From Nipponacmea schrenckii (taxonomy: Eukaryota > Mollusca > Gastropoda > Lottiidae): a stretch of 64,000 nt of DNA. The position numbers were made by a program, and so were the translations under genes. Below the pieces are notes generated by a model, which worked only from the letters and a program-made list of their open reading frames with translations, was not told the DNA's origin and did not search any database. The stretch is taken from assembly GCA_030562195.1 (NCBI GenBank), contig JAUJPP010000011.1, forward strand, positions 7,006,001-7,070,000. Reading direction: 5' to 3'. Below, in pieces: positions 1 through 64,000 of the stretch; positions within the stretch are counted from its first letter, which is position 1; the number at the start of each line of letters is the position of its first letter.

Positions 1-2250
1 TCAGATCAAATTCTTTAATATATTTTTCATCTGACCGTTCCCAAGGTCACTATAAAATCTATTACATGTAAATATAAGCTCTACAATCGGAATTAATTAG
101 GGTAATTAGAGCTCCACTACAATCAATAATGAACCACAATGTTACAATTTTAAATCAAGTTAGGGTGAACACCTTTTATCCCTTTGAAAGGGCTCCTTTT
201 GTTTCAATGTCATATTAATTTGAGCTGATACACTTTTTTTTCCTTTTTCAATGAAGTTTTTTTTAATCTATATTTTTGCGCATTAACTTGAAGCACTCAA
301 ACTATTTTGCTTTCTTCACCTTCTTTTTAATCCACATTTGAACAATTACTTGAGTTTTGTCAGAATGTAAGAAAAATAGTCAGATACACAAGATTTCCAT
401 TAGCTGACATTGTTCAGGTAATTCAACAGGTGTATCAAATATAAAGAAATAAGTCAATGTATGTAGGAGTACATGATTATAGCTTGATACTTGACATACC
501 TCCTTCTTTTATCAAGTTCTAGACTTTCACTTTCAATTGAAGAATGTCTTGCAACAGAAAATACACAAGTCAATGAAATATCAATAAAAAATCAATCACA
601 AGATTTGTAAATTTTTCACAAATCGCCAAGTTTTTAAAATAAAATATTTTCTAATCCAAAACTGATATATTTTCAAGTGACTTCTTGTATGATGCTCTAA
701 AATTTGCTTGTAATTTAGATTTGTTCTAGATTCACTAACAAGCTACATGTATATCAATCAACCTGTCTATGTTACTATATTGCCTTCTATTAAACTGATT
801 TCACTACCTGTGTTTTCAATATGTTTTTTAAAATAAGCCTAGAAGACAATGTTTCCTGTGATATAATGAACATCTACAATATCACCCTATACCTTGTCTA
901 TTAACTTTTTTAATATAACACTGAATCAATAAACACTGTTTTAACACATTTTTAACACCTTAATGTATAGGTTTTACAAGGATTACCTATACTTCCATAC
1001 AGCAATAATCTTATTTCAATTCAGTCCTGTAGAAAAACTTTCTTCAAATTTAAACTTAACTTGATTTAGTGAAAGACAAAAGCATGAAAGAATACTGGTT
1101 CCGTTATTATAAAATAGGAACTCTATTAAGACAATATAATTGGATATAAAAAAGGAGAAATTTTTTTCATATTTGAATGACATTTCAGAAAAGAAATTTG
1201 TATAAAAAAATCTTCTATTCATTTCTATATAATAGAACATAAAAAATAACATTTTTAAATTGCTGTCTTAATTGTCCTGCATAAGAAAGTTTTTATCAAA
1301 TTTTCTGTAAGGAAACTAGTTTTTATAGGCCATGAACATTGGCATTTTATAAAGTAGGTGGTTAAAGATAAACATTCCTACCAAGGGTGCTTATTCTGAC
1401 TTTAAAATCCAATTCTATGGCATATTTAATCATCTTTTAACAATTATAGCAAATCTGATTGGGCAAAATTATAATGATCAACCAATCAGACGATTGTTAA
1501 TTAAATCATACCATGCTTTTGTAGAAAACAGCACAGGCATTTTCTTTTTTAGAAACATGTTATTGTCAAAACTAGAGTAATATAATAGAAATAGAGGAGT
1601 TGTCACATGTGATAGATGTTAATACTGAAAATACATACATTATACAGAAATAGAAGACATTTCTAAATCAAGGGACATAAAATTACAGAGATAGAGAATA
1701 TATAATTAACAGTCTAAGAATATTGATATCTAGAGATATATTATAAAATACAGACTAGAGTTTAGCATCCTTATAATATATTAAAGAGATTATAATAGTG
1801 AGAAACTTCTATATACAGAGAGCTTTAATAAAATAAAGAGACAGAGAATATATAATTAACAGTCTAAGAACATTGATATCTAGATATTTGTTATAATACG
1901 GACTAGAGTTTAGCATCCTTATAATATAAGATAGAGATTATAATAGTGAGAACCTTCTATATACAGAGAGCTTGAATAAAATACAGAGACAGAACTAAAA
2001 TATACTTATTATACTAAATCTTATTGACAGAAATATCATAACTTTATAAGGATTGTAAAAAGTTATGAATATCCTGACATATGGAAAACTATTAAAACAA
2101 AAAGAAAAGAGTTCACACTGGAAACTAGGACATATATTGAATGCTGTTATTAACAAAAATACTAAAACACAACGTTCTAATATTTCTCAATTTATTATTT
2201 CATACTTATCAATTGCATACTCATATTTCTAAGCTGTACTATCATTGTTG
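1..2250. other. AT-rich intergenic sequence with a local tandem duplication
   Basis: No convincing exon was seen. At about 1680-1985 a unit of roughly 150 bp (TAATTAACAGTCTAAGAA, TAGAGTTTAGCATCCTTAT, CTTCTATATACAGAGAG) occurs twice in tandem. Around 1450-1500 there is an inverted pair of ATCTGATTGG-like words. Nothing else stands out. Confidence 0.5.
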
Positions 2251-2261
2251 AGTACTGTAAG

Positions 2262-2642
2262 GCTACAAATTATTGCGAGATAGAAATTAATGCGTTAAAT
2301 GCGACCTATCCGCAATCGCATTAATTTGTATCCGCATTTTTAAATACATATTTGCAAGTGAATTATATGGAGTTAAGTATTTAAATTGAGACCGGGCGGG
2401 ATTAAGTAATTAGGCAATTGTCTCTAAATTTGAAGCTGATTAGTAATCAAGACGTTAAAAGAACAAAAGATTCTCACACTTGACTATTTAAAGATAAAAT
2501 CTTGATCATTGTTCAGGTCTTCATTAATTAAACACTTGTGAGACACCTATCGCTGATTGCATTAATTTGTACTCGCATTTTAGTCTCTATACCCCATGTC
2601 GCATTAATTTGTTGACGCATTAATTTCTAGCCTTACAGTACT
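2262..2642. mobile_element. MITE-like element with TACTGTAAGGCTA termini, copy 1
   Basis: The ends are inverted: TACTGTAAGGCTA at about 2253-2266 and TAGCCTTACAGTA at 2630-2642. Inside are repeated words AAATTAATGCG/CGCATTAATTTG near both ends. The ~380-bp element has no coding capacity. A second copy in opposite orientation is at 46853-47315, sharing the internal segment TTTAAAGATAAAATCTTGATC. It is a non-autonomous DNA transposon by structure; superfamily not determined. Confidence 0.65.
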
Positions 2643-2774
2643 TGAAACATAAACAGCATGGTGTTAGTACAAAAAATACACATCTCTGACTTTGTCATTT
2701 CAGACAGTTCATTATTGACAATAATATATTCTTTTGAATTTCCATGGTTTGTAATTTGGATTGTCATTACTTGG

Positions 2775-2801
2775 TTTATTTCTACCAGCTAGAATTTTAT
2801 T
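2775..2801 (-). terminator. Candidate poly(A) signals for FKBP15
   Basis: Minus-strand AATAAA hexamers lie at 2796-2801 and 2775-2780, about 290-315 nt past the stop codon. They are the first two I noticed downstream. AT-rich sequence makes chance hits common, so the 3' end is uncertain. Confidence 0.35.
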
Positions 2802-2812
2802 GTAATCATAGT

Positions 2813-2902
2813 AGTAATAGAGTATATAGATATCTGGCACCCCTCCACTTTGCTTCGCTCCACTCCGACCTGCTGTATATCTATAAACTCTATTAATACT
2901 AT
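2813..2902. repeat. Short foldback around a GC-richer core
   Basis: Left arm TAGTAATAGAGTATATAGATAT and right arm ATATCTATAAACTCTATTAA pair with few mismatches around a loop with CTCCACTTTGCTTCGCTCC. It lies just before the candidate poly(A) signals on the gene strand and could form a hairpin in the read-through RNA. Confidence 0.5.
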
Positions 2903-3090
2903 TTGTCTACCCGCCAACATAAAATATAATCTACCTCTGGATATAGTAAATTATTTTGAATAGTTTTAATGGTTAACAAGTTTCTTTCTATAAGCATTCA
3001 ATAGATGTTAAGTTTCCATATGTTTTGTTAACTAACTACAAGATCTGAACCTTGGTTTCAAAATACTAAAAACTTGTTACTAGGAAAGAT

Positions 3091-3359
3091 TTAGTCAAGC
3101 AAGCTATAAACTGTTTCATATTTCTTACTGCCTAATAATGGATCTAATTTATTCAGTTCTTCAGTGTATAGTCTGTTTCCTTTATCTCCTGTAATATGAG
3201 CTGTTTTACTGGTCATTGTTTTGGGAACAACTGGTTTTGGTTTGGGTGCATGAACCTGATGAACTGTAGTTGGTTTGATCTCGGGTTCAGATTTTAATTT
3301 CGTTGTAGGAGGGGCGGCATGAGATACTGTTGTTTCTACTTTACCCATAGATTCTTCAA
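3091..3359 (-). CDS. FKBP15: FKBP15 exon 47: terminal exon with both modules
   Basis: Enters in phase 1 after GATTTCAG and ends at TAA (3091-3093). It encodes [20 protein letters not shown], a Lys/Pro/Thr-rich linker ([16 protein letters not shown]), then [20 protein letters not shown] and a unique end [13 protein letters not shown]. It is the only exon carrying both modules, so it may be the ancestral form from which the separate exon series expanded; that is an inference. Confidence 0.9.
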
Positions 3360-6300
3360 CTGAAATCAAATATCTTAATCAACATCATATACATTCACTA
3401 TTAGTGATGTTTGCAATATTAAAATAATGTAGTAGTGGAAACTCTTTAAAGGACATATTAAAGAGTGAACATCAAAAGTAGGGTGGTACCAGGTACATCA
3501 TTATTCCAATAACATTGTTGTGAGAGAATACAAAATAAAAAAAAACTTTTTTGTTACTATACATGTATCTGAAGTTTCATCAATATATATTTATATAATA
3601 TTATAAATGATGAGTGACTATAGATATATCTGGTTAACTTCAGACTCCACCTATTTATATAATTGATTGAAACTAGCATCAGCAATTGCACACAGATGTT
3701 AGGTGTTGAAGAAAGTACAATTCATACATTATGTTTGTAACAATAATATTGTCAGATGGTTCAAAATGTCCCCAAGTATATATAATACCACTTTTCATTC
3801 AGGTATGATTGATATAATTCTTCATGTGAAGAGTTGTTACCTTATGTTTCGACAAAATATTTTGTTTTGTTTTGTGTTTCGTTTTGCAGTTCGAAACTCA
3901 AGTAGCCTACTTGGTTTATTGATGAACTGCATATGAATGGAAGTATATAAATACAGGAATATGATTGATTAGTATTCTTGTCAATCTTGATAGGTCTATA
4001 AACCATAATTTATACCCTGGCATACCATCCAATCAAATCACTGCATTCCCTGAGACTAGTATAATAATGCCAGTTTCTTTGTAAAAAATTGACAACAAGT
4101 ATATCACAAGAAACACAAGGCGATATTATGGTATAACTCACTTCTTTAATAACTAAACCCATAATGTTTCAACACAATTTACACAATATATTGTCATCGT
4201 TATATGCTTTGTTATTAAAGAAGTGAGTTATACCATAATATTGCCTTTGTACATTTTGTCATATCTGCTCTTCCGTTTCAAATTTTGTTCAAATGTTATA
4301 ACATGTAATCTAATAAAACCAACCTGGTTGTAATTTATCAAGCTCTTCAGTATAATATTTGTTCCCTTTATCACCAGTTATTGCCCCTGTCTTCTTCTCT
4401 GCTGGTTTTATCACTATACATATTATATATTTATGTGGTAAGGTTCATTATTATATTGAATGAAATTTTACATCCAAATACTTTATATTAAAATATTTTT
4501 AAACTGATGTCTTATAGATCTGATATATTTCAATCAAAAATACATAATGCTTGGTGAATGAGAAATAATAAAAAAGAAATATTTCGCAGCAAATATATGT
4601 CATGAACAAATTAATGTAACATGAATTTTATCATCAACAAGATATTCTAAACAATATCGTTTTTCAGGTAAATTATAGTTCATATGACAACTGTAATAAT
4701 TCTAGTTCTACATCTACACAGTAATCTATATAATCAATACCACCCACGCCAAGATATTATACACCTATAATAATAACATGCCTTATTTAGAATAATTAGC
4801 TATCATCTGGCTCTTATTAAATAAAATATTCCTGGCATTAGAAAGAGGTTTTCTGGATTATTTGACAATTTCCTAATTAGATAGCAACTTTATAATTAGT
4901 CAAGTATTTTCGAGTTATTGGAATTAGAATGGAAACAAGAAACAAGTTAACAATCTTTTTATGGCAACCACATTCAGGTTCTGAAGGATCCTGTTCTGCT
5001 GTTCACCAGCTGGTGACCAAACCTCTTGGCATTGATGTATCCTGGATTATCCATACCCATTTATAGCTGGGTTCATTAAAATAATGAGGAAATAAAACTT
5101 ATTCAAGGTCATCAGACTTTTAAATGGCAACTGATAACAAACACAACACACAGCTTTACATTAAAAATAAATAGTGCAATTAGGTTGACTAAATAATGAG
5201 GAAATATGACTTATTCAAGGCCATCAGACTTTCAAATGCTGGCTCAGATTAAACCCTAGGCACAGCTGTACATTTGTTTGACATTTCAATGGAAATGGCG
5301 TCAAAAATATCTGATAGAACTAGAAGTAATAAGTGTCCTAGAAAAACATAATTATTTAACCCAGAAAATCTCTTTCTAATCCTTCATTCATGATGTCTTC
5401 ACATGGCCTTGTAGAGTTATTAAACATAATATTGGATTATTTAAAAGAAATAAGAGACATATAGAAATAGAAAAAAACATAACAAACATATTAAAGATAA
5501 TACAAGCTTATTTATAAGACATACAAGAGATGTATCTGGTCTGAATAAAGTAATAATTTACTAGAAGTTAATAAAAGATTAATTAGAAAAGATGCACTCC
5601 AGCTGACACCTGTCATTAAATATAAAATTATCCAATCATCTGGTCAGAGGTAAATTTCTAATCATTAAACTTATTGGGAAGTGAGCTCACTCTATTATGA
5701 GAAATGTATGAAAAGATAGTGCTATTGCTGTTTCTGACAAAAACAGAATCTTGTACACTTAAAATATCTCCTTCAAGGCACCAAATATACAGTTATTTCT
5801 AATAATATAGACTGATATAACATTGGATAAAATATGACTTGAGTTATTTGTAGCACATTGACATTAAGCTCTATCAGCTGGTGAAGAAAGTCTTTAGATG
5901 AGTTTACAGATAGCTAAACTTGAGGTGAAGCAAGTATTTAGATACAAATTTGACAGCCAACATATTTTTTTACGAAGATTACAAAATCTAGCCTAAGCCA
6001 AGTTTAATCTATAATTCAGCAAGGCAAATCAGCTTGACTGTTTTTAAATGAAGGAAAAATATGTTTAATATATAACAGAAAAAGAAGTATATAATTAGGT
6101 TAAGTAAATAATTAGATGGATTACTTATAGAACACATTAGCTATATATAAAATAATACTATAATATACAGTTTTAAGGCAGTAAGTCTACATTATCAATA
6201 TATCTTTAAAGCTAACATGCTCATCAAGGGCCATGATTAAAGGTATACTGCCACTTAAAGTGTCCAAAATTGACATTTTAAACGTTGGCCAAATAAAGTC

Positions 6301-9300
6301 TTATTTCACCAGAAGACTTACCTTGTTTCAAAACTATCAGAAAGAATTCCTCTATAATCCAGTAAATCAATAAAACTAAGTAATTTTGAAACATTCAATA
6401 TTTACTTAGTTTGAGGACATATTGTGTTATTATAGAGATTTTTGAATTTTATTAAGTCTTGTCACCAGATCCACTTGATGAATATTTACTTGTATTGTCA
6501 AGTTGGAAAATTTAAATTGTATGTCCATTCGAAGAGGTAGTATTTTTCTTAAAGTAAGTACCAAAGCAATCTTTGATATACATAAAGAGAAAGATCACTT
6601 AAGATCTTAAATACATATAAAGACAGAAAAAAAGCTGTTAGGACTAACATTCTTGAAGCTACCATGCTCATTAAGAAGAAGTATATTTAGATAAGGATAT
6701 TTAAAGCTAGCATGAAGATATTTACAAAATTCTCATTTGAATGTCTTCCATTGTTTTGTAATAAGTTCATCAGAAAAATAAATAAAACAGCAATCTTATA
6801 TTTCTGATGTCTAACAATGGGAAGACATAATAGAAATCAACAAGTTATTGATTATCTATTAATTATTCCAAGAAGAAATTCAATTTCAATATTTCATGAT
6901 AGCTTTAAACTATATTCAATCTTACCAACAGGTTTGGGGGTAGATTTATCAAGTTTCTCAGAATAAATTCTATTTCCTTTATCTCCTGTGGGGTGATCTT
7001 TTTTAGGGCTGATTTTACCAGGTTTCACTTTAAAGTGGTAGAAATAAAATATTCTAAATTGTTTTAAACATAAACAGAGCAGTTGAGAACTACTTAAATA
7101 AACTATAGTTAAAGATATAGTTTATAATCTTTTTTCTCTGTCCAAAACTATAATAGAGGCCTAATGTGCTACAAAATTGCTGTCTGCTCTGGTGTACTGA
7201 CAAAATTCTACTCATTGCAAAGAGCGTGGTGTTGCCCATCTCCATTAGCCAATTATGTAGGTGCAGAAAACTTCATGCACTTCATGTGATTTTTCAAAAC
7301 TATAATCCCTTTAGCATCTAAACCTTATGAAGATAATAATAGAACGGGCCAATAATATCCTTGTAGGAACCATTATTTATGTTTAGTAATTTTAAATTTG
7401 ATCAGACAAACTACTCTATTATATGACAATATTTAACTCAAATGAATTTGATTGGTTTAATACAAGGAGCTTTTTCTATGTCAGTCCCTTTTGTCATTAT
7501 GTGTATTTGAATCTTGAGTAACATGGAAATGTGAGTCTAAAACAGGAAACAGAAATCAGTAAAAGTGGAAGTGAGGCCGTCAGTGTATTGAATAGACAGC
7601 GATGTATTGATCTTGTCAGTATGATAAAATTTATATTATGAGCCGTAATAAAGTGGAGGTATATAATCACTTTTCACCTCTGACCTGCATTCTTAACAGG
7701 AGAAACTGGGCTGAAAAATCTGAATGCAATCATGCAAAAAAAAAAAAATTTTTTTTTTTCCCATTCTACTGTTAGTACCACAGGGTTTCCAAATGAACAA
7801 TGGAGCTAAAAGCTATAAAATTTATAAAAAGAAAAACTCACCTTTTTTATCTGAAGGTGCCACCAGTTTCTACTGTTGTATTCATCTATTTTCCTGAAGA
7901 AACTTCTACCTGGACTACAAAATAACTTTTTACTTGGTAATAAATAAGTCAATTTTGGTGTATGAAATGTTATCCAAAAATGTTTTTGACTGGTGAGGAC
8001 TGTGTTTCTAAAACATGTGTTGTCAGCCAGCTTGAGTCATACTCTGTAAATAGACAGAGCAGAACCTTTCTATGGCTAAAGAGTATAATATTAGGAACTT
8101 ACCTGTTACACCATTAAAATAGATTGTGTATTGGAAAGTGATGTATCAGTAGAAGAAGAAGAACTTACCAGATTGTATATTGGAATGTGATGTATCAGGG
8201 AAAGGGGAAAAAGGGAAATTACCAGATTGTATATTGGAATGTGATGTATACAGGAGAAGAAGAAGAACTTACCAGATTGTGTATTGGAATGTGATGTATC
8301 ACAAGAAGAAGAAGAAGAACTTACCAGATTGTGTATTGGAATGTGATGTATCAGGAGAAGAAGAAGAACTTACCAGATTGTATATTGGAATGTGATGTAT
8401 CAGGAGAAGGTGAAGAAGAGGAACTTACCAGATTGTGTATTGGATTATGATGTATCTTTACAAGATGAAGAAGAAGAACTTACCAGATTGTATATTGGAA
8501 TGTGATGTATCAGAGAAGAAGAAGAGGAACTTACCAGATTGTATATTGGAATGTGATGTATCAGGAGAAGATGAAGAAGGAACTTACCAGATTGTGTATT
8601 AGAATGTGATGTATCAGGAGAAGTAAGAAGAGGAACTTACCAGATTTGTATTGGAATGTGATGTATCAGGAGAAGATGAATTACCGATTGTGATTGAATG
8701 TGATGTATCAGAGAAGAAGAAGATGAACTTACCAGATTGTATATTGGAATGTGATGTATCAGGAGAAGATGAAGAAGATGAACTTACCAGATTGTATATT
8801 GGAATGTGATGTATCAGGAGAAGATGAAGAAGAGAACTTACCAGATTGTGTATTGGAATGTGATGTATCAGGAGAAGATGAAGAAGAGGAACTTACCAGA
8901 TTGTGTATTGGAATGTGATGTATCAGGAGAAGATGAAGAAGAGGAACTTACCAGATTGTGTATTGGAATGTGATGTATCAGAGAAGATGAAGAAGAGGAA
9001 CTTACCAGATTGTATATTTGGAATGTGATGTATCAGTAGAAAAAGAAGAACTTACCAGATTGTATATTGGAATGTGATGTATCAGGAGAAGATGAAGAAA
9101 GAACTTACCAGATTGTGTATTGGAATGTGATGTATCAGGAGAAGATGAAGAAGAGGAACTTACCAGATTGTATATTGGAATGTGATGTATCAGGAGAAGA
9201 TGAAGAAGAAGAACTTACCAGATTGTGTATTGGAATGTGATGTATCAGGAGAAGATGAAGAAGATGAAGTTGGGAATTACCAGATCTGTGTATTGGAATG

Positions 9301-12300
9301 TGATGTATCAGTAGTAGAAGAGGAACATTACCAGATTGTGTATTGGAATTGATGTATCAGTAAAGATGAAGAAGAGGTACTTACCAGATTTTGTATTGGA
9401 ATGTGATGTATCAGGAGAAGATGGAGAAGATGAAGAAGAGGAACTTACCAGATTGTATATTGGAATGTGATGTATCAGGAGAAGATGAAGAAGAAGAACT
9501 TACCAGATTGTATATTGGAATGTGATGTATCAGGAGAAGATGAAGAAGAGGAACTTACCAGATTGTATATTGGAATGTGATGTATCAGTAGAAGAAGAGG
9601 AACTTACCAGATTGTGTATTGGAATGTGATGTATCAGGAGAAGATAAAGAAGATGAACTTACCAGATTGTATATTGGAATCTGATGTATCAGGAGAAGAT
9701 GAAGAAAATGAACTTACCAGATTGTGTATTGGAATGTGATATATCAGGAGAAGATGAAGAAGATGGAGGTTGGGAATGAACTGCTGTGGATGTTTCTGGT
9801 TTACTAATGCTTTCCTCTACTACAGCTTTGTCTAGAATAAAATTAATAGAGTTTTTTCAAAGCAGAGACATGAAGAGGGTTTTCTTATCATATTTTCAAA
9901 CTTATTTTTGGTCAAAGGGAATGTTAATTAACACAATAAAAGTTTCAACTGTTTAATCTTCCTCAGCATGCTTTTTTTTTTATAGAATTTTGATTCTTAA
10001 AAGGGATGGGAATATTTTGTTTATTAATTATACATTTGAACGATATTCATAAACAGAGGGCATATATACAAAAACACACAAGAGAATATATTATGGTATA
10101 ACAAACACTTCTTTAATAACATGTGTGAATTGTGTTGAAACATTACATACGTTGTTCCATAATTTATTCCCTTGTGTTTTTTTTATCATATATATACATA
10201 ATATATAGCTTGAAGCAATTGAACTGATTATGACAACAGATCAATACAATCTATCCAATTACCAAGCAAAGTTGCCAACAGCAATGAATGGACCTCATAG
10301 CATACTGGAGCATTCCAAATTCGACTGACAGAACTTACCTTTGGAATGAGCTGAATCTGTTTGATCTAATTTTTCACTGTAAATTCTGTTTCCCTTATCA
10401 CCAGTAGGGAAGCCATGTTCTGTTGTTATTGGTACTGGAGCTGAAATGAAAATATGATTTTATGACATACTGATATTCACAGTTTTAATTATTCCCCCAA
10501 TCTGAAATCCATGAGTTGTCTTCTCTTGTCTTTATTTGTTGTAGACGTCAATCAAAGCTTATAGAAGTTAGCATTGTACAAGCTTCTATTCTATTAGTGG
10601 ATACAGATATACCAACTTCTTATTCAGTAATAATTGCATATATATGAGATTGGAAACACTAGCCGAGTTTTTTTTTTAAATGTGCCATGTCCGTTTTGAT
10701 TTTGGTCGAGGCTATATTTATATGCTATCAACTTAAAAGAAAGGTTACATATTTTTAGAAACAATTTTTCCCAATACATCCAAAATTATCATTTTTTGTA
10801 CCGTGTTTCACTTTAATAGATTAACCTTATAAGGATCGAGGTACATTTTTGTTTTGTACAACAGTAGGCTAAAGAGATATTTACTTCAAATTTGTTACTG
10901 TTTTACTGTTATATAAACACTTATGTAAAAAGATAATTCGAATACTACTTCCCTTTAACTATGATAAGGAAGAAACTAAAATAAGAAATAGGATAGACTG
11001 AGAACATCTTGATTAGATAAATAATTTTTTGGAGATTCAAAGGAGATTTTCTAACCGGTGTATGTGATTGGGAAACACTTGGTTTCTGTTTGCATAGTCT
11101 GGTTTCCAGAGCAACAATATCTTAGTCATGTGACAATAAGGTTAAGTGTTTCTAGGAGTATTGGATCCCCAGATTTCGGAGAAATACAATTAAAGTCAAA
11201 AGTTAGTAAGGGACTTATTGTTGAAGAGTGATTAGAGGATTGATAACTGTTTGAGATTCCGATACATTTACATCAGATTGAAATCCTCTTTTAAATTAAG
11301 TTAAAATTAAAAGTAAATCATATTTGAGATAATATAATATAATATAATATGAGATAGAGATAAATGGCAGATATAATACTTATATTGATAGAAGAGAAGA
11401 AGATTTTTAATCTAAAATAGAATTGTTAATGATATAATGCAACGCGGGTTTGTTAACATGACATCCCTTTCAGAGAGTCCACATAGCTAAATATTTTTAT
11501 TTGCATTAATGTAAAATACTAAAGATAAAAGAATTGTTAATGGTATGTTGTCACTTATCTTCACAATGTTGAACTAAATTATTTCAAACTGTGTCTAAAC
11601 CTTGACTGTAATACACACCTTTCTTGCATCATGGAATGCAGTGATTCGATTGGCTGTATTAGATCAGTTGCTGAAACATCGACAAATTATCTTGATACAA
11701 TAAAGGTCAAGCAAGGTATTAGACTGATAGCTTAACATTGTGATCATGACAAGAAAGGTGGCAGTTGCAGCCAAGGTTAAACCCAGTTACCAATAGCTTT
11801 ACTTGGTTCATCAACAGCAATACACCTAGTACTCTTATGGAGTACTCTTATGGTCTACATGATAATAATACTACCTGACAAAAATCAAAAGAAAGTCGAT
11901 AGAAAAAGAGGACAGAAATTCAATGGAGAAAGATATGTTTATTTAAAGCATTAGTATTTATAGTCTAGTTACTGTCATCTATAAACAGGGCTGTTGATTC
12001 ATCTGTATTTACCAGTCATGTAACATACATATCTGACAGTTTTTTGTTTTCAGCTTTCACAAGTAGATTTAACAACATTATTGACTGTTGTATAACACCT
12101 TAACTTATTTAATGAAGCCACCTTCTAAAGTCAAGTGTGCCAAAAATTGAATGATTAAGATTATAAAAGCTGAAAGCAAGCTGTAAAATGACTACTTTGA
12201 CCAGAAAATATGTGAAACAGCTGCCCTATCTATAAATCCACAGTGTTTTTATCTCTTACCAACAGGTTTGGGGGTAGATTTATCAAGTTTCTCAGAATAA

Positions 12301-15300
12301 ATTCTATTTCCTTTATCTCCTGTGGGGTGATCTTTTTTAGGGCTGATTTGACCAGGTTTCACTTTATAATGGGAGAAATAAAATAATAATAATCTCAATT
12401 TTTTAAAATAGATATAACATAAGTTAAATAACAATTAAATCTTGAGACAACAATTATATAGGAATAAATAGAAGTCTATATCTACAATAATTGTTGTCTT
12501 TCAATGTGCAGTGATACTTCTAATAAATAGAAGTCTATATCTACAATAATTGTTGTCTCTCAATGTGCAGTGATACTTCTAAATAACAATTAAATCTTTC
12601 ATAAATAAATTCTAGAATTAATAACTTGTCTCTAGGACTAGATTCAGGTGATAAAATAATTATCGTCATCATTAGATTTAAACAATATCTATTAGTGTAT
12701 TAGTTGAATATAACTATTACAAAACTATTCATAGATTTTCCACTGTAGAGGGATCTTTAACGTGCACAGCCTTTAGCACACAGTGCCTCGGTTTATTGTC
12801 CAATCTGAATGACTAGGCGCTTTTTCCATGTCAGTCCCTCCAACCTGCATCAATGACAATTGGAAAAGGAGCTAAAAATCTGAAAGTTTATATAGACTTT
12901 TAACAGGATTGACCTTCAGATTAGCGAGCAAGCATCCAACTAACTGAGCCACCGTGGGTCCCCATAGAAAGCACAGGCCATGTTCAGAACCATTAAATAG
13001 TAGTCCACTAATTTTATACAACGGTTGATTGATTAAACATCGATATATACCACATAAACCGTTAATTTATATTATTTATTGTTAGTTTGTATCTATATAA
13101 TATCTGGAGTAATAGTAAAATCCTCTACCTGGTTTTGGAGGTTTACCAGCCTCTAGTGATGTTGATTCTTTTTTACCAAAACTTTCCTCTACAACTGATT
13201 AAATTAAACAAAATAACAATATGTGTTCAATATATAAGATACGATATTATTATATATTGGGTATAATAAATATATATATATATGAAGTATTTCCAGTATA
13301 TACAGTTTAAGTCATGTGACTAAACTACTGATCATTTATGACAAGTAGCGAATAATCCATAATGAACAAAAATAAGGCTTGATGTAAAATAGATTTTAAC
13401 AAACAAGACGTTCATAAACGCCCTAAATACAATCCCTCTGAACAAATGATCTTGAAGAATGCACAACATGAAACTTTGAGTAACAACAAACTTCAGGTTC
13501 TGTTTCAATTTTTCTGCGTGTATATTTGACAAAAGGCTCTGGTTGATAAAGCCTACCCTAAGTAAATTCATACAGAGAATATTACACACCTGGACGATCA
13601 TGACTACTAGGTGTAGAATGAACTGTTTTATTTTCTGTTTTACCCATTGACTCTTCAACTATTGGTGTCACTAATAAAATTAATAGTTAGATTTTAAATT
13701 TGGTTAGAAATATGTAAAACCATGAGTTAATAAAGTAAGAAATAGTATATCTATTTATCTAATGATGCCTTATAACATTTGTTAATCAATATCTGGATCG
13801 AATAATAAATAATTTGTATTAGCATGTTAAATTATGAGAGTAAAAATTCAGATATAGTATATCCTTTATAAAGAAGCACAAGATATATGGATATACTATT
13901 TCTGACATTTATTAACTCAACGTTGGCAAGTTGCATATGCTTATACAGACAGTGTTATCAATTCTCTTGATAACACTGCCTGTATTAGAATGTGAAGATA
14001 ACACTGCCTGTATTAGAATGTGAAGATAACACTGCCTGTATTAGAATGTGAAGATAACACTGCCTGTATTAGAATGTGAAGATAACACTGTCTGTATGAG
14101 CATGTAAATCTTGAGTTAATAAATGTCAGTATTAATATGTAGATATTCCATATATCTAGTGTTCTTACTAGATTTAATTTAACGCTAGTGTTTTCCTGCT
14201 ATTCTTAGTCTATCGTATATCTGGTTCTTTACATAAATGCTACAGTATACTAGGTTCTTTACTATATTCTTCTTATCAGTATCTAGTCTTTACCTACGCC
14301 TATTTCTATATGTCTTATAAACAGTATATCTAGTGCTTCTTTACCTACGCCTATTTCTATATGTCTTATAAACAGTATATCTAGTGCTTCTTTACCTACG
14401 CCTATTTCTATATGTCTTATAAACAGTATATCTAGTGCTTCTTTACCTATGCCTATTTCTATATATCTTATAAACAGTATATCCTAGATATCTGCCTAAT
14501 CAAAATATAAACCATTTCATTCAGTAATTTATATCTTTACTATTTACTGTAGATATTTAATACAATAATAATACAGTTTTATTATATAATATTTGTTCTA
14601 CCTGGAGAATGAAGTTGATCTAATTTTTCACTGTAAATTCTGTTTCCCTTATCACCAGTAGGGAAGCCATGTTCCGTTGTTATTGGTACTGGAGCTAGAT
14701 TATTAGTCAAATTATTATAAATAGCAAAACTTAATCATAGTATGTATTTCTCTATGTGTCAATTTATTTGTAAAAATAACATTTAAAATCTCAAACTTGG
14801 TTAATAAGATTATATAGTTATTATATAGAGATTCTATTCTTTAATCATGACACCTTGTAAGTCTGACTGATGAATATATACTCTTTGAGACCAGGTTTAA
14901 TTTGGAAGAGTTTTTCAATAATGACTAGTTTTCTAGTATAATTAATAGTTGAATAGATATATCATGTTATATGATTGAGATTTTAGTCTTTAGTCTTGAC
15001 ACTTGGTAAGTCTAACTAATAAATATATACTCTTATTGACTAAGTTTGATGATTTTTTATTTCCATTTTAATAGGTAGTATTTCTTTAAAACATTGTTTG
15101 ATCTTTCATTTCCTTTTAATCTTAAAGTTTTCACTTGTCATCTATGATCAGACAAAGTTGTTCAGTATCTCATGTTCAAGGTCATTTAATAATCAACCAA
15201 TCAAATATATATCTATATATCTACAACTACAACTATTAATATCTATATCTCTTACCAACAGGTTTGGGGGTAGATTTATCAAGTTTCTCAGAATAAATTC

Positions 15301-18300
15301 TATTTCCTTTATCTCCTGTGGGGTGATCTTTTTTAGGGCTGATTTTACCAGGTTTCACTGTTTAAATTATAAAAGAAGAATTTTCAATTTCTCAGCCAGA
15401 GTATTACATGGACTGAATTTGGGACAAATAAATTTTTTTTATTCCTCTAGGGAAAAATGATTATATCAATATTGAAAAACTATAAATAAGTGAACCTTCT
15501 TCCAATGATGCTGTCAAGAAAATAAATTAGATAGAATTATTTAGATATTCCCCACATCACCAACTGAACTATTGATAACTTTATGTTTTTTCAAGTAGCT
15601 TGGGTGCAGAAGAGTAGGACGTAAAACTCCATTCATTTCATTTCATTTCAAGTAGCTTGACCTGTATTTCAACAAAGTTTAACTGTTGATTTATCTCAGA
15701 ATTTACCAGTTACATCAGACTTACAATTTAGGACTCATGTATAGATTTAAATTCACTGTTTACTGTTGTTTTATTCTAATCTAACAATATATTAATATAT
15801 ACCTGGTTGTTTAGGGGAGGTAACTCCAGATTCTAATGACATTGCTTCTGATTTACCAAAACTTTCTTCTACAACTTTAATAGATATAAAATAAAAGAAA
15901 GTATTTTCTCTGTTAACTTGTATGTTATTTGTCTGTGACTCTAATGCTATCAGTAGGCTCAGGTTAACAAGGCATTGATTATAACATACATTAGAAATGA
16001 TCCTAAAATTGTATTAAATGTTACTTCATCTTTACAATAAATCTAACATGTAACTAATTTATAATCAATAAGAAAATGTAACACATCAGTTTTTAACATA
16101 TATAGGTCCTCAGTCATATGAGATCACATTATATCACTTATTTAAAAAATCAAAAAATTTTTTAATTATATTGATTGACTTGTAATTTTCACAAGAAAAA
16201 CTTCAACTGGTCAGCAAATAAAAGAAAGAAGAGTAAAGGCTAGAATAATGAATATTGAAGGTACCTGGTGGTGCACTATGAATTGGTTTATTTTCACTTT
16301 TACCAATTGTTTCTTCTACTAGTCCACTTCCTACGTTAAATAAATACAGGGATTGTTTATTTAATATCAGATCTAATTGTAGATCTAATATTTTCAAATT
16401 TATCTGAAAATCTATTATCTGTAGATCTAATATTTGTAGATCTAATATTTGTAAATGTAATGTTTGTAGATCTTATATTTGTAAATCTATCTGAAGATCT
16501 ATTTGTAAATCTAATATTTGTAGATCTATATTTGTAATCTTATATTTGTAGGTCTAAAATTTGTAGATCTTAATTTGAAATTTTCTGAGATTATTTGTAA
16601 TCTAATATTTGTAGATCTAATTTGTAGATCTAATATTTGTAGATCTTTTTTTAAAATTTTGTTTTTAAATCTAATATTTGTAGATCTTATATTTGTAGAT
16701 CTTATATTTGTAAATCTATCTGAAGATCTATTTGTAAATCTAATATTTTTAGATCTTATATTTGTAGATCTAATATTTGTAAATCTATTTTTGTAGATCT
16801 AATATTTGTAAATCTATCTGAAATCTATTTGTAGATCTAATATTTGTAAATCTAATTTTGTAGATCTATTGAAGATCTATTTGTAGATCTAATATTTGTA
16901 GATTAATATTTTAGTCTATTGTAGATCTTAAATTTGAGAACAAAAACTTCGGCCCATTTTAATTTTTTGATTTATATTTGTAGAAAAAAATTTTGTAAAT
17001 CTAATTAAAAATTTCTAAAAATTTAACACCGGGAAATCATGACAAATATGTAAAATAATTTTAAATTTCTGTTTTACCTTGATTTCAACATTGGTGTCAC
17101 AAATAAAATTTTATTGATTTTAAATTTTGGGTTAAAATTGTTAAACCATAGTTAATAAATAAGAAATATTATTTCCATGATCTAATATCTATTTATCTAA
17201 TGATTCTTATTAATTTGTTTCAATATTGGATCATAATAAATTTGTATTAGATTTTTAAATTATGGGTAAAAATTAAATATATATTATAAAGAAGCAAAGT
17301 ATTTTATATTCTATTTCTTACATTTTTAATCAATTTGGCAAGTTATATTTTATTAAGACAGTGTTATCAATTTCTTGATAACAATTCCTGTATTAGAAGG
17401 AAAGATAAGCTGCCTGTATTTATTAAATAACGTTAATTTGAATAAATGTAGAATGTAATCAATATCTGATCTTTTTTGAAAACTCCCTTTATTTGTAAGA
17501 TTCCTTATTAGAATGTAAATACCTCCCTGTTTAAATTGAAAAACGTGCCTATGATTTCTTATTAAATTGTCATAATAAACCATATATCTAGTGTTTCTTT
17601 ACCTACGCCTATTTCTATATGTCTTAAAAACAGTATATCTAGTGCTTCTTTACCTACGCCTATTTCTTTTATGTCTTATTATCCATATATTTAGTGCTTC
17701 TTTACCTACGCCTATTTCTATATATCTTATAAACAGTATATCCTAGATATCTGCCTAATCAAAATATAAACCATTTCATTCAGTAATTTATATCTTAACT
17801 ATCTACTGTAGATATTTAATACAATAATGATACAGTTTTATTATATAATATTTGTTCTACCTGGAGAATGAAGTTGATCTAATTTTTCACTGTAAATTCT
17901 GTTTCCCTTATCACCAGTAGGGAAGCCATGTTCCGTTGTTATTGGTACTGGAGCTAGATTATTAGTCAAATTATTATAAATAGCAAAACTTAATCATAGT
18001 ATGTATTTCTCTATGTGTCAATTTATTTGTAAAATACATTTAAAATCTCAAACTTGGTTAATAAGATTATATAGTTATTATATAGAGATTCTATTCTTTA
18101 ATCATGGCACCTTGTAAGTCTGACTGATGAATATATACTCTTTGAGACCAGGTTTAAATTAGAAGTGTTTTTCAAAAATTACTAGTTTTCTAGTATAATT
18201 AATAGTTGAATAGATATATCATTTTTATATGATAGAGATTCTATTCTTTAGTCATGACACCTTGTAGGTCTTACTAATAAATATATACTATTATTGACTA

Positions 18301-21300
18301 AGTTTTTTAAGAGGTAGTATTTCTTTAAAACATTGTTTGATCTTTCATTTCCTTTTTATCTTAAAGTTTTCACTTGTCATCTATGATCAGACAAAGTTGT
18401 CCAGTATCTCATGTTCAAAGGTATTTAATAATCAACCAATCAAATATATATCTATATATCTACAACTACAACTATTATATCTATATCTCTTACCAACAGG
18501 TTTGGGGGTAGATTTTTCAAGTTTCTCAGAATAAATTCTATTTCCTTTATCTCCTGTGGGGTGATCTTTTTTAGGGCTGATTTTACCAGGTTTCACTGTT
18601 TAAATTATAAAAGAAGAATTTTCAATTTCTCAGCCAGAGTATTACATGGACTGAATTTGGGACAAATAAATTTTTTTTATTCCTCTAGGGAAAAATGATT
18701 ATATCAATATTGAAAAACTATTAATAAGTGAACCTTCTTCCAATGATGCTGTCAAGAAAATAAATTAGATAGAATTATTTAGATATTCCCCACATCACCA
18801 ACTGAACTATTGATAACTTTATGTTTTTTCAAGTAGCTTGGGTGCAGAAGAGTAGGACGTAAAACTCCATTCATTTCATTTCATTTTTTCAAGTAGCTTG
18901 ACCTGTATTTCAACAAAGTTTAACTTTTGATTTATCTCAGAATTTACCAGTTACATCAGATTACAATTTAGGACTCATGTATAGATTTAAATTACTGTTT
19001 ATTTGTTTTTTTTAATCTAACAAATATTAATTATACCTGGGTTTTTTGGGGAGGTAACTCCAGATTCTAATGACATTGCTTCTGATTTACCAAAACTTTC
19101 TTCTACAACTTTAATAGATATAAAATAAAGAAAGTATTTTCTCGTTAACTTGTATGTTATTTGTCTGTGACTCTAATGCTATCAGTAGCCCCAGGGTTTA
19201 AAAAGGCATTGTTATAACATACATTAAAATGACCTAAAATTGATTAAAAGTTACTTTATCTTTAAATAAATCTAACATGTAACTAATTTATAATCAATAA
19301 AAAAGAACAATCAATTTTAAATATAAAGGCCTTATCATATTGATCACTTTATATCACTTATAAAAAATCAAAAAAAAATTTTGTTTTTAAAAATTTTATT
19401 TGACTTTAATTTTGAAAACTTAATGTCAGCAAATAAAAGAAAGAAGAGTAAGGCTAGAATAATGAATATTGAAGGTACCTGGTGGTGCACTATGAATTGG
19501 TTTATTTTCACTTTTACCAATTGTTTCTTCTACTAGTCCACTTCCTACGTTAAATAAATACAGGTATTGTTTATTTAATATCAGATCTAATTGTAGATTA
19601 ATATTTTAAATTTATTTTAAAAACTTTTTTTGAGATCTTTTTTTGTAGATCTAAAATTGTAATCTAATTTTGTAATCTAATATTTGTAATCTAATATTTT
19701 TAGTCTAATATTTGTAATCTTATATTGTAGACTAATATTTGTAGATCTAAAATTTGTAGGTCTATATTTGTAGATCAAAAATTTGTAGATCTAAAATTTG
19801 TAGATCTAAATTTGTATCTAAAATTTGTAGTTAATATTTGTAGATCTAAAATTTGAATCTAAATTTGTAGTTAATATTTGAGTCTAATATTTGTAGATCT
19901 AATATTTGTAGATCTAATATTTGTAGATGTAATATTTGTAGATCTAATATTTGTAGGTCTAATATTTGTAGATCTATTATTTGTAAATCTAATATTTGTA
20001 GATCTAATATTTGTAGATCTAATATCTGTAGATTTATCTGTAGATCCATGCACCTCTATTATGTCAACCTCAAAAAATAAACCATTAAAAGGTGAATTTA
20101 ATTATTAGGGAAACACTATAATCTTTAGTGATCCTTGAATGGCATTTAATAGTTGGTACATATAACTAAGATGAAGTCTTTATGCATTACAACTATTGTT
20201 TAAACAATATTTGTAATCTATAGTCTTCTTCTTGGTTACTATAATCTTTGTCATTTTTTAAATTGTAACTTACAATTATTAAGTGCTCCAATCATCTGAT
20301 TGGTTTATAACTTAAAAGGATTTTTAATTTGGTTTTATTATTCAATCAAGATGACTGCATCTCTTAAAATTTTGATTTTAGTTATGTATTTTGGAGAATA
20401 AGGCCCCAGACAAGCCAAGTTTTAGCCATTATTTACTATGAGGGTAAATAAAAATTAAATGGTCTGTAAAATAGACGAAGATAGACTACTCAATAATATA
20501 CAACTACAAGTTACACAAAATAATGTATATTACTTGTACCTTTGGAATGAGCTGAATCTGTTTGATCTAATTTTTCACTGTAAATTCTGTTTCCCTTATC
20601 ACCAGTAGGAAAGCCATGTTCTGTTTTTATTGGTCCTGGAGCTAAATTTACACATTCATAAAAGTTAGGAATACTTTATCAAACAGTTATCAATATATTG
20701 GCATAGTAAAGACATTGCAAAATATACCTTAAAAGATCTTTATGAAGTAACACAAAAATAGGATTATAGCTATCTTCTGAAACATTTAATTTGATGTTTG
20801 CCATATCTTCATAAAACAAAGTTTAGATTTATCTTGATCTATAAAACTTACAAATGTTATGTCACCGATCAGAAGCTATCGCCAGATGTTATTTTTTATT
20901 AGTCATTAATAAGAAACAGAATATCTGAAGTTTAGTTTCTACAGGAATAATTGAGCAGTAATATATATATAAATATTGTAAGTTTGTTATTCCTATATTA
21001 TAAGTTAGTTTCAAGTCTCAGTGTATTAGTATTAGTACCAATTGGTATAAAATAGGCAATTCACAGTACTTTGTTTAGCTTAGATACTCAAAAACATTAT
21101 TAGCTTTGTAGACTCTCTAACAAACCCAGTTGCACAAAATGGCAGATACTATTAAAACATGAATAGACCAGATATATAATAGGTAGAGAAGTTTGGACCA
21201 TATTGTGTCCATTCCTCCAGAGCCTACCTCCACATAAAATGGATTGTTTGTATTATATTTGTCCACAAATACTCAAAACAAAATAATAATATAACTACTA

Positions 21301-24300
21301 CAGAAGTGCAGAGAAACTAAATAAGTATAGAGTTCGGGGTAAGAATGCTGTACTTATTTCCCATTAAAATAGTTAATTTGTATATTGACTAGGTATATTA
21401 CTATTACTAGATAGAGACCAAAAGAATATAGAGAGGATATATCAGTATATACAATCACCATTAAACTACAAGCAATAAAACAGGTGTCTCTTACCAACAG
21501 GTTTGGGGGTAGATTTATCAAGTTTTTCAGAATAAATTCTATTTCCTTTATCTCCTGTGGGGTGATCTTTTTTAGGGCTAAATTTTGCTGCTATAAATGT
21601 TGAACGAAATAAATAAACTCTATATTCATTATATATTTACTATTGTACATTCAAATGTCCATATATGAGATCGACTATATATGATATCATATAGCTATAT
21701 ATCCTTTTTATTATAGTGGGCAAAATTCTAGTTTATGGAATAATAATAGTAACAATGAGTTTATTTATTCTGCAATATTTCAACAAGTGTCCTCTGGTCA
21801 GCATCAAGCAGGAGGACTTTGAGGATGGGTTGTAGTTCAGATGTTTAGAGAGTCATTAATTAAACAGTAAAATCCAAACATACTGATTCTTTTCATTGTG
21901 TGTAAAACTAAATATATAGTGAATTTATAATTCTAGTGAAGTTATTACAATTTGAAAACATCAAGCCAATCACACAGAAAATATTACTTTATCCATTTTT
22001 TGTTGAATATATAGAAAGGATGAACACAATTACCAATTTACAGTTATTACAATTCTACTATAAAGACATTTCTAAGTGAGGGGTAAATATCATAAACACA
22101 AGATGGTATTTTGGAATGAGCACACTTTTTTAACAGAACATTTCAACACATTTAAATAATGAAACAATACAGGATTTATAACCTTATTAAAGGTGTGTGC
22201 TTATTCCAATATAATATCATGTATTTGAGATTTATGATAGCTCATCAACCATTCAAATCTATTATATATTTCTTCTGATAACAGAATGTGTAAACTGTGT
22301 TGAAATGTCCAGTTGATTTATAATCTTAATAAAGATGTTTGTTTATTCCATAATATCATGTTGTTTTCCTGATAATATATATTGATAAAGTTGTTCTAAT
22401 CTGGTATATAATACAATAACTTACGTGTAACAGGTGTTTGGTTAGGTGGTGCTGCTGACGTTACAGGTGCTGATTCTACTACTATCACATCATCAGCCAC
22501 CATACTCTCTTCTACTACTGGAATATATAAATTGAAGCTAATTTGTGATCAGGGGAGATAATTGTCAAGGACACATAATAATACAGTGAAATTGCAGCTA
22601 TATTAGCATACTCTTTTTGCGATATCCAACTGTCGAGGTATCTTTACACAGCCTGTAGCACACAAGGCTTGGGTTTATTGTCAACAAGCATAATGATAAA
22701 ATATAATATTAACTTATGACAATAAGTACCTGGAGTTTGTTCAGATTTGACATTTTCTTTGTCATCTTTCTCCTCTGATGTATTTGCAGGTGTTTTTATC
22801 ACAGATTGATTAGTTTGAGCTACTTCTTTCACCACTTCTTCTTTCTGTGGACTTCCAACATCTTCAGTAGAAGCTTCATCATCTTCGTCTTCTTTCTCAG
22901 CTTCTTTTTGTTTTTGTGAGTTCACTAAATCTAAGGTGGTGGACTGAAAAGAAACAGTCAGAAGGCATTAGTTAGTTTCACTACAATTGTACACAAAAAA
23001 AATATAAGCATAGATGAAATAGATGTCACTGAATTACTATATATACCATAGTTGTTCTATTTTTCAATTAGAAGATAAACACTTTCTGTTTTAGATTTAG
23101 AGGGGGTTTATTCGATATTTAACCATGCTTGAATATACCAATAGAGACCTAATGTTCATTAATGATTCAAGCATGGTTAAATATCGAATAAACCCCCTCT
23201 AAATCTAAAACAGAAAGTCGTTTATCGGAATTGTACCACAAATTGTGATGATTTTGGTCCCAGACTCTTTTTTTATGGATAATTTAGACATGGGCTATTC
23301 GGTTTTTATGACGTTAGGTGCAGTATGACGCACATAACAACAAACTGCACGTGCGCTATCGAATGAAAAAGAAGACATCCTTTATATCATTAACATTAAC
23401 AAGATTTGTAACTAGTTGTTGAAATTAATACGCCAAATTGCAAAGACATGATGTCAAATTGCTATTAAACCCCATGTATTTCGACCAATCAGAACTCAGA
23501 ATTTTTGTTATTTGTGGTACAATCATTGTTATTTTGTGCTTAATAAATATTCCTGTATGTAAATTGAAACGTTGCTTAAATTAAAAAGGAGTAGTATATC
23601 TATAATAGTGTCTTGTTTTAGATAATATTTGTTTATATTTGTGTTTTGTGAATTTTAGTTTTAATGTGATGTAAGTTGGTTAATTCCGAGTTTATATAAA
23701 GGTGCTAGGTAAGTTATTAATTGGCAAGTTCTACATTTCCTTCTGTTTCTAGATACCAAAGGAGAAACTTTAAGACGTTACAGACTTTTATTGAGCCAAG
23801 TAAAGATGATAAAACTTCTATACAGAGCTTTATTGAGCCAAGTAAAGATGATAAAACTTCTATACAGACCTTTATTGAGCCAAGTAAAGATGATAAAACT
23901 TCTATACAGACCTTTATTGAGCCAAGTAAAGATGATAAAACTTCTATACAGACCTTTATTGAGCCAAGTAAAGATGATAAAACTTCTATACAGACCTTTA
24001 TTGAGCCAAGTAAAGATGATAAACATTCTATACAGACCTTTATTGAGCCAAGTAAAGATGATAAAACTTCTATACAGACCTTTATTGAGCCAAGTAAAGA
24101 TGATAAACATTCTATACAGACCTTTATTGAGCCAAGTAAAGATGATAAAACTTCTATACAGACCTTTATTGAGCCAAGTAAAGATGATAAACATTCTATC
24201 AGACCTTTATTGAGCCAAGTAAAGATGATAAAACTTCTATACAGACCTTTATTGAGCCAAGTAAAGATGATAAACATTCTATACAGACCTTTATTGAGCC

Positions 24301-27300
24301 AAGTAAAGATGATAAAACTTCTATACAGACCTTTATTGAGCCAAGTAAAGATGATAAACATTCTATACAGACCTTTATTGAGCCAAGTAAAGATGATAAA
24401 ATTCTATACAGACCTTTATTAAGCCAAGTAAAGATGATAAAATTCTATACAGACCTTTATTGAGCCAAGTAAAGATGATAAACATTCTATACAGACCTTT
24501 ATTGAGCCAAGTAAAGATGATAAACATTCTATACAGACCTTTATTAGCCAAGTAAAGATGATAAACATTCTATACAGACCTTTATTGAGCCAAGTAAAGA
24601 TGATAAACATTCTATACAGACCTTTATTGAGCCAAGTAAAGATGATAAACATTCTATACAGACCTTTATTGAGCCAAGTAAAGATGATAAACATTCTATA
24701 CAGACCTTTATTGAGCCAAGTAAAGATGATAAACATTCTATACAGAACTTTATTGAGCCAAGTAAAGATGATAAAATTCTATACAGACCTTTATTGAGCC
24801 AAGTAAAGATGATAGAACTTCTATACAGACCTTTATTGAGCCAAGTAAAGATGATAAAACTTCTATACAGACCTTTATTGAGCCAAGTAAAGATGATAAA
24901 CATTCTATAAGACCTTTATTGAGCCAAGTAAAGATGATAAAACTTCTATACAGACCTTTATTGAGCCAAGTAAAGATGATAAACATTCTATACAGACCTT
25001 TATTGAGCCAAGTAAAAATGATAAACATTCTATACAGACCTTTATTGAGCCAAGTAAAGATGATAAAACTTCTATACAGACCTTTATTGAGCCAAGTAAA
25101 GATGATAAAACTTCTATACAGACCTTTATTGAGCCAAGTAAAGATGATAAAACTTCTATACAGACCTTTATTGAGCCAAGTAAAGATGATAAACATTCTA
25201 TACAGACCTTTATTGAGCCAAGTAAAGATGATAAAACTTCTATACAGACCTTTATTGAGCCAAGTAAAGATGATAAAACTTCTATACAGAGCTTTATTGA
25301 GCCAAATAAAGATGATAAACATTCTATACAGACCTTTATTGAGCCAAGTAAAGATGATAAAACTTCTATACAGACCTTTATTGAGCCAAGTAAAGATGAT
25401 AAAACTTCTATACAGACCTTCATTGAGCCAAGTAAAGATGATAAAACTTCTATACAGACCTTTATTGAGCCAAGTAAAGATGATAAAACTTCTATACAGA
25501 CCTTTATTGAGCCAAGTAGAGATGATAAAACTTCTATACAGACCTTTATTGAGCCAAGTAGAGATGATAAAACTTCTGTTCCTTTATAAGATTCATCAGC
25601 TTCAAATTCTTCTCGTAAATCTTGATAAACATTGTTCATTATCTTCTTCACCTTTAATTTTAAAAACAAAGGGGTTTAAAAGTGATTTTAAAAGTAAACC
25701 CTTCAAAGGGTTTTTACTATTTAAATACTGAAAGGCCAAGTTTTCTAAAAGTTTCAAACCCTACTCAAAAATATTTATTTGTATCCGCTTTTTAAATCCT
25801 TAAGCGGCATTTATGGATTTAAAGAAAATTTGGAAAATTTAAATTTAACCCGGAAACGGTAATTAGGTAAAAACTCTCAAATTTAAGTTTTTTAAACCAC
25901 ACGTTTAAAAAACCAAAATCCCTTACTTTTTGAAAATCTTATCATTTTTCATGCTTCATTCAATAATAACTTTAAAATTTTTGAAAAAATGTGAATATCA
26001 CCTTAATTGAGTTTATTTTATCCCCCATGTCAAATTTGTTGCGTTTTTTAATTTCTCCAGAGTATGTGTTTTTTAAAATATCTTCCGATTAACTAAATTT
26101 CATTAAATATTCAAATAATCTGATACTTGGTAAACTAAAATCTATATCACTTGGAAACAGAAATTATAACTTGATATTCTAAATTGAAGCCACGTCTGAG
26201 CTCTTAATTGTAGTATTTTTCAATGTAAACTGTTTGTTCTAACAATAAATTATTTTTGTGAGATTATTTTAGAAACACGATCTAGAGACACATAAATTTA
26301 AACGACATGAAAAGTATTACCTCCATAACTAAATCACCAGAGGGAGCCACAGTACTTGATACAGTACCACTATTTTTAACTTTATCTGTCAACTCTTCAA
26401 TTTTCTCTTCTAATTCCTCAATTTTATCTGTTTGTGTTTCATTTTCATCTTCTAGTTCCTGTATTTTATCTTCATATTTCTCTTTCATAGCCGTGGCTTG
26501 ACTTCGCAGATTATCATACTGAAAGAGACAACATTAGTAACATGGTTCAAATAATAAATATACAAGGTTCTGAACAGTGTGTGGTGTGAGATTTACACAG
26601 TAGAAAAAAAAAGAAGTGTGTACAGGAGATATAGTTAAGATGGATATGAATTGCTGAGAACACTACTACTACTACAAATGGGTGTAGAGGGTTCTACAAC
26701 TTCTACTACCGGTAGCTAACAGTGTTAGAAATAGTCATCATTCTTTATTATTCCAGTCAGATCAGCTGTAAATAGGTAAGGATAATCCAGGAAAGATCAA
26801 TGCTAATATGTTTGATAGACAGGATCATCCTGTTGTTAATATGAATATCTGAACTTTTCCTTCGTATTTTTAATAAATTTGAGTATATTTAGTAAAAAAC
26901 CTGAACAAGATTTTGTTTTGTCCTCACCTTGTCTTTCCATACTTGTAATTCTTCTATTTCTTCCTCAAGTTCGTTAATTTTCTCTTCGTTAGTATTATTA
27001 CTCACTCTTAAAGTCTGTACCTAGAAATAAATTTAGATCAAGTTTACAGAATTCACATTATATATATAATTTTTGCAGGAATGTGTTTTAAAGTGATATT
27101 AAATACTAGCCAAGCTAATAAAGTAAGAAACAAAACATGAGGTTTAAAATGATGAGGTTAAGAATAAGTTAGATAAAGTAAAGTATGAAAAAGACATTTT
27201 TATAACTGTATTTTGTATTGTTAATAATATTTTGTTGTGTATTGAATGTTTAATTGTCAGATCTCTCTAATGGTAGAAAATGCTTGTAAGAAACAGGAAA

Positions 27301-30300
27301 GTATAATAACCTCATACTTGTGATGTTTGTGGAAAGTGTTTTACTAAAAGAGCTGCTGGTTCAGGGGCTTCATTTTAGAAAACCAAGGCTAGATAGTAAT
27401 AAAATTTGATTTTAATATTAGAACCTAATGAAATTAGATATGAACTAACCCTGTGTTCTGACTCTTTAAGTTTCTGTTTTAAATCTTCCAGCTCCTCTTT
27501 AATATCATGTAGAGCTCTGGAATGTTTCTCATGAGCTGTGGCTAGTAGTTTATCACATTTCTTCTGCCATTGTTCTTCTATTTCTAATTCTATTCTAGAC
27601 ATCTATAATATATCAAATAACATCCTACTATTAACTTGGCTAAATATAAACATGTGTGGCCTCTTAGTTCTAAATGGTAGTGCTTTCATCTATATATCAT
27701 TTATCCTTGGTTTACATAAATTCTTAAACATCCTTCAGCTGTCACCTCCTCCTGGGTGATGAATGGAGACAGGAAATGAAGACATCTCGGAATAAATGGA
27801 AAATTAGGAGTTTGAAAAAGCAGAGAGCCAAAAGACATTTCTTGGACTTACTAAAGATGTATTTTTTAGGACAATATATTTATATAATTGAGATAATTAT
27901 TTTATAAAGATTTACTGATAATTATGATCACAGGGGAAAGGGCCCGACTTTCTCACAAGTAAATCTGACACAACTATTAATCTTACCTTATCTGAAGTAG
28001 ACTCATCAGCTGATGTCTTGGCTCTTCGTAGTTTATCATGTAATGTCTGGATTTCTTGCTGAAATTATAATCAAATCTCAGGTTACATCTTCTATGTTAA
28101 ATAAACACTAGGCAAGGCAATACTTACTTTTCTAGACACCTGATACCACTTTTTATTGATTTTATTATAAAATACTTACTCTTCTAGACACCTGATACCT
28201 TATAATAACATACTTCATTAGCTGCTACCTATGTTTCGTCAAAATGATTTTTTAATTTTGGATTCCGAGGTGCGGTTCTGATCGTTAGTATGATTATATT
28301 ATTTATGTGAGAAATTGAATTGTAATATTGTAAATAAGAATTGCTACTGACTGACCTCCATGTTTGTTTTCATTTCTTCCATCTCTTCTTCTAACTTCTT
28401 TCTTTCAGCAGTGGTCTTTCTCCTTCTATCTGCTATACTCTGATAAATATATATACAAATTAAAAACTCACTTTTGCTGTCAATTTTAACTTAATAAATC
28501 TATAACACATAATAAAATTAGAAATGTAAATAGAATATGGTGAGGTTTGTAAAGTTGTTTGAAGAATGTACAGCATAAAATTCTAGGTAATAACATGTTT
28601 CAGGTTCATTTTCTGTAAAAATACTATTGATTTACCATCCAGTTAAATAATGACTGTATCAGAGAAAAAAGAAAGAAACAACTATATTTTAAAAGGATAA
28701 CAACTTAGGTTCACAAGTCCGCCGCGACAGGGATCCTTTTTACCAGCTGGTCCTTGGCTAAACCTCTTGACATTGATCTTTGCCCAATTATCTGTACCCA
28801 TTTACTGCTGGGTGGACTGGAATTGTGAGTCAACATGACTTATTCAAGGTCATCAGACTTTCACACTTCGGTCGAGATTAGAACTCACATCCCAAATTTT
28901 CAATGTATTCAAGTGTCATGATGTAAAGAACCAACGCTCTGACCGCTGTGCTATAGAACCAACGCTCTGACCGCTGTGCTATAGAACCAACGCTCTGACC
29001 GCTGTGCTATAGAACCAACGCTCTGACCGCTGTGCTATAGAACCAACACTCTAACTGACTGTGCTATAGAACCAACACTCTGACCGCTGTGCTATAGAAC
29101 CAACGCTCTGACCCTGTGCTATAGAACAAACTCTAACGACTGTGCTATAGAACCAACACTCTAACCGCTGTGCTATAGAACCAACGCTCTGACCGCTGTG
29201 CTATAGAACCAACGCTCTGACGCTGTGCTATAGAACCAACACTCTAACTGACTGTGCTATAGAACCAACACTCTGACCGCTGTGCTATAGAACCAATGCT
29301 CTGACCGCTGTGCTATAGAACCAACGCTCTGACTGACTGTGCTATAGAACCAACGCTCTGACCGCTGTGCTATAGAACCAACGCTCTGACCGCTGTGCTA
29401 TAGAACCAACGCTCTGACTGCTGTGCTATAGAACCAACGCTCTGACCGCTGTGCTATAGAACCAACGCTCTGACCGCTGTGCTATAGAACCAACGCTCTG
29501 ACCGCTGTGCTATAGAACCAACACGCTTCTGACCGCTGTGCTATAGAACCAACCTCTGACGCTGTGCTATAGAACCAACTGAGCTCTGACCGTTTGGGCT
29601 ATAGAACCAACACTCTGACCGCTGTGCTATAGAACCAACGCTCTGACCGCTGTGCTATAGAACCAACGCTCTGACCGCTGTGCTATAGAACCAACGCTCT
29701 GACCGCTGTGCTATAGAACCAACGCTCTGACCGCTGTGCTATAGAACCAACGCTCTGACCGCTGTGCTATAGAACCAACGCTCTGACCGCTGTGCTATAG
29801 AACCAACGCTCTAACTGACTGTGCTATAGAACCAACGCTCTGACCGCTGTGCTATAGAACCAACGCTCTAACCGCTGTGCTATAGAACCAACGCTCTGAC
29901 CGCTGTGCTATGAACCAACGCTCTGACCGCTGTGCTATAGAACCAACGCTCTAACTGACTGTGCTATAGAACCAACGCTCTGACCGCTGTGCTATAGAAC
30001 CAACGCTCTAACTGACTGTGCTATAGAACCAACGCTCTGACCGCTGTGCTATAGAACCAACGCTCTGACCGCTGTGCTATAGAACCAACGCTCTGACCGC
30101 TGTGCTATAGAACCAACGCTCTGACCGCTGTGCTATAGAACCGTACTTGATGAACAGAATACTTTGTAACCATGAGATAAACCTTGACATATTCTGTCAT
30201 GTTATTATGAGACCCTGTAAAACTTACTCGTTCAAGATTTTCTTTAGAAGATTTTAAATCAGTGTATTCCTCCTGTAACGTATTTAAACTACTCTCTAGG

Positions 30301-33300
30301 TTTTTACGATGTTGTTTTTCTTCTCGGAATGAAGCTGTCAACTCTCCTATCTTCTTCTCATCCTCTATAATAATAACAAAATTGTTTACAAAATATCATC
30401 ATTACTTCATCATCATGTCAACATAGCATTCCCAGCCCCCTTCAAGACAACGAGTGGTCAGGACTTGTGAGAGGAACTGGTTAGGAAGATTGGTCAGGAG
30501 AAACTGTCAGGAGGACCGGTCATGAGGAGTGGTGAGGGTAGTGGTCAGAGAGTACAATCAGAGGAGTGATCATGAGGAGTAGTAAGGAGTAGTGATCAGG
30601 GAGAACGGGTCTGAGGAGTGGTCAGGAGGACCGGTCTTTCTGTCTCGAAATTTGAAATCACTTGTTGATGTATAAAGTGTTTTACGATTAACTACTTGAT
30701 TTTGTAAATTTATCAGATTAAACACAGCACAGCTAAATAGATATATGATGTTAATGGCCAAGTTTTAACAAAATTAAAATTTTACGCTCCTTCTAAGACA
30801 GTCTATGCCTTTAACAGATTTCATTTACAGATCTGCCAAATCTAAATTATTTCAATATAATAAGTATTCTCAATAAAACAAGGCAAGCCTATCAAACATC
30901 CTGCTAGGTGCTACATTAATTTTAATATTTTCAACATACCATCATGTTGAACTCGTAATCTCTCTCGTTCCTCAGCTGATTGGTAGGATGTATCTTTCGT
31001 TGATTGTATCTTCTGGATTAATTCAGCTTCGTTCTTCCGAGACGTGGCAAGTTCTAGTTGGACAGAGCTAAGTTGAGCAGATGCAGCACTAAGATCACTG
31101 GCCAGTTGAACCTACAAAATAAACACAATTTTATCTCCTTTTTTTAATTATTAACCATCTTCAGGAGCATTATTCTTGAAAACTTGCAATAGTATTCCAG
31201 TTATATAATTAGTCTGGCACTAATATTCCAATCAAATTTAGTTTTATTTACTATTCAAATTAACATGATTACTGTAAAAAATGTGAATTTTGTTTTTTGT
31301 GAAGGTTTTCGAGAATAAGGCTCTTGGGCAGTTAAACACTGTGGAAGTGAAGCTCATCAACTTTATCTTTCCATCTCTGAACTAGCATTAAAATGCTATG
31401 GAATGAATGGTCTTGTAGTTTTTACTCTTATGTACCTAATGGGCTAATGAAGACAGACAATGTAATGCATAAAGCATACTCTTTTTGTAATTTCCAAGTG
31501 TTGGGGGAACTAGCACAGGGACTTACAAGGGGAAACAGGGCTGAAAAATTCGAAAGTTCATCTCATCTGTGTCAGGATGAAACCCTGGACCCTCATGTAA
31601 GCTAGCGAGCATCTAACTCACTAGGCCACCGCGGGTTCCTGAACTGGCACCAAGCTATGTGAAAGGACAAACACAGAATAAGACTGTATAAAATGTTCCT
31701 GATATAAACTCCTGGTCATAACAAATCAAACATCATAATTACAATGTTAGCAGACTAAATTCCATTATCCAGTAAGAAAGGTTAAAATACTATATTTATT
31801 CTCTTGTTAATTCAACAGCACCTTCTACTCCTCTACTTACATTAACTACACCAACAACTCTATTATATCTCACAACAAAATATATTAATCAAAAAGAAAG
31901 GGTGTTCACTATTACGCTAGACATAAACTGTGTCACAAGTCAAACTACTTACTGGCAATACACAAAATATATAACTTGATATAATATAGGCAAATTATAA
32001 CAGAATATAACAGAATAGAAGTTCCCATTAAATAACATAGTACCGGTATAAACTCGACATTACATGAAAAGGCCACATACAACAATTCTCATACAAAACA
32101 CAGGACAAAAGATTTTTAACTCAAGACTAGCTAGGTATATCATAAAAAACACTATTCTCTATATAGTTTAATATTCATAGACCAATAGTTAAATTTGCCT
32201 TTGAAATTTACTAGACCATTAAATTTACCGTGCCATCATGTTTTTATTTATTCATTTATGTTTAAGTGCAAAGGTCGAAATTCACTCAAAGAAATGAAAT
32301 GGTGTTTGTTGTCCGACTTTTCTGCACCTGATTGGTCCTATTGTCTCTCTACTGATCGGTCTAATAAAATGGAATAGAGTTTTTAGTCCTATTGCCTCTC
32401 TACTTGATTGCTATATATGATTGTCCTATTGCCTCTCTACTGATTGGTCCTATTGCCTCTCTACTGATTGGTCCTATTGCCTCTCTACTGATTGGTCCTA
32501 TTGCCTCTCTACTGATTGGTCCTATTGCCTCTCTACTGATTGGTCCTATTGCCTCTCTACTGATTGGTCCTATTGCCTCTCTACTGATTGGTCCTATTGC
32601 CTCTCTACTGATTGGTCCTATTGCCTCTCTACTGATTGGTCCTATTGCCTCTCTACTGATCGGTCCTATTGCCTCTCTACTGAATGGTCTAATTATATGG
32701 AAGAGTTTTTAGTCCTATTGCCTCTCTACTGATTGGTCTAATTTTATGGAATAGAGTTTTTAGTTCTATTGGCTCTCTACTGATTGGTCTAATAAAATGG
32801 AATAGAGTTTTTAGTTCTATTGTCTCTCTACTGATTGGTCTAATAATATGGAATAGAGTTTTTAGTTCTATTGTCTCTCTACTGATTGGTCTAATTTTAT
32901 GGAATAGAGTTTTTAGTTCTATTGGCTCTCTACTGATTGGTCTAATAAATGGAATAGAGTTTTTAGTCCCATTGCCTCTCTACTGATTGGTCTAATTAAA
33001 TGGAATAGAGTTTTTAATCCTATTGCCTCTATACTGATTGTGCTCAGAAGACTGCCAAATGCAAGCAATGAAATTATTCAGACTGAATTTGTTAATATTG
33101 ACATAACGTCCCCTATTCTATTTCTAAATTTCCAACTGTCAAAGCATTATTATCTAGCCTTGAACATACAAGACCTCAATTTATTGTACCGTCTGAACAA
33201 TTAGAAGTATTCAATGTCCCTCTGATCTGAAATAGGGTTACAATATCAAATATACCATCTGAACCTATGGCAGGATTAAAAGATTGAACAAAAAAATCTA

Positions 33301-36300
33301 TCAATTTATAGAGTATTTGTATCACAATACAACACAAACTTCCTTCATAAACACAGATCTTAATATATTTCATTATCCCAAGCAAATAAAATAAAACCTA
33401 CCTTCTGTTGTTCTAGTTCTAATATTTTAGATTGTGATTGTGAAGCTGTGTTTTTATATCCTTCATTACGTTCTTCTAGTAATGTATTACTTTGTTCTAC
33501 AAACCTGAAATATAAAATATAGGTTTATATATCTAGCTAGAGGCCAAATACATTCTGGGGCTGATTTCTCAAACATGTAACTTGATAATAGTCTTTCTGT
33601 CACAATGTTATTCAGGCACATATGCCTAAATGCACACACTTTTATGCACGATAATATTTGACCTAATTTGATTAAGGCATATTTTCAATAAGGAACACTC
33701 TGTTTGGTTTTTTAATATTGAGTACCATGTCAATTAGAACCACCTTTAAATATGGCTGCTTACATCCAGGCCATGTATTCTCAAAATAAGGTTGAAAATA
33801 GAAACAGTGTTTATAGTTAAGACCCTAGTATATCCTAGAAACAGTGTTAGAAGTTAAGACCCTAGGACATCCTACAAACAGTGTTAGATGTTAAGACCCT
33901 AGGACATCCTAGAAACAGTGTTAGAAGTTAAGACCCTAGGATAGCCTAGAAACAATGTTAGAAGTTAAGACCCTAGGACATCCTAGAAACAGTGTTAGAT
34001 GTTAAGACCCTAGGACATCCTAGAAACAGTGTTAGAAGTTAAGACCCTAGGACATCCTAGAAACAGTGTTAGATGTTAAGACCCTAGGACATCCTAGAAA
34101 CAGTGTTAGATGTTAAGACCCTAGGACATCCTAGAAACAGTGTTAGATGTTAAGACCCTAGGATATTCTAGAAACAGTGTTAGATGTTAGGACCCTAGGA
34201 CATCCTACAAACAGTGTTAGATGTTAAGACCCTAGGACATCCTAGAAACAGTGTTAGAAGTTAAGACCCTAGGACATCCTACAAACAGTGTTAGAAGTTA
34301 AGACCCTAGGACATCCTAGAAACAGTGTTAGAAGTTAAGACCCTAGGAAATCCTAGAAACAGTGTTAGAAGTTAAGACCCTAGGACATCCTAGAAACAGT
34401 GTTAGAAGTTAAGACCCTAGGACATCCTAGAAACAGTGTTAGAAGTTAAGGCCCTAGGACATCCTAGAAACAGTGTTAGAAGTTAAGACCCTAGGACATC
34501 CTAGAAACAGTGTTAGAAGTTAAGACCCTAGGACCTTTTAGAAACAGTGTTAGAAGTTAAGACCCTAGGACATCCTAGAAACAGTGTTAGAAGTTAAGAC
34601 CCTAGGACATCCTAGAAACAGTGTTAGAAGTTAAGACCCTAGGACATCCTAGAAACAGTGTTAGAAGTTAAGACCCTAGGACATCCTAGAAACAGTGTTA
34701 GAAGTTAAGACCCTAGGACATCCTAGAAACAGTGTTAGAAGTTAAGACCCTAGGATATCCTAGAAACAGTGTTAGAAGTTAAGACCCTAGGATAGCCTAG
34801 AAACAGTGTTAGAAGTTAAGACCCTAGGACATCCTAGAAACAGTGTTAGAAGTTAAGACCCTAGGACATCCTAGAAACAGTGTTTATAGTTAAGACCCTA
34901 GGACATCCTAGAAACAGTGTTTATAGTTAAGACCCTAGGACATCCTAGAAACAATGTTAGATGTTAAGACCCTAGGACATCCTAGAAACAGTGTTAGAAG
35001 TTAAGGCCCTAGGACATCCTAGAAACAGTGTTAGAAGTTAAGACCCTAGGACATCCTAGAAACAGTGTTTATAGTTAAGACCCTAGGACATCCTAGAAAC
35101 AGTGTTTATAGTTAAGACCCTAGGACATCCTAGAAACAATGTTAGATGTTAAGACCCTAGGACATCCTAGAAACAGTGTTTATAGTTAAGACCCTAGGAC
35201 ATCCTAGAAACAGTGTTAGATGTTAAGACCCTAGGACATCCTAGAAACAGTTTTAGAAGTTAAGACCCTAGGACATCCTAGAAACAGTGTTTATAGTTAA
35301 GACCCTAGGACATCCTAGAAACAGTGTTAGAAGTTAAGGCCCTAGGACATCCTAGAAACAGTGTTAGATGTTAAGACCCTAGGACATCCTAGAAACAGTG
35401 TTAGATGTTAAGACCCTAGGATATCCTAGAAAAAGTGTTAGAAGTTAAGACCCTAGGACATCCTAGAAACAGTGTTAGATGTTAAGACCCTAGGACATCC
35501 TAGAAACAGTGTTAGATGTTAAGACCCTAGGACATCCTAGAAACAGTGTTAGAAGTTAAGACCCTAGGACACCCTTAGAAACAGTGTTAGAAGTTAAGAC
35601 CCTAGGACATCCTAGAAACAGTGTTAGAAGTTAAGACCCTAGGACATCCTAGAAACAGTGTTAGAAGTTAAGACCCTAGGACATCCTAGAAACAGTATTA
35701 GAAGTTAAGACCCTAGGACATCCTAGAAACAGTGTTAGAAGTTAAGACCCTAGGACATCCTAGAAACAGTGTTAGAAGTTAAGACCCTAGGATATCCTAG
35801 AAACAGTGTTAGAAGTTAAGACCCTAGGATATCCTAGAAACAGTGTTAGAAGTTAAGACCCTAGGACATCCTAGAAACAGTTTTAGAAGTTAAGACCCTA
35901 GGACATCCTAGAAACAGTGTTAGAAGTTAAGACCCTAGGACATCCTAGAAACAGTGTTAGAAGTTAAGACCCTAGGACATCCTAGAAACAATGTTAGATG
36001 TTAAGACCCTAGGACATCCTAGAAACAGTGTTAGAAGTTAAGACCCTAGGACATCCTAGAAACAGTGTTAAAATGTTAAGACCCTAGGACATCCTAGAAA
36101 CAGTGTTAGATAGTTAAGACCCTAGGACATCCTAGAAACAGTGTTAGATGTTAAGACCCTAGGACATCCTAGAAACAGTGTTAGAAGTTAAGACCCTAGG
36201 ACATCCTAGAAACAGTGTTAGAAGTTAAGGCCCTAGGACATCCTAGAAACAGTGTTAAAAGTTAAGACCCTAGGATATCCTAGAAACAGTGTTAGAAGTT

Positions 36301-39300
36301 AAGACCCTAGGACATCCTAGAAACAATGTAAGAAGTTAAGACCCTAGAATATCCTAGAAACAATGTTAGAATCGTTTTGAAAATACACGAGCAGTAATAT
36401 AATTTAGAGGCCTGTTTCACTAAATCTAATCATAAATTGATTGAAGAGACTTAAAATTGGACTTAAATAGTTCATAATTATAAGAAGTCTAAATGAGATA
36501 TTGTTTGCCTAGGTAATAAGGTAAGACATCTAAGAAACACCAGAAATACAGAACTTCAAAAATGACAAAAGACTTATTATTCCCAATTGGCATTTTTCAT
36601 CAATTTTGTTTCCACTAGTCCCTATCCCTGTACTGCCATCAAAGAAAAGAAAAAAACATTACCTAAAATATTCAAATTTTTCTATGAAAATTATAGGTTC
36701 CATATTTCAATTACTTGTCTATTGCTATACAGCTTTATCCTTGTGTACAGTCTTCACTGGGCAGACAAAACAACCGAAATGTCAATCCTTTATTTGTTTA
36801 CATTACATTTACATAAAGTATACTAGTAAAATACTTTATTTTTGAAGTTTTAAAACTTGAAATACGGTAGAAGGCTATGTCATATTGTTTTTATTTTATA
36901 ATTTATGATAGGGCAAGAGATATAATATGACTATATATCTACAGAACCAATAATTGTTCTACAATATATCTAACCCTTATTAGTTTATATCTATCATTAT
37001 CAACCAATAATCAATATAATCAATAGGTTTAGGCAATATCTCTTTTACCATTTTACCCTCTATAATATCATTTATATTATTATAATATCTTTCTCAATGG
37101 TAGCTCAGTGAGTTTGTTGCTTGCGCACTAACCTGAGGGTTGAGGGTTCAGTCCTGATAAAGGTCAAGATGAGGTCAGATTTTTCTATCTGGTTACCCCT
37201 TGTCACATATGCAGGTCTGAGTGACTGACATAAAAGAGCATCAAGTTGTTCTGATGGAACAATAAGAGGCCTGGTGTGTTCCTAAGAAAAGAGTAGGCCA
37301 ATGACAATCTCCTGGCAAAATTTCCCTCATTGAACACTGCATGGTGTTGCCTGTCTTCATTAGCCCATTAGGGGCAGAAGAGTACGAAGTAAAACTCCAT
37401 TCATTTCATTTCATTTCATATTTGTTCAATGTTTTTTTTATGAATACAGTTGAGACAGATTGATATTAACCTTGCTTGATTCTGAATCAAACATTATCAT
37501 AAATTGTAGATATTGTAGAACTTGTAAGATATATAATATTTATTAATCATCTCCCACTATAGGCCCTAGGCCCTACTCTTGACTTGACTTTACTTGAACA
37601 GGTCGTTTGCTTTCTTTCATGATATACTAGTGTTTCTTTCCCATTATGATAACAAGATTCACATAAATTACTTGTCCAGGATTTTTAAATATAGATTCAA
37701 TTCAAGTAGATAGACCTTTGAAATTGTTAATATAAAGTTTTATTATTATCAAATCTAAGTCTGAATTAGAGCACTACTGCACAAGTATGGGTAAACTTGC
37801 CAAAAACTGAAGAGAATTGGTATATCTACCACAGTGTTCTGATTTGTTGTTGTAGGCCTATCTATTTCTATGTCATTTAAAGATTAGATCTAAATTTGTT
37901 TGAAGCATGTTAAGAATGTGCACCTTTCTATGCATGTCAAGAAACAGCCATAGTGTGATTTGAGAGGGGTTATTACAAAAATTAAAGTTGATACACCAGA
38001 TAGAAAATATGACATAACACATAAATAAAAGTGGTATGACCCTTCAAGGTTTTAAGGTATACAGGTACTCAAAATTATGAAAAAAAATATTTGAATTACC
38101 AACTGTTTCCCATGTTGATTAGGTGAGAGAAATCACATCCAATAATCTAATAAATCATTAATCCGTCTTGGTTTTTGAGACAGCAGTAAGGCTGACACTT
38201 TATTGTTATGAATTATTTCACTTGATAAATTCAGAATAAAGAGTCCATAACACTGTTAACACTATTTCACACCACTATTTCACACAAACAGGTTTTTAAC
38301 GGATAGAGATCAAAATTTTAGTTTATATAAAAATATTTTCAAACCACTATTTAGAAATAAAGAGACCACAACATAAGTTAAAAGATTCACACAACTAGGA
38401 GAATTTCATTGTCCAAATTCGTGGTTAACTTTTCAGAAATATTGTCATTGCATTTAAACGAATAATACTTTGAAAGAAATTCCATATTTTAAAATAGAAA
38501 TGACGACTCCAAAATCCTAGTCAATAGAAACGTTTATAAACTAAATACATAAATATAATCCATTTAACACCTTGGAATTTAATATCCTTGAAGCAAATCC
38601 TTATTCAATTAAACAAATCCCAAATCTTGAACAAGTCTATTTTAAGACCTCGAATGTCAAACCATGTCAAAATACTCACAGGTAAACAATGTAGTAAAAG
38701 TTATTCACTAATCTTACACACAAGGTAAATAACAACTAGTGATAGTAATACAGGTATACAGTTGATAAAAGATAGTTGATATACTGGTTATTAAATAAAA
38801 TAACAAAAGACAATATATCATGGTAGCCTATTTAACACTTTTTAATAACAAGGTACACAGAGAAACATGTTATACCATCACCTGGGCCCGGTTCCTTTAT
38901 ATATAATCATTATACATGTATATTATTATATTATATTATAATGTTTGTTGCATTCAAATCATATGCTTGTTTATTGTTAGAGTTTGGTCCTTATTATTCA
39001 TTGGTAATATACTTAAATCAGACAAAGTATGATTTGTCATAAAGACATAAAGGCTGTGGAGGTCTAACTTGGAAGGTGTCATAAACAGTTATTCTTACAA
39101 TATAGGATGGACTGGTGGTGTTTATCTATTCATTTTTTAATTGTCACTGAATGTGTTTCAATATCTTTAATGGAATAAATGTATAAGAAGTTGTATAAAG
39201 TTTGTAATAGTTTGACATTGTAAAGATGTATAAGATGAAGTTTGTAATAGTTTGACATTGTGAAGATGTATAAGATGAAGTTTGTAATAGTTTGACATTG

Positions 39301-42300
39301 TGAAGATGTGTAAGATGAAGTTTGTAAAAGCTGGACATTGTGATGATATATAAGATGAAGTTTGTAATAGCTTGACATTGTGAAGATGTATAATATGATG
39401 TTTGTAATAGTTTGACATTATGAAGATATATAAGATGGAGTTTGTAATAGTTTGACATTGTGAAGATATTTATGATGAAGTTTGTAATAGCTTGACTTTT
39501 TTATGATATATAAGATGGAGTTTGTAATAGATTGACATAGTGAAGATGTATAAGTATGAAGTTTGTAATAGCTTGACATTGTGAAGATGTATAAGTATGA
39601 AGTTTGTAATAGCTTGACATTGTGAAGATGTATGAGATGAAGATTGTAATAGCTTGACATTGTGAAGTTGTATAAGATGAAGTTTGTAATAGCTTGACAT
39701 TGTGAAGATATATAAGATGAAGTTTGTAAAAGCTGGACATTGTGATGATATATAAGATGGAGTTTGTAAAAGCTGGACATTGTGATGATATATAAGATGA
39801 AGTTTGTAATAGCTTGACATTGTGAAGATATATAAGATGAAGTTTGTAATAGATTGACATAGTGAAGATGTATAAGATGAAGTTTGTAATAGTTTGACAT
39901 TGTGAAGATGTATAAGATGAAGTTTGTAATAGCTTGACATTGTGAAGATATATAAGATGAAGTTTGTAAAAGTTTGACATTGTGATGATGTATAAGATGA
40001 AGTATGAAATAGCTTGACATTGTGAAGATGTTTAAGATAAAGTTTGTAATAGCTTGACATTGTGAAGATGTTTAAGATAAAGTTTGTAATAGCCTGACAT
40101 TGTGAAGATGTATAAGATGAAGTTAGTAATAACTTGACATTGTGAAGATGTATAAGATGCAGTTTGTAATAACTTGACATTGTGAAGATGAATAAGATGT
40201 ATTTTGTAATAGCTTGATATTGTGAAGATGTATAAGATGAAGTTGATAATAACTTGACATTGTGAAGATGTATAAGATGAGGTTTGTAATAACTTGACAT
40301 TGTGAAGATGTATAAGATGAAGTTTGTAATAGTTTGACATTGTGATGATGTATAAGATGAAGTTTGTAATAACTTGACATTGTGAAGATGTATAAGATGA
40401 AGTTATTAATAACTTGACATTGTGAAGATATATAAGATGAAGTTTGTAAAAGTTTGACATTATGATGATGTATAAGATGAAGTATGTAATAGCTTGACAT
40501 TTTGAGGGTTTATAAGATGAATTGTTTTAATATTTTGATATTGTGAAGATGTATAAGTATGAAGTTGATATTGTGATTGGGTAGTGATTTTAGAAATAAA
40601 ACAGAATGTGCTCTGATAACTTTATTCAAGGCCGTCAGTAAACCATGACTTAAGCAACATCAAAATACACATATTGTCAAACACAGTAATAGTCCCACGG
40701 CAGATCTCACATCAAGGTTTCACATCATAACTGATGATCATAAATTGAAACAGACTAAAGTAACAATGATCTATTTTATGAAAGATGCTGTATAATATTT
40801 CAAAACCTTATAACAAGCGAGAAAACAAACAGAAAACACTGCCCTGCTATAGCAATACCTTTCAATTGGCTCTAGGAAACACTTCTAAGTAGGTTCAGCC
40901 ATTAGTGAATTCCATAAATGAAAAGAAATGAATGGAGTTTTAAAACCTACTCTTCTGCACCTTAATGGACTAATGAAGATGGGAGTGAATTCCATTTTAA
41001 CTGACTGACTTGCTAATTTTTACAATTGGAATTCAAAATTCTAGGAGATATTTTATGAGTGAAAGGTGACTAACTTGGGAGGGGAGGGGGGGGGCAGAAA
41101 GCGAATAGGATCTAATAGAGAACATTAAATATACATGTCATTCTTGGAAAATAAAAACTGCTTTATAAAGTTAATTTAATTGTTGAAGAGACAGTGATAA
41201 GTTTAAACATACCCTAAATGATTTAAATATCTCAGTATTCACTGTAAACCGAGTCTATGTCAATATTATTGTTGTTATTAGCTTAAGATATGTCTGAATT
41301 AACCTCAAACAGGTTTTTTATAGTATTAGTATACCAGTTTACCTACATTCTATCAATAGGTATCATTTCAGCTTCATAAACTATTTCGGTAGTTAGTAAC
41401 TACTCCAAATAGTAGTTTAATATATCAGTTAACAGTGGATTTATCTGATAAATATACAGATCTAGATGTAAACTGCTGAGTTAATAAATGTCAGAAATAG
41501 TATATCCATATATCTAGTGCTTCTTTAACTAAATCTTATTTCTATATTAAACTATATGTCTTATAAAAAGTTAATATTAAACTATATGTCTTATAAAAAG
41601 TCAATATTAAACTATATGTCTTATAAAAAGTTAATATAAAACTATATGTTTCATAAAAAGTAAATATAAAACTATATGTCTTATAAAAAGTTAATATTAA
41701 ACTATATGTCTTATAAAGAGTTAATATTAAACTATATGTCTTATAAAAAGTTAATATTAAACTATATGTCTTATAAAAAGTTAATATTAAACTATATGTC
41801 TTATAAAGAGTTAATATTAAACTATAAGACTTATAAAAAGTTAATATCAAACTATAAGTCTTATAAAAAGTCAATATTAAACTATATGTCTTATAAAAAG
41901 TTAATATTAAAGTATATGTCTTATAAAAAGTTAATATAAAACTATATGTCTTATAAAAAGTCTTATTTAAAAGTTAATATAAAACTATATGTCTTATAAA
42001 AAGTTAATATAAAACTATATGTTTCATAAAAAGTAAATATAAAACTATATGTCTTATAAAAAGTTAATATAAAACTATATGTTTCATAAAAAGTAAATAT
42101 TAAACTATATGTTTATAAAAAGTAAATATAAAACTATATGTCTTATAAAAAGTAAATATCAAACTATATGTTTCATAAAAAGTAAATATTAAACTATATG
42201 TCTTATAAAAAGTTAATATAAACTATATGTCTTAAAAAAAAATATCAAACTATATGTCTTATAAAAAGTTAATATTAAACTATATGTCTTATAAAAAGTT

Positions 42301-45300
42301 AATATCAAACTTTTGTCTTATAAAAAGTTAATATTAACTATATGTCTTATAAAAAGTTAATATAAAACTATATGTCTTATAAAAGTTAATATAAAACTAT
42401 ATGTCATAAAAAGTAAATATTAAACTATATGTCTTATAAAAAGTTAATATTAAACTATATGTCTTATAAAAAGTTAATATAAAACTATATGTCTTATAAA
42501 AAGTTAATATTAAACTATATGTCTTATAAAAAGTTAATATTAAAGTATATGTCTTATAAAAAGTTAATATTAAACTATATGTCTTATAAAAAGTTAATAT
42601 AAAACTATATGTCTTATAAAAAGTAATATTAAACTATATGTCTTATAAAAAGTTAATATAAAGTATATGTCTTATAAAAAGTTAATATAAAACTATATGT
42701 CTTATAAAAAGTTAATATAAAACTATATGTCTTATAAAAAGTTAATATAAAACTATATGTTTCATAAAAAGTAAATATAAAACTATATGTCTTATAAAAA
42801 GTTAATATCAAACTATATGTTTCATAAAAAGTAAATATTAAACTATATGTTTCATAAAAAGTAAATATTAAACTATATGTCTTATAAAAAGTTAATATCA
42901 AACTATATGTTTCATAAAAAGTTAATATAAAACTATATGTCTTATAAAAAGTTAATATAAAACTATATGTCTTATAAAAAGTTAATATCAAACTATATGT
43001 CTTATAAAAAGTTAATATTAAACTATAAGACTTATAAAAAGTTAATATCAAACTATATGTCTTATAAAAAGTTAATATTAAACTATATGTCTTATAAAAA
43101 GTAATATTAAACTATATGTCTTATTAAAAGTTAATATTAAACTATATGTCTTATAAAAAGTTAATATAAAACTATATGTCTTATAAAAAGTTAATATAAA
43201 ACTATATGTCTTATAAAAAGTAAATATAAAACTATATGTCTTATAAAAAGTTAATATCAAACTATATGTTTCATAAAAAGTAAATATTAAACTATATGTT
43301 TCGATAAAAAGTAAATATTAAACTATATGTCTTATAAAAAGTTAATATTAAACTATATGTCTTATAAAAAGTTAATATAAAACTATATGTTTCATAAAAA
43401 GTTAATATAAAACTATATGTCTTATAAAAAGTTAATATAAAACTATATGTCTTAAAAAATTAATATCAAACTATATGTCTTATAAAAAATTAATATTAAA
43501 CTATATGTCTTATTAAATGTTAATATAAAACTATGTCTTATAAAAAGTTAATATTAAACTATAAGACTTATAAAAAGTTTATAAAATCTATATGTTTATA
43601 AAAAGTTTATAAAACTATATCTTACTAAAAAAGTATAAAACATACTAATTAAACTATATGTTTCATAAAAAGTAAATATTAAACTAATGTCTTATTAAAA
43701 GTAAATATAAAACTATATGAGGAATTGGTTCTTACCTTTGATTTTTATGTAATAATTCTGCTATTTTCTCATTCTGACTTTCAATTTTAGCACTTTTATC
43801 AAATAAATCTTTTTTTAGGTGTTCATTTTCCTACAAACAGATCAAAATACTAATCAGATTAGTTGTTCATGTTCCTGTCAACCCAACTGTAATATGGGTA
43901 ATGATTAATAAGATAAGTTTGCTTGTTAATCTTTAGAAAAGAATGGTTCTTTTATTTGGCGAATTGTTGGAAGATTATAAGGACAAAATATTTCACCAGA
44001 CAAAGTATGACAATATTTACTACTGGAATAAGGTAACTATACATCATCTGTAGTTATGTCATGTTCTAATGAATTAACATATTTGGTTTAATAACTAACG
44101 TCAATGGCAATTCCATTTCATCCAAAGCATACTTGATAGGGGACAGGTCAGGAGAAACTACTGGCCGAAGGGTACCAGAATATTTTGCTGAAATCCATCA
44201 CAACACGTGCGACAGGTGGACAAGAATTATCCTTGCTGAAGTGTGATGCGTCATCATCAAGCCTGCATCAATGCCAACGCCTATATACCAATAAGATAAA
44301 CTCCTAAACATACCTGAGCAATTCTTGTTACATTTTGTATCAATATAGTAACTTCCATGTTGGGTGCTGTTATACCTAAAGATGTCGACGTCCCTCCTAC
44401 TGAATGTAGATCATTTAACTATAATAATAATAAACTATTTTTACACATTGACATCTGATCATAGTCTGGTCAAATTCTTAAATATTGGTTAACTTGAAGT
44501 TAAATATAAGAATTGTTGACATAATTAGAATTGAAACAGGTAGAACCTATTATAATAAAAGTACTACCAACATTTGTCTAAAAATACACAAGTACATGTG
44601 TACTTAAATGGACAGATTTATTTTCACATATTAGGGTTTACAGAATTTCAGTAACAGTACATGACTGCAAAAACTAAAGGAAAGGTCACCTCATAAAGGG
44701 TGTGAATAAAATTTCAGTAAGCAGTCAATTGGCCACAAATATTTTAAGTTCCTAAATTGATATTTGCCTAATTAAAGATGTGCCTAATTGACATTGTGCC
44801 AAATATAAAAGAGCATAAAAAGTGTGTGCCCTAATTAAAGGTATGCCTAAATAAAGCTGTGCCTATATGTCCTGCAGCCAAATAAATGTGTGCCTAAAAG
44901 AAGTATGCTCAAAGTACCATATCAAACTGATTTGTGCTCACCTTTTCATAAACCTTATCCACCTTATCTCCTATCTTACTGATGGCCATTCGAACTTCAG
45001 TATTCTGTTGTCTAGTTTCTGTTAATAATACAGGACCAAATACATCAGCTGACTGTTGACTAGAAGGTGGTGTACTGCTAGCACCTGGAATTCACAACAA
45101 AATCTTAAAAAGGTTCAAGACAGGTTAAAAATTACAGATAAAGTTCCCAAAGACGGTTACCAGGTTATCAAGTTAAAACTAAGTCATAGAGTTATAGCAT
45201 TATTTGTTCTTATTACATCTTATACAGTAGTTTGACAAATAATACGGTTGAGTTATCTTTAATTCTATCTCAAATTTTTGTAACTTATATTCTTTAAGAA

Positions 45301-48300
45301 TTCTAAGATTGAGTCGACCAATATCTGTAGAAATATTCAATAATATATTATTTTATACCATATTAAATTGAGCTCAGTATACATACTTACCAATATCTAT
45401 ACAGATCACAGGTGTCATTTAAAATAACCAAAAAGTTTAAAAAGACAATGACAGAAACAAGCACAACTACAGTCCAATTAAATTATTTCAAATTCAAAAT
45501 ATTAGCTTAAAACATTCACAAAAACAATTCAAAATAGAAACAACACGAAGCAATTTAAATTTGAAAAATCATAAACAGCATACACTTTCTGTTAAATAAA
45601 CATGCTAAGAGAGACTAAAAATAGAATATGGTTTCAAAAATGAAAACAATGCGTGGAAAGACCACGCTCAAATAATGCCAGAATCAAACAGGGTTTAACC
45701 TTTGCTATATTCACACAGTGTTTCTACAACATCTATAGAGTAAAAAAACATAGTAGGTTTAAAACTTTGTTACAATCCATTCAGTGATAGATCAGCAGCA
45801 GAATTTGTTTTTCAAAATATGGCCTATTTATTAGCTAACTTGACATTACGTAAATGAGTACTACAAAGTCATAAAGTTTACTGCACTATGCCACTCTTAA
45901 TTTCTCTGTTCAGTTATGCAAATGAGAAAATGAACACCTGTTGTTAGATCTAAACCAGGTAACTTATTCTTCCAACCTTAACTTTAATATATTCCTGATT
46001 TTCAGAAACACAGTAATCTGATTGGATAACAAACTCAAATTTAAATTTAAATAATTGACCAATCAGATGATTAGAACACACCATAGAATCTAGATTTAAA
46101 ATATACAGTAATCTGATTGGATAATAAAGCATACTTTAGTTTACCAATCAGTGGCTTTATTTTCAATAACTTAACTTAGGATAAATTTAATGTTCCAGGT
46201 ATCTGATTGGTAAATCAGACAAAAAATATTTAAATGTAGTATTATAAGCCAATAATCAGGTTACTGTATTTCTAAAATTCTGCTTTTTTTAAGTTAATTT
46301 TCGGAGAATAGGGGGCCAGATTACAGGATAGCTTAAATGACTGTAAGTTAAATTCTGTAGAATAGAACCACATTAATCCTGTCTTTAATAAAAAGAAAAA
46401 AGAAATCAACACTTTAAACTTAATACTAAAACAAGAAATAAGATGTGTTACAACAGGAGAAAATAGAAAGAAAACGAAACCAGACTAAGATAGTGTCTAA
46501 ACTAAGAAGCTAGAAAATATATTTTAAATTTCCTACCAGGATAATAAAAAGAACCTGAAAAATTATTCCAAGTAAAAGTAGTCAGAAGTTAATGTTATAG
46601 AGAATTCCATGTAAAGGATACTGAATAGAAGAAGTCTTTATGGATTACAACTATTGTTTATTTATACTGCTACATTTCAATAAGTATTCTCTTATTGTTA
46701 TCAAGCAGATCTAACTATATAATATTGGACAGAGAGTAGTCTTGATCATTCACTTTCTGATCTCAAATAGTTATATTGACATGGATTAACAACAGATTAT
46801 GTGAGCTACAGAACTTTTAATAAAAGATTGGCATGAGTTGGTTTGCTTTAACTACTGTAAGGCCTGAAATTAATGCGAGTACAAATTAATGCGACATTGG
46901 GTATAGAGACTAAAATGCGAGTACAAATTAATGCGATCCGCGATAGGTGTCACATTTTTTAATATATTAAAAAAGAAAAGGGCTACCCGGAATTCTACAA
47001 GTGTTTAATGAATGAAGACATGAACAATGATCAAGATTTTATCTTTAAATAGTCAAGTGTGGAAATAATTTATTTTTTTAACGTAATTGATTACTAATCA
47101 GCTTCAAATTTAGAGATAATTACCTAATTACTTAATCCCACATGGTCTTAATTTAAATACTTGACTTATTCTACCTTTTGTCCATCATTTGATTTTATTT
47201 TCCTTCAATTCACTTGGATATTATATTTAAATATGCGGATACAAATTAATGTGATTGCGGATAGGTGCATTTAACGCATTAATTTCTCTCTCGCAATAAT
47301 TTGTAGCCTTTGGTTTGGAGAGAAACCTGTATGTTAGATATTGCCTTATAATTTTATAGTTATGTTAATTGTTCTGATGGAGAGTGAAAACTATATCATA
47401 AATAGACCTCTAGAAAAACCTATTCATAACAACTGATATAATATATCAGGTTTAATTATTAATTTCATTATAATATCAAACAAAATTACAGAGTAGATTC
47501 AAAACACCCAAATAGACGAGACCTTCCCAAGATACATACAGACTTCATACAAAGTTATTTGAAAATAAAGACCTTTTGAATTAGTAAGGATTAAGATCTA
47601 ATCTGCTGTAGAATGGAATATAAATCATACTGGATTAAAGTAAAAGTGTACTGACCAGAATATGGACTTTGTACCATCATTCCTCCACCAGCTCCCATCT
47701 GAAAACCTTGTTGTTGTTGAAATCCCTGAAATCATTTTAATAATAGTAAACTCACTGATAACATAGTTGTTAATATAATACTGTGTATTGAAGATATTTC
47801 TATATCACCTTCTTATCCTCAAGCATTCTATTCAGGCTAAAAATCCTGATATTATTGGCTGAATTTTGTATTGCCTCTGATGAAAGAAAGCCAGGAAGAT
47901 TTCAGACTATTTCTAAATCCAGGATAGAATACCTATTTATAGACACAAAAAACTTAATTGAAAGTTTCACGTTTTGTGACTGTCAGTCGTACCTTGCTTG
48001 CTGTAGTTTAGGCTGCTTGAAAAGGTACATACCTGTTGTTGTAGAGCCTGAAGTTGTTGTTGTTGTTGATATTGCTGCTGTTGATGTTGGAGTTGTTGAT
48101 GTTGTAAGAAATTAGGTGATTGATGATAATTAGACAGACTACCACCTGGACCTGTTAAAATATTAGATTATTTTACACATTATTCCGTGGGGTTATAACA
48201 CCATAATTCAACAGATGATACCAATCCTATATAAAATCTAAAACTATCACATCCAGATTAATGTCAAAGAAATAACAGAATCGAACATAATCCATTAAAA

Positions 48301-51300
48301 GACTAAATCAGTCAAATGACGTCATGGGTCATGATATTTTCCGGTATTGAAAAGTAAGCTACACTTTTTAAATATCTCCTGAATATCCTTGTGTCCTGAT
48401 TCTGGTATGGTCTATGTACAAAAATAACATTATTAGCTATCTTGACCTCCCAAACATGATATACCTATGTTTAGCTATGTGTTTTCTCTGAATGAGATGC
48501 CTAGTTAAAAATCTAATATCTATTAAATAAAACATTAAAAAATATGTATACATTAAGAAAACATTCAAGTGGACTATTCAACATCACTATCCTTGGACAC
48601 TACCAAGATTATTAAAATCTGTTATTAAAAGATACCATGAACTACATGGACTCTATAATAGGCCTGTAGAATTAATACAGATTAAACATGGTAAGCTAAA
48701 TGGACTCTTTAGAAGGATTTGAGTTGACAAATATTACTACCAAATAAACATTGTAGGCCATGTATTACCTCTGAAAGAGATGGCAAATTGACAGTAAAAT
48801 TTATGTTACTTTTAAAAAAAACGCTTCATTTCTGTAGAACTTAAAATTTCTTAAGTTTATAATATATATGGCTTTATTTCTTCAGAACTTAAAGTTTCTT
48901 GAGTATATATTCTGTTTGATTGATTTTAATTGTTTTAAAAAAAGAAACTGACCTAAATATTTGTTATTAGAATGATGTTTCTCCATGTTAAAGCTCATAT
49001 ATTACTAAATACTAGGTATAATCAATTTATTATAATATCATATTGATAATGAAGTGAACACATTGTGGGAGTAGAATATAACTGAGTGATATACCATCAG
49101 TAGTATATAATAGTTTAATATCTAATCTATATACTCTATCTGTATATCATGTGATAACATAGCCAGTCCTGATTGATAACAAACTCTTACTATCAATATT
49201 AAATAAGGAATGTGAATATTATTATCATTATGGGGTAATAAAGACTGTTTTATCATGTGACAAGATGAATGACCCGGCAAAGCTGTACATTGATCTATAT
49301 ATTAGCTATTTCACAATCAATTCACTGCCCTACACCACACAAATAATAGAAGATTTGTATAATTTATAAATCTTTTAATGTTAAGGTGAAATGAGAGTTA
49401 AACTTGATCAATGCCTATTTTTTTCAAAGTGCTGGTTTGCTATTTTAGTATTTACTGGGTCATAATGACATCAGGTTGAAGGTTGGATAAATATCGAGAT
49501 ACAGTCATTGGTTCTGTATCTTTGGATATTGTATCATGACTCAATGCTTTTGAAATAATCTCATACAAAAAAGAAATAGTTAATATATTTTTTTGGCCCT
49601 AAAAAGTGTAGTTTATTTACATCATTAGATGAGGGGATGAATAGGGGCCACATTTGTCAAGGGGAGCTCACAGGCAATCCTTTCTTTTGTGTGTATATTG
49701 TGGGTTTGGGTGATCTGTGTTAGGTTATATTGCTGAAATAAGATGGATGTTGACATAGGAAACTATTTTGAAAAACTCAACTTATGCATGATTGAACACT
49801 GGACCTGCAGGCTATAAAGCAAGCATCTAACTCACTGAGCCACTGTGATTCTCTATTAAGACTAAATATTAAGTCTATTATCATTGAAATGAGATTGGTG
49901 TTTAAATTGACAAGGGGAAAGCAACGATTGAAGTTGGTACTGTAAGTTTACAGAGCAAGTGTCTAACTCAACTGAACCACCCTGGCAAGAAGTAACTTAC
50001 TAGGGTGAAAGTGTTACTGACACTATGGATACTGACTGAGGAAAACTTGGATGAAACATCAGAATCTATGCAGCAAGTTAATCCTGTACCTTCAGGTTAG
50101 AGAAAGCCAATACAGATTGCAACATACTTACTGGGATTATATTGTTGAAATGCGACCGGTGTTGGAGGCTGACTGTGACTACCAGGTTGTTGTTGTGTAA
50201 AATGTTGTGGTTGTTGAAAAGACTGGGAAGACTGAACATGGAATGCTGGCTGAGGTTTCTGTATAGGAGGCGGAGGTTGTTCTTCTAACTGTGGCTGATA
50301 ATGTTGCTCTACTTCCTGGAAATGATTCCAAAAGAAATATAAATTTTTAATATAAAATTCAAACCATCTACATTGTATCCATGATCCATGGTTGAGGAAG
50401 GGGTTTTACGTCCTACTCTTCTGTACCTTATTGGCTAATAAAGATGGTACAGGCCCAAATACAATACTCTATCTCTAGTAAAATTTCACAAGGATGATAG
50501 AATTCTTAGATTCTGTGTAGAATACTGAAAACTGAACACAAAGAGAAAATCCTAACCAATCAAGAATATATGAGAAGGAAAAGACTTTTTTAAAAGGTAA
50601 AATGTTTCTCAATTATTGACTTGGATTCCGGGTATTCCCAAATAACATGGTTAATAGTACATGTAACTTTCTAATCTTTCTTAACAAGGAGAGGCTTGGG
50701 AGACAAATGGATCACAAGGGTGCAAAAAGAATAGTCATCAGTTAATGACAAAGAAATCTTGTTAAACTTACAGCATCTTCATCATCATTGTCTTCATCTG
50801 AATTTGGAGCAGGTGCCCCTCCTGATATTGGTAACATTGGTTTACCCATCTTAGCCATCCTGGATATTATCTTAGCTTTTCCACTGTCACCATGCTATAA
50901 AAAAAATATATTTATCACCTATATACCTGAACAACTGAACAACAAATTTATAATCTGACTTTTGTTTCTTTCTCAGACTTCTTTAATAAACTGGTTAAAT
51001 TCCACCATTTACAATGAACTCGAAATTTAAATCCACATTGCTTGCAATCATTATAATATAACTAAATTTAAATGAAATAAATGATAATTCATGTCCTTCT
51101 CTTCTACCCCCCATACAACAGCGTGCAGTGTTCCATGAGGGAAATATTGCCAGGACAGCAACTTTGGCCTACAGTTGTTGGGAGTTCCAACATTGAGGGA
51201 TATTTAGTCTGCTTAGGCCGTATCACAAGGAGCTTTAGTTTATTGTCCCATATAAGATCATTAGATGCCTTGTGCATGACAGCCCCTTCAATCTGCAATA

Positions 51301-54300
51301 CTGACACAAGAGGAAACCAGAAAGTACATCTTGACCTGGATTGAACCATAGACCTTCAGATTGGGAAGCAAGCAGCTCCCTTGAATTATATTGAAGAGTT
51401 ATTTAAAAATAAATATATTCTAACCTGTGCCATATGTTCTGTTATAGATTTAGTTCTTCCTTTAATAGTCTGATCATCTATATCAGGTAAATCATTTACT
51501 ACCTCATTAGAAGGTTGAGGGGGTGGGGCAGGAGAAGGAGCTGGGGATGGTTGATCTCCTCTCTGAAACTTGGCCTGAAAATGTATAAATTATGAGTAAG
51601 CTAGTGCTAGAGATTGTCCCCCAGTTCTTTTTCAACAAATTAACGTTAAGCTTTTGACTATAATTTAAGGACTATTTTGAACATCATTGACTAAATGGCA
51701 CAAAGTATGTATAAAGTTATTTTAACTAACTAACCCAATGATGCATCATGTCCTAAACAAACCAATGCAGCTTTACCCACTGTTATAAATGTATTTAGAT
51801 CAATAAAATAGATATACAATATGTTTTAACCTACCCTTACTAGTTCTGTTTCAAATATAAGAGTAGAGTTAGCTGGTATACGATCTCCCATACCTTGAGC
51901 ACCATACCCTAAACTTGGGGGTATAATTAACATCCTCTTACCCCCCTTCTTCAACCCTACTAATCCTGTATCCCATCCCTGTAAATACAAATAGAATAAA
52001 GGAATATAAAAGAGAATAAAATCTTATTATAAGTAAAAAGATATGGGTAAGGCCGTATAAAGTAAATTATTTGTTTTACAGGCCCCGCGCACTCCGGTAA
52101 AATACCCCGCGCTCTAAAACTATTTATTAACATTTTGGAATAATTAATAAATAATGCGCGCGCCTCGAAAATTGTGTGTAAAATAGAGTTATTTCCACGT
52201 TCCCGAAAATATTTTTTACCTTAATTATCTCCCTTGACGTTTAACGAAAAACCAGAAGTGGCTTAGAATGCGTTTTTCATCACCGATAAAAAGATTTTCT
52301 TATACAACTTTAAACTGAAATTGATTCTGATACAATTTAACGTTGGAAAATACAATTATTTGCTGAAGGAAGCACAATTATGAAAATTATTCACACTTTC
52401 GTGAGGACAATCCAAACATTAAATTAATCTTAATCTTGATAATTTCGTTTCTGGATAATAATGGTGGAACAAATCAAGACCCGTTAAAATTACAAGAATG
52501 CACCGGGTGTTTTTCTGCTATTGATTTGAAAAAGTTAATATTTATGGGAAAATGAAACAAATACAAGAAAATAGAAATTTATACGTTTCCAATACGAAAA
52601 ATTTTCTCATTATGGTATCATTCAAACAATTAAAACGCTTTTCTCAAGTTAAAACCGGAAGTATGTTAGTAAAGAGTTATTCCCAAAATCAGCATATTTT
52701 AAAATAGGCCTAGATAAAAATTATTAAAATAGAAGTTCGATCTCATCAAATTGTTTGCTTCTTGGTAATGTGATTATGTTTTGACAATTTGTTCAAAAAT
52801 TTCCAATAAAAAAATAATTATTACCATACAAAGCCATTTTAAAATTAAGTTTACAAAATGGAAAAATGGATTAGTAACTGAGTAGTAGAATAACATTGTC
52901 TTGACATAACATTTGCAGAAGCACATGTAAATTATGTGAATTTACGGGAAGTTGTAAAAAGTTCTGTTATTTCTATCAACTATTTTTCATTCAAGCACCC
53001 AAAAACATTGTAGTTGCAAAACTGAATGGGATTTAACAAATAATAAATAGCCTTCGCTCGCTCCTATTTCTTCTGTGCCAAATTTATAAAAGTGCTTATA
53101 AATAATAAATAATAATAATCACTTCTATGGATAACAATCACCCTTTAATATAACAATTTTATTTCCGACTGACGTTGTAATCACAAATGTCAACTGAAAC
53201 TGTTTGAAACGTCGTAAATTTTGTTATATAAAAGTGATTGATTTTCCAATAGAAGTTGTAAATTTTTGTTTATGTTTCAAACAATAAATGCCTCTCAAAC
53301 AATTAATAAATAATAAATTCGCCCTCTCGCCCCATTTTTTAAAAAAAAAGGCCAGTAAAACAGACAATTTACTTTGCACCGCCTAATATATACAGATATA
53401 TTCAGAAAGACTTGAAATAAAACTGGTTTTATGCTATCCTTGCCATGGGCTAGTAAATACGGTACATGTTTTTGCATATGAAAATACGGCTGCTTTTTAT
53501 TAAACAGAAACCTACCTTGATCACTTTTCCTTTCCCTAACTTTAGTCTAAATAATTTATCAGAGTTCACATTACTGTCAAACATCTAAAAACACAAAAAA
53601 CATTTTAATATATACATTTAAGTAAAGTGAAAAATACAAATCGTGTAGGTTAACTGACTGATGTAACTTATAATAATATATCATTTGGACTTGCTACAGT
53701 TTCAATTACTATGAATGAGAGAAATGACAAACATCTAAAATAAAGATGTATATATATATATATATTTTTCAAACTTAATTAATTTATCAATGTACAAGGT
53801 CTTGAGGATTTATCAACCAAATATTGAGCTGACATTTACATTGTCTAGTTTGATGATTTCCATGTCAACAGAAATTATGGTGATTCTAAATATAATTTTA
53901 TCTCATAAGAAGCAATAAGCAATTTAATAATATTATTCTTACTATACAGAAATAGTGCTTGTAATACTTCAATAATAAATAGATAACACAGTTTGTATCA
54001 AATCTTTTATATAAATTTTATAATATTCACTAATTACCTGACCAAATGTTCCATTCTGAAATAACCATCCTGAATATCTCACTTCTGCTGCATCTCCTGA
54101 TTCTAGCGCCTTGCCTTCTCCTAGTACCAGATCCTGACATATAACTTGGTCTAAGTTACCACTACATACAGCCTTGGCTAGGCATATCTATAAAAAATCA
54201 ATATAGTTATATTACAGGGGGGCAATTAGAAAAACATTTTAAAACTTCTAAATTACAATCAAGATTATTAAGAAATACAGTAACTTTAATTTTTTCCTGA

Positions 54301-56931
54301 ATTATCTTTATGTATACAAATCAACAGTGTTTGACTTACATGTTTAGCAAACTTGACTGCATTGTCTTCACTATCAAACATAACAGACCAACTTGTTCTA
54401 GCGTCATCATAGAAATTGGCATAGTTATTGGCTTGAACCTGGGAAAAATAGAATTAAGTAAAGAAAAGTTTGGATGTAGACTAATATAAGCAACAGTTTG
54501 CACTCAAATTTTTATAACCAAAAGCAAAATCATTTATATACAAATAATATAAAACAGTTTTCTAATTTGAAAAAAGAAAGTAAGGCTAAGTAATATAAAA
54601 TCTACACAAGGACTATGTCCAAGTCTAACATTCAGTCCAAGTTGACCAATCTATCTTAATTGTACATGGGTCAATATTAATGGGTCCAATACACATTCAG
54701 CCCATGGGGCAATACAATGGATAACAAAAAGAAATAAAAGAAAAGAATCTACTTACTGTAAAAATTGTAGCGGGTGTGATTTTAGCATTAGTTATTTGTT
54801 TATCTTTAGTAACATATAATAATATTCTATACTGTAAACAAAATTATAAACATTAATATCCTGTTTATTTTAATATAACATTAATATCCTGTTTATTTTA
54901 ATATAACATTAATATCCTGTTTATTTTAATATAACATTAATATCCTGTTTATTTTAATATAACATTAATATCCTGTTTATTTTAATATAACATTAATATC
55001 CTGTTTATTTTAATATAACATTAATATCCTGTTTATTTTAATATAACATTAATATCCTGTTTATTTTAATATAACATTAATATCCTGTTTATTTTAATAT
55101 AACATTAATATCCTGTTTATTTTAATATAACATTAATATCCTGTTTATTTTATATTAATATAATTATATATAATAATCTAGCACTGTTTCATTTTATGAT
55201 GCATTAAATTTTACAGCAAGAAATACCATAACATATACACCTATAATTTTAACTTAAAATGCAAAATTGGTATAAATATATGAAGTCTTTCTTCTGTGAT
55301 ATATATTTAAACATGTTAATTAATCTAAATACAGATTTATAAGACTACGGTAATAATTAAATACAATCTGTCAATGGCACTGTCATTTTTAAACTACATT
55401 AACTTTTGTTGGTCTAATACATGTAAAATAATCCTATTTCAAATTTCATATTGTAATGAAAAGACAGTACTTACATCTTTACTAGCTGAGTTACCTAATA
55501 AAGCTGACCCAAGTTTACCTTGTGAGACATATTTACCATCAACGCTAAAAATAGAAAATCATTAAATTAAAGCCAAGATAATATACAATATTAAACTGTA
55601 ACATATTTACTGGAACTGTGATAATCTCCATGTGGAAAACAACCCTAGGAATCTCTAGGTTAGCAAGTTGACAGGTTACTGCACTATAATGTGAGCACTA
55701 GAAAACTTCAAAAAACAGAGATGGCAGCATACAAATTTTACATAGATGATAACTTCTAGAGAAAACAATTCAAAAATAAATTTGAGAACAAGCTGCTTAG
55801 CACTGATCTTCATTCTTCTTCTTGAACCAACTGAGTCACTTTCTGTCCAAACACATGTCTGAATAATACTCACAATTTATAAGCATGGACTACTGCAGCC
55901 ATTAGAACTGAGGGAGCAGCATTGGCCCCACCAGTATTAGCAGCAGGACCTTCAGGGGCAGCACCTGTTAGATATAAGATATACAATCATTTGGTTAAAA
56001 AAAAGATTATAAAAGGAGAGTCAATAAAGACATCTTAACACTTGATATAAGTTATTCCTGTGACTAATTCTTCAAGTCTATCATTTATTTTGTTCATACA
56101 TTGTAAATTTTATCCACACAAACTAAACTAAATTGGAGATTTTAATATACTATATTGGTTGACATTTATATACAGTTCATATTAAATATGAAAATGAAAT
56201 AAATAGAGTTTTATGTTTCACTCTCCTGCATCTGATGTGCTAATGAAGAAGGGGATTGCCATGTAGTGTGAAATGAGGCAAAGTTTGTCAGGACAGTGGC
56301 ACCAGCTTATTGTGAATTCCAACAGTCAATGATGTTCATACTATACTTAATAAATATTTGGTATATCTAGTTTTATTCGTATATCAACTTTACCTTTTTT
56401 CTTGGGTTGTTTAGGAGCTGTGTATGTTAATGACGAATTACCCCCTACATTGGTTTTCTGATCTAAACTAAATAATGATGAAAGCTTGGACCTGCAAACA
56501 ATTAACTCTCAATAATCATAAAATGTCTCTAATAATAGTATAAATATAGAATATGGGCCTTGTATTCAAATACCAAATGCAACACGAAGACATTGTCCAA
56601 AACTATAAGTATAAGCTTACGGTACTACAAGAGTGGTGATACTTAGAATGTTACACCTATGTGCTATGTATGAATAATAATCACTGCCAACCTTACCACA
56701 CAGCAATAATTTCTATTAATTGAGATAGTTGCCTTTAAAGCAGCTGAAACACAAGGATATTGGAAATATGCCCCTCCCACTTGTAGTTGTTTCGATAGGT
56801 TGTTCATTTTATGTCGTCTGCATGAGGTTTGATTTTAGACGATTACAAGCAATCGGCAGAGAGAAAAACTATACCAACCCTCCTCCTGGATTGGCGAATT
56901 CTTGCTCTTCGTCATCACCACCAAAAAACAT
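3091..56931 (-). CDS. FKBP15: FKBP15 (WAFL)-like protein, whole gene, 47 coding exons
   Basis: The spliced product follows the known FKBP15 order: short acidic N-terminus, WH1/EVH1-like domain (about residues 70-165), FKBP-type domain (about 170-290), a Pro/Gln-rich linker, a coiled coil (about 520-960), a conserved block after it, then a tail of about 600 residues. FKBP15 is known from vertebrates as an actin- and endosome-associated protein. I recognised orthology from collinear motifs such as [66 protein letters not shown] and [17 protein letters not shown]. Introns follow GT-AG. Phase is preserved at every junction I checked except exon 1 to exon 2. Exon lengths sum to 5077 nt; adding the two bases missing at that junction gives 1692 residues plus stop. 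The tail is longer than, and different from, the acidic vertebrate C-terminus. Confidence 0.93.
4115..4250. mobile_element. Palindromic MITE (ACAAGGCGATATTATGG family)
   Basis: Arms of about 39 bp at 4115-4153 and 4211-4250 are inverted copies (ACAAGGCGATATTATGG ... CCATAATATTGCCTTTGT), separated by 57 bp. Related elements lie at 10075-10185, 22100-22235 with a half copy at 22285-22365, and 38800-38880, sharing words such as TTCTTTAATAAC and TTTCAACACA. No coding content. Confidence 0.65.
4324..4413 (-). CDS. FKBP15: FKBP15 exon 46: TGDKGNK module, type F
   Basis: Phase 1-1, 90 nt, encoding [31 protein letters not shown]. The TEEL form links it to the last exon (TEELNKLDP) rather than to types A and B (SEKLD). 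Acceptor TGTATAG, donor CCAG then GTTGGT. Confidence 0.86.
4965..5290 (-). mobile_element. Two partial SINE bodies
   Basis: Segments CACCAGCTGGTGACCAAACC, CTTATTCAAGGTCATCAGAC (4990-5125) and TTATTCAAGGCCATCAGAC (5190-5235) match the body of the SINE at 28705-28930. Both are truncated. They lie in the intron between exons 45 and 46. Confidence 0.55.
6926..7027 (-). CDS. FKBP15: FKBP15 exon 45: TGDKGNR module, type A
   Basis: Phase 1-1, 102 nt, encoding [35 protein letters not shown]. Acceptor TTTAAAG, donor GTTG then GTAAGATT. Confidence 0.88.
7850..7910 (-). pseudogene. Degenerate VEES-type tail exon
   Basis: On the minus strand TTTGTAG, then codons reading VQVEVSSGK, a TAG stop, then [10 protein letters not shown] and a second stop. 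The spacing resembles [12 protein letters not shown] of the last exon. Acceptor- and donor-like sites (TTTGTAG; AAAG then GTGAG) remain. A shifted reading ([14 protein letters not shown]) is open but unlike the family. Most likely a dead duplicate exon. Confidence 0.45.
8130..9770. repeat. 55-bp minisatellite of exon 44 end plus 5' splice site
   Basis: About 29-30 units with consensus (plus strand) AACTTACCAGATTGTGTATT, GGAATGTGATGTATCAGGAG, AAGATGAAGAAGAGG. On the gene strand each unit holds CACAATCTG then GTAAGTTC, an excellent donor. Unit length varies (45-70 bp) through changes in the GAA-rich part and a few damaged units. The right end is continuous with coding exon 44. The unit is not a multiple of 3, and reading through is closed by TGA. 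Confidence 0.9.
9718..9831 (-). CDS. FKBP15: FKBP15 exon 44: VEES module whose donor seeds the 55-bp array
   Basis: Phase 1-1, 114 nt, encoding [39 protein letters not shown]. Acceptor TATTCTAG. The last ~50 nt of the exon plus the donor (CTG then GTAAGTTC) are the repeat unit of the minisatellite that follows immediately downstream. Reading past this first donor meets an in-frame TGA within about 30 nt, so only the first donor is coding-compatible. Confidence 0.82.
10339..10440 (-). CDS. FKBP15: FKBP15 exon 43: TGDKGNR module, type B
   Basis: Phase 1-1, 102 nt, encoding [35 protein letters not shown]. Acceptor ATTTCAG, donor AAAG then GTAAGTT. Confidence 0.88.
10500..12240. other. Intron 42, no gene seen
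   Basis: AT-rich sequence between tail exons 43 and 42. No module exon with VEES or TGDKGNR codons was found on either strand, and no long repeat is present. Confidence 0.5.
12260..12361 (-). CDS. FKBP15: FKBP15 exon 42: TGDKGNR module, type A
   Basis: Phase 1-1, 102 nt, encoding [35 protein letters not shown]. Differs from other type A exons by Gln for Lys (KPGQIS). Confidence 0.88.
12465..12600. repeat. Tandem ~62-bp direct duplication
   Basis: The segment AATAAATAGAAGTCTATATC to TGCAGTGATACTTCT occurs twice back to back, differing at one base (GTCTTTC/GTCTCTC). The flanking AAATAACAATTAAATCTT also occurs on both sides, suggesting a recent slippage or unequal exchange. Confidence 0.7.
12735..12962 (-). 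mobile_element. tRNA-derived SINE fragment
   Basis: On the minus strand it begins GGGGACCCACGGTGGCTCAG, an A-box-like start (TGGCTCAGTTAG), and continues TTGCTCGCTAATCTGAAGGTC. The body includes CATTGATGCAGGTTGGAGGG and a 3' part with CGTTAAAGATCCC. It belongs to the same family as the pieces at 31290-31640, 49790-49990 and 51090-51400. Confidence 0.6.
13129..13194 (-). CDS. FKBP15: FKBP15 exon 41: VEES module, divergent type D
   Basis: Phase 1-1, 66 nt, encoding [23 protein letters not shown]. Shares VVEESFGK and the SLE core with exons 33 and 37 but is shorter and more diverged, so it predates the 3.3-kb block duplication. Confidence 0.85.
13590..13670 (-). CDS. FKBP15: FKBP15 exon 40: VEES module, type E
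   Basis: Phase 1-1, 81 nt, encoding [28 protein letters not shown]. Donor CCAG then GTGTGTAA. Its duplicate at 17040-17100 is broken. TENKTVHS resembles SENKPIHS of type C, so the two types probably share an origin. Confidence 0.83.
13955..14100. repeat. 28-bp tandem repeat, about five copies
   Basis: Unit GATAACACTGCCTGTATTAG AATGTGAA, nearly perfect, in the intron between exons 40 and 39. A collapsed version is visible in the duplicated block at 17365-17420. Confidence 0.75.
14265..14485. repeat. 51-bp tandem repeat, about four copies
   Basis: Unit CTAGTGCTTCTTTACCTACG, CCTATTTCTATATGTCTTAT, AAACAGTATAT. The same repeat recurs at 17585-17745 in the second copy of the 3.3-kb block; a related single unit is at 41500-41560. 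Confidence 0.75.
14602..14694 (-). CDS. FKBP15: FKBP15 exon 39: TGDKGNR module, type B
   Basis: Phase 1-1, 93 nt, encoding [32 protein letters not shown]. Twin of exon 35. Confidence 0.88.
15256..15357 (-). CDS. FKBP15: FKBP15 exon 38: TGDKGNR module, type A
   Basis: Phase 1-1, 102 nt, encoding [35 protein letters not shown]. Acceptor AAACAG, donor GTTG then GTAAGAG. Same product as exon 45. Confidence 0.88.
15597..15657 (+). mobile_element. SINE 3' tail fragment
   Basis: GGTGCAGAAGAGTAGGACGT AAAACTCC followed by (ATTTC)n is the same 3' end as the SINE at 37095-37425. It is duplicated at 18838-18893 as part of the 3.3-kb block. Confidence 0.55.
15803..15874 (-). CDS. FKBP15: FKBP15 exon 37: VEES module, type D
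   Basis: Phase 1-1, 72 nt, encoding [25 protein letters not shown]. Twin of exon 33. Confidence 0.86.
16265..16330 (-). CDS. FKBP15: FKBP15 exon 36: VEES module, type C
   Basis: Phase 1-1, 66 nt, encoding [23 protein letters not shown]. Acceptor AACGTAG, donor CCAG then GTACCTTC. Twin of exon 32. Confidence 0.85.
16375..16935. repeat. 15-bp TAGATCTAATATTTG repeat, block copy 1
   Basis: Degenerate array of TAGATCTAATATTTG, with a BglII-like AGATCT core, following exon 36. Because 15 is a multiple of 3, short ORFs of the DLIFV type appear on both strands; they are not genes. Confidence 0.8.
17040..17100 (-). pseudogene. Degenerate copy of the type E tail exon
   Basis: The segment around TTCTGTTTTACC and CAACATTGGTGTCAC aligns with exon 40 (13620-13671) in the duplicated block. 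It has lost the VEES codons and the following part by several small deletions. It sits exactly where the block duplication predicts an exon. The deletions could be real decay or poor consensus, since the surrounding kilobase shows the same scattered losses. As written it cannot encode the module. Confidence 0.55.
17861..17953 (-). CDS. FKBP15: FKBP15 exon 35: TGDKGNR module, type B
   Basis: Phase 1-1, 93 nt, encoding [32 protein letters not shown]. Identical in product to exon 39 at 14602-14694. Confidence 0.88.
18494..18595 (-). CDS. FKBP15: FKBP15 exon 34: TGDKGNR module, type A
   Basis: Phase 1-1, 102 nt, encoding [35 protein letters not shown]. Twin of exon 38; the only visible protein difference is LEK for LDK. 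Confidence 0.88.
18838..18893 (+). mobile_element. SINE 3' tail fragment (block copy 2)
   Basis: Same GCAGAAGAGTAGGACGTAAA and ATTTC tail as 15597-15657, carried along in the block duplication. Confidence 0.55.
19037..19108 (-). CDS. FKBP15: FKBP15 exon 33: VEES module, type D
   Basis: Phase 1-1, 72 nt, encoding [25 protein letters not shown]. Twin of exon 37, which has PKQPG. The flanking intron in this copy has many one- and two-base losses relative to the twin, but the exon is open. Confidence 0.83.
19479..19544 (-). CDS. FKBP15: FKBP15 exon 32: VEES module, type C
   Basis: Phase 1-1, 66 nt, encoding [23 protein letters not shown]. Identical in product to exon 36, as expected from the ~3.3-kb block duplication. 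Followed in the plus direction by the 15-bp TAGATCT-type repeat, as is its twin. Confidence 0.85.
19575..20050. repeat. 15-bp TAGATCTAATATTTG repeat, block copy 2
   Basis: Same unit as at 16375-16935. Units at 19880-20048 are nearly perfect, those before 19870 carry many short deletions, as if the consensus were poor. Confidence 0.8.
20540..20641 (-). CDS. FKBP15: FKBP15 exon 31: TGDKGNR module, type B
   Basis: Phase 1-1, 102 nt, encoding [35 protein letters not shown]. Its end (QTDSAHSKG) groups it with exon 43 rather than with exons 35 and 39, which end QLHSPG. Donor AAAG then GTACAAG. Confidence 0.87.
21495..21590 (-). CDS. FKBP15: FKBP15 exon 30: TGDKGNR module, type A
   Basis: Phase 1-1, 96 nt, encoding [20 protein letters not shown] and [12 protein letters not shown]. 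It differs from the other type A exons at its start (AKFSPKK rather than KPGKISPKK). Acceptor TTTATAG, donor GTTG then GTAAGAG. Confidence 0.87.
22425..22517 (-). CDS. FKBP15: FKBP15 exon 29: first VEES-module tail exon
   Basis: Phase 1-1, 93 nt, encoding [20 protein letters not shown], then [11 protein letters not shown]. It opens with the VVEES signature of the tail's first module, but the usual following Gly-Lys is replaced by Val-Ala. Flanked by ATTCCAG and GTAAGTTA. Confidence 0.82.
22730..22943 (-). CDS. FKBP15: FKBP15 exon 28: acidic segment
   Basis: Encodes [40 protein letters not shown], then a Thr/Asn/Lys-rich end with [13 protein letters not shown]. The first part corresponds to the vertebrate TLQLLNQQEQEKEESSSEEEEE segment. 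Phase 0 in, phase 1 out; the donor is CCAG then GTACTT. This is the last exon with clear vertebrate similarity; everything downstream belongs to the duplicated tail. Confidence 0.88.
23081..23218. repeat. Perfect 54-bp inverted repeat with 30-bp loop
   Basis: Arm 1 at 23081-23134 (starts ACTTTCTGTTTTAGATTTAG) is exactly the reverse complement of arm 2 at 23165-23218 (ends CTAAAACAGAAAGT). I compared all 54 positions and found no mismatch. It lies in FKBP15 intron 27, between the 42-bp array and exon 28. Confidence 0.92.
23228..23525. mobile_element. Possible ~300-bp MITE next to the hairpin
   Basis: Ends AATTGTACCACAAATTGTGA and ATTTGTGGTACAATC are inverted. The inside has GTATGACGCACATAACAACA and CACGTGCGCTATCGAATG, more CpG-rich than its surroundings. 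With the 54-bp foldback beside it, the two may be nested insertions. Confidence 0.45.
23785..25586. repeat. 42-bp minisatellite of exon 27 end plus 5' splice site
   Basis: About 43 units, plus-strand consensus CAGACCTTTATTGAGCCAAG, TAAAGATGATAAAACTTCTA, TA. On the gene strand each reads TTACTTGGCTCAATAAAG then GTCTGTATAGAA, the final codons of exon 27 and its donor. Units alternate two main variants (AAACTTCT and AAACATTCT). A few are short by 1-2 bases (about 24199, 24401, 24543, 24770 and 24908). From exon 27 the frame stays open for about 17 units, to a TAG at about 24905. All long ORFs here are repeat shadows. Confidence 0.95.
25544..25651 (-). CDS. FKBP15: FKBP15 exon 27: conserved post-coiled-coil block, donor at array edge
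   Basis: Encodes [36 protein letters not shown], matching vertebrate VKKIMNQVFQSLRREFELEE and SYNGRTILGTIMNTIK. The acceptor is AATTAAAG at 25652. The donor AAG then GTCTGTATAG at 25543 lies inside the first unit of the 42-bp array, so the exon's last 10 codons ([10 protein letters not shown]) are themselves repeat sequence. Splicing here to exon 28 (STTLDLVN) reproduces the vertebrate order TIK-MVTLQLLN in frame. Further in-phase donors follow every 42 bp. Confidence 0.9.
25760..26070. mobile_element. Degraded third copy of the TACTGTAAGGC MITE
   Basis: Fragments GTATCCGC-TTTTTAAAT, CCGGAAACGGTAATTAGGTAA, TCATTTTTCATGCTTCATTCA and CCCCCATGTCAAATTTGTTGCG follow the order of copy 1 (2330-2620) with many small losses. 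The stretch is in intron 26 next to the 42-bp array and has the look of a low-quality consensus. Confidence 0.45.
26321..28439 (-). CDS. FKBP15: FKBP15 exons 22-26: coiled coil, last part
   Basis: Exons 28356-28439, 27987-28058, 27450-27602, 26928-27020 and 26321-26518, all phase 0. Recognisable blocks: [59 protein letters not shown] (vertebrate QWEAKCEHLLASAKDEH), [20 protein letters not shown], and [20 protein letters not shown] followed by more EEL heptads. The last exon ends in a Ser/Thr/Val-rich stretch and GDLVME, closing the helical region before the conserved exon 27 block. Confidence 0.93.
28705..28930 (-). mobile_element. SINE body feeding the A-box array
   Basis: Minus-strand element: after the A-box units comes TGTGAGTTCTAATCTCGACC (B-box-like), GTCTGATGACCTTGAATAAG, CCCAGCAGTAAATGGGTACA, and AGAGGTTTAGCCAAGGACCA. 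Fragments of the same body are at 4965-5290. Lies in intron 21. Confidence 0.65.
28930..30146. repeat. 28-bp minisatellite carrying the SINE pol III A box
   Basis: About 43 units of GAACCAACGCTCTGACCGCT GTGCTATA. On the minus strand each unit contains TAGCACAGCGGT, matching the A-box consensus TRGCNNAGYGG, followed by CAGAGCGTTGGTTC, as at the 5' end of tRNA-derived SINEs. The array is contiguous with a SINE body whose B-box-like sequence lies just downstream. Variants with CTAACTGACTG occur among the dominant units. Confidence 0.88.
30228..33504 (-). CDS. FKBP15: FKBP15 exons 19-21: coiled coil, middle part
   Basis: Exons 33402-33504, 30940-31111 and 30228-30364. They encode [20 protein letters not shown], then [20 protein letters not shown] with [20 protein letters not shown], then [20 protein letters not shown] and [13 protein letters not shown]. 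Heptad-like spacing and high Glu/Lys/Gln content indicate continuous helix. Phases run 2 to 0, 0 to 1, 1 to 0. Intron 19 carries the 24-bp and ~50-bp repeats and a SINE fragment. Confidence 0.92.
30440..30640. repeat. Degenerate GAGGAGTGGTCAGG-type purine-rich repeat
   Basis: Imperfect iterations of GGTCAGGAGGACCGGTC, GAGGAGTGGTCAG and GAGGAGTAGTAAGG. Strongly strand-asymmetric (plus strand purine-rich), so the FKBP15 pre-mRNA is pyrimidine-rich here, in intron 20. Confidence 0.6.
31290..31640 (-). mobile_element. tRNA-derived SINE in intron 19
   Basis: Minus-strand start CAGGAACCCGCGGTGGCCTA GTGAGTTAGATGCTCGCTAG, then AGGGTCCAGGGTTTCATCCT (B-box-like), a body with GGGCTGAAAAATTCG on the other strand, and a tail with CATTAGCCCATTAGG-like words. 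Nearly full length. Confidence 0.6.
32330..33045. repeat. 24-bp and ~50-bp nested repeats in intron 19
   Basis: Core of about 11 perfect units CCTATTGCCTCTCTACTGAT TGGT (32427-32690) flanked by longer units in which TGGTCTAATAAAATGGAATAGAG TTTTTAG is inserted between copies. A 24-bp unit keeps frames open, so the SLLIGPIA and CLSTDWSY ORFs are artefacts. Confidence 0.9.
33110..33400. other. Intron 19 sequence with a possible decayed SINE
   Basis: TTTCCAACTGTCAAAGCATT and CAATTTATTGTACCGTCTGAAC resemble parts of the SINE family, but the match is weak. Nothing else is evident before exon 19. Confidence 0.35.
33796..36375. repeat. 37-bp minisatellite in intron 18
   Basis: About 69 units of CCCTAGGACATCCTAGAAAC, AGTGTTAGAAGTTAAGA. 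Main variants are AGATGTTAAGA and TTATAGTTAAGA. Each unit has a CCTAGG palindrome and the near-mirror AGGACATCCT. Very homogeneous, indicating recent amplification or ongoing homogenisation. Confidence 0.95.
36590..37090. other. Intron 18 spacer
   Basis: AT-rich with no exon-like segment in FKBP15 frame; two overlapping plus-strand ORFs of 79 codons have no recognisable content. Confidence 0.4.
37095..37425 (+). mobile_element. Near full-length tRNA-derived SINE
   Basis: Starts CAATGGTAGCTCAGTGAGTT (A box TAGCTCAGTGAG), then GAGGGTTGAGGGTTCAGTCC (B box), a middle with TGTCACATATGCAGGTCTGAG and GAGCATCAAGTTGTTCTGATG, and a 3' part GGTGTTGCCTGTCTTCATTAG, GGCAGAAGAGTACGAAGT, ending in (CATTT)n. 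About 330 bp. This is the best family reference in the window; family name not known to me. Confidence 0.78.
37430..39170. other. Intron 18 spacer
   Basis: AT-rich sequence without exon-like segments. It includes a short copy of the palindromic MITE at 38800-38880 (CAATATATCATGGTAGCC ... GTTATACCATCACC). Confidence 0.4.
39185..40570. repeat. 40-bp minisatellite in intron 18
   Basis: About 34 units of TGTGAAGATGTATAAGATGA, AGTTTGTAATAGCTTGACAT, with many point variants (ATATATAAG, AACTTGACAT, GATGATG). More diverged between units than the 37-bp array. Overlapping minus-strand ORFs (YYKLHLI, TSSQCQ types) are repeat shadows. Confidence 0.92.
40915..40995 (-). mobile_element. SINE 3' end fragment
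   Basis: ATGAAAAGAAATGAATGGAG then CCTACTCTTCTGCACCTTAA TGGACTAATGAAGATGG is the reverse complement of the 3' end of the SINE at 37095-37425. Confidence 0.55.
41545..43720. repeat. 30-bp minisatellite abutting exon 18
   Basis: About 72 units of AACTATATGTCTTATAAAAA GTTAATATTA, with TTTCATAAAAAGTAAATAT as the main variant. The last unit ends about 20 nt from the exon 18 donor (43735). On the gene strand the intron thus begins with an almost pure A/T array. Confidence 0.93.
43736..44418 (-). CDS. FKBP15: FKBP15 exons 17-18: coiled coil, first part
   Basis: Exon 17 (44314-44418) encodes [15 protein letters not shown], then [15 protein letters not shown]. Exon 18 (43736-43830) encodes [20 protein letters not shown] and [12 protein letters not shown], matching the vertebrate ENERLKQEILEKS and NDKISELIERNQR helices. 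Exon 18 ends in phase 2. A 30-bp minisatellite array starts only about 20 nt beyond the exon 18 donor. A decayed Tc1/mariner fragment lies in the intron between the two exons. Confidence 0.92.
44102..44230 (-). pseudogene. Tc1/mariner-type transposase fossil
   Basis: On the minus strand one frame reads [14 protein letters not shown] and a shifted frame reads [18 protein letters not shown]. The pattern DN-x-PxVARVV ... SPDLSPIE-xxWDE is characteristic of the C-terminal catalytic part of Tc1-like DDE transposases. It is frame-broken and very short, an old remnant in intron 17. Confidence 0.6.
44942..45084 (-). CDS. FKBP15: FKBP15 exon 16: start of the conserved coiled-coil region
   Basis: Encodes [16 protein letters not shown], then [20 protein letters not shown] and DKVDKVYEK. 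The block [12 protein letters not shown] matches vertebrate FKBP15 (EARQHNTEIRMAVSKVADKMD) very closely and marks the entry into the helical region. It enters in phase 1 and exits in phase 0; the donor is AAAAG then GTGAGC. Confidence 0.93.
45100..46530. other. Intron 15 with CCAAT/ATTGG-rich foldbacks
   Basis: No further exon was seen. At 46005-46265 the word ATCTGATTGG and its complement CCAATCAGAT recur in both orientations, giving short stem-loops (for example AATCTGATTGGATAA with TTGACCAATCAGATGATT). Similar words at 1450-1500 and 20285-20310 suggest a small dispersed foldback family. Confidence 0.5.
46537..46554 (-). CDS. FKBP15: FKBP15 exon 15: 18-nt phase 1-1 microexon
   Basis: Between exons 14 and 16 lies an 18-nt segment flanked by TTTTTCAG and GTAGGAAA. 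Reading from the G left by exon 14 it encodes SFYYP and completes glycines at each edge, so it can be included or skipped without changing frame. Inclusion gives [12 protein letters not shown], skipping gives YSGASS. Microexon status is inferred from splice signals and phase only. Confidence 0.6.
46853..47315. mobile_element. MITE-like element with TACTGTAAGGC termini, copy 2
   Basis: Begins CTACTGTAAGGCCTGAAATTAATGCG and ends with GCAATAATTTGTAGCC, carrying the subterminal words AAATTAATGCGA and GATTGCGGATAGGTG in inverted arrangement. Its middle (GATCAAGATTTTATCTTTAAA) is the reverse complement of copy 1. It lies in FKBP15 intron 14 (46555-47655). Confidence 0.65.
47656..50315 (-). CDS. FKBP15: FKBP15 exons 12-14: glutamine/proline-rich linker
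   Basis: Exons 50132-50315, 48033-48151 and 47656-47725. The sequence is low complexity: [27 protein letters not shown], then exon 13 with [19 protein letters not shown] and exon 14 [17 protein letters not shown]. The CAA/CAG mix gives Gln runs without a long pure CAG tract. Junction phases 1, 0 and 1 fit. The linker probably separates the FKBP domain from the coiled coil and is likely disordered. Confidence 0.9.
48160..50120. other. Intron 12 with SINE pieces and an intronic CRE palindrome
   Basis: A TGACGTCA palindrome occurs at about 48317-48324. At 49790-49990 two SINE 5' ends appear on the minus strand (CACAGTGGCTCAGTGAGTTA GATGC; GGGTGGTTCAGTTGAGTTAG). No FKBP15 exon was found between exons 13 and 12. 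Confidence 0.5.
50395..50450 (-). mobile_element. SINE 3' end fragment
   Basis: AAGGGGTTTTACGTCCTACT CTTCTGTACCTTATTGGCTAATAAAGATGG is the reverse complement of the SINE 3' end seen at 37370-37410. In intron 11. Confidence 0.5.
50772..51574 (-). CDS. FKBP15: FKBP15 exons 10-11: Pro-rich linker and SRMAKMG motif
   Basis: Exon 10 (51425-51574) begins AKFQRGDQ, has a Pro/Ala-rich run ([13 protein letters not shown]), then an acidic stretch ending [10 protein letters not shown]. Exon 11 (50772-50894) encodes [18 protein letters not shown], nearly identical to the vertebrate [18 protein letters not shown] block, then an acidic end ([11 protein letters not shown]). Both are phase 0. The SRMAKMG block is one of the best-conserved FKBP15 motifs outside the folded domains; its role is not known to me. 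Confidence 0.92.
51090..51400 (-). mobile_element. SINE copy in intron 10
   Basis: The segment with TTGGGAAGCAAGCAGCTCCC, CCTGGATTGAACCATAGACC (B-box-like complement), CTTCAATCTGCAATACTGAC and GTTTATTGTCCCATATAAG follows the family at 12735-12962. The overlapping ORFs of 81 and 87 codons come from this element and are not genes. Confidence 0.5.
51835..54187 (-). CDS. FKBP15: FKBP15 exons 7-9: FKBP-type domain
   Basis: Exons 54038-54187, 53516-53584 and 51835-51978 encode the FK506-binding-protein fold. Landmarks in FKBP12 numbering: VRYSG gives Tyr26; MFDS gives Phe36 and Asp37; GKVIKGW gives Val55, Ile56 and Trp59; LGYGA gives Tyr82; LIFETEL gives Phe99. The FKBP12 His87 position appears to be Met. 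Most ligand-pocket residues are therefore kept, so peptidyl-prolyl isomerase or FK506 binding is plausible; from memory the vertebrate FKBP15 domain is more degenerate near the Tyr82 loop. Intron 8 (51979-53515) carries a 1.34-kb transposon-like insertion. Confidence 0.93.
52049..53386. mobile_element. 1.34-kb non-autonomous DNA transposon in intron 8
   Basis: Terminal inverted repeats of about 36 bp: left AAGGCCGTATAAAGTAAATT ATTTGTTTTACAGGCC (52049-52084); right, as its complement, TTAGGCGGTGCAAAGTAAATTG... with TCTGTTTTACTGGCC (53350-53386). The sequence just inside the ends is CG-rich (CCCGCGCACTCCGG; CGCCCTCTCGCCCC), unlike the surrounding introns. No long ORF, so it would depend on a transposase supplied elsewhere. 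Superfamily not determined. Confidence 0.7.
54340..55964 (-). CDS. FKBP15: FKBP15 exons 3-6: WH1/EVH1-like domain
   Basis: Exons: 55874-55964, 55475-55544, 54757-54831, 54340-54438. They encode [11 protein letters not shown], then [30 protein letters not shown], and [20 protein letters not shown] followed by [10 protein letters not shown]. The order and spacing match the WH1-like domain of FKBP15 proteins (HAY, YVKQGKFG, YRILLY, NNYSTFYDD, WSIMFES in vertebrates). WH1/EVH1 folds usually bind proline-rich ligands. Exon phases are 1-0-0-0 along the series and fully compatible. The exon 5 acceptor sits about 20 nt from a 28-bp minisatellite. Confidence 0.92.
54845..55152. repeat. 28-bp minisatellite in the branch-point zone of exon 5
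   Basis: About 11 almost perfect units of ATAACATTAATATCCTGTTT ATTTTAAT. The array starts about 15-20 nt upstream (gene sense) of the exon 5 acceptor (54832). On the gene strand each unit has GGATATTAATG, a passable branch-point context. Confidence 0.9.
55155..55470. other. Intron 4 remainder
   Basis: AT-rich; no feature seen. A 63-codon plus-strand ORF overlapping exon 4 is the antisense shadow of that exon. Confidence 0.4.
56195..56340 (-). mobile_element. SINE fragment in intron 2
   Basis: AAATAAATAGAGTTTTATGT TTCACTCTCCTGCATCTGATG, TGCTAATGAAGAAGGGG resembles the complement of the SINE 3' end, more diverged than other copies. Confidence 0.4.
56394..56931 (-). CDS. FKBP15: FKBP15 exons 1-2: acidic N-terminus
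   Basis: Exon 1 is 56875-56931 (ATG at 56931-56929), reading [19 protein letters not shown]; the family's start is a similar MF-G-acidic pattern. Exon 2 is 56394-56491, reading [11 protein letters not shown], then [13 protein letters not shown], matching the vertebrate SLFGLDQ and YTAPKQPKK blocks. Oddity: exon 1 ends in phase 0 at the only visible donor (TTG then GTATAG), while exon 2 needs two preceding bases (phase 2). An alternative acceptor 20 nt upstream (after TTGAGAG) would restore frame but lacks a pyrimidine tract. A one-base assembly error near the end of exon 1 is equally possible. Confidence 0.85.
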
Positions 56932-57569
56932 CGTTTAACATTTAATATTAACGAAATCCTATGAAAATTGATAAAATTAAAAGTCAGTGGACCTCAATCA
57001 TGAGATTTGCTGGCTCTAGAAGATGTATCTAGCCATTGTTTCGAATTTTTAAAAATGATGATTTAGTCTCATTAGAGAAGCTAAATATAAATTTCAAATA
57101 AAGAGATTTATTTTAATTGAAAATTACAAAAGCAAAGTGTGAAAAATGACTGACAATTGTTGAAAATATAGATAAGAAGTATTTACGAAACTATAAACCG
57201 CATCTTTTTTATACCATATTTGACTTTTTTGTTAAAGAGTTCCGTGTTTATTTTTCATCATTTCAGAAACTGTACCATATTTTATGTAATTGCCCAAAGT
57301 TTGAGTTAAATTCAACTTAATTGAGGTAAGATTTAGTTCTACGGGTTTATATTTTTTAGATACAAAGTTTCTGTGTTAGTATGACTAAATTTTGATTGAT
57401 GATTTTGATAACCTTTAATCTAAAAAAAAAAAAAAAAAAATAAATGGTTTGTTTATTATTTATCTTTAGGCTACTTTAAATTTAAAGATATATTACGTCT
57501 GAAAAGGGACATAAAATTTTAATTTCGCTAAAACTTGGCCAATAACAATATATCCATCTATGGACTTAC

Positions 57570-57600
57570 CTGGTGTCATAACTTATCAAAGACAGACAAA
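57570..57600 (-). other. Non-coding first exon (5' UTR), 3' part, with uORF start
   Basis: On the minus strand a strong donor (CCAG then GTAAGTCC) ends here at 57570. The matching acceptor is TTTTCATAG at 56959-56967, giving 27 nt of UTR (56932-56958) before the FKBP15 ATG. The true 5' end of this exon was not determined; transcription probably starts between 57600 and about 57660. The spliced leader would hold a small uORF beginning at 57579: ATG ACA CCA G, joined to GA TTT CGT TAA, encoding MTPGFR and ending 17 nt before the main ATG. The exon is inferred from splice sites only. Confidence 0.55.
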
Positions 57601-57669
57601 CAGTGTAACAGTATAACTGTATTAATGACAATTATGATTACGCAAATAATGTCATTCATTGATAAATTT

Positions 57670-57696
57670 TGACGTCATAGACACGTGGTGACGTCA
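57670..57696. promoter_or_regulatory. CRE - E-box - CRE cluster in the FKBP15 upstream region
   Basis: Two perfect 8-bp palindromes TGACGTCA lie at 57670-57677 and 57689-57696, with a perfect E-box CACGTG at 57682-57687 between them. CREB/ATF-family bZIP factors bind TGACGTCA and bHLH factors such as USF, MYC or MITF/TFEB bind CACGTG. The cluster lies about 100 bp upstream of the inferred non-coding first exon, so it is a good core or proximal promoter candidate. It is symmetric and could serve a divergent plus-strand transcript as well. Binding is inferred. Confidence 0.65.
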
Positions 57697-57699
57697 CAA

Positions 57700-57980
57700 C
57701 ACGCTCTATAAACATAATTTTAACGACAAGGGAAGACAACTCTTAAACTTGTTTACCGGTATGGAAATCCTGCATAGAATAGCCATGAAAACTTAAATTA
57801 AAACGTTAGGAGTTGTTTGGTACGAAACATCGATTTCTTTATTTGAGAAAGAAGTGTAATTTATTTCAAGAATTCCAGAATATTCACTCCAAGACTTCCA
57901 TTACTGACTGCGACCTAGCTGTAAACAAACATGGCACCCATAAGACATTTTGTTTCTCATTTTTTTTTAATACCCATGGG
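57700..57980. other. Upstream intergenic region
   Basis: Sequence between the CRE cluster and the first plus-strand ATG candidates. It has no repeat. If a divergent gene exists, its 5' UTR would lie here. Confidence 0.35.
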
Positions 57981-57982
57981 GC

Positions 57983-58114
57983 ATGAATTTTCTGAAAGAT
58001 ATAGATGCATGTGTTACCATAAGAGAGAGCTTTGTTCTTGCTGGCGCTGTCAAGAGAGCTGCACTCTCATATTATTTAATGTGTGACATCTGGTTAAATT
58101 TACGCACAGGATAG
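57983..58114 (+). CDS. Possible first coding exon of a divergent gene, unidentified
   Basis: A 43-codon ORF in divergent position to FKBP15: MNFLKDIDACVTIRESFVLA, GAVKRAALSYYLMC and on to TAG. Composition is less AT-biased than neighbouring DNA. If it is a first exon, a donor-like ATGTGTGAC near 58080 could end it within LSYYLM. An overlapping ORF in another frame starts at ATGGCACCC (57930) and is poorer in composition. I do not recognise the product; it may be chance. Confidence 0.25.
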   Translation: MNFLKDIDACVTIRESFVLAGAVKRAALSYYLMCDIWLNLRTG

Positions 58115-58975
58115 GGTTCAATGGTATTTAAAGTTTTATGTTTACTAAGAAAAATAGTTGATAAATAAATTAAATAAATAAGACAACATGGATCAAAGAC
58201 AACACGACCACTTATTTTTAGACTTGGCCCAATGAATGTCAAAAACAACTCCGACCTCTTTTGAACTTTTTATAGACTACTCAGATTACTTTTGAACTTT
58301 TTAAAAACTCAAATTTTAAAACAAATTGAAAGTAGCATGTTGAAGACCATCATAATTTGAGATTTTGTCTGAAATCCTTTTCTTATTTTGAAAAAGATAT
58401 CTTAAACATTATTGCGAGTTTTTTTTGTACTGAAATGAAAAAAAATAGTGGTTCCAATTGTTAAAACATTGGTCTTAGTAGTCTTAGTAACTCAGTCCTT
58501 GAAAAATTCTGTATTGTTCAAATATTTTTTGTCAAAAGACAACTCAGGTTTTGCAAATTGCAAAAATTGATTAATTTTTCAAAATTTTACTGATTATATT
58601 TTTATGTGGATTCATAATGGCTCAAAAGAGATATAGTCATAACAGTAAAACTTCCTATAGTTTGTGTAGGAAGATACACTGATAAGGTTTAAAATGTAAA
58701 GATGGTAGTTGAAAAGCCTCTACTAGTATTTATTTTAGTGTAAAGTGGTGTATTTGTTTAAAGTAATTATCAAACTAAACACATGACTAGCATGGTTTTA
58801 AATCCTGTTGACCAACTAGTGGTCCATTGTTGATAAATACCAATACCAGGATATAGAATGCAGGCTTGTTTTCAATTTAACCAACATGAATTTATATTTT
58901 TGAGATCTAATTTATATGACTGGAACATTTGAATGTAATTGATGTTTAGGGAGCTGTGATAGAAATGATTGACAA
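58115..58975. other. AT-rich spacer before the 46-bp satellite
   Basis: No gene or repeat recognised. Composition is like intron DNA. Confidence 0.4.
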
Positions 58976-58984
58976 ATATAGCTA

Positions 58985-61900
58985 AATCAATGATCTAAAG
59001 CTTCAATCTAGTCTTGAGTCTAGACCTCTAGTCAGACATGACTGGTAAAAAACGTCAAAACAAAAATCTAGATCTCTAGTCAGACATGAATAAAAATACA
59101 GTCAATCAACAGCCTAGAGCTCTAGTCAAACATGAATTAAAATACAGTCAATCAACAGCCTAGAGCTCTAGTCAAACATGAATAAAAATACAGTCAATCA
59201 ACAGCCTAGAGCTCTAGTCAAACATGGATAAAAATACAGTCAATCAACAGCCTAGAGCTCTAGTCAGACATGAATTAAAATACAGTCAATCAACAGCCTA
59301 GAGCTCTAGTCAAACATGAATTAAGATACAGTCAATCAACAGCCTAGAGCTCTAGTCAAACATGAATAAAAATACAGTCAATCAACAGCCTAGAGCTCTA
59401 GTCAAACATGGATAAAAAATACAGTCAATCAACAGCCTAGAGCTCTAGTCAGACATGAATTAAAATACAGTCAATCAACAGCCTAGAGCTCTAGTCAAAC
59501 ATGAATTAAGATACAGTCAATCAACAGCCTAGAGCTCTAGTCAAACATGAATTAAAATACAGTCAATCAACAGCCTAGAGCTCTAGTCAGACATGAATTA
59601 AAATACAGTCAATCAACAGCCTAGAGCTCTAGTCAAACATGAATTAAGATACAGTCAATCAACAGCCTAGAGCTCTAGTCAAACATGAATTAAAATACAG
59701 TCAATCAACAGCCTAGAGCTCTAGTCAAACATGAATTAAAATACAGTCAATCAACAGCCTAGAGCTCTAGTCAAACATGAATTAAAATACAGTCAATCAA
59801 CAGCCTAGAGCTCTAGTCAAACATGAATTAAAATACAGTCAATCAACAGCCTAGAGCTCTAGTCAGACATGAATTAAAATACAGTCAATCAACAGCCTAG
59901 AGCTCTAGTCAAACATGAATTAAGATACAGTCAATCAACAGCCTAGAGCTCTAGTCAAACATGAATTAAAATACAGTCAATCAACAGCCTAGAGCTCTAG
60001 TCAAACATGAATTAAAATACAGTCAATCAACAGCCTAGAGCTCTAGTCAAACATGAATTAAAATACAGTCAATCAACAGCCTAGACTCTAGTCAAACATA
60101 TTAAAATACAGTCAATCAACAGCCTAGAGCTCTAGTCAAACATAGAAAATTAAAATACATCAACAACAGCCTAGAGCTCTAGTCAAACATGAATTAAAAT
60201 ACAGTCAACAACAGCCTAGAGCTCTATCAAAATGAAAAAATACAGCAATCAACAGCCTAGAGCTCTAGTCAAACATGAATTAAAATACAGTCATCAAACC
60301 TAGAGCTCTAGTCAAACATGAATTAAAATACAGTCAACAACAGCCTAGAGCTCTAGTCAAACATGAATAAAAATACAGTCAATCAACAGCCTAGAGCTCT
60401 AGTCAAACATGAATTAAAATACAGTCAATCAACAGCCTAGAGCTCTAGTCAAACATGAATTAAAATACAGTCAATCAACAGCCTAGAGCTCTAGTCAGAC
60501 AGAAAAAAACAGTCAATCAACAGCCAGAGCTCTAGTCAACATGAATTAAAAACAGTCAATCAACAGCCAGAGCTCTAGTCAAACATGAATTAAAAACATC
60601 AATCAACAGCCTAGAGCTCTAGTCAAACATGAATTAAAAAACACAATCAACAGCCTAGAGCTCTAGTCAGACATGAATTAAAATACATCAATCAACAGCC
60701 TAGAGCTCTAGTCAAACAAATTAAAATACAGTCAATCAAACCTAGAGCTCTAGTCAAACATGAATTAAAATACAGTCAATCAACAGCCTAGGCTCTAGTC
60801 AAACATGAATTAAAATACAGTCAATCAACAGCCTAGAGCTCTAGTAAACATGAATTAAAATACAGTCAATCAACAGCCTAGAGCTCTAGTCAGACATGAT
60901 AAAAATACAGTCAATCAACAGCCTAGAGTTCTAGTCAACATGAATTAAAATACAGTCAATCAACAGCCTAGAGCTCTAGTAACATGAATTAAAATACAGT
61001 CAATCAACAGCCTAGAGCTCTAGCAACATGAATTAAAATACAGTCAATCAACAGCCTAGAGCTCTAGTAAACATGGAAAAAATACAGCATCAACACGCCT
61101 AGAGCTTAGTCAAACATGAATTAAAATACAGTCAATCAACAGCCTAGAGCTTAGTCAGAAGATTAAAATAAAATCAACAACAGTCTAGAGCTTAGTAAAT
61201 GAATTAAAAACAGTCAATCAACAGCCTACTCTAGTCAAACATGGATAAAAATACAGTCAATCAACAGCCTAGAGCTCTAGTAAACATGAATAAAATCAGT
61301 CAATCAACAGCCTAGAGCTCTAGTCAAACATGGATAAAAATACAGTCAATCAACAGCCTAGAGCTCTTATAACATGATAAAATACAGTCAATAACAGCCT
61401 AGAGCTCTAGTCAAACATGAATAAAATACAGTCATCAACAGCCTAGAGCTCTAGTCAAACATGAATTAAAAACAGTCAATCAACAGCCTAGAGCTCTAGT
61501 CAAACATGAATTAAAATACAGTCAATCAACAGCCTAGAGCTCTCAAACATGAATTAAAAACAGCAATCAACAGCTAGAGCTCTGTCAAACATAATTAAAA
61601 TACAGCAAAACAGCCTAGAGCTCTAGTCAAACATGAATAAAATACAGTCAATCAACAGCCTAGAGCTCTAGTCAAACATGAATTAAAATACAGTCAATCA
61701 ACAGCCTAGAGCTCTAGTCAAACATGAATTAAAATACAGTCAATCAACAGCCTAGAGCTCTAGTCAAACATGAATTAAAATACAGTCAATCAACAGCCTA
61801 GAGCTCTAGTCAAATGATAAAAATACAGTCAATCAACAGCCTAGAGCTCTAGTCAACATGAATAAAAATACAGTCAATCAACAGCCTAGAGCTCTAGTCA

Positions 61901-64000
61901 GACATGAATTAAAATACAGTCAATCAACAGCCTAGAGCTCTAGTCAAACATGAATTAAAATACAGTCAACAAAGCCTAGAGCCTATAAAATAAAAATACA
62001 GCAATCCAGCCAGACTATAACATAATAAATAAGTCAATCAAACCTGATATAACATAATAAAATAAGTCAATCAACACCTGATAAAACATAATTAAAATAA
62101 GTCAATCAAACAGATTAAACATAATTAAAATAAGTCAATAAACAGATATACATAATAAAATAAGTCATCAACAGTAATCAGTCAACAGAATTAAATCAGT
62201 AAACAGCTAATCAGTCCATAATAAAATAAGTCAATCAAACAGATTATAAACATAATAAAATAAGTCAATCAACAGTAACTTAGTAACAAATTAAAATCAG
62301 TAACAATAAACTAAGTCTTCAACAGATTAAACATAAATACAGTATAAGCTGATCTAGTCAACATGAATAAAAATACAGATCAACAAGCCTAGAAACATAA
62401 ATAGTCATCAAGTAATAATACAGTAATAACATCAAGCTAGTCATAACATGATAAAATACATCAATCAACAGTCAATAAACAGATTAAAATAATCAATACA
62501 GCTAATCAAAACAGATAAATAAGTCTAGCAAATTATAACAAATTAAATCTAATCAAACTGATTAACAGAATAAATAAGTCTAACAGCAGATTAGTAAACT
62601 GGATTAAACAGATAAAACAGCTAATCAACAGCCTAGAGCTCTAGTCAAACATGAATTAAAATACAGTCAATCAACAGCCTAGAGCTCTAGTCAAACATGG
62701 ATTAAAATACAGTCAATCAACAGCCTAGAGCTCTAGTCAAACATGAATTAAAATACAGTCAATCAACAGCCTAGAGCTCTAGTCAAACATGGATAAAAAT
62801 ACAGTCAATCAACAGCCTAGAGCTCTAGTCAAACATGAATTAAAATACAGTCAATCAACAGCCTAGAGCTCTAGTCAAACATGAATTAAAATACAGTCAA
62901 TCAACAGCCTAGAGCTCTAGTCAAACATGAATTAAAATACAGTCAATCAACAGCCTAGAGCTCTAGTCAAACATGAATTAAAATACAGTCAATCAACAGC
63001 CTAGAGCTCTAGTCAGACATGGAATTAAAAATACAGTCAATCAACAGCCTAGAGCTCTAGTCAAACATGAATTAAAATACAGTCAATCAACAGCCTAGAG
63101 CTCTAGTCAAACATGAATTAAAATACAGTCAATCAACAGTCTAGAGCTCTAGTCAGACATGAATTAAAATACAGTCAATCAACAGCCTAGAGCTCTAGTC
63201 AAACATGAATTAAAATACAGTCAATCAACAGTCTAGAGCTCTAGTCAGACATGAATTAAAATACAGTCAATCAACAGTCTAGAGCTCTAGTTAGACATGA
63301 ATTAAAATACAGTCAATCAACAGCCTAGAGCTCTAGTTAGACATGAATTAAAATACAGTCAATCAACAGCCTAGAGCTCTAGTTAGACATGAATTAAAAT
63401 ACAGTCCATCAACAGCCTAGAGCTCTAGTTAGACATGAATTAAAATACAGTCAATCAACAGCCTAGAGCTCTAGTCAGACATGAATTAAAATACAGTCCA
63501 TCAACAGCCTAGAGCTCTAGTCAGACATGAATTAAAATACAGTCAATCAACAGCCTAGAGCTCTAGTCAGACATGAATTAAAATACAGTCAATCAACAGC
63601 CTAGAGCTCTAGTCAAACATGGATAAAAATACAGTCCATCAACAACAGCCTAGAGCTCTAGTCAAACATGAATTAAAATACAGTCAATCAACAGCCTAGA
63701 GCTCTAGTCAAACATGAATTAAAATACAGTCAATCAACAGCCTAGAGCTCTAGTCAAACATGAATAAAAATACAGTCAATCAACAGCCTAGAGCTCTAGT
63801 CAAACATGGATAAAAATACAGTCAATCAACAGCCTAGAGCTCTAGTCAAACATGGATAAAAATACAGTCAATCAACAGCCTAGAGCTCTAGTCAAACATG
63901 GATAAAAATACAGTCAATCAACAGTCTAGAGCTCTAGTCAAACATGAATAAAAATACAGTCAATCAACAGCCTAGAGCTCTAGTCAAACATGGATAAAAA
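58985..64000. repeat. 46-bp satellite array with a 12-bp palindrome, runs off the window
   Basis: Over 100 units of CAGTCAATCAACAGCCTAGA, GCTCTAGTCAAACATGAATT, AAAATA. Each unit holds the perfect palindrome CTAGAGCTCTAG. Common variants are GGATAAAA for GAATTAAAA, TCAGACATG for TCAAACATG and TTAGACATG near 63290-63450. Units at 59100-60050 and 62630-63999 are clean. Between about 60050 and 62625 they carry frequent one- to several-base losses, extreme at 61975-62620. The array continues beyond the window edge. Confidence 0.95.

Follow-up and report, generated by a model that had tools for sequence, protein, structure and literature searches.

A minisatellite spanning an exon/intron boundary of a molluscan FKBP15 gene probably carries its extra splice donors as intronic passengers

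The FKBP15 gene of Nipponacmea schrenckii contains a 42-bp minisatellite (23779..25577, minus strand) that starts inside the 3' end of an exon and repeats the exon/intron boundary, with a phase-0 splice donor in nearly every unit. We consider it most probable (about 0.77) that this array is a minisatellite of the type known from amphioxus as mirages, and that its extra donors are intronic passengers. The frame of the exon stays open through 16 of the donor slots, and a second boundary of the same gene has been amplified out of frame.

The FKBP15 gene and its amplified boundary

The window, i.e. the whole 64,000-nt stretch of contig JAUJPP010000011.1 that was analysed, has a G+C content of 30.5% and is minisatellite-dense according to Tandem Repeats Finder, with 17 merged arrays, taken from the longer rows of that program, that together cover 17,935 bases. 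Two large arrays (59020-61982 and 62623-64000) have a common 46-bp unit, and the second reaches the end of the window. A tRNA scan of the window returned none. The FKBP15 gene lies on the minus strand; as placed by translation and homology, it begins with an ATG at 56931 and reaches about 3109. Because a generic exon finder returned two rows only, the exons were mapped through coding composition and homology; translation gave 23 exons, and four others (at about 55543, 54831, 54441, and 44391, minus strand) came from tblastn with relatives. The map is partial, since further tail exons were seen and only some of them were mapped. Among the matches listed, molluscan FKBP15-like proteins are the best. 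Residues 430-941 of the query match the FKBP15-like protein of Gigantopelta aegis with 50% identity over 89% (E 2.6e-129), and residues 1-280 match with 58% over 72%, so that homology extends across the coiled-coil part and the C-terminal block. Single-exon Pfam matches to PF23649 scored 24.6 and 17 bits, under the curated cut-off of 27. In the tail of the gene, an 18-residue motif is coded at about eleven places (about 21567 to 3145, minus strand); a VVEESxGK exon lies near several of its copies, and tandem copies of the motif occur in a Pomacea protein (P0016).

The amplified exon (25544..25651, minus strand; 108 nt, phase 0/0) is the 26th in the present map and had been counted as exon 27 in the first-pass annotation. 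It was placed by translation, and FKBP15 sequences from molluscs, lancelets, and birds are homologous to it; the exon has remained conserved and intact at the edge of the array, as the original exon does in mirages. The preceding exon (26518-26321) also ends in phase 0. The authentic donor, slot 0, is AAG/GTCTGT (25538..25543, minus strand) and scores 8.65 in a matrix derived from 20 further donors of this gene, which themselves score 6.02-11.52; it is thus mid-range for this gene. The acceptor of the exon (AAATTAAAG/GTG) looks weak by eye. If slot 0 is used, the intron occupies 22944..25543 (minus strand), and the next exon (22730..22943, minus strand), supported by homology, starts in phase 0 after TTTTCAG.

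Tandem Repeats Finder counted 43.0 copies with 96% matches in the 42-bp array. In the one haplotype at hand, we located 43 donor slots, spanning 25543 to 23785, 37 of which are intact AAG/GTCTGT, so that splice signals are kept in most units, as in mirages. The altered slots comprise two AAG/CTCTGT and one each of AAG/TTCTGT, AAG/GTCTTA, AAG/GTCTGA, and AAA/GTCTGT, and the remaining GT sites within the array have matrix scores below zero. When the exon is compared with the unit leftward from the donor, 34 nt agree without a mismatch, followed by agreement at two of four positions and no sustained match beyond; the start of the intron and the distal flank of the array have only the bases GTCTGTA in common. 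The unit therefore spans the exon/intron boundary, with an exon part of about 34-36 nt and an intron part of 6-8 nt. These matches bear out the earlier proposal that the array arose by amplification of this boundary, although the composition then given for the unit, 10 codons plus a 12-nt donor segment (30+12), has to be revised accordingly. Two unit types, A and B, alternate across ten distal units (23954-24372, minus strand), which suggests an 84-bp higher-order unit in that region.

An error of assembly, either in the length of the array or in the array itself, is a very improbable explanation. A run of 43 near-identical units is hard to assemble, and one lancelet mirage seemed to have been mis-assembled in a draft genome, according to a supplementary legend (PMC3087553). 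However, the units differ from each other by scattered private changes and fall into the types A and B, many other arrays with varied units are present in the same window, and the flanks join cleanly to exon and intron.

The anatomy points to the following course of events. A short tandem duplication would have copied the last 34-36 nt of the FKBP15 exon and the adjoining 6-8 nt at the start of the intron, and we infer that slippage or unequal exchange then raised the array to 42 extra copies. Because the break lay just beyond the donor hexamer, the donor of the exon at 25543 would have been left intact, and every later copy would be intronic. The later donors would then be passengers that are rarely used, if at all.

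Reading frame and donor use across the array

The first-pass annotation had described a frame that stays open for about 17 units, with the same phase-0 donor in each. The frame is indeed open, but over 16 donor slots: the open reading frame that enters from the exon extends over 24908..25651 (minus strand), and its first stop codon starts at 24907. Within slots 0-15, GT is present in 15 of 16 and the intact AAG/GTCTGT in 14 of 16, so that the statement on identical donors holds for most units and fails for two of them. Slot 6, which lies inside the in-frame part, is dead (CTCTGT; 25286..25291, minus strand), and slot 15, at 24913, has the altered donor GTCTTA in a 41-nt unit (24873..24913, minus strand) that is the first to break the frame. 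Units of 41 nt make up 6 of the 42 in the array, and each of them breaks the frame.

From these donors, it had been proposed that choosing donor n inserts n copies of a 14-residue unit into the protein and that the length of the array sets a family of protein lengths. We regard such a working ladder as unlikely. It is favoured by the 16 slots in frame with 14 intact and identical donors, and a coiled coil could keep its register, since 14 residues correspond to two heptads. If at least some in-phase donors further downstream were used, FKBP15 would vary in length in steps of 14 residues (two heptads), differing among individuals with the length of the array. The arithmetic of phase behind the proposal was right, but the ladder itself finds hardly any support here. 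Among the 148 relatives fetched, which are the listed part of two larger searches and include near-duplicates, 129 cross the junction at the end of this exon without an insertion, 3 share the K residue there but then run on into a different sequence, and 16 have no coverage of it; the expected insert was present in none of the 148 (16 not covering). A protein search with the open reading frame of the ladder gave no match at E 0.001 among 7998 candidates scored. In addition, use of slot 15 would produce an exon of 738 nt.

Splicing from the first donor would give the normal protein, because these 129 of 148 relatives cross the junction without an insertion; judged from the sequence, most transcripts should thus be spliced from 25543 to 22943. 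Nothing in the donor itself would favour the first slot, as the same 9-nt sequence is found in all 37 intact slots. A further point contrary to the passenger reading is that a weak-looking acceptor combined with a mid-range donor could allow some slack in donor choice.

The open frame is not special in itself, because the consensus 42-bp unit is open in four of its six frames. Nor is the phase of the array surprising, since 7 of the 17 merged arrays (with one period chosen per array) have a unit length that is a multiple of three, in addition to the four open frames. Under the passenger reading, the open frame would follow from a unit length of 42, a multiple of three, and from the chance lack of a stop codon in that frame. 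We consider that the in-phase ladder is best read as a one-in-a-few coincidence.

Differences among the units were compared between the proximal and distal parts of the array. Five substitutions lie in the 15 proximal units and five in the 27 distal ones, so that the in-frame units are no better conserved than the rest. One-base deletions are absent from the first 15 units and all six are located in the 27 distal ones, a distribution with a chance of 0.056. This is the remaining point in favour of a working ladder; it is faintly what selection for the frame would give, and we do not take it as evidence. The codon differences within the first 15 units speak against a ladder: eight are nonsynonymous and one is synonymous, compared with 94 versus 32 when every possible single change to the consensus is counted. 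Four of the eight represent one variant common to several units, which is a variant spread by copying. The in-frame units show no sign of protein-level constraint.

A second boundary array and the placement of arrays

The same gene contains a second boundary array, which provides a further argument against a working ladder. The donor CTG/GTAAGT of another exon (9718..9831, minus strand), identified from the exon map and by comparison with the array, has been amplified downstream into an array of units of about 55 bp (8121..9763, minus strand) with 30 donor slots located as GGTA. CTG/GTAAGT is found in 26 of these 30 in-array slots, so that splice signals are again kept in most units. One further GGTA lies at 8102 in the distal flank. 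Comparison of the start of the intron with this flank gave GTAAGTTC, 8 nt, when the GT at 8102 is taken as the old start of the intron, although some 17 other bases separate this GT from the last unit.

This array is out of frame, as the exon's own frame meets a stop codon 26 nt after the first donor. Its downstream donors could therefore not give a protein ladder. The offsets of its 30 slots, the authentic one included, leave remainders of 0, 1, and 2 on division by three in 8, 12, and 10 cases, respectively; all three phases are thus represented, and an array of this build does not need units that keep the phase. As the two arrays are otherwise alike, the open frame of the 42-bp array is not part of the phenomenon.

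In both boundary arrays, the duplicated stretch reaches only slightly beyond the donor hexamer. These two cases suggest that only breaks that spare the authentic donor survive, whereas a break within the hexamer would have left a damaged donor and been lost.

Of the 14 arrays that lie within the gene, two have a 5' end that falls in the final 60 nt of an exon. When arrays were placed at random, P was 0.085 for at least two such cases, and we do not claim an enrichment of arrays at donors; the calculation used an incomplete and rough list of 33 mapped donors, in which two entries (27451 and 15804) are displaced by one base and a repeated exon is placed at its other copy (19479 instead of near 16.26 kb). 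Two boundary arrays could thus arise by chance in a minisatellite-dense gene, with selection retaining only those that leave the exon undamaged. We weighed the array at 54849-55152 as a possible third case, on the acceptor side, but discarded it, since it stops 17 nt short of an exon and contains no exon sequence. It consists of 10.9 copies of a 28-bp unit with 100% identity, and an acceptor-like AAACAG site is present in its units. The arrays at 41544-43719 and 28927-30142 start 17 and 86 nt downstream of the mapped exon ends 43736 and 30228, respectively (ends excluded).

The extra donors might also act without being used themselves, as decoys or U1 platforms that alter the efficiency or kinetics of splicing of the intron. 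The presence of 37 intact donors within 1.8 kb, together with the 30 GGTA donor slots of the second array, would suit such a role. The work on lancelets, however, suggests that published mirages do not interfere with regular splicing (PMC3087553, PMC3902484), and we regard this role as quite improbable. We retain the reading of the extra donors as passengers in mirage-type arrays.

Comparison with known boundary repeats

The arrangement had been thought to be undescribed. The same kind of structure is in fact known in amphioxus (PMC3087553, PMC3902484). Tandem duplications of exon-intron boundaries, termed mirages, are reported there in globin genes and had been reported earlier for Adh3 (PMC3087553). 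They are unstable in length and have splice signals in many units; the Adh3 data and RT-PCR of globin transcripts suggested no interference with regular splicing, and it was noted that the splice signals in mirages might be drawn on as cryptic ones, yielding alternative transcripts (PMC3087553). The splice sites of PGBD5 in lancelets are associated with 60-bp and 108-bp arrays; as cited in that study, the Adh and TnC mirages generate no aberrant mRNAs, with the same held for PGBD5 by inference, and an exon predicted inside the 108-bp repeats is described as lacking EST or mRNA support (PMC3902484). By our own arithmetic, both of these lancelet unit lengths are divisible by three.

The FKBP15 arrays resemble the amphioxus mirages of Adh3, BflGb6, BflGb9, TnC, and PGBD5 in that their units span an exon/intron boundary, many of the units have splice signals, the original exon lies at the edge, and the published cases, with unit lengths of 10-160 bp, affect several genes. 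They differ in several respects: the host is a molluscan FKBP15 gene, only 5' boundaries are amplified, whereas both 5' and 3' boundaries are in amphioxus, and an open in-phase frame extends over 16 slots in one array. The arrays described here have 43 and 30 donor slots, compared with the 2 to 7 copies given for BflGb6 and PGBD5; the copy number in FKBP15 exceeds these.

Internal tandem repeats at exon-intron boundaries have also been described in human duplicated genes, where they can generate alternative splicing and create introns (PMC2812944). They resemble the FKBP15 arrays in lying at boundaries, but they are segmental duplications with transcript evidence, whereas the FKBP15 arrays are known from DNA alone. 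Our literature search, judged by titles and the starts of abstracts, returned no molluscan boundary minisatellite or donor ladder among the papers listed. A 2007 paper reportedly deals with alternative splicing arising from tandem arrays, a likeness that rests on its title.

The kind of structure is therefore already known, and the additions made here are the molluscan host, the copy number, and a gene that has been hit twice. Boundary minisatellites, described in lancelets and humans, are thereby extended to a mollusc genome, in which one gene contains two of them. With dozens of identical donors in one and the same local context, the gene offers a natural experiment on the choice that the spliceosome makes between equivalent 5' splice sites, and the in-phase and out-of-phase arrays in the same transcript serve as controls for each other.
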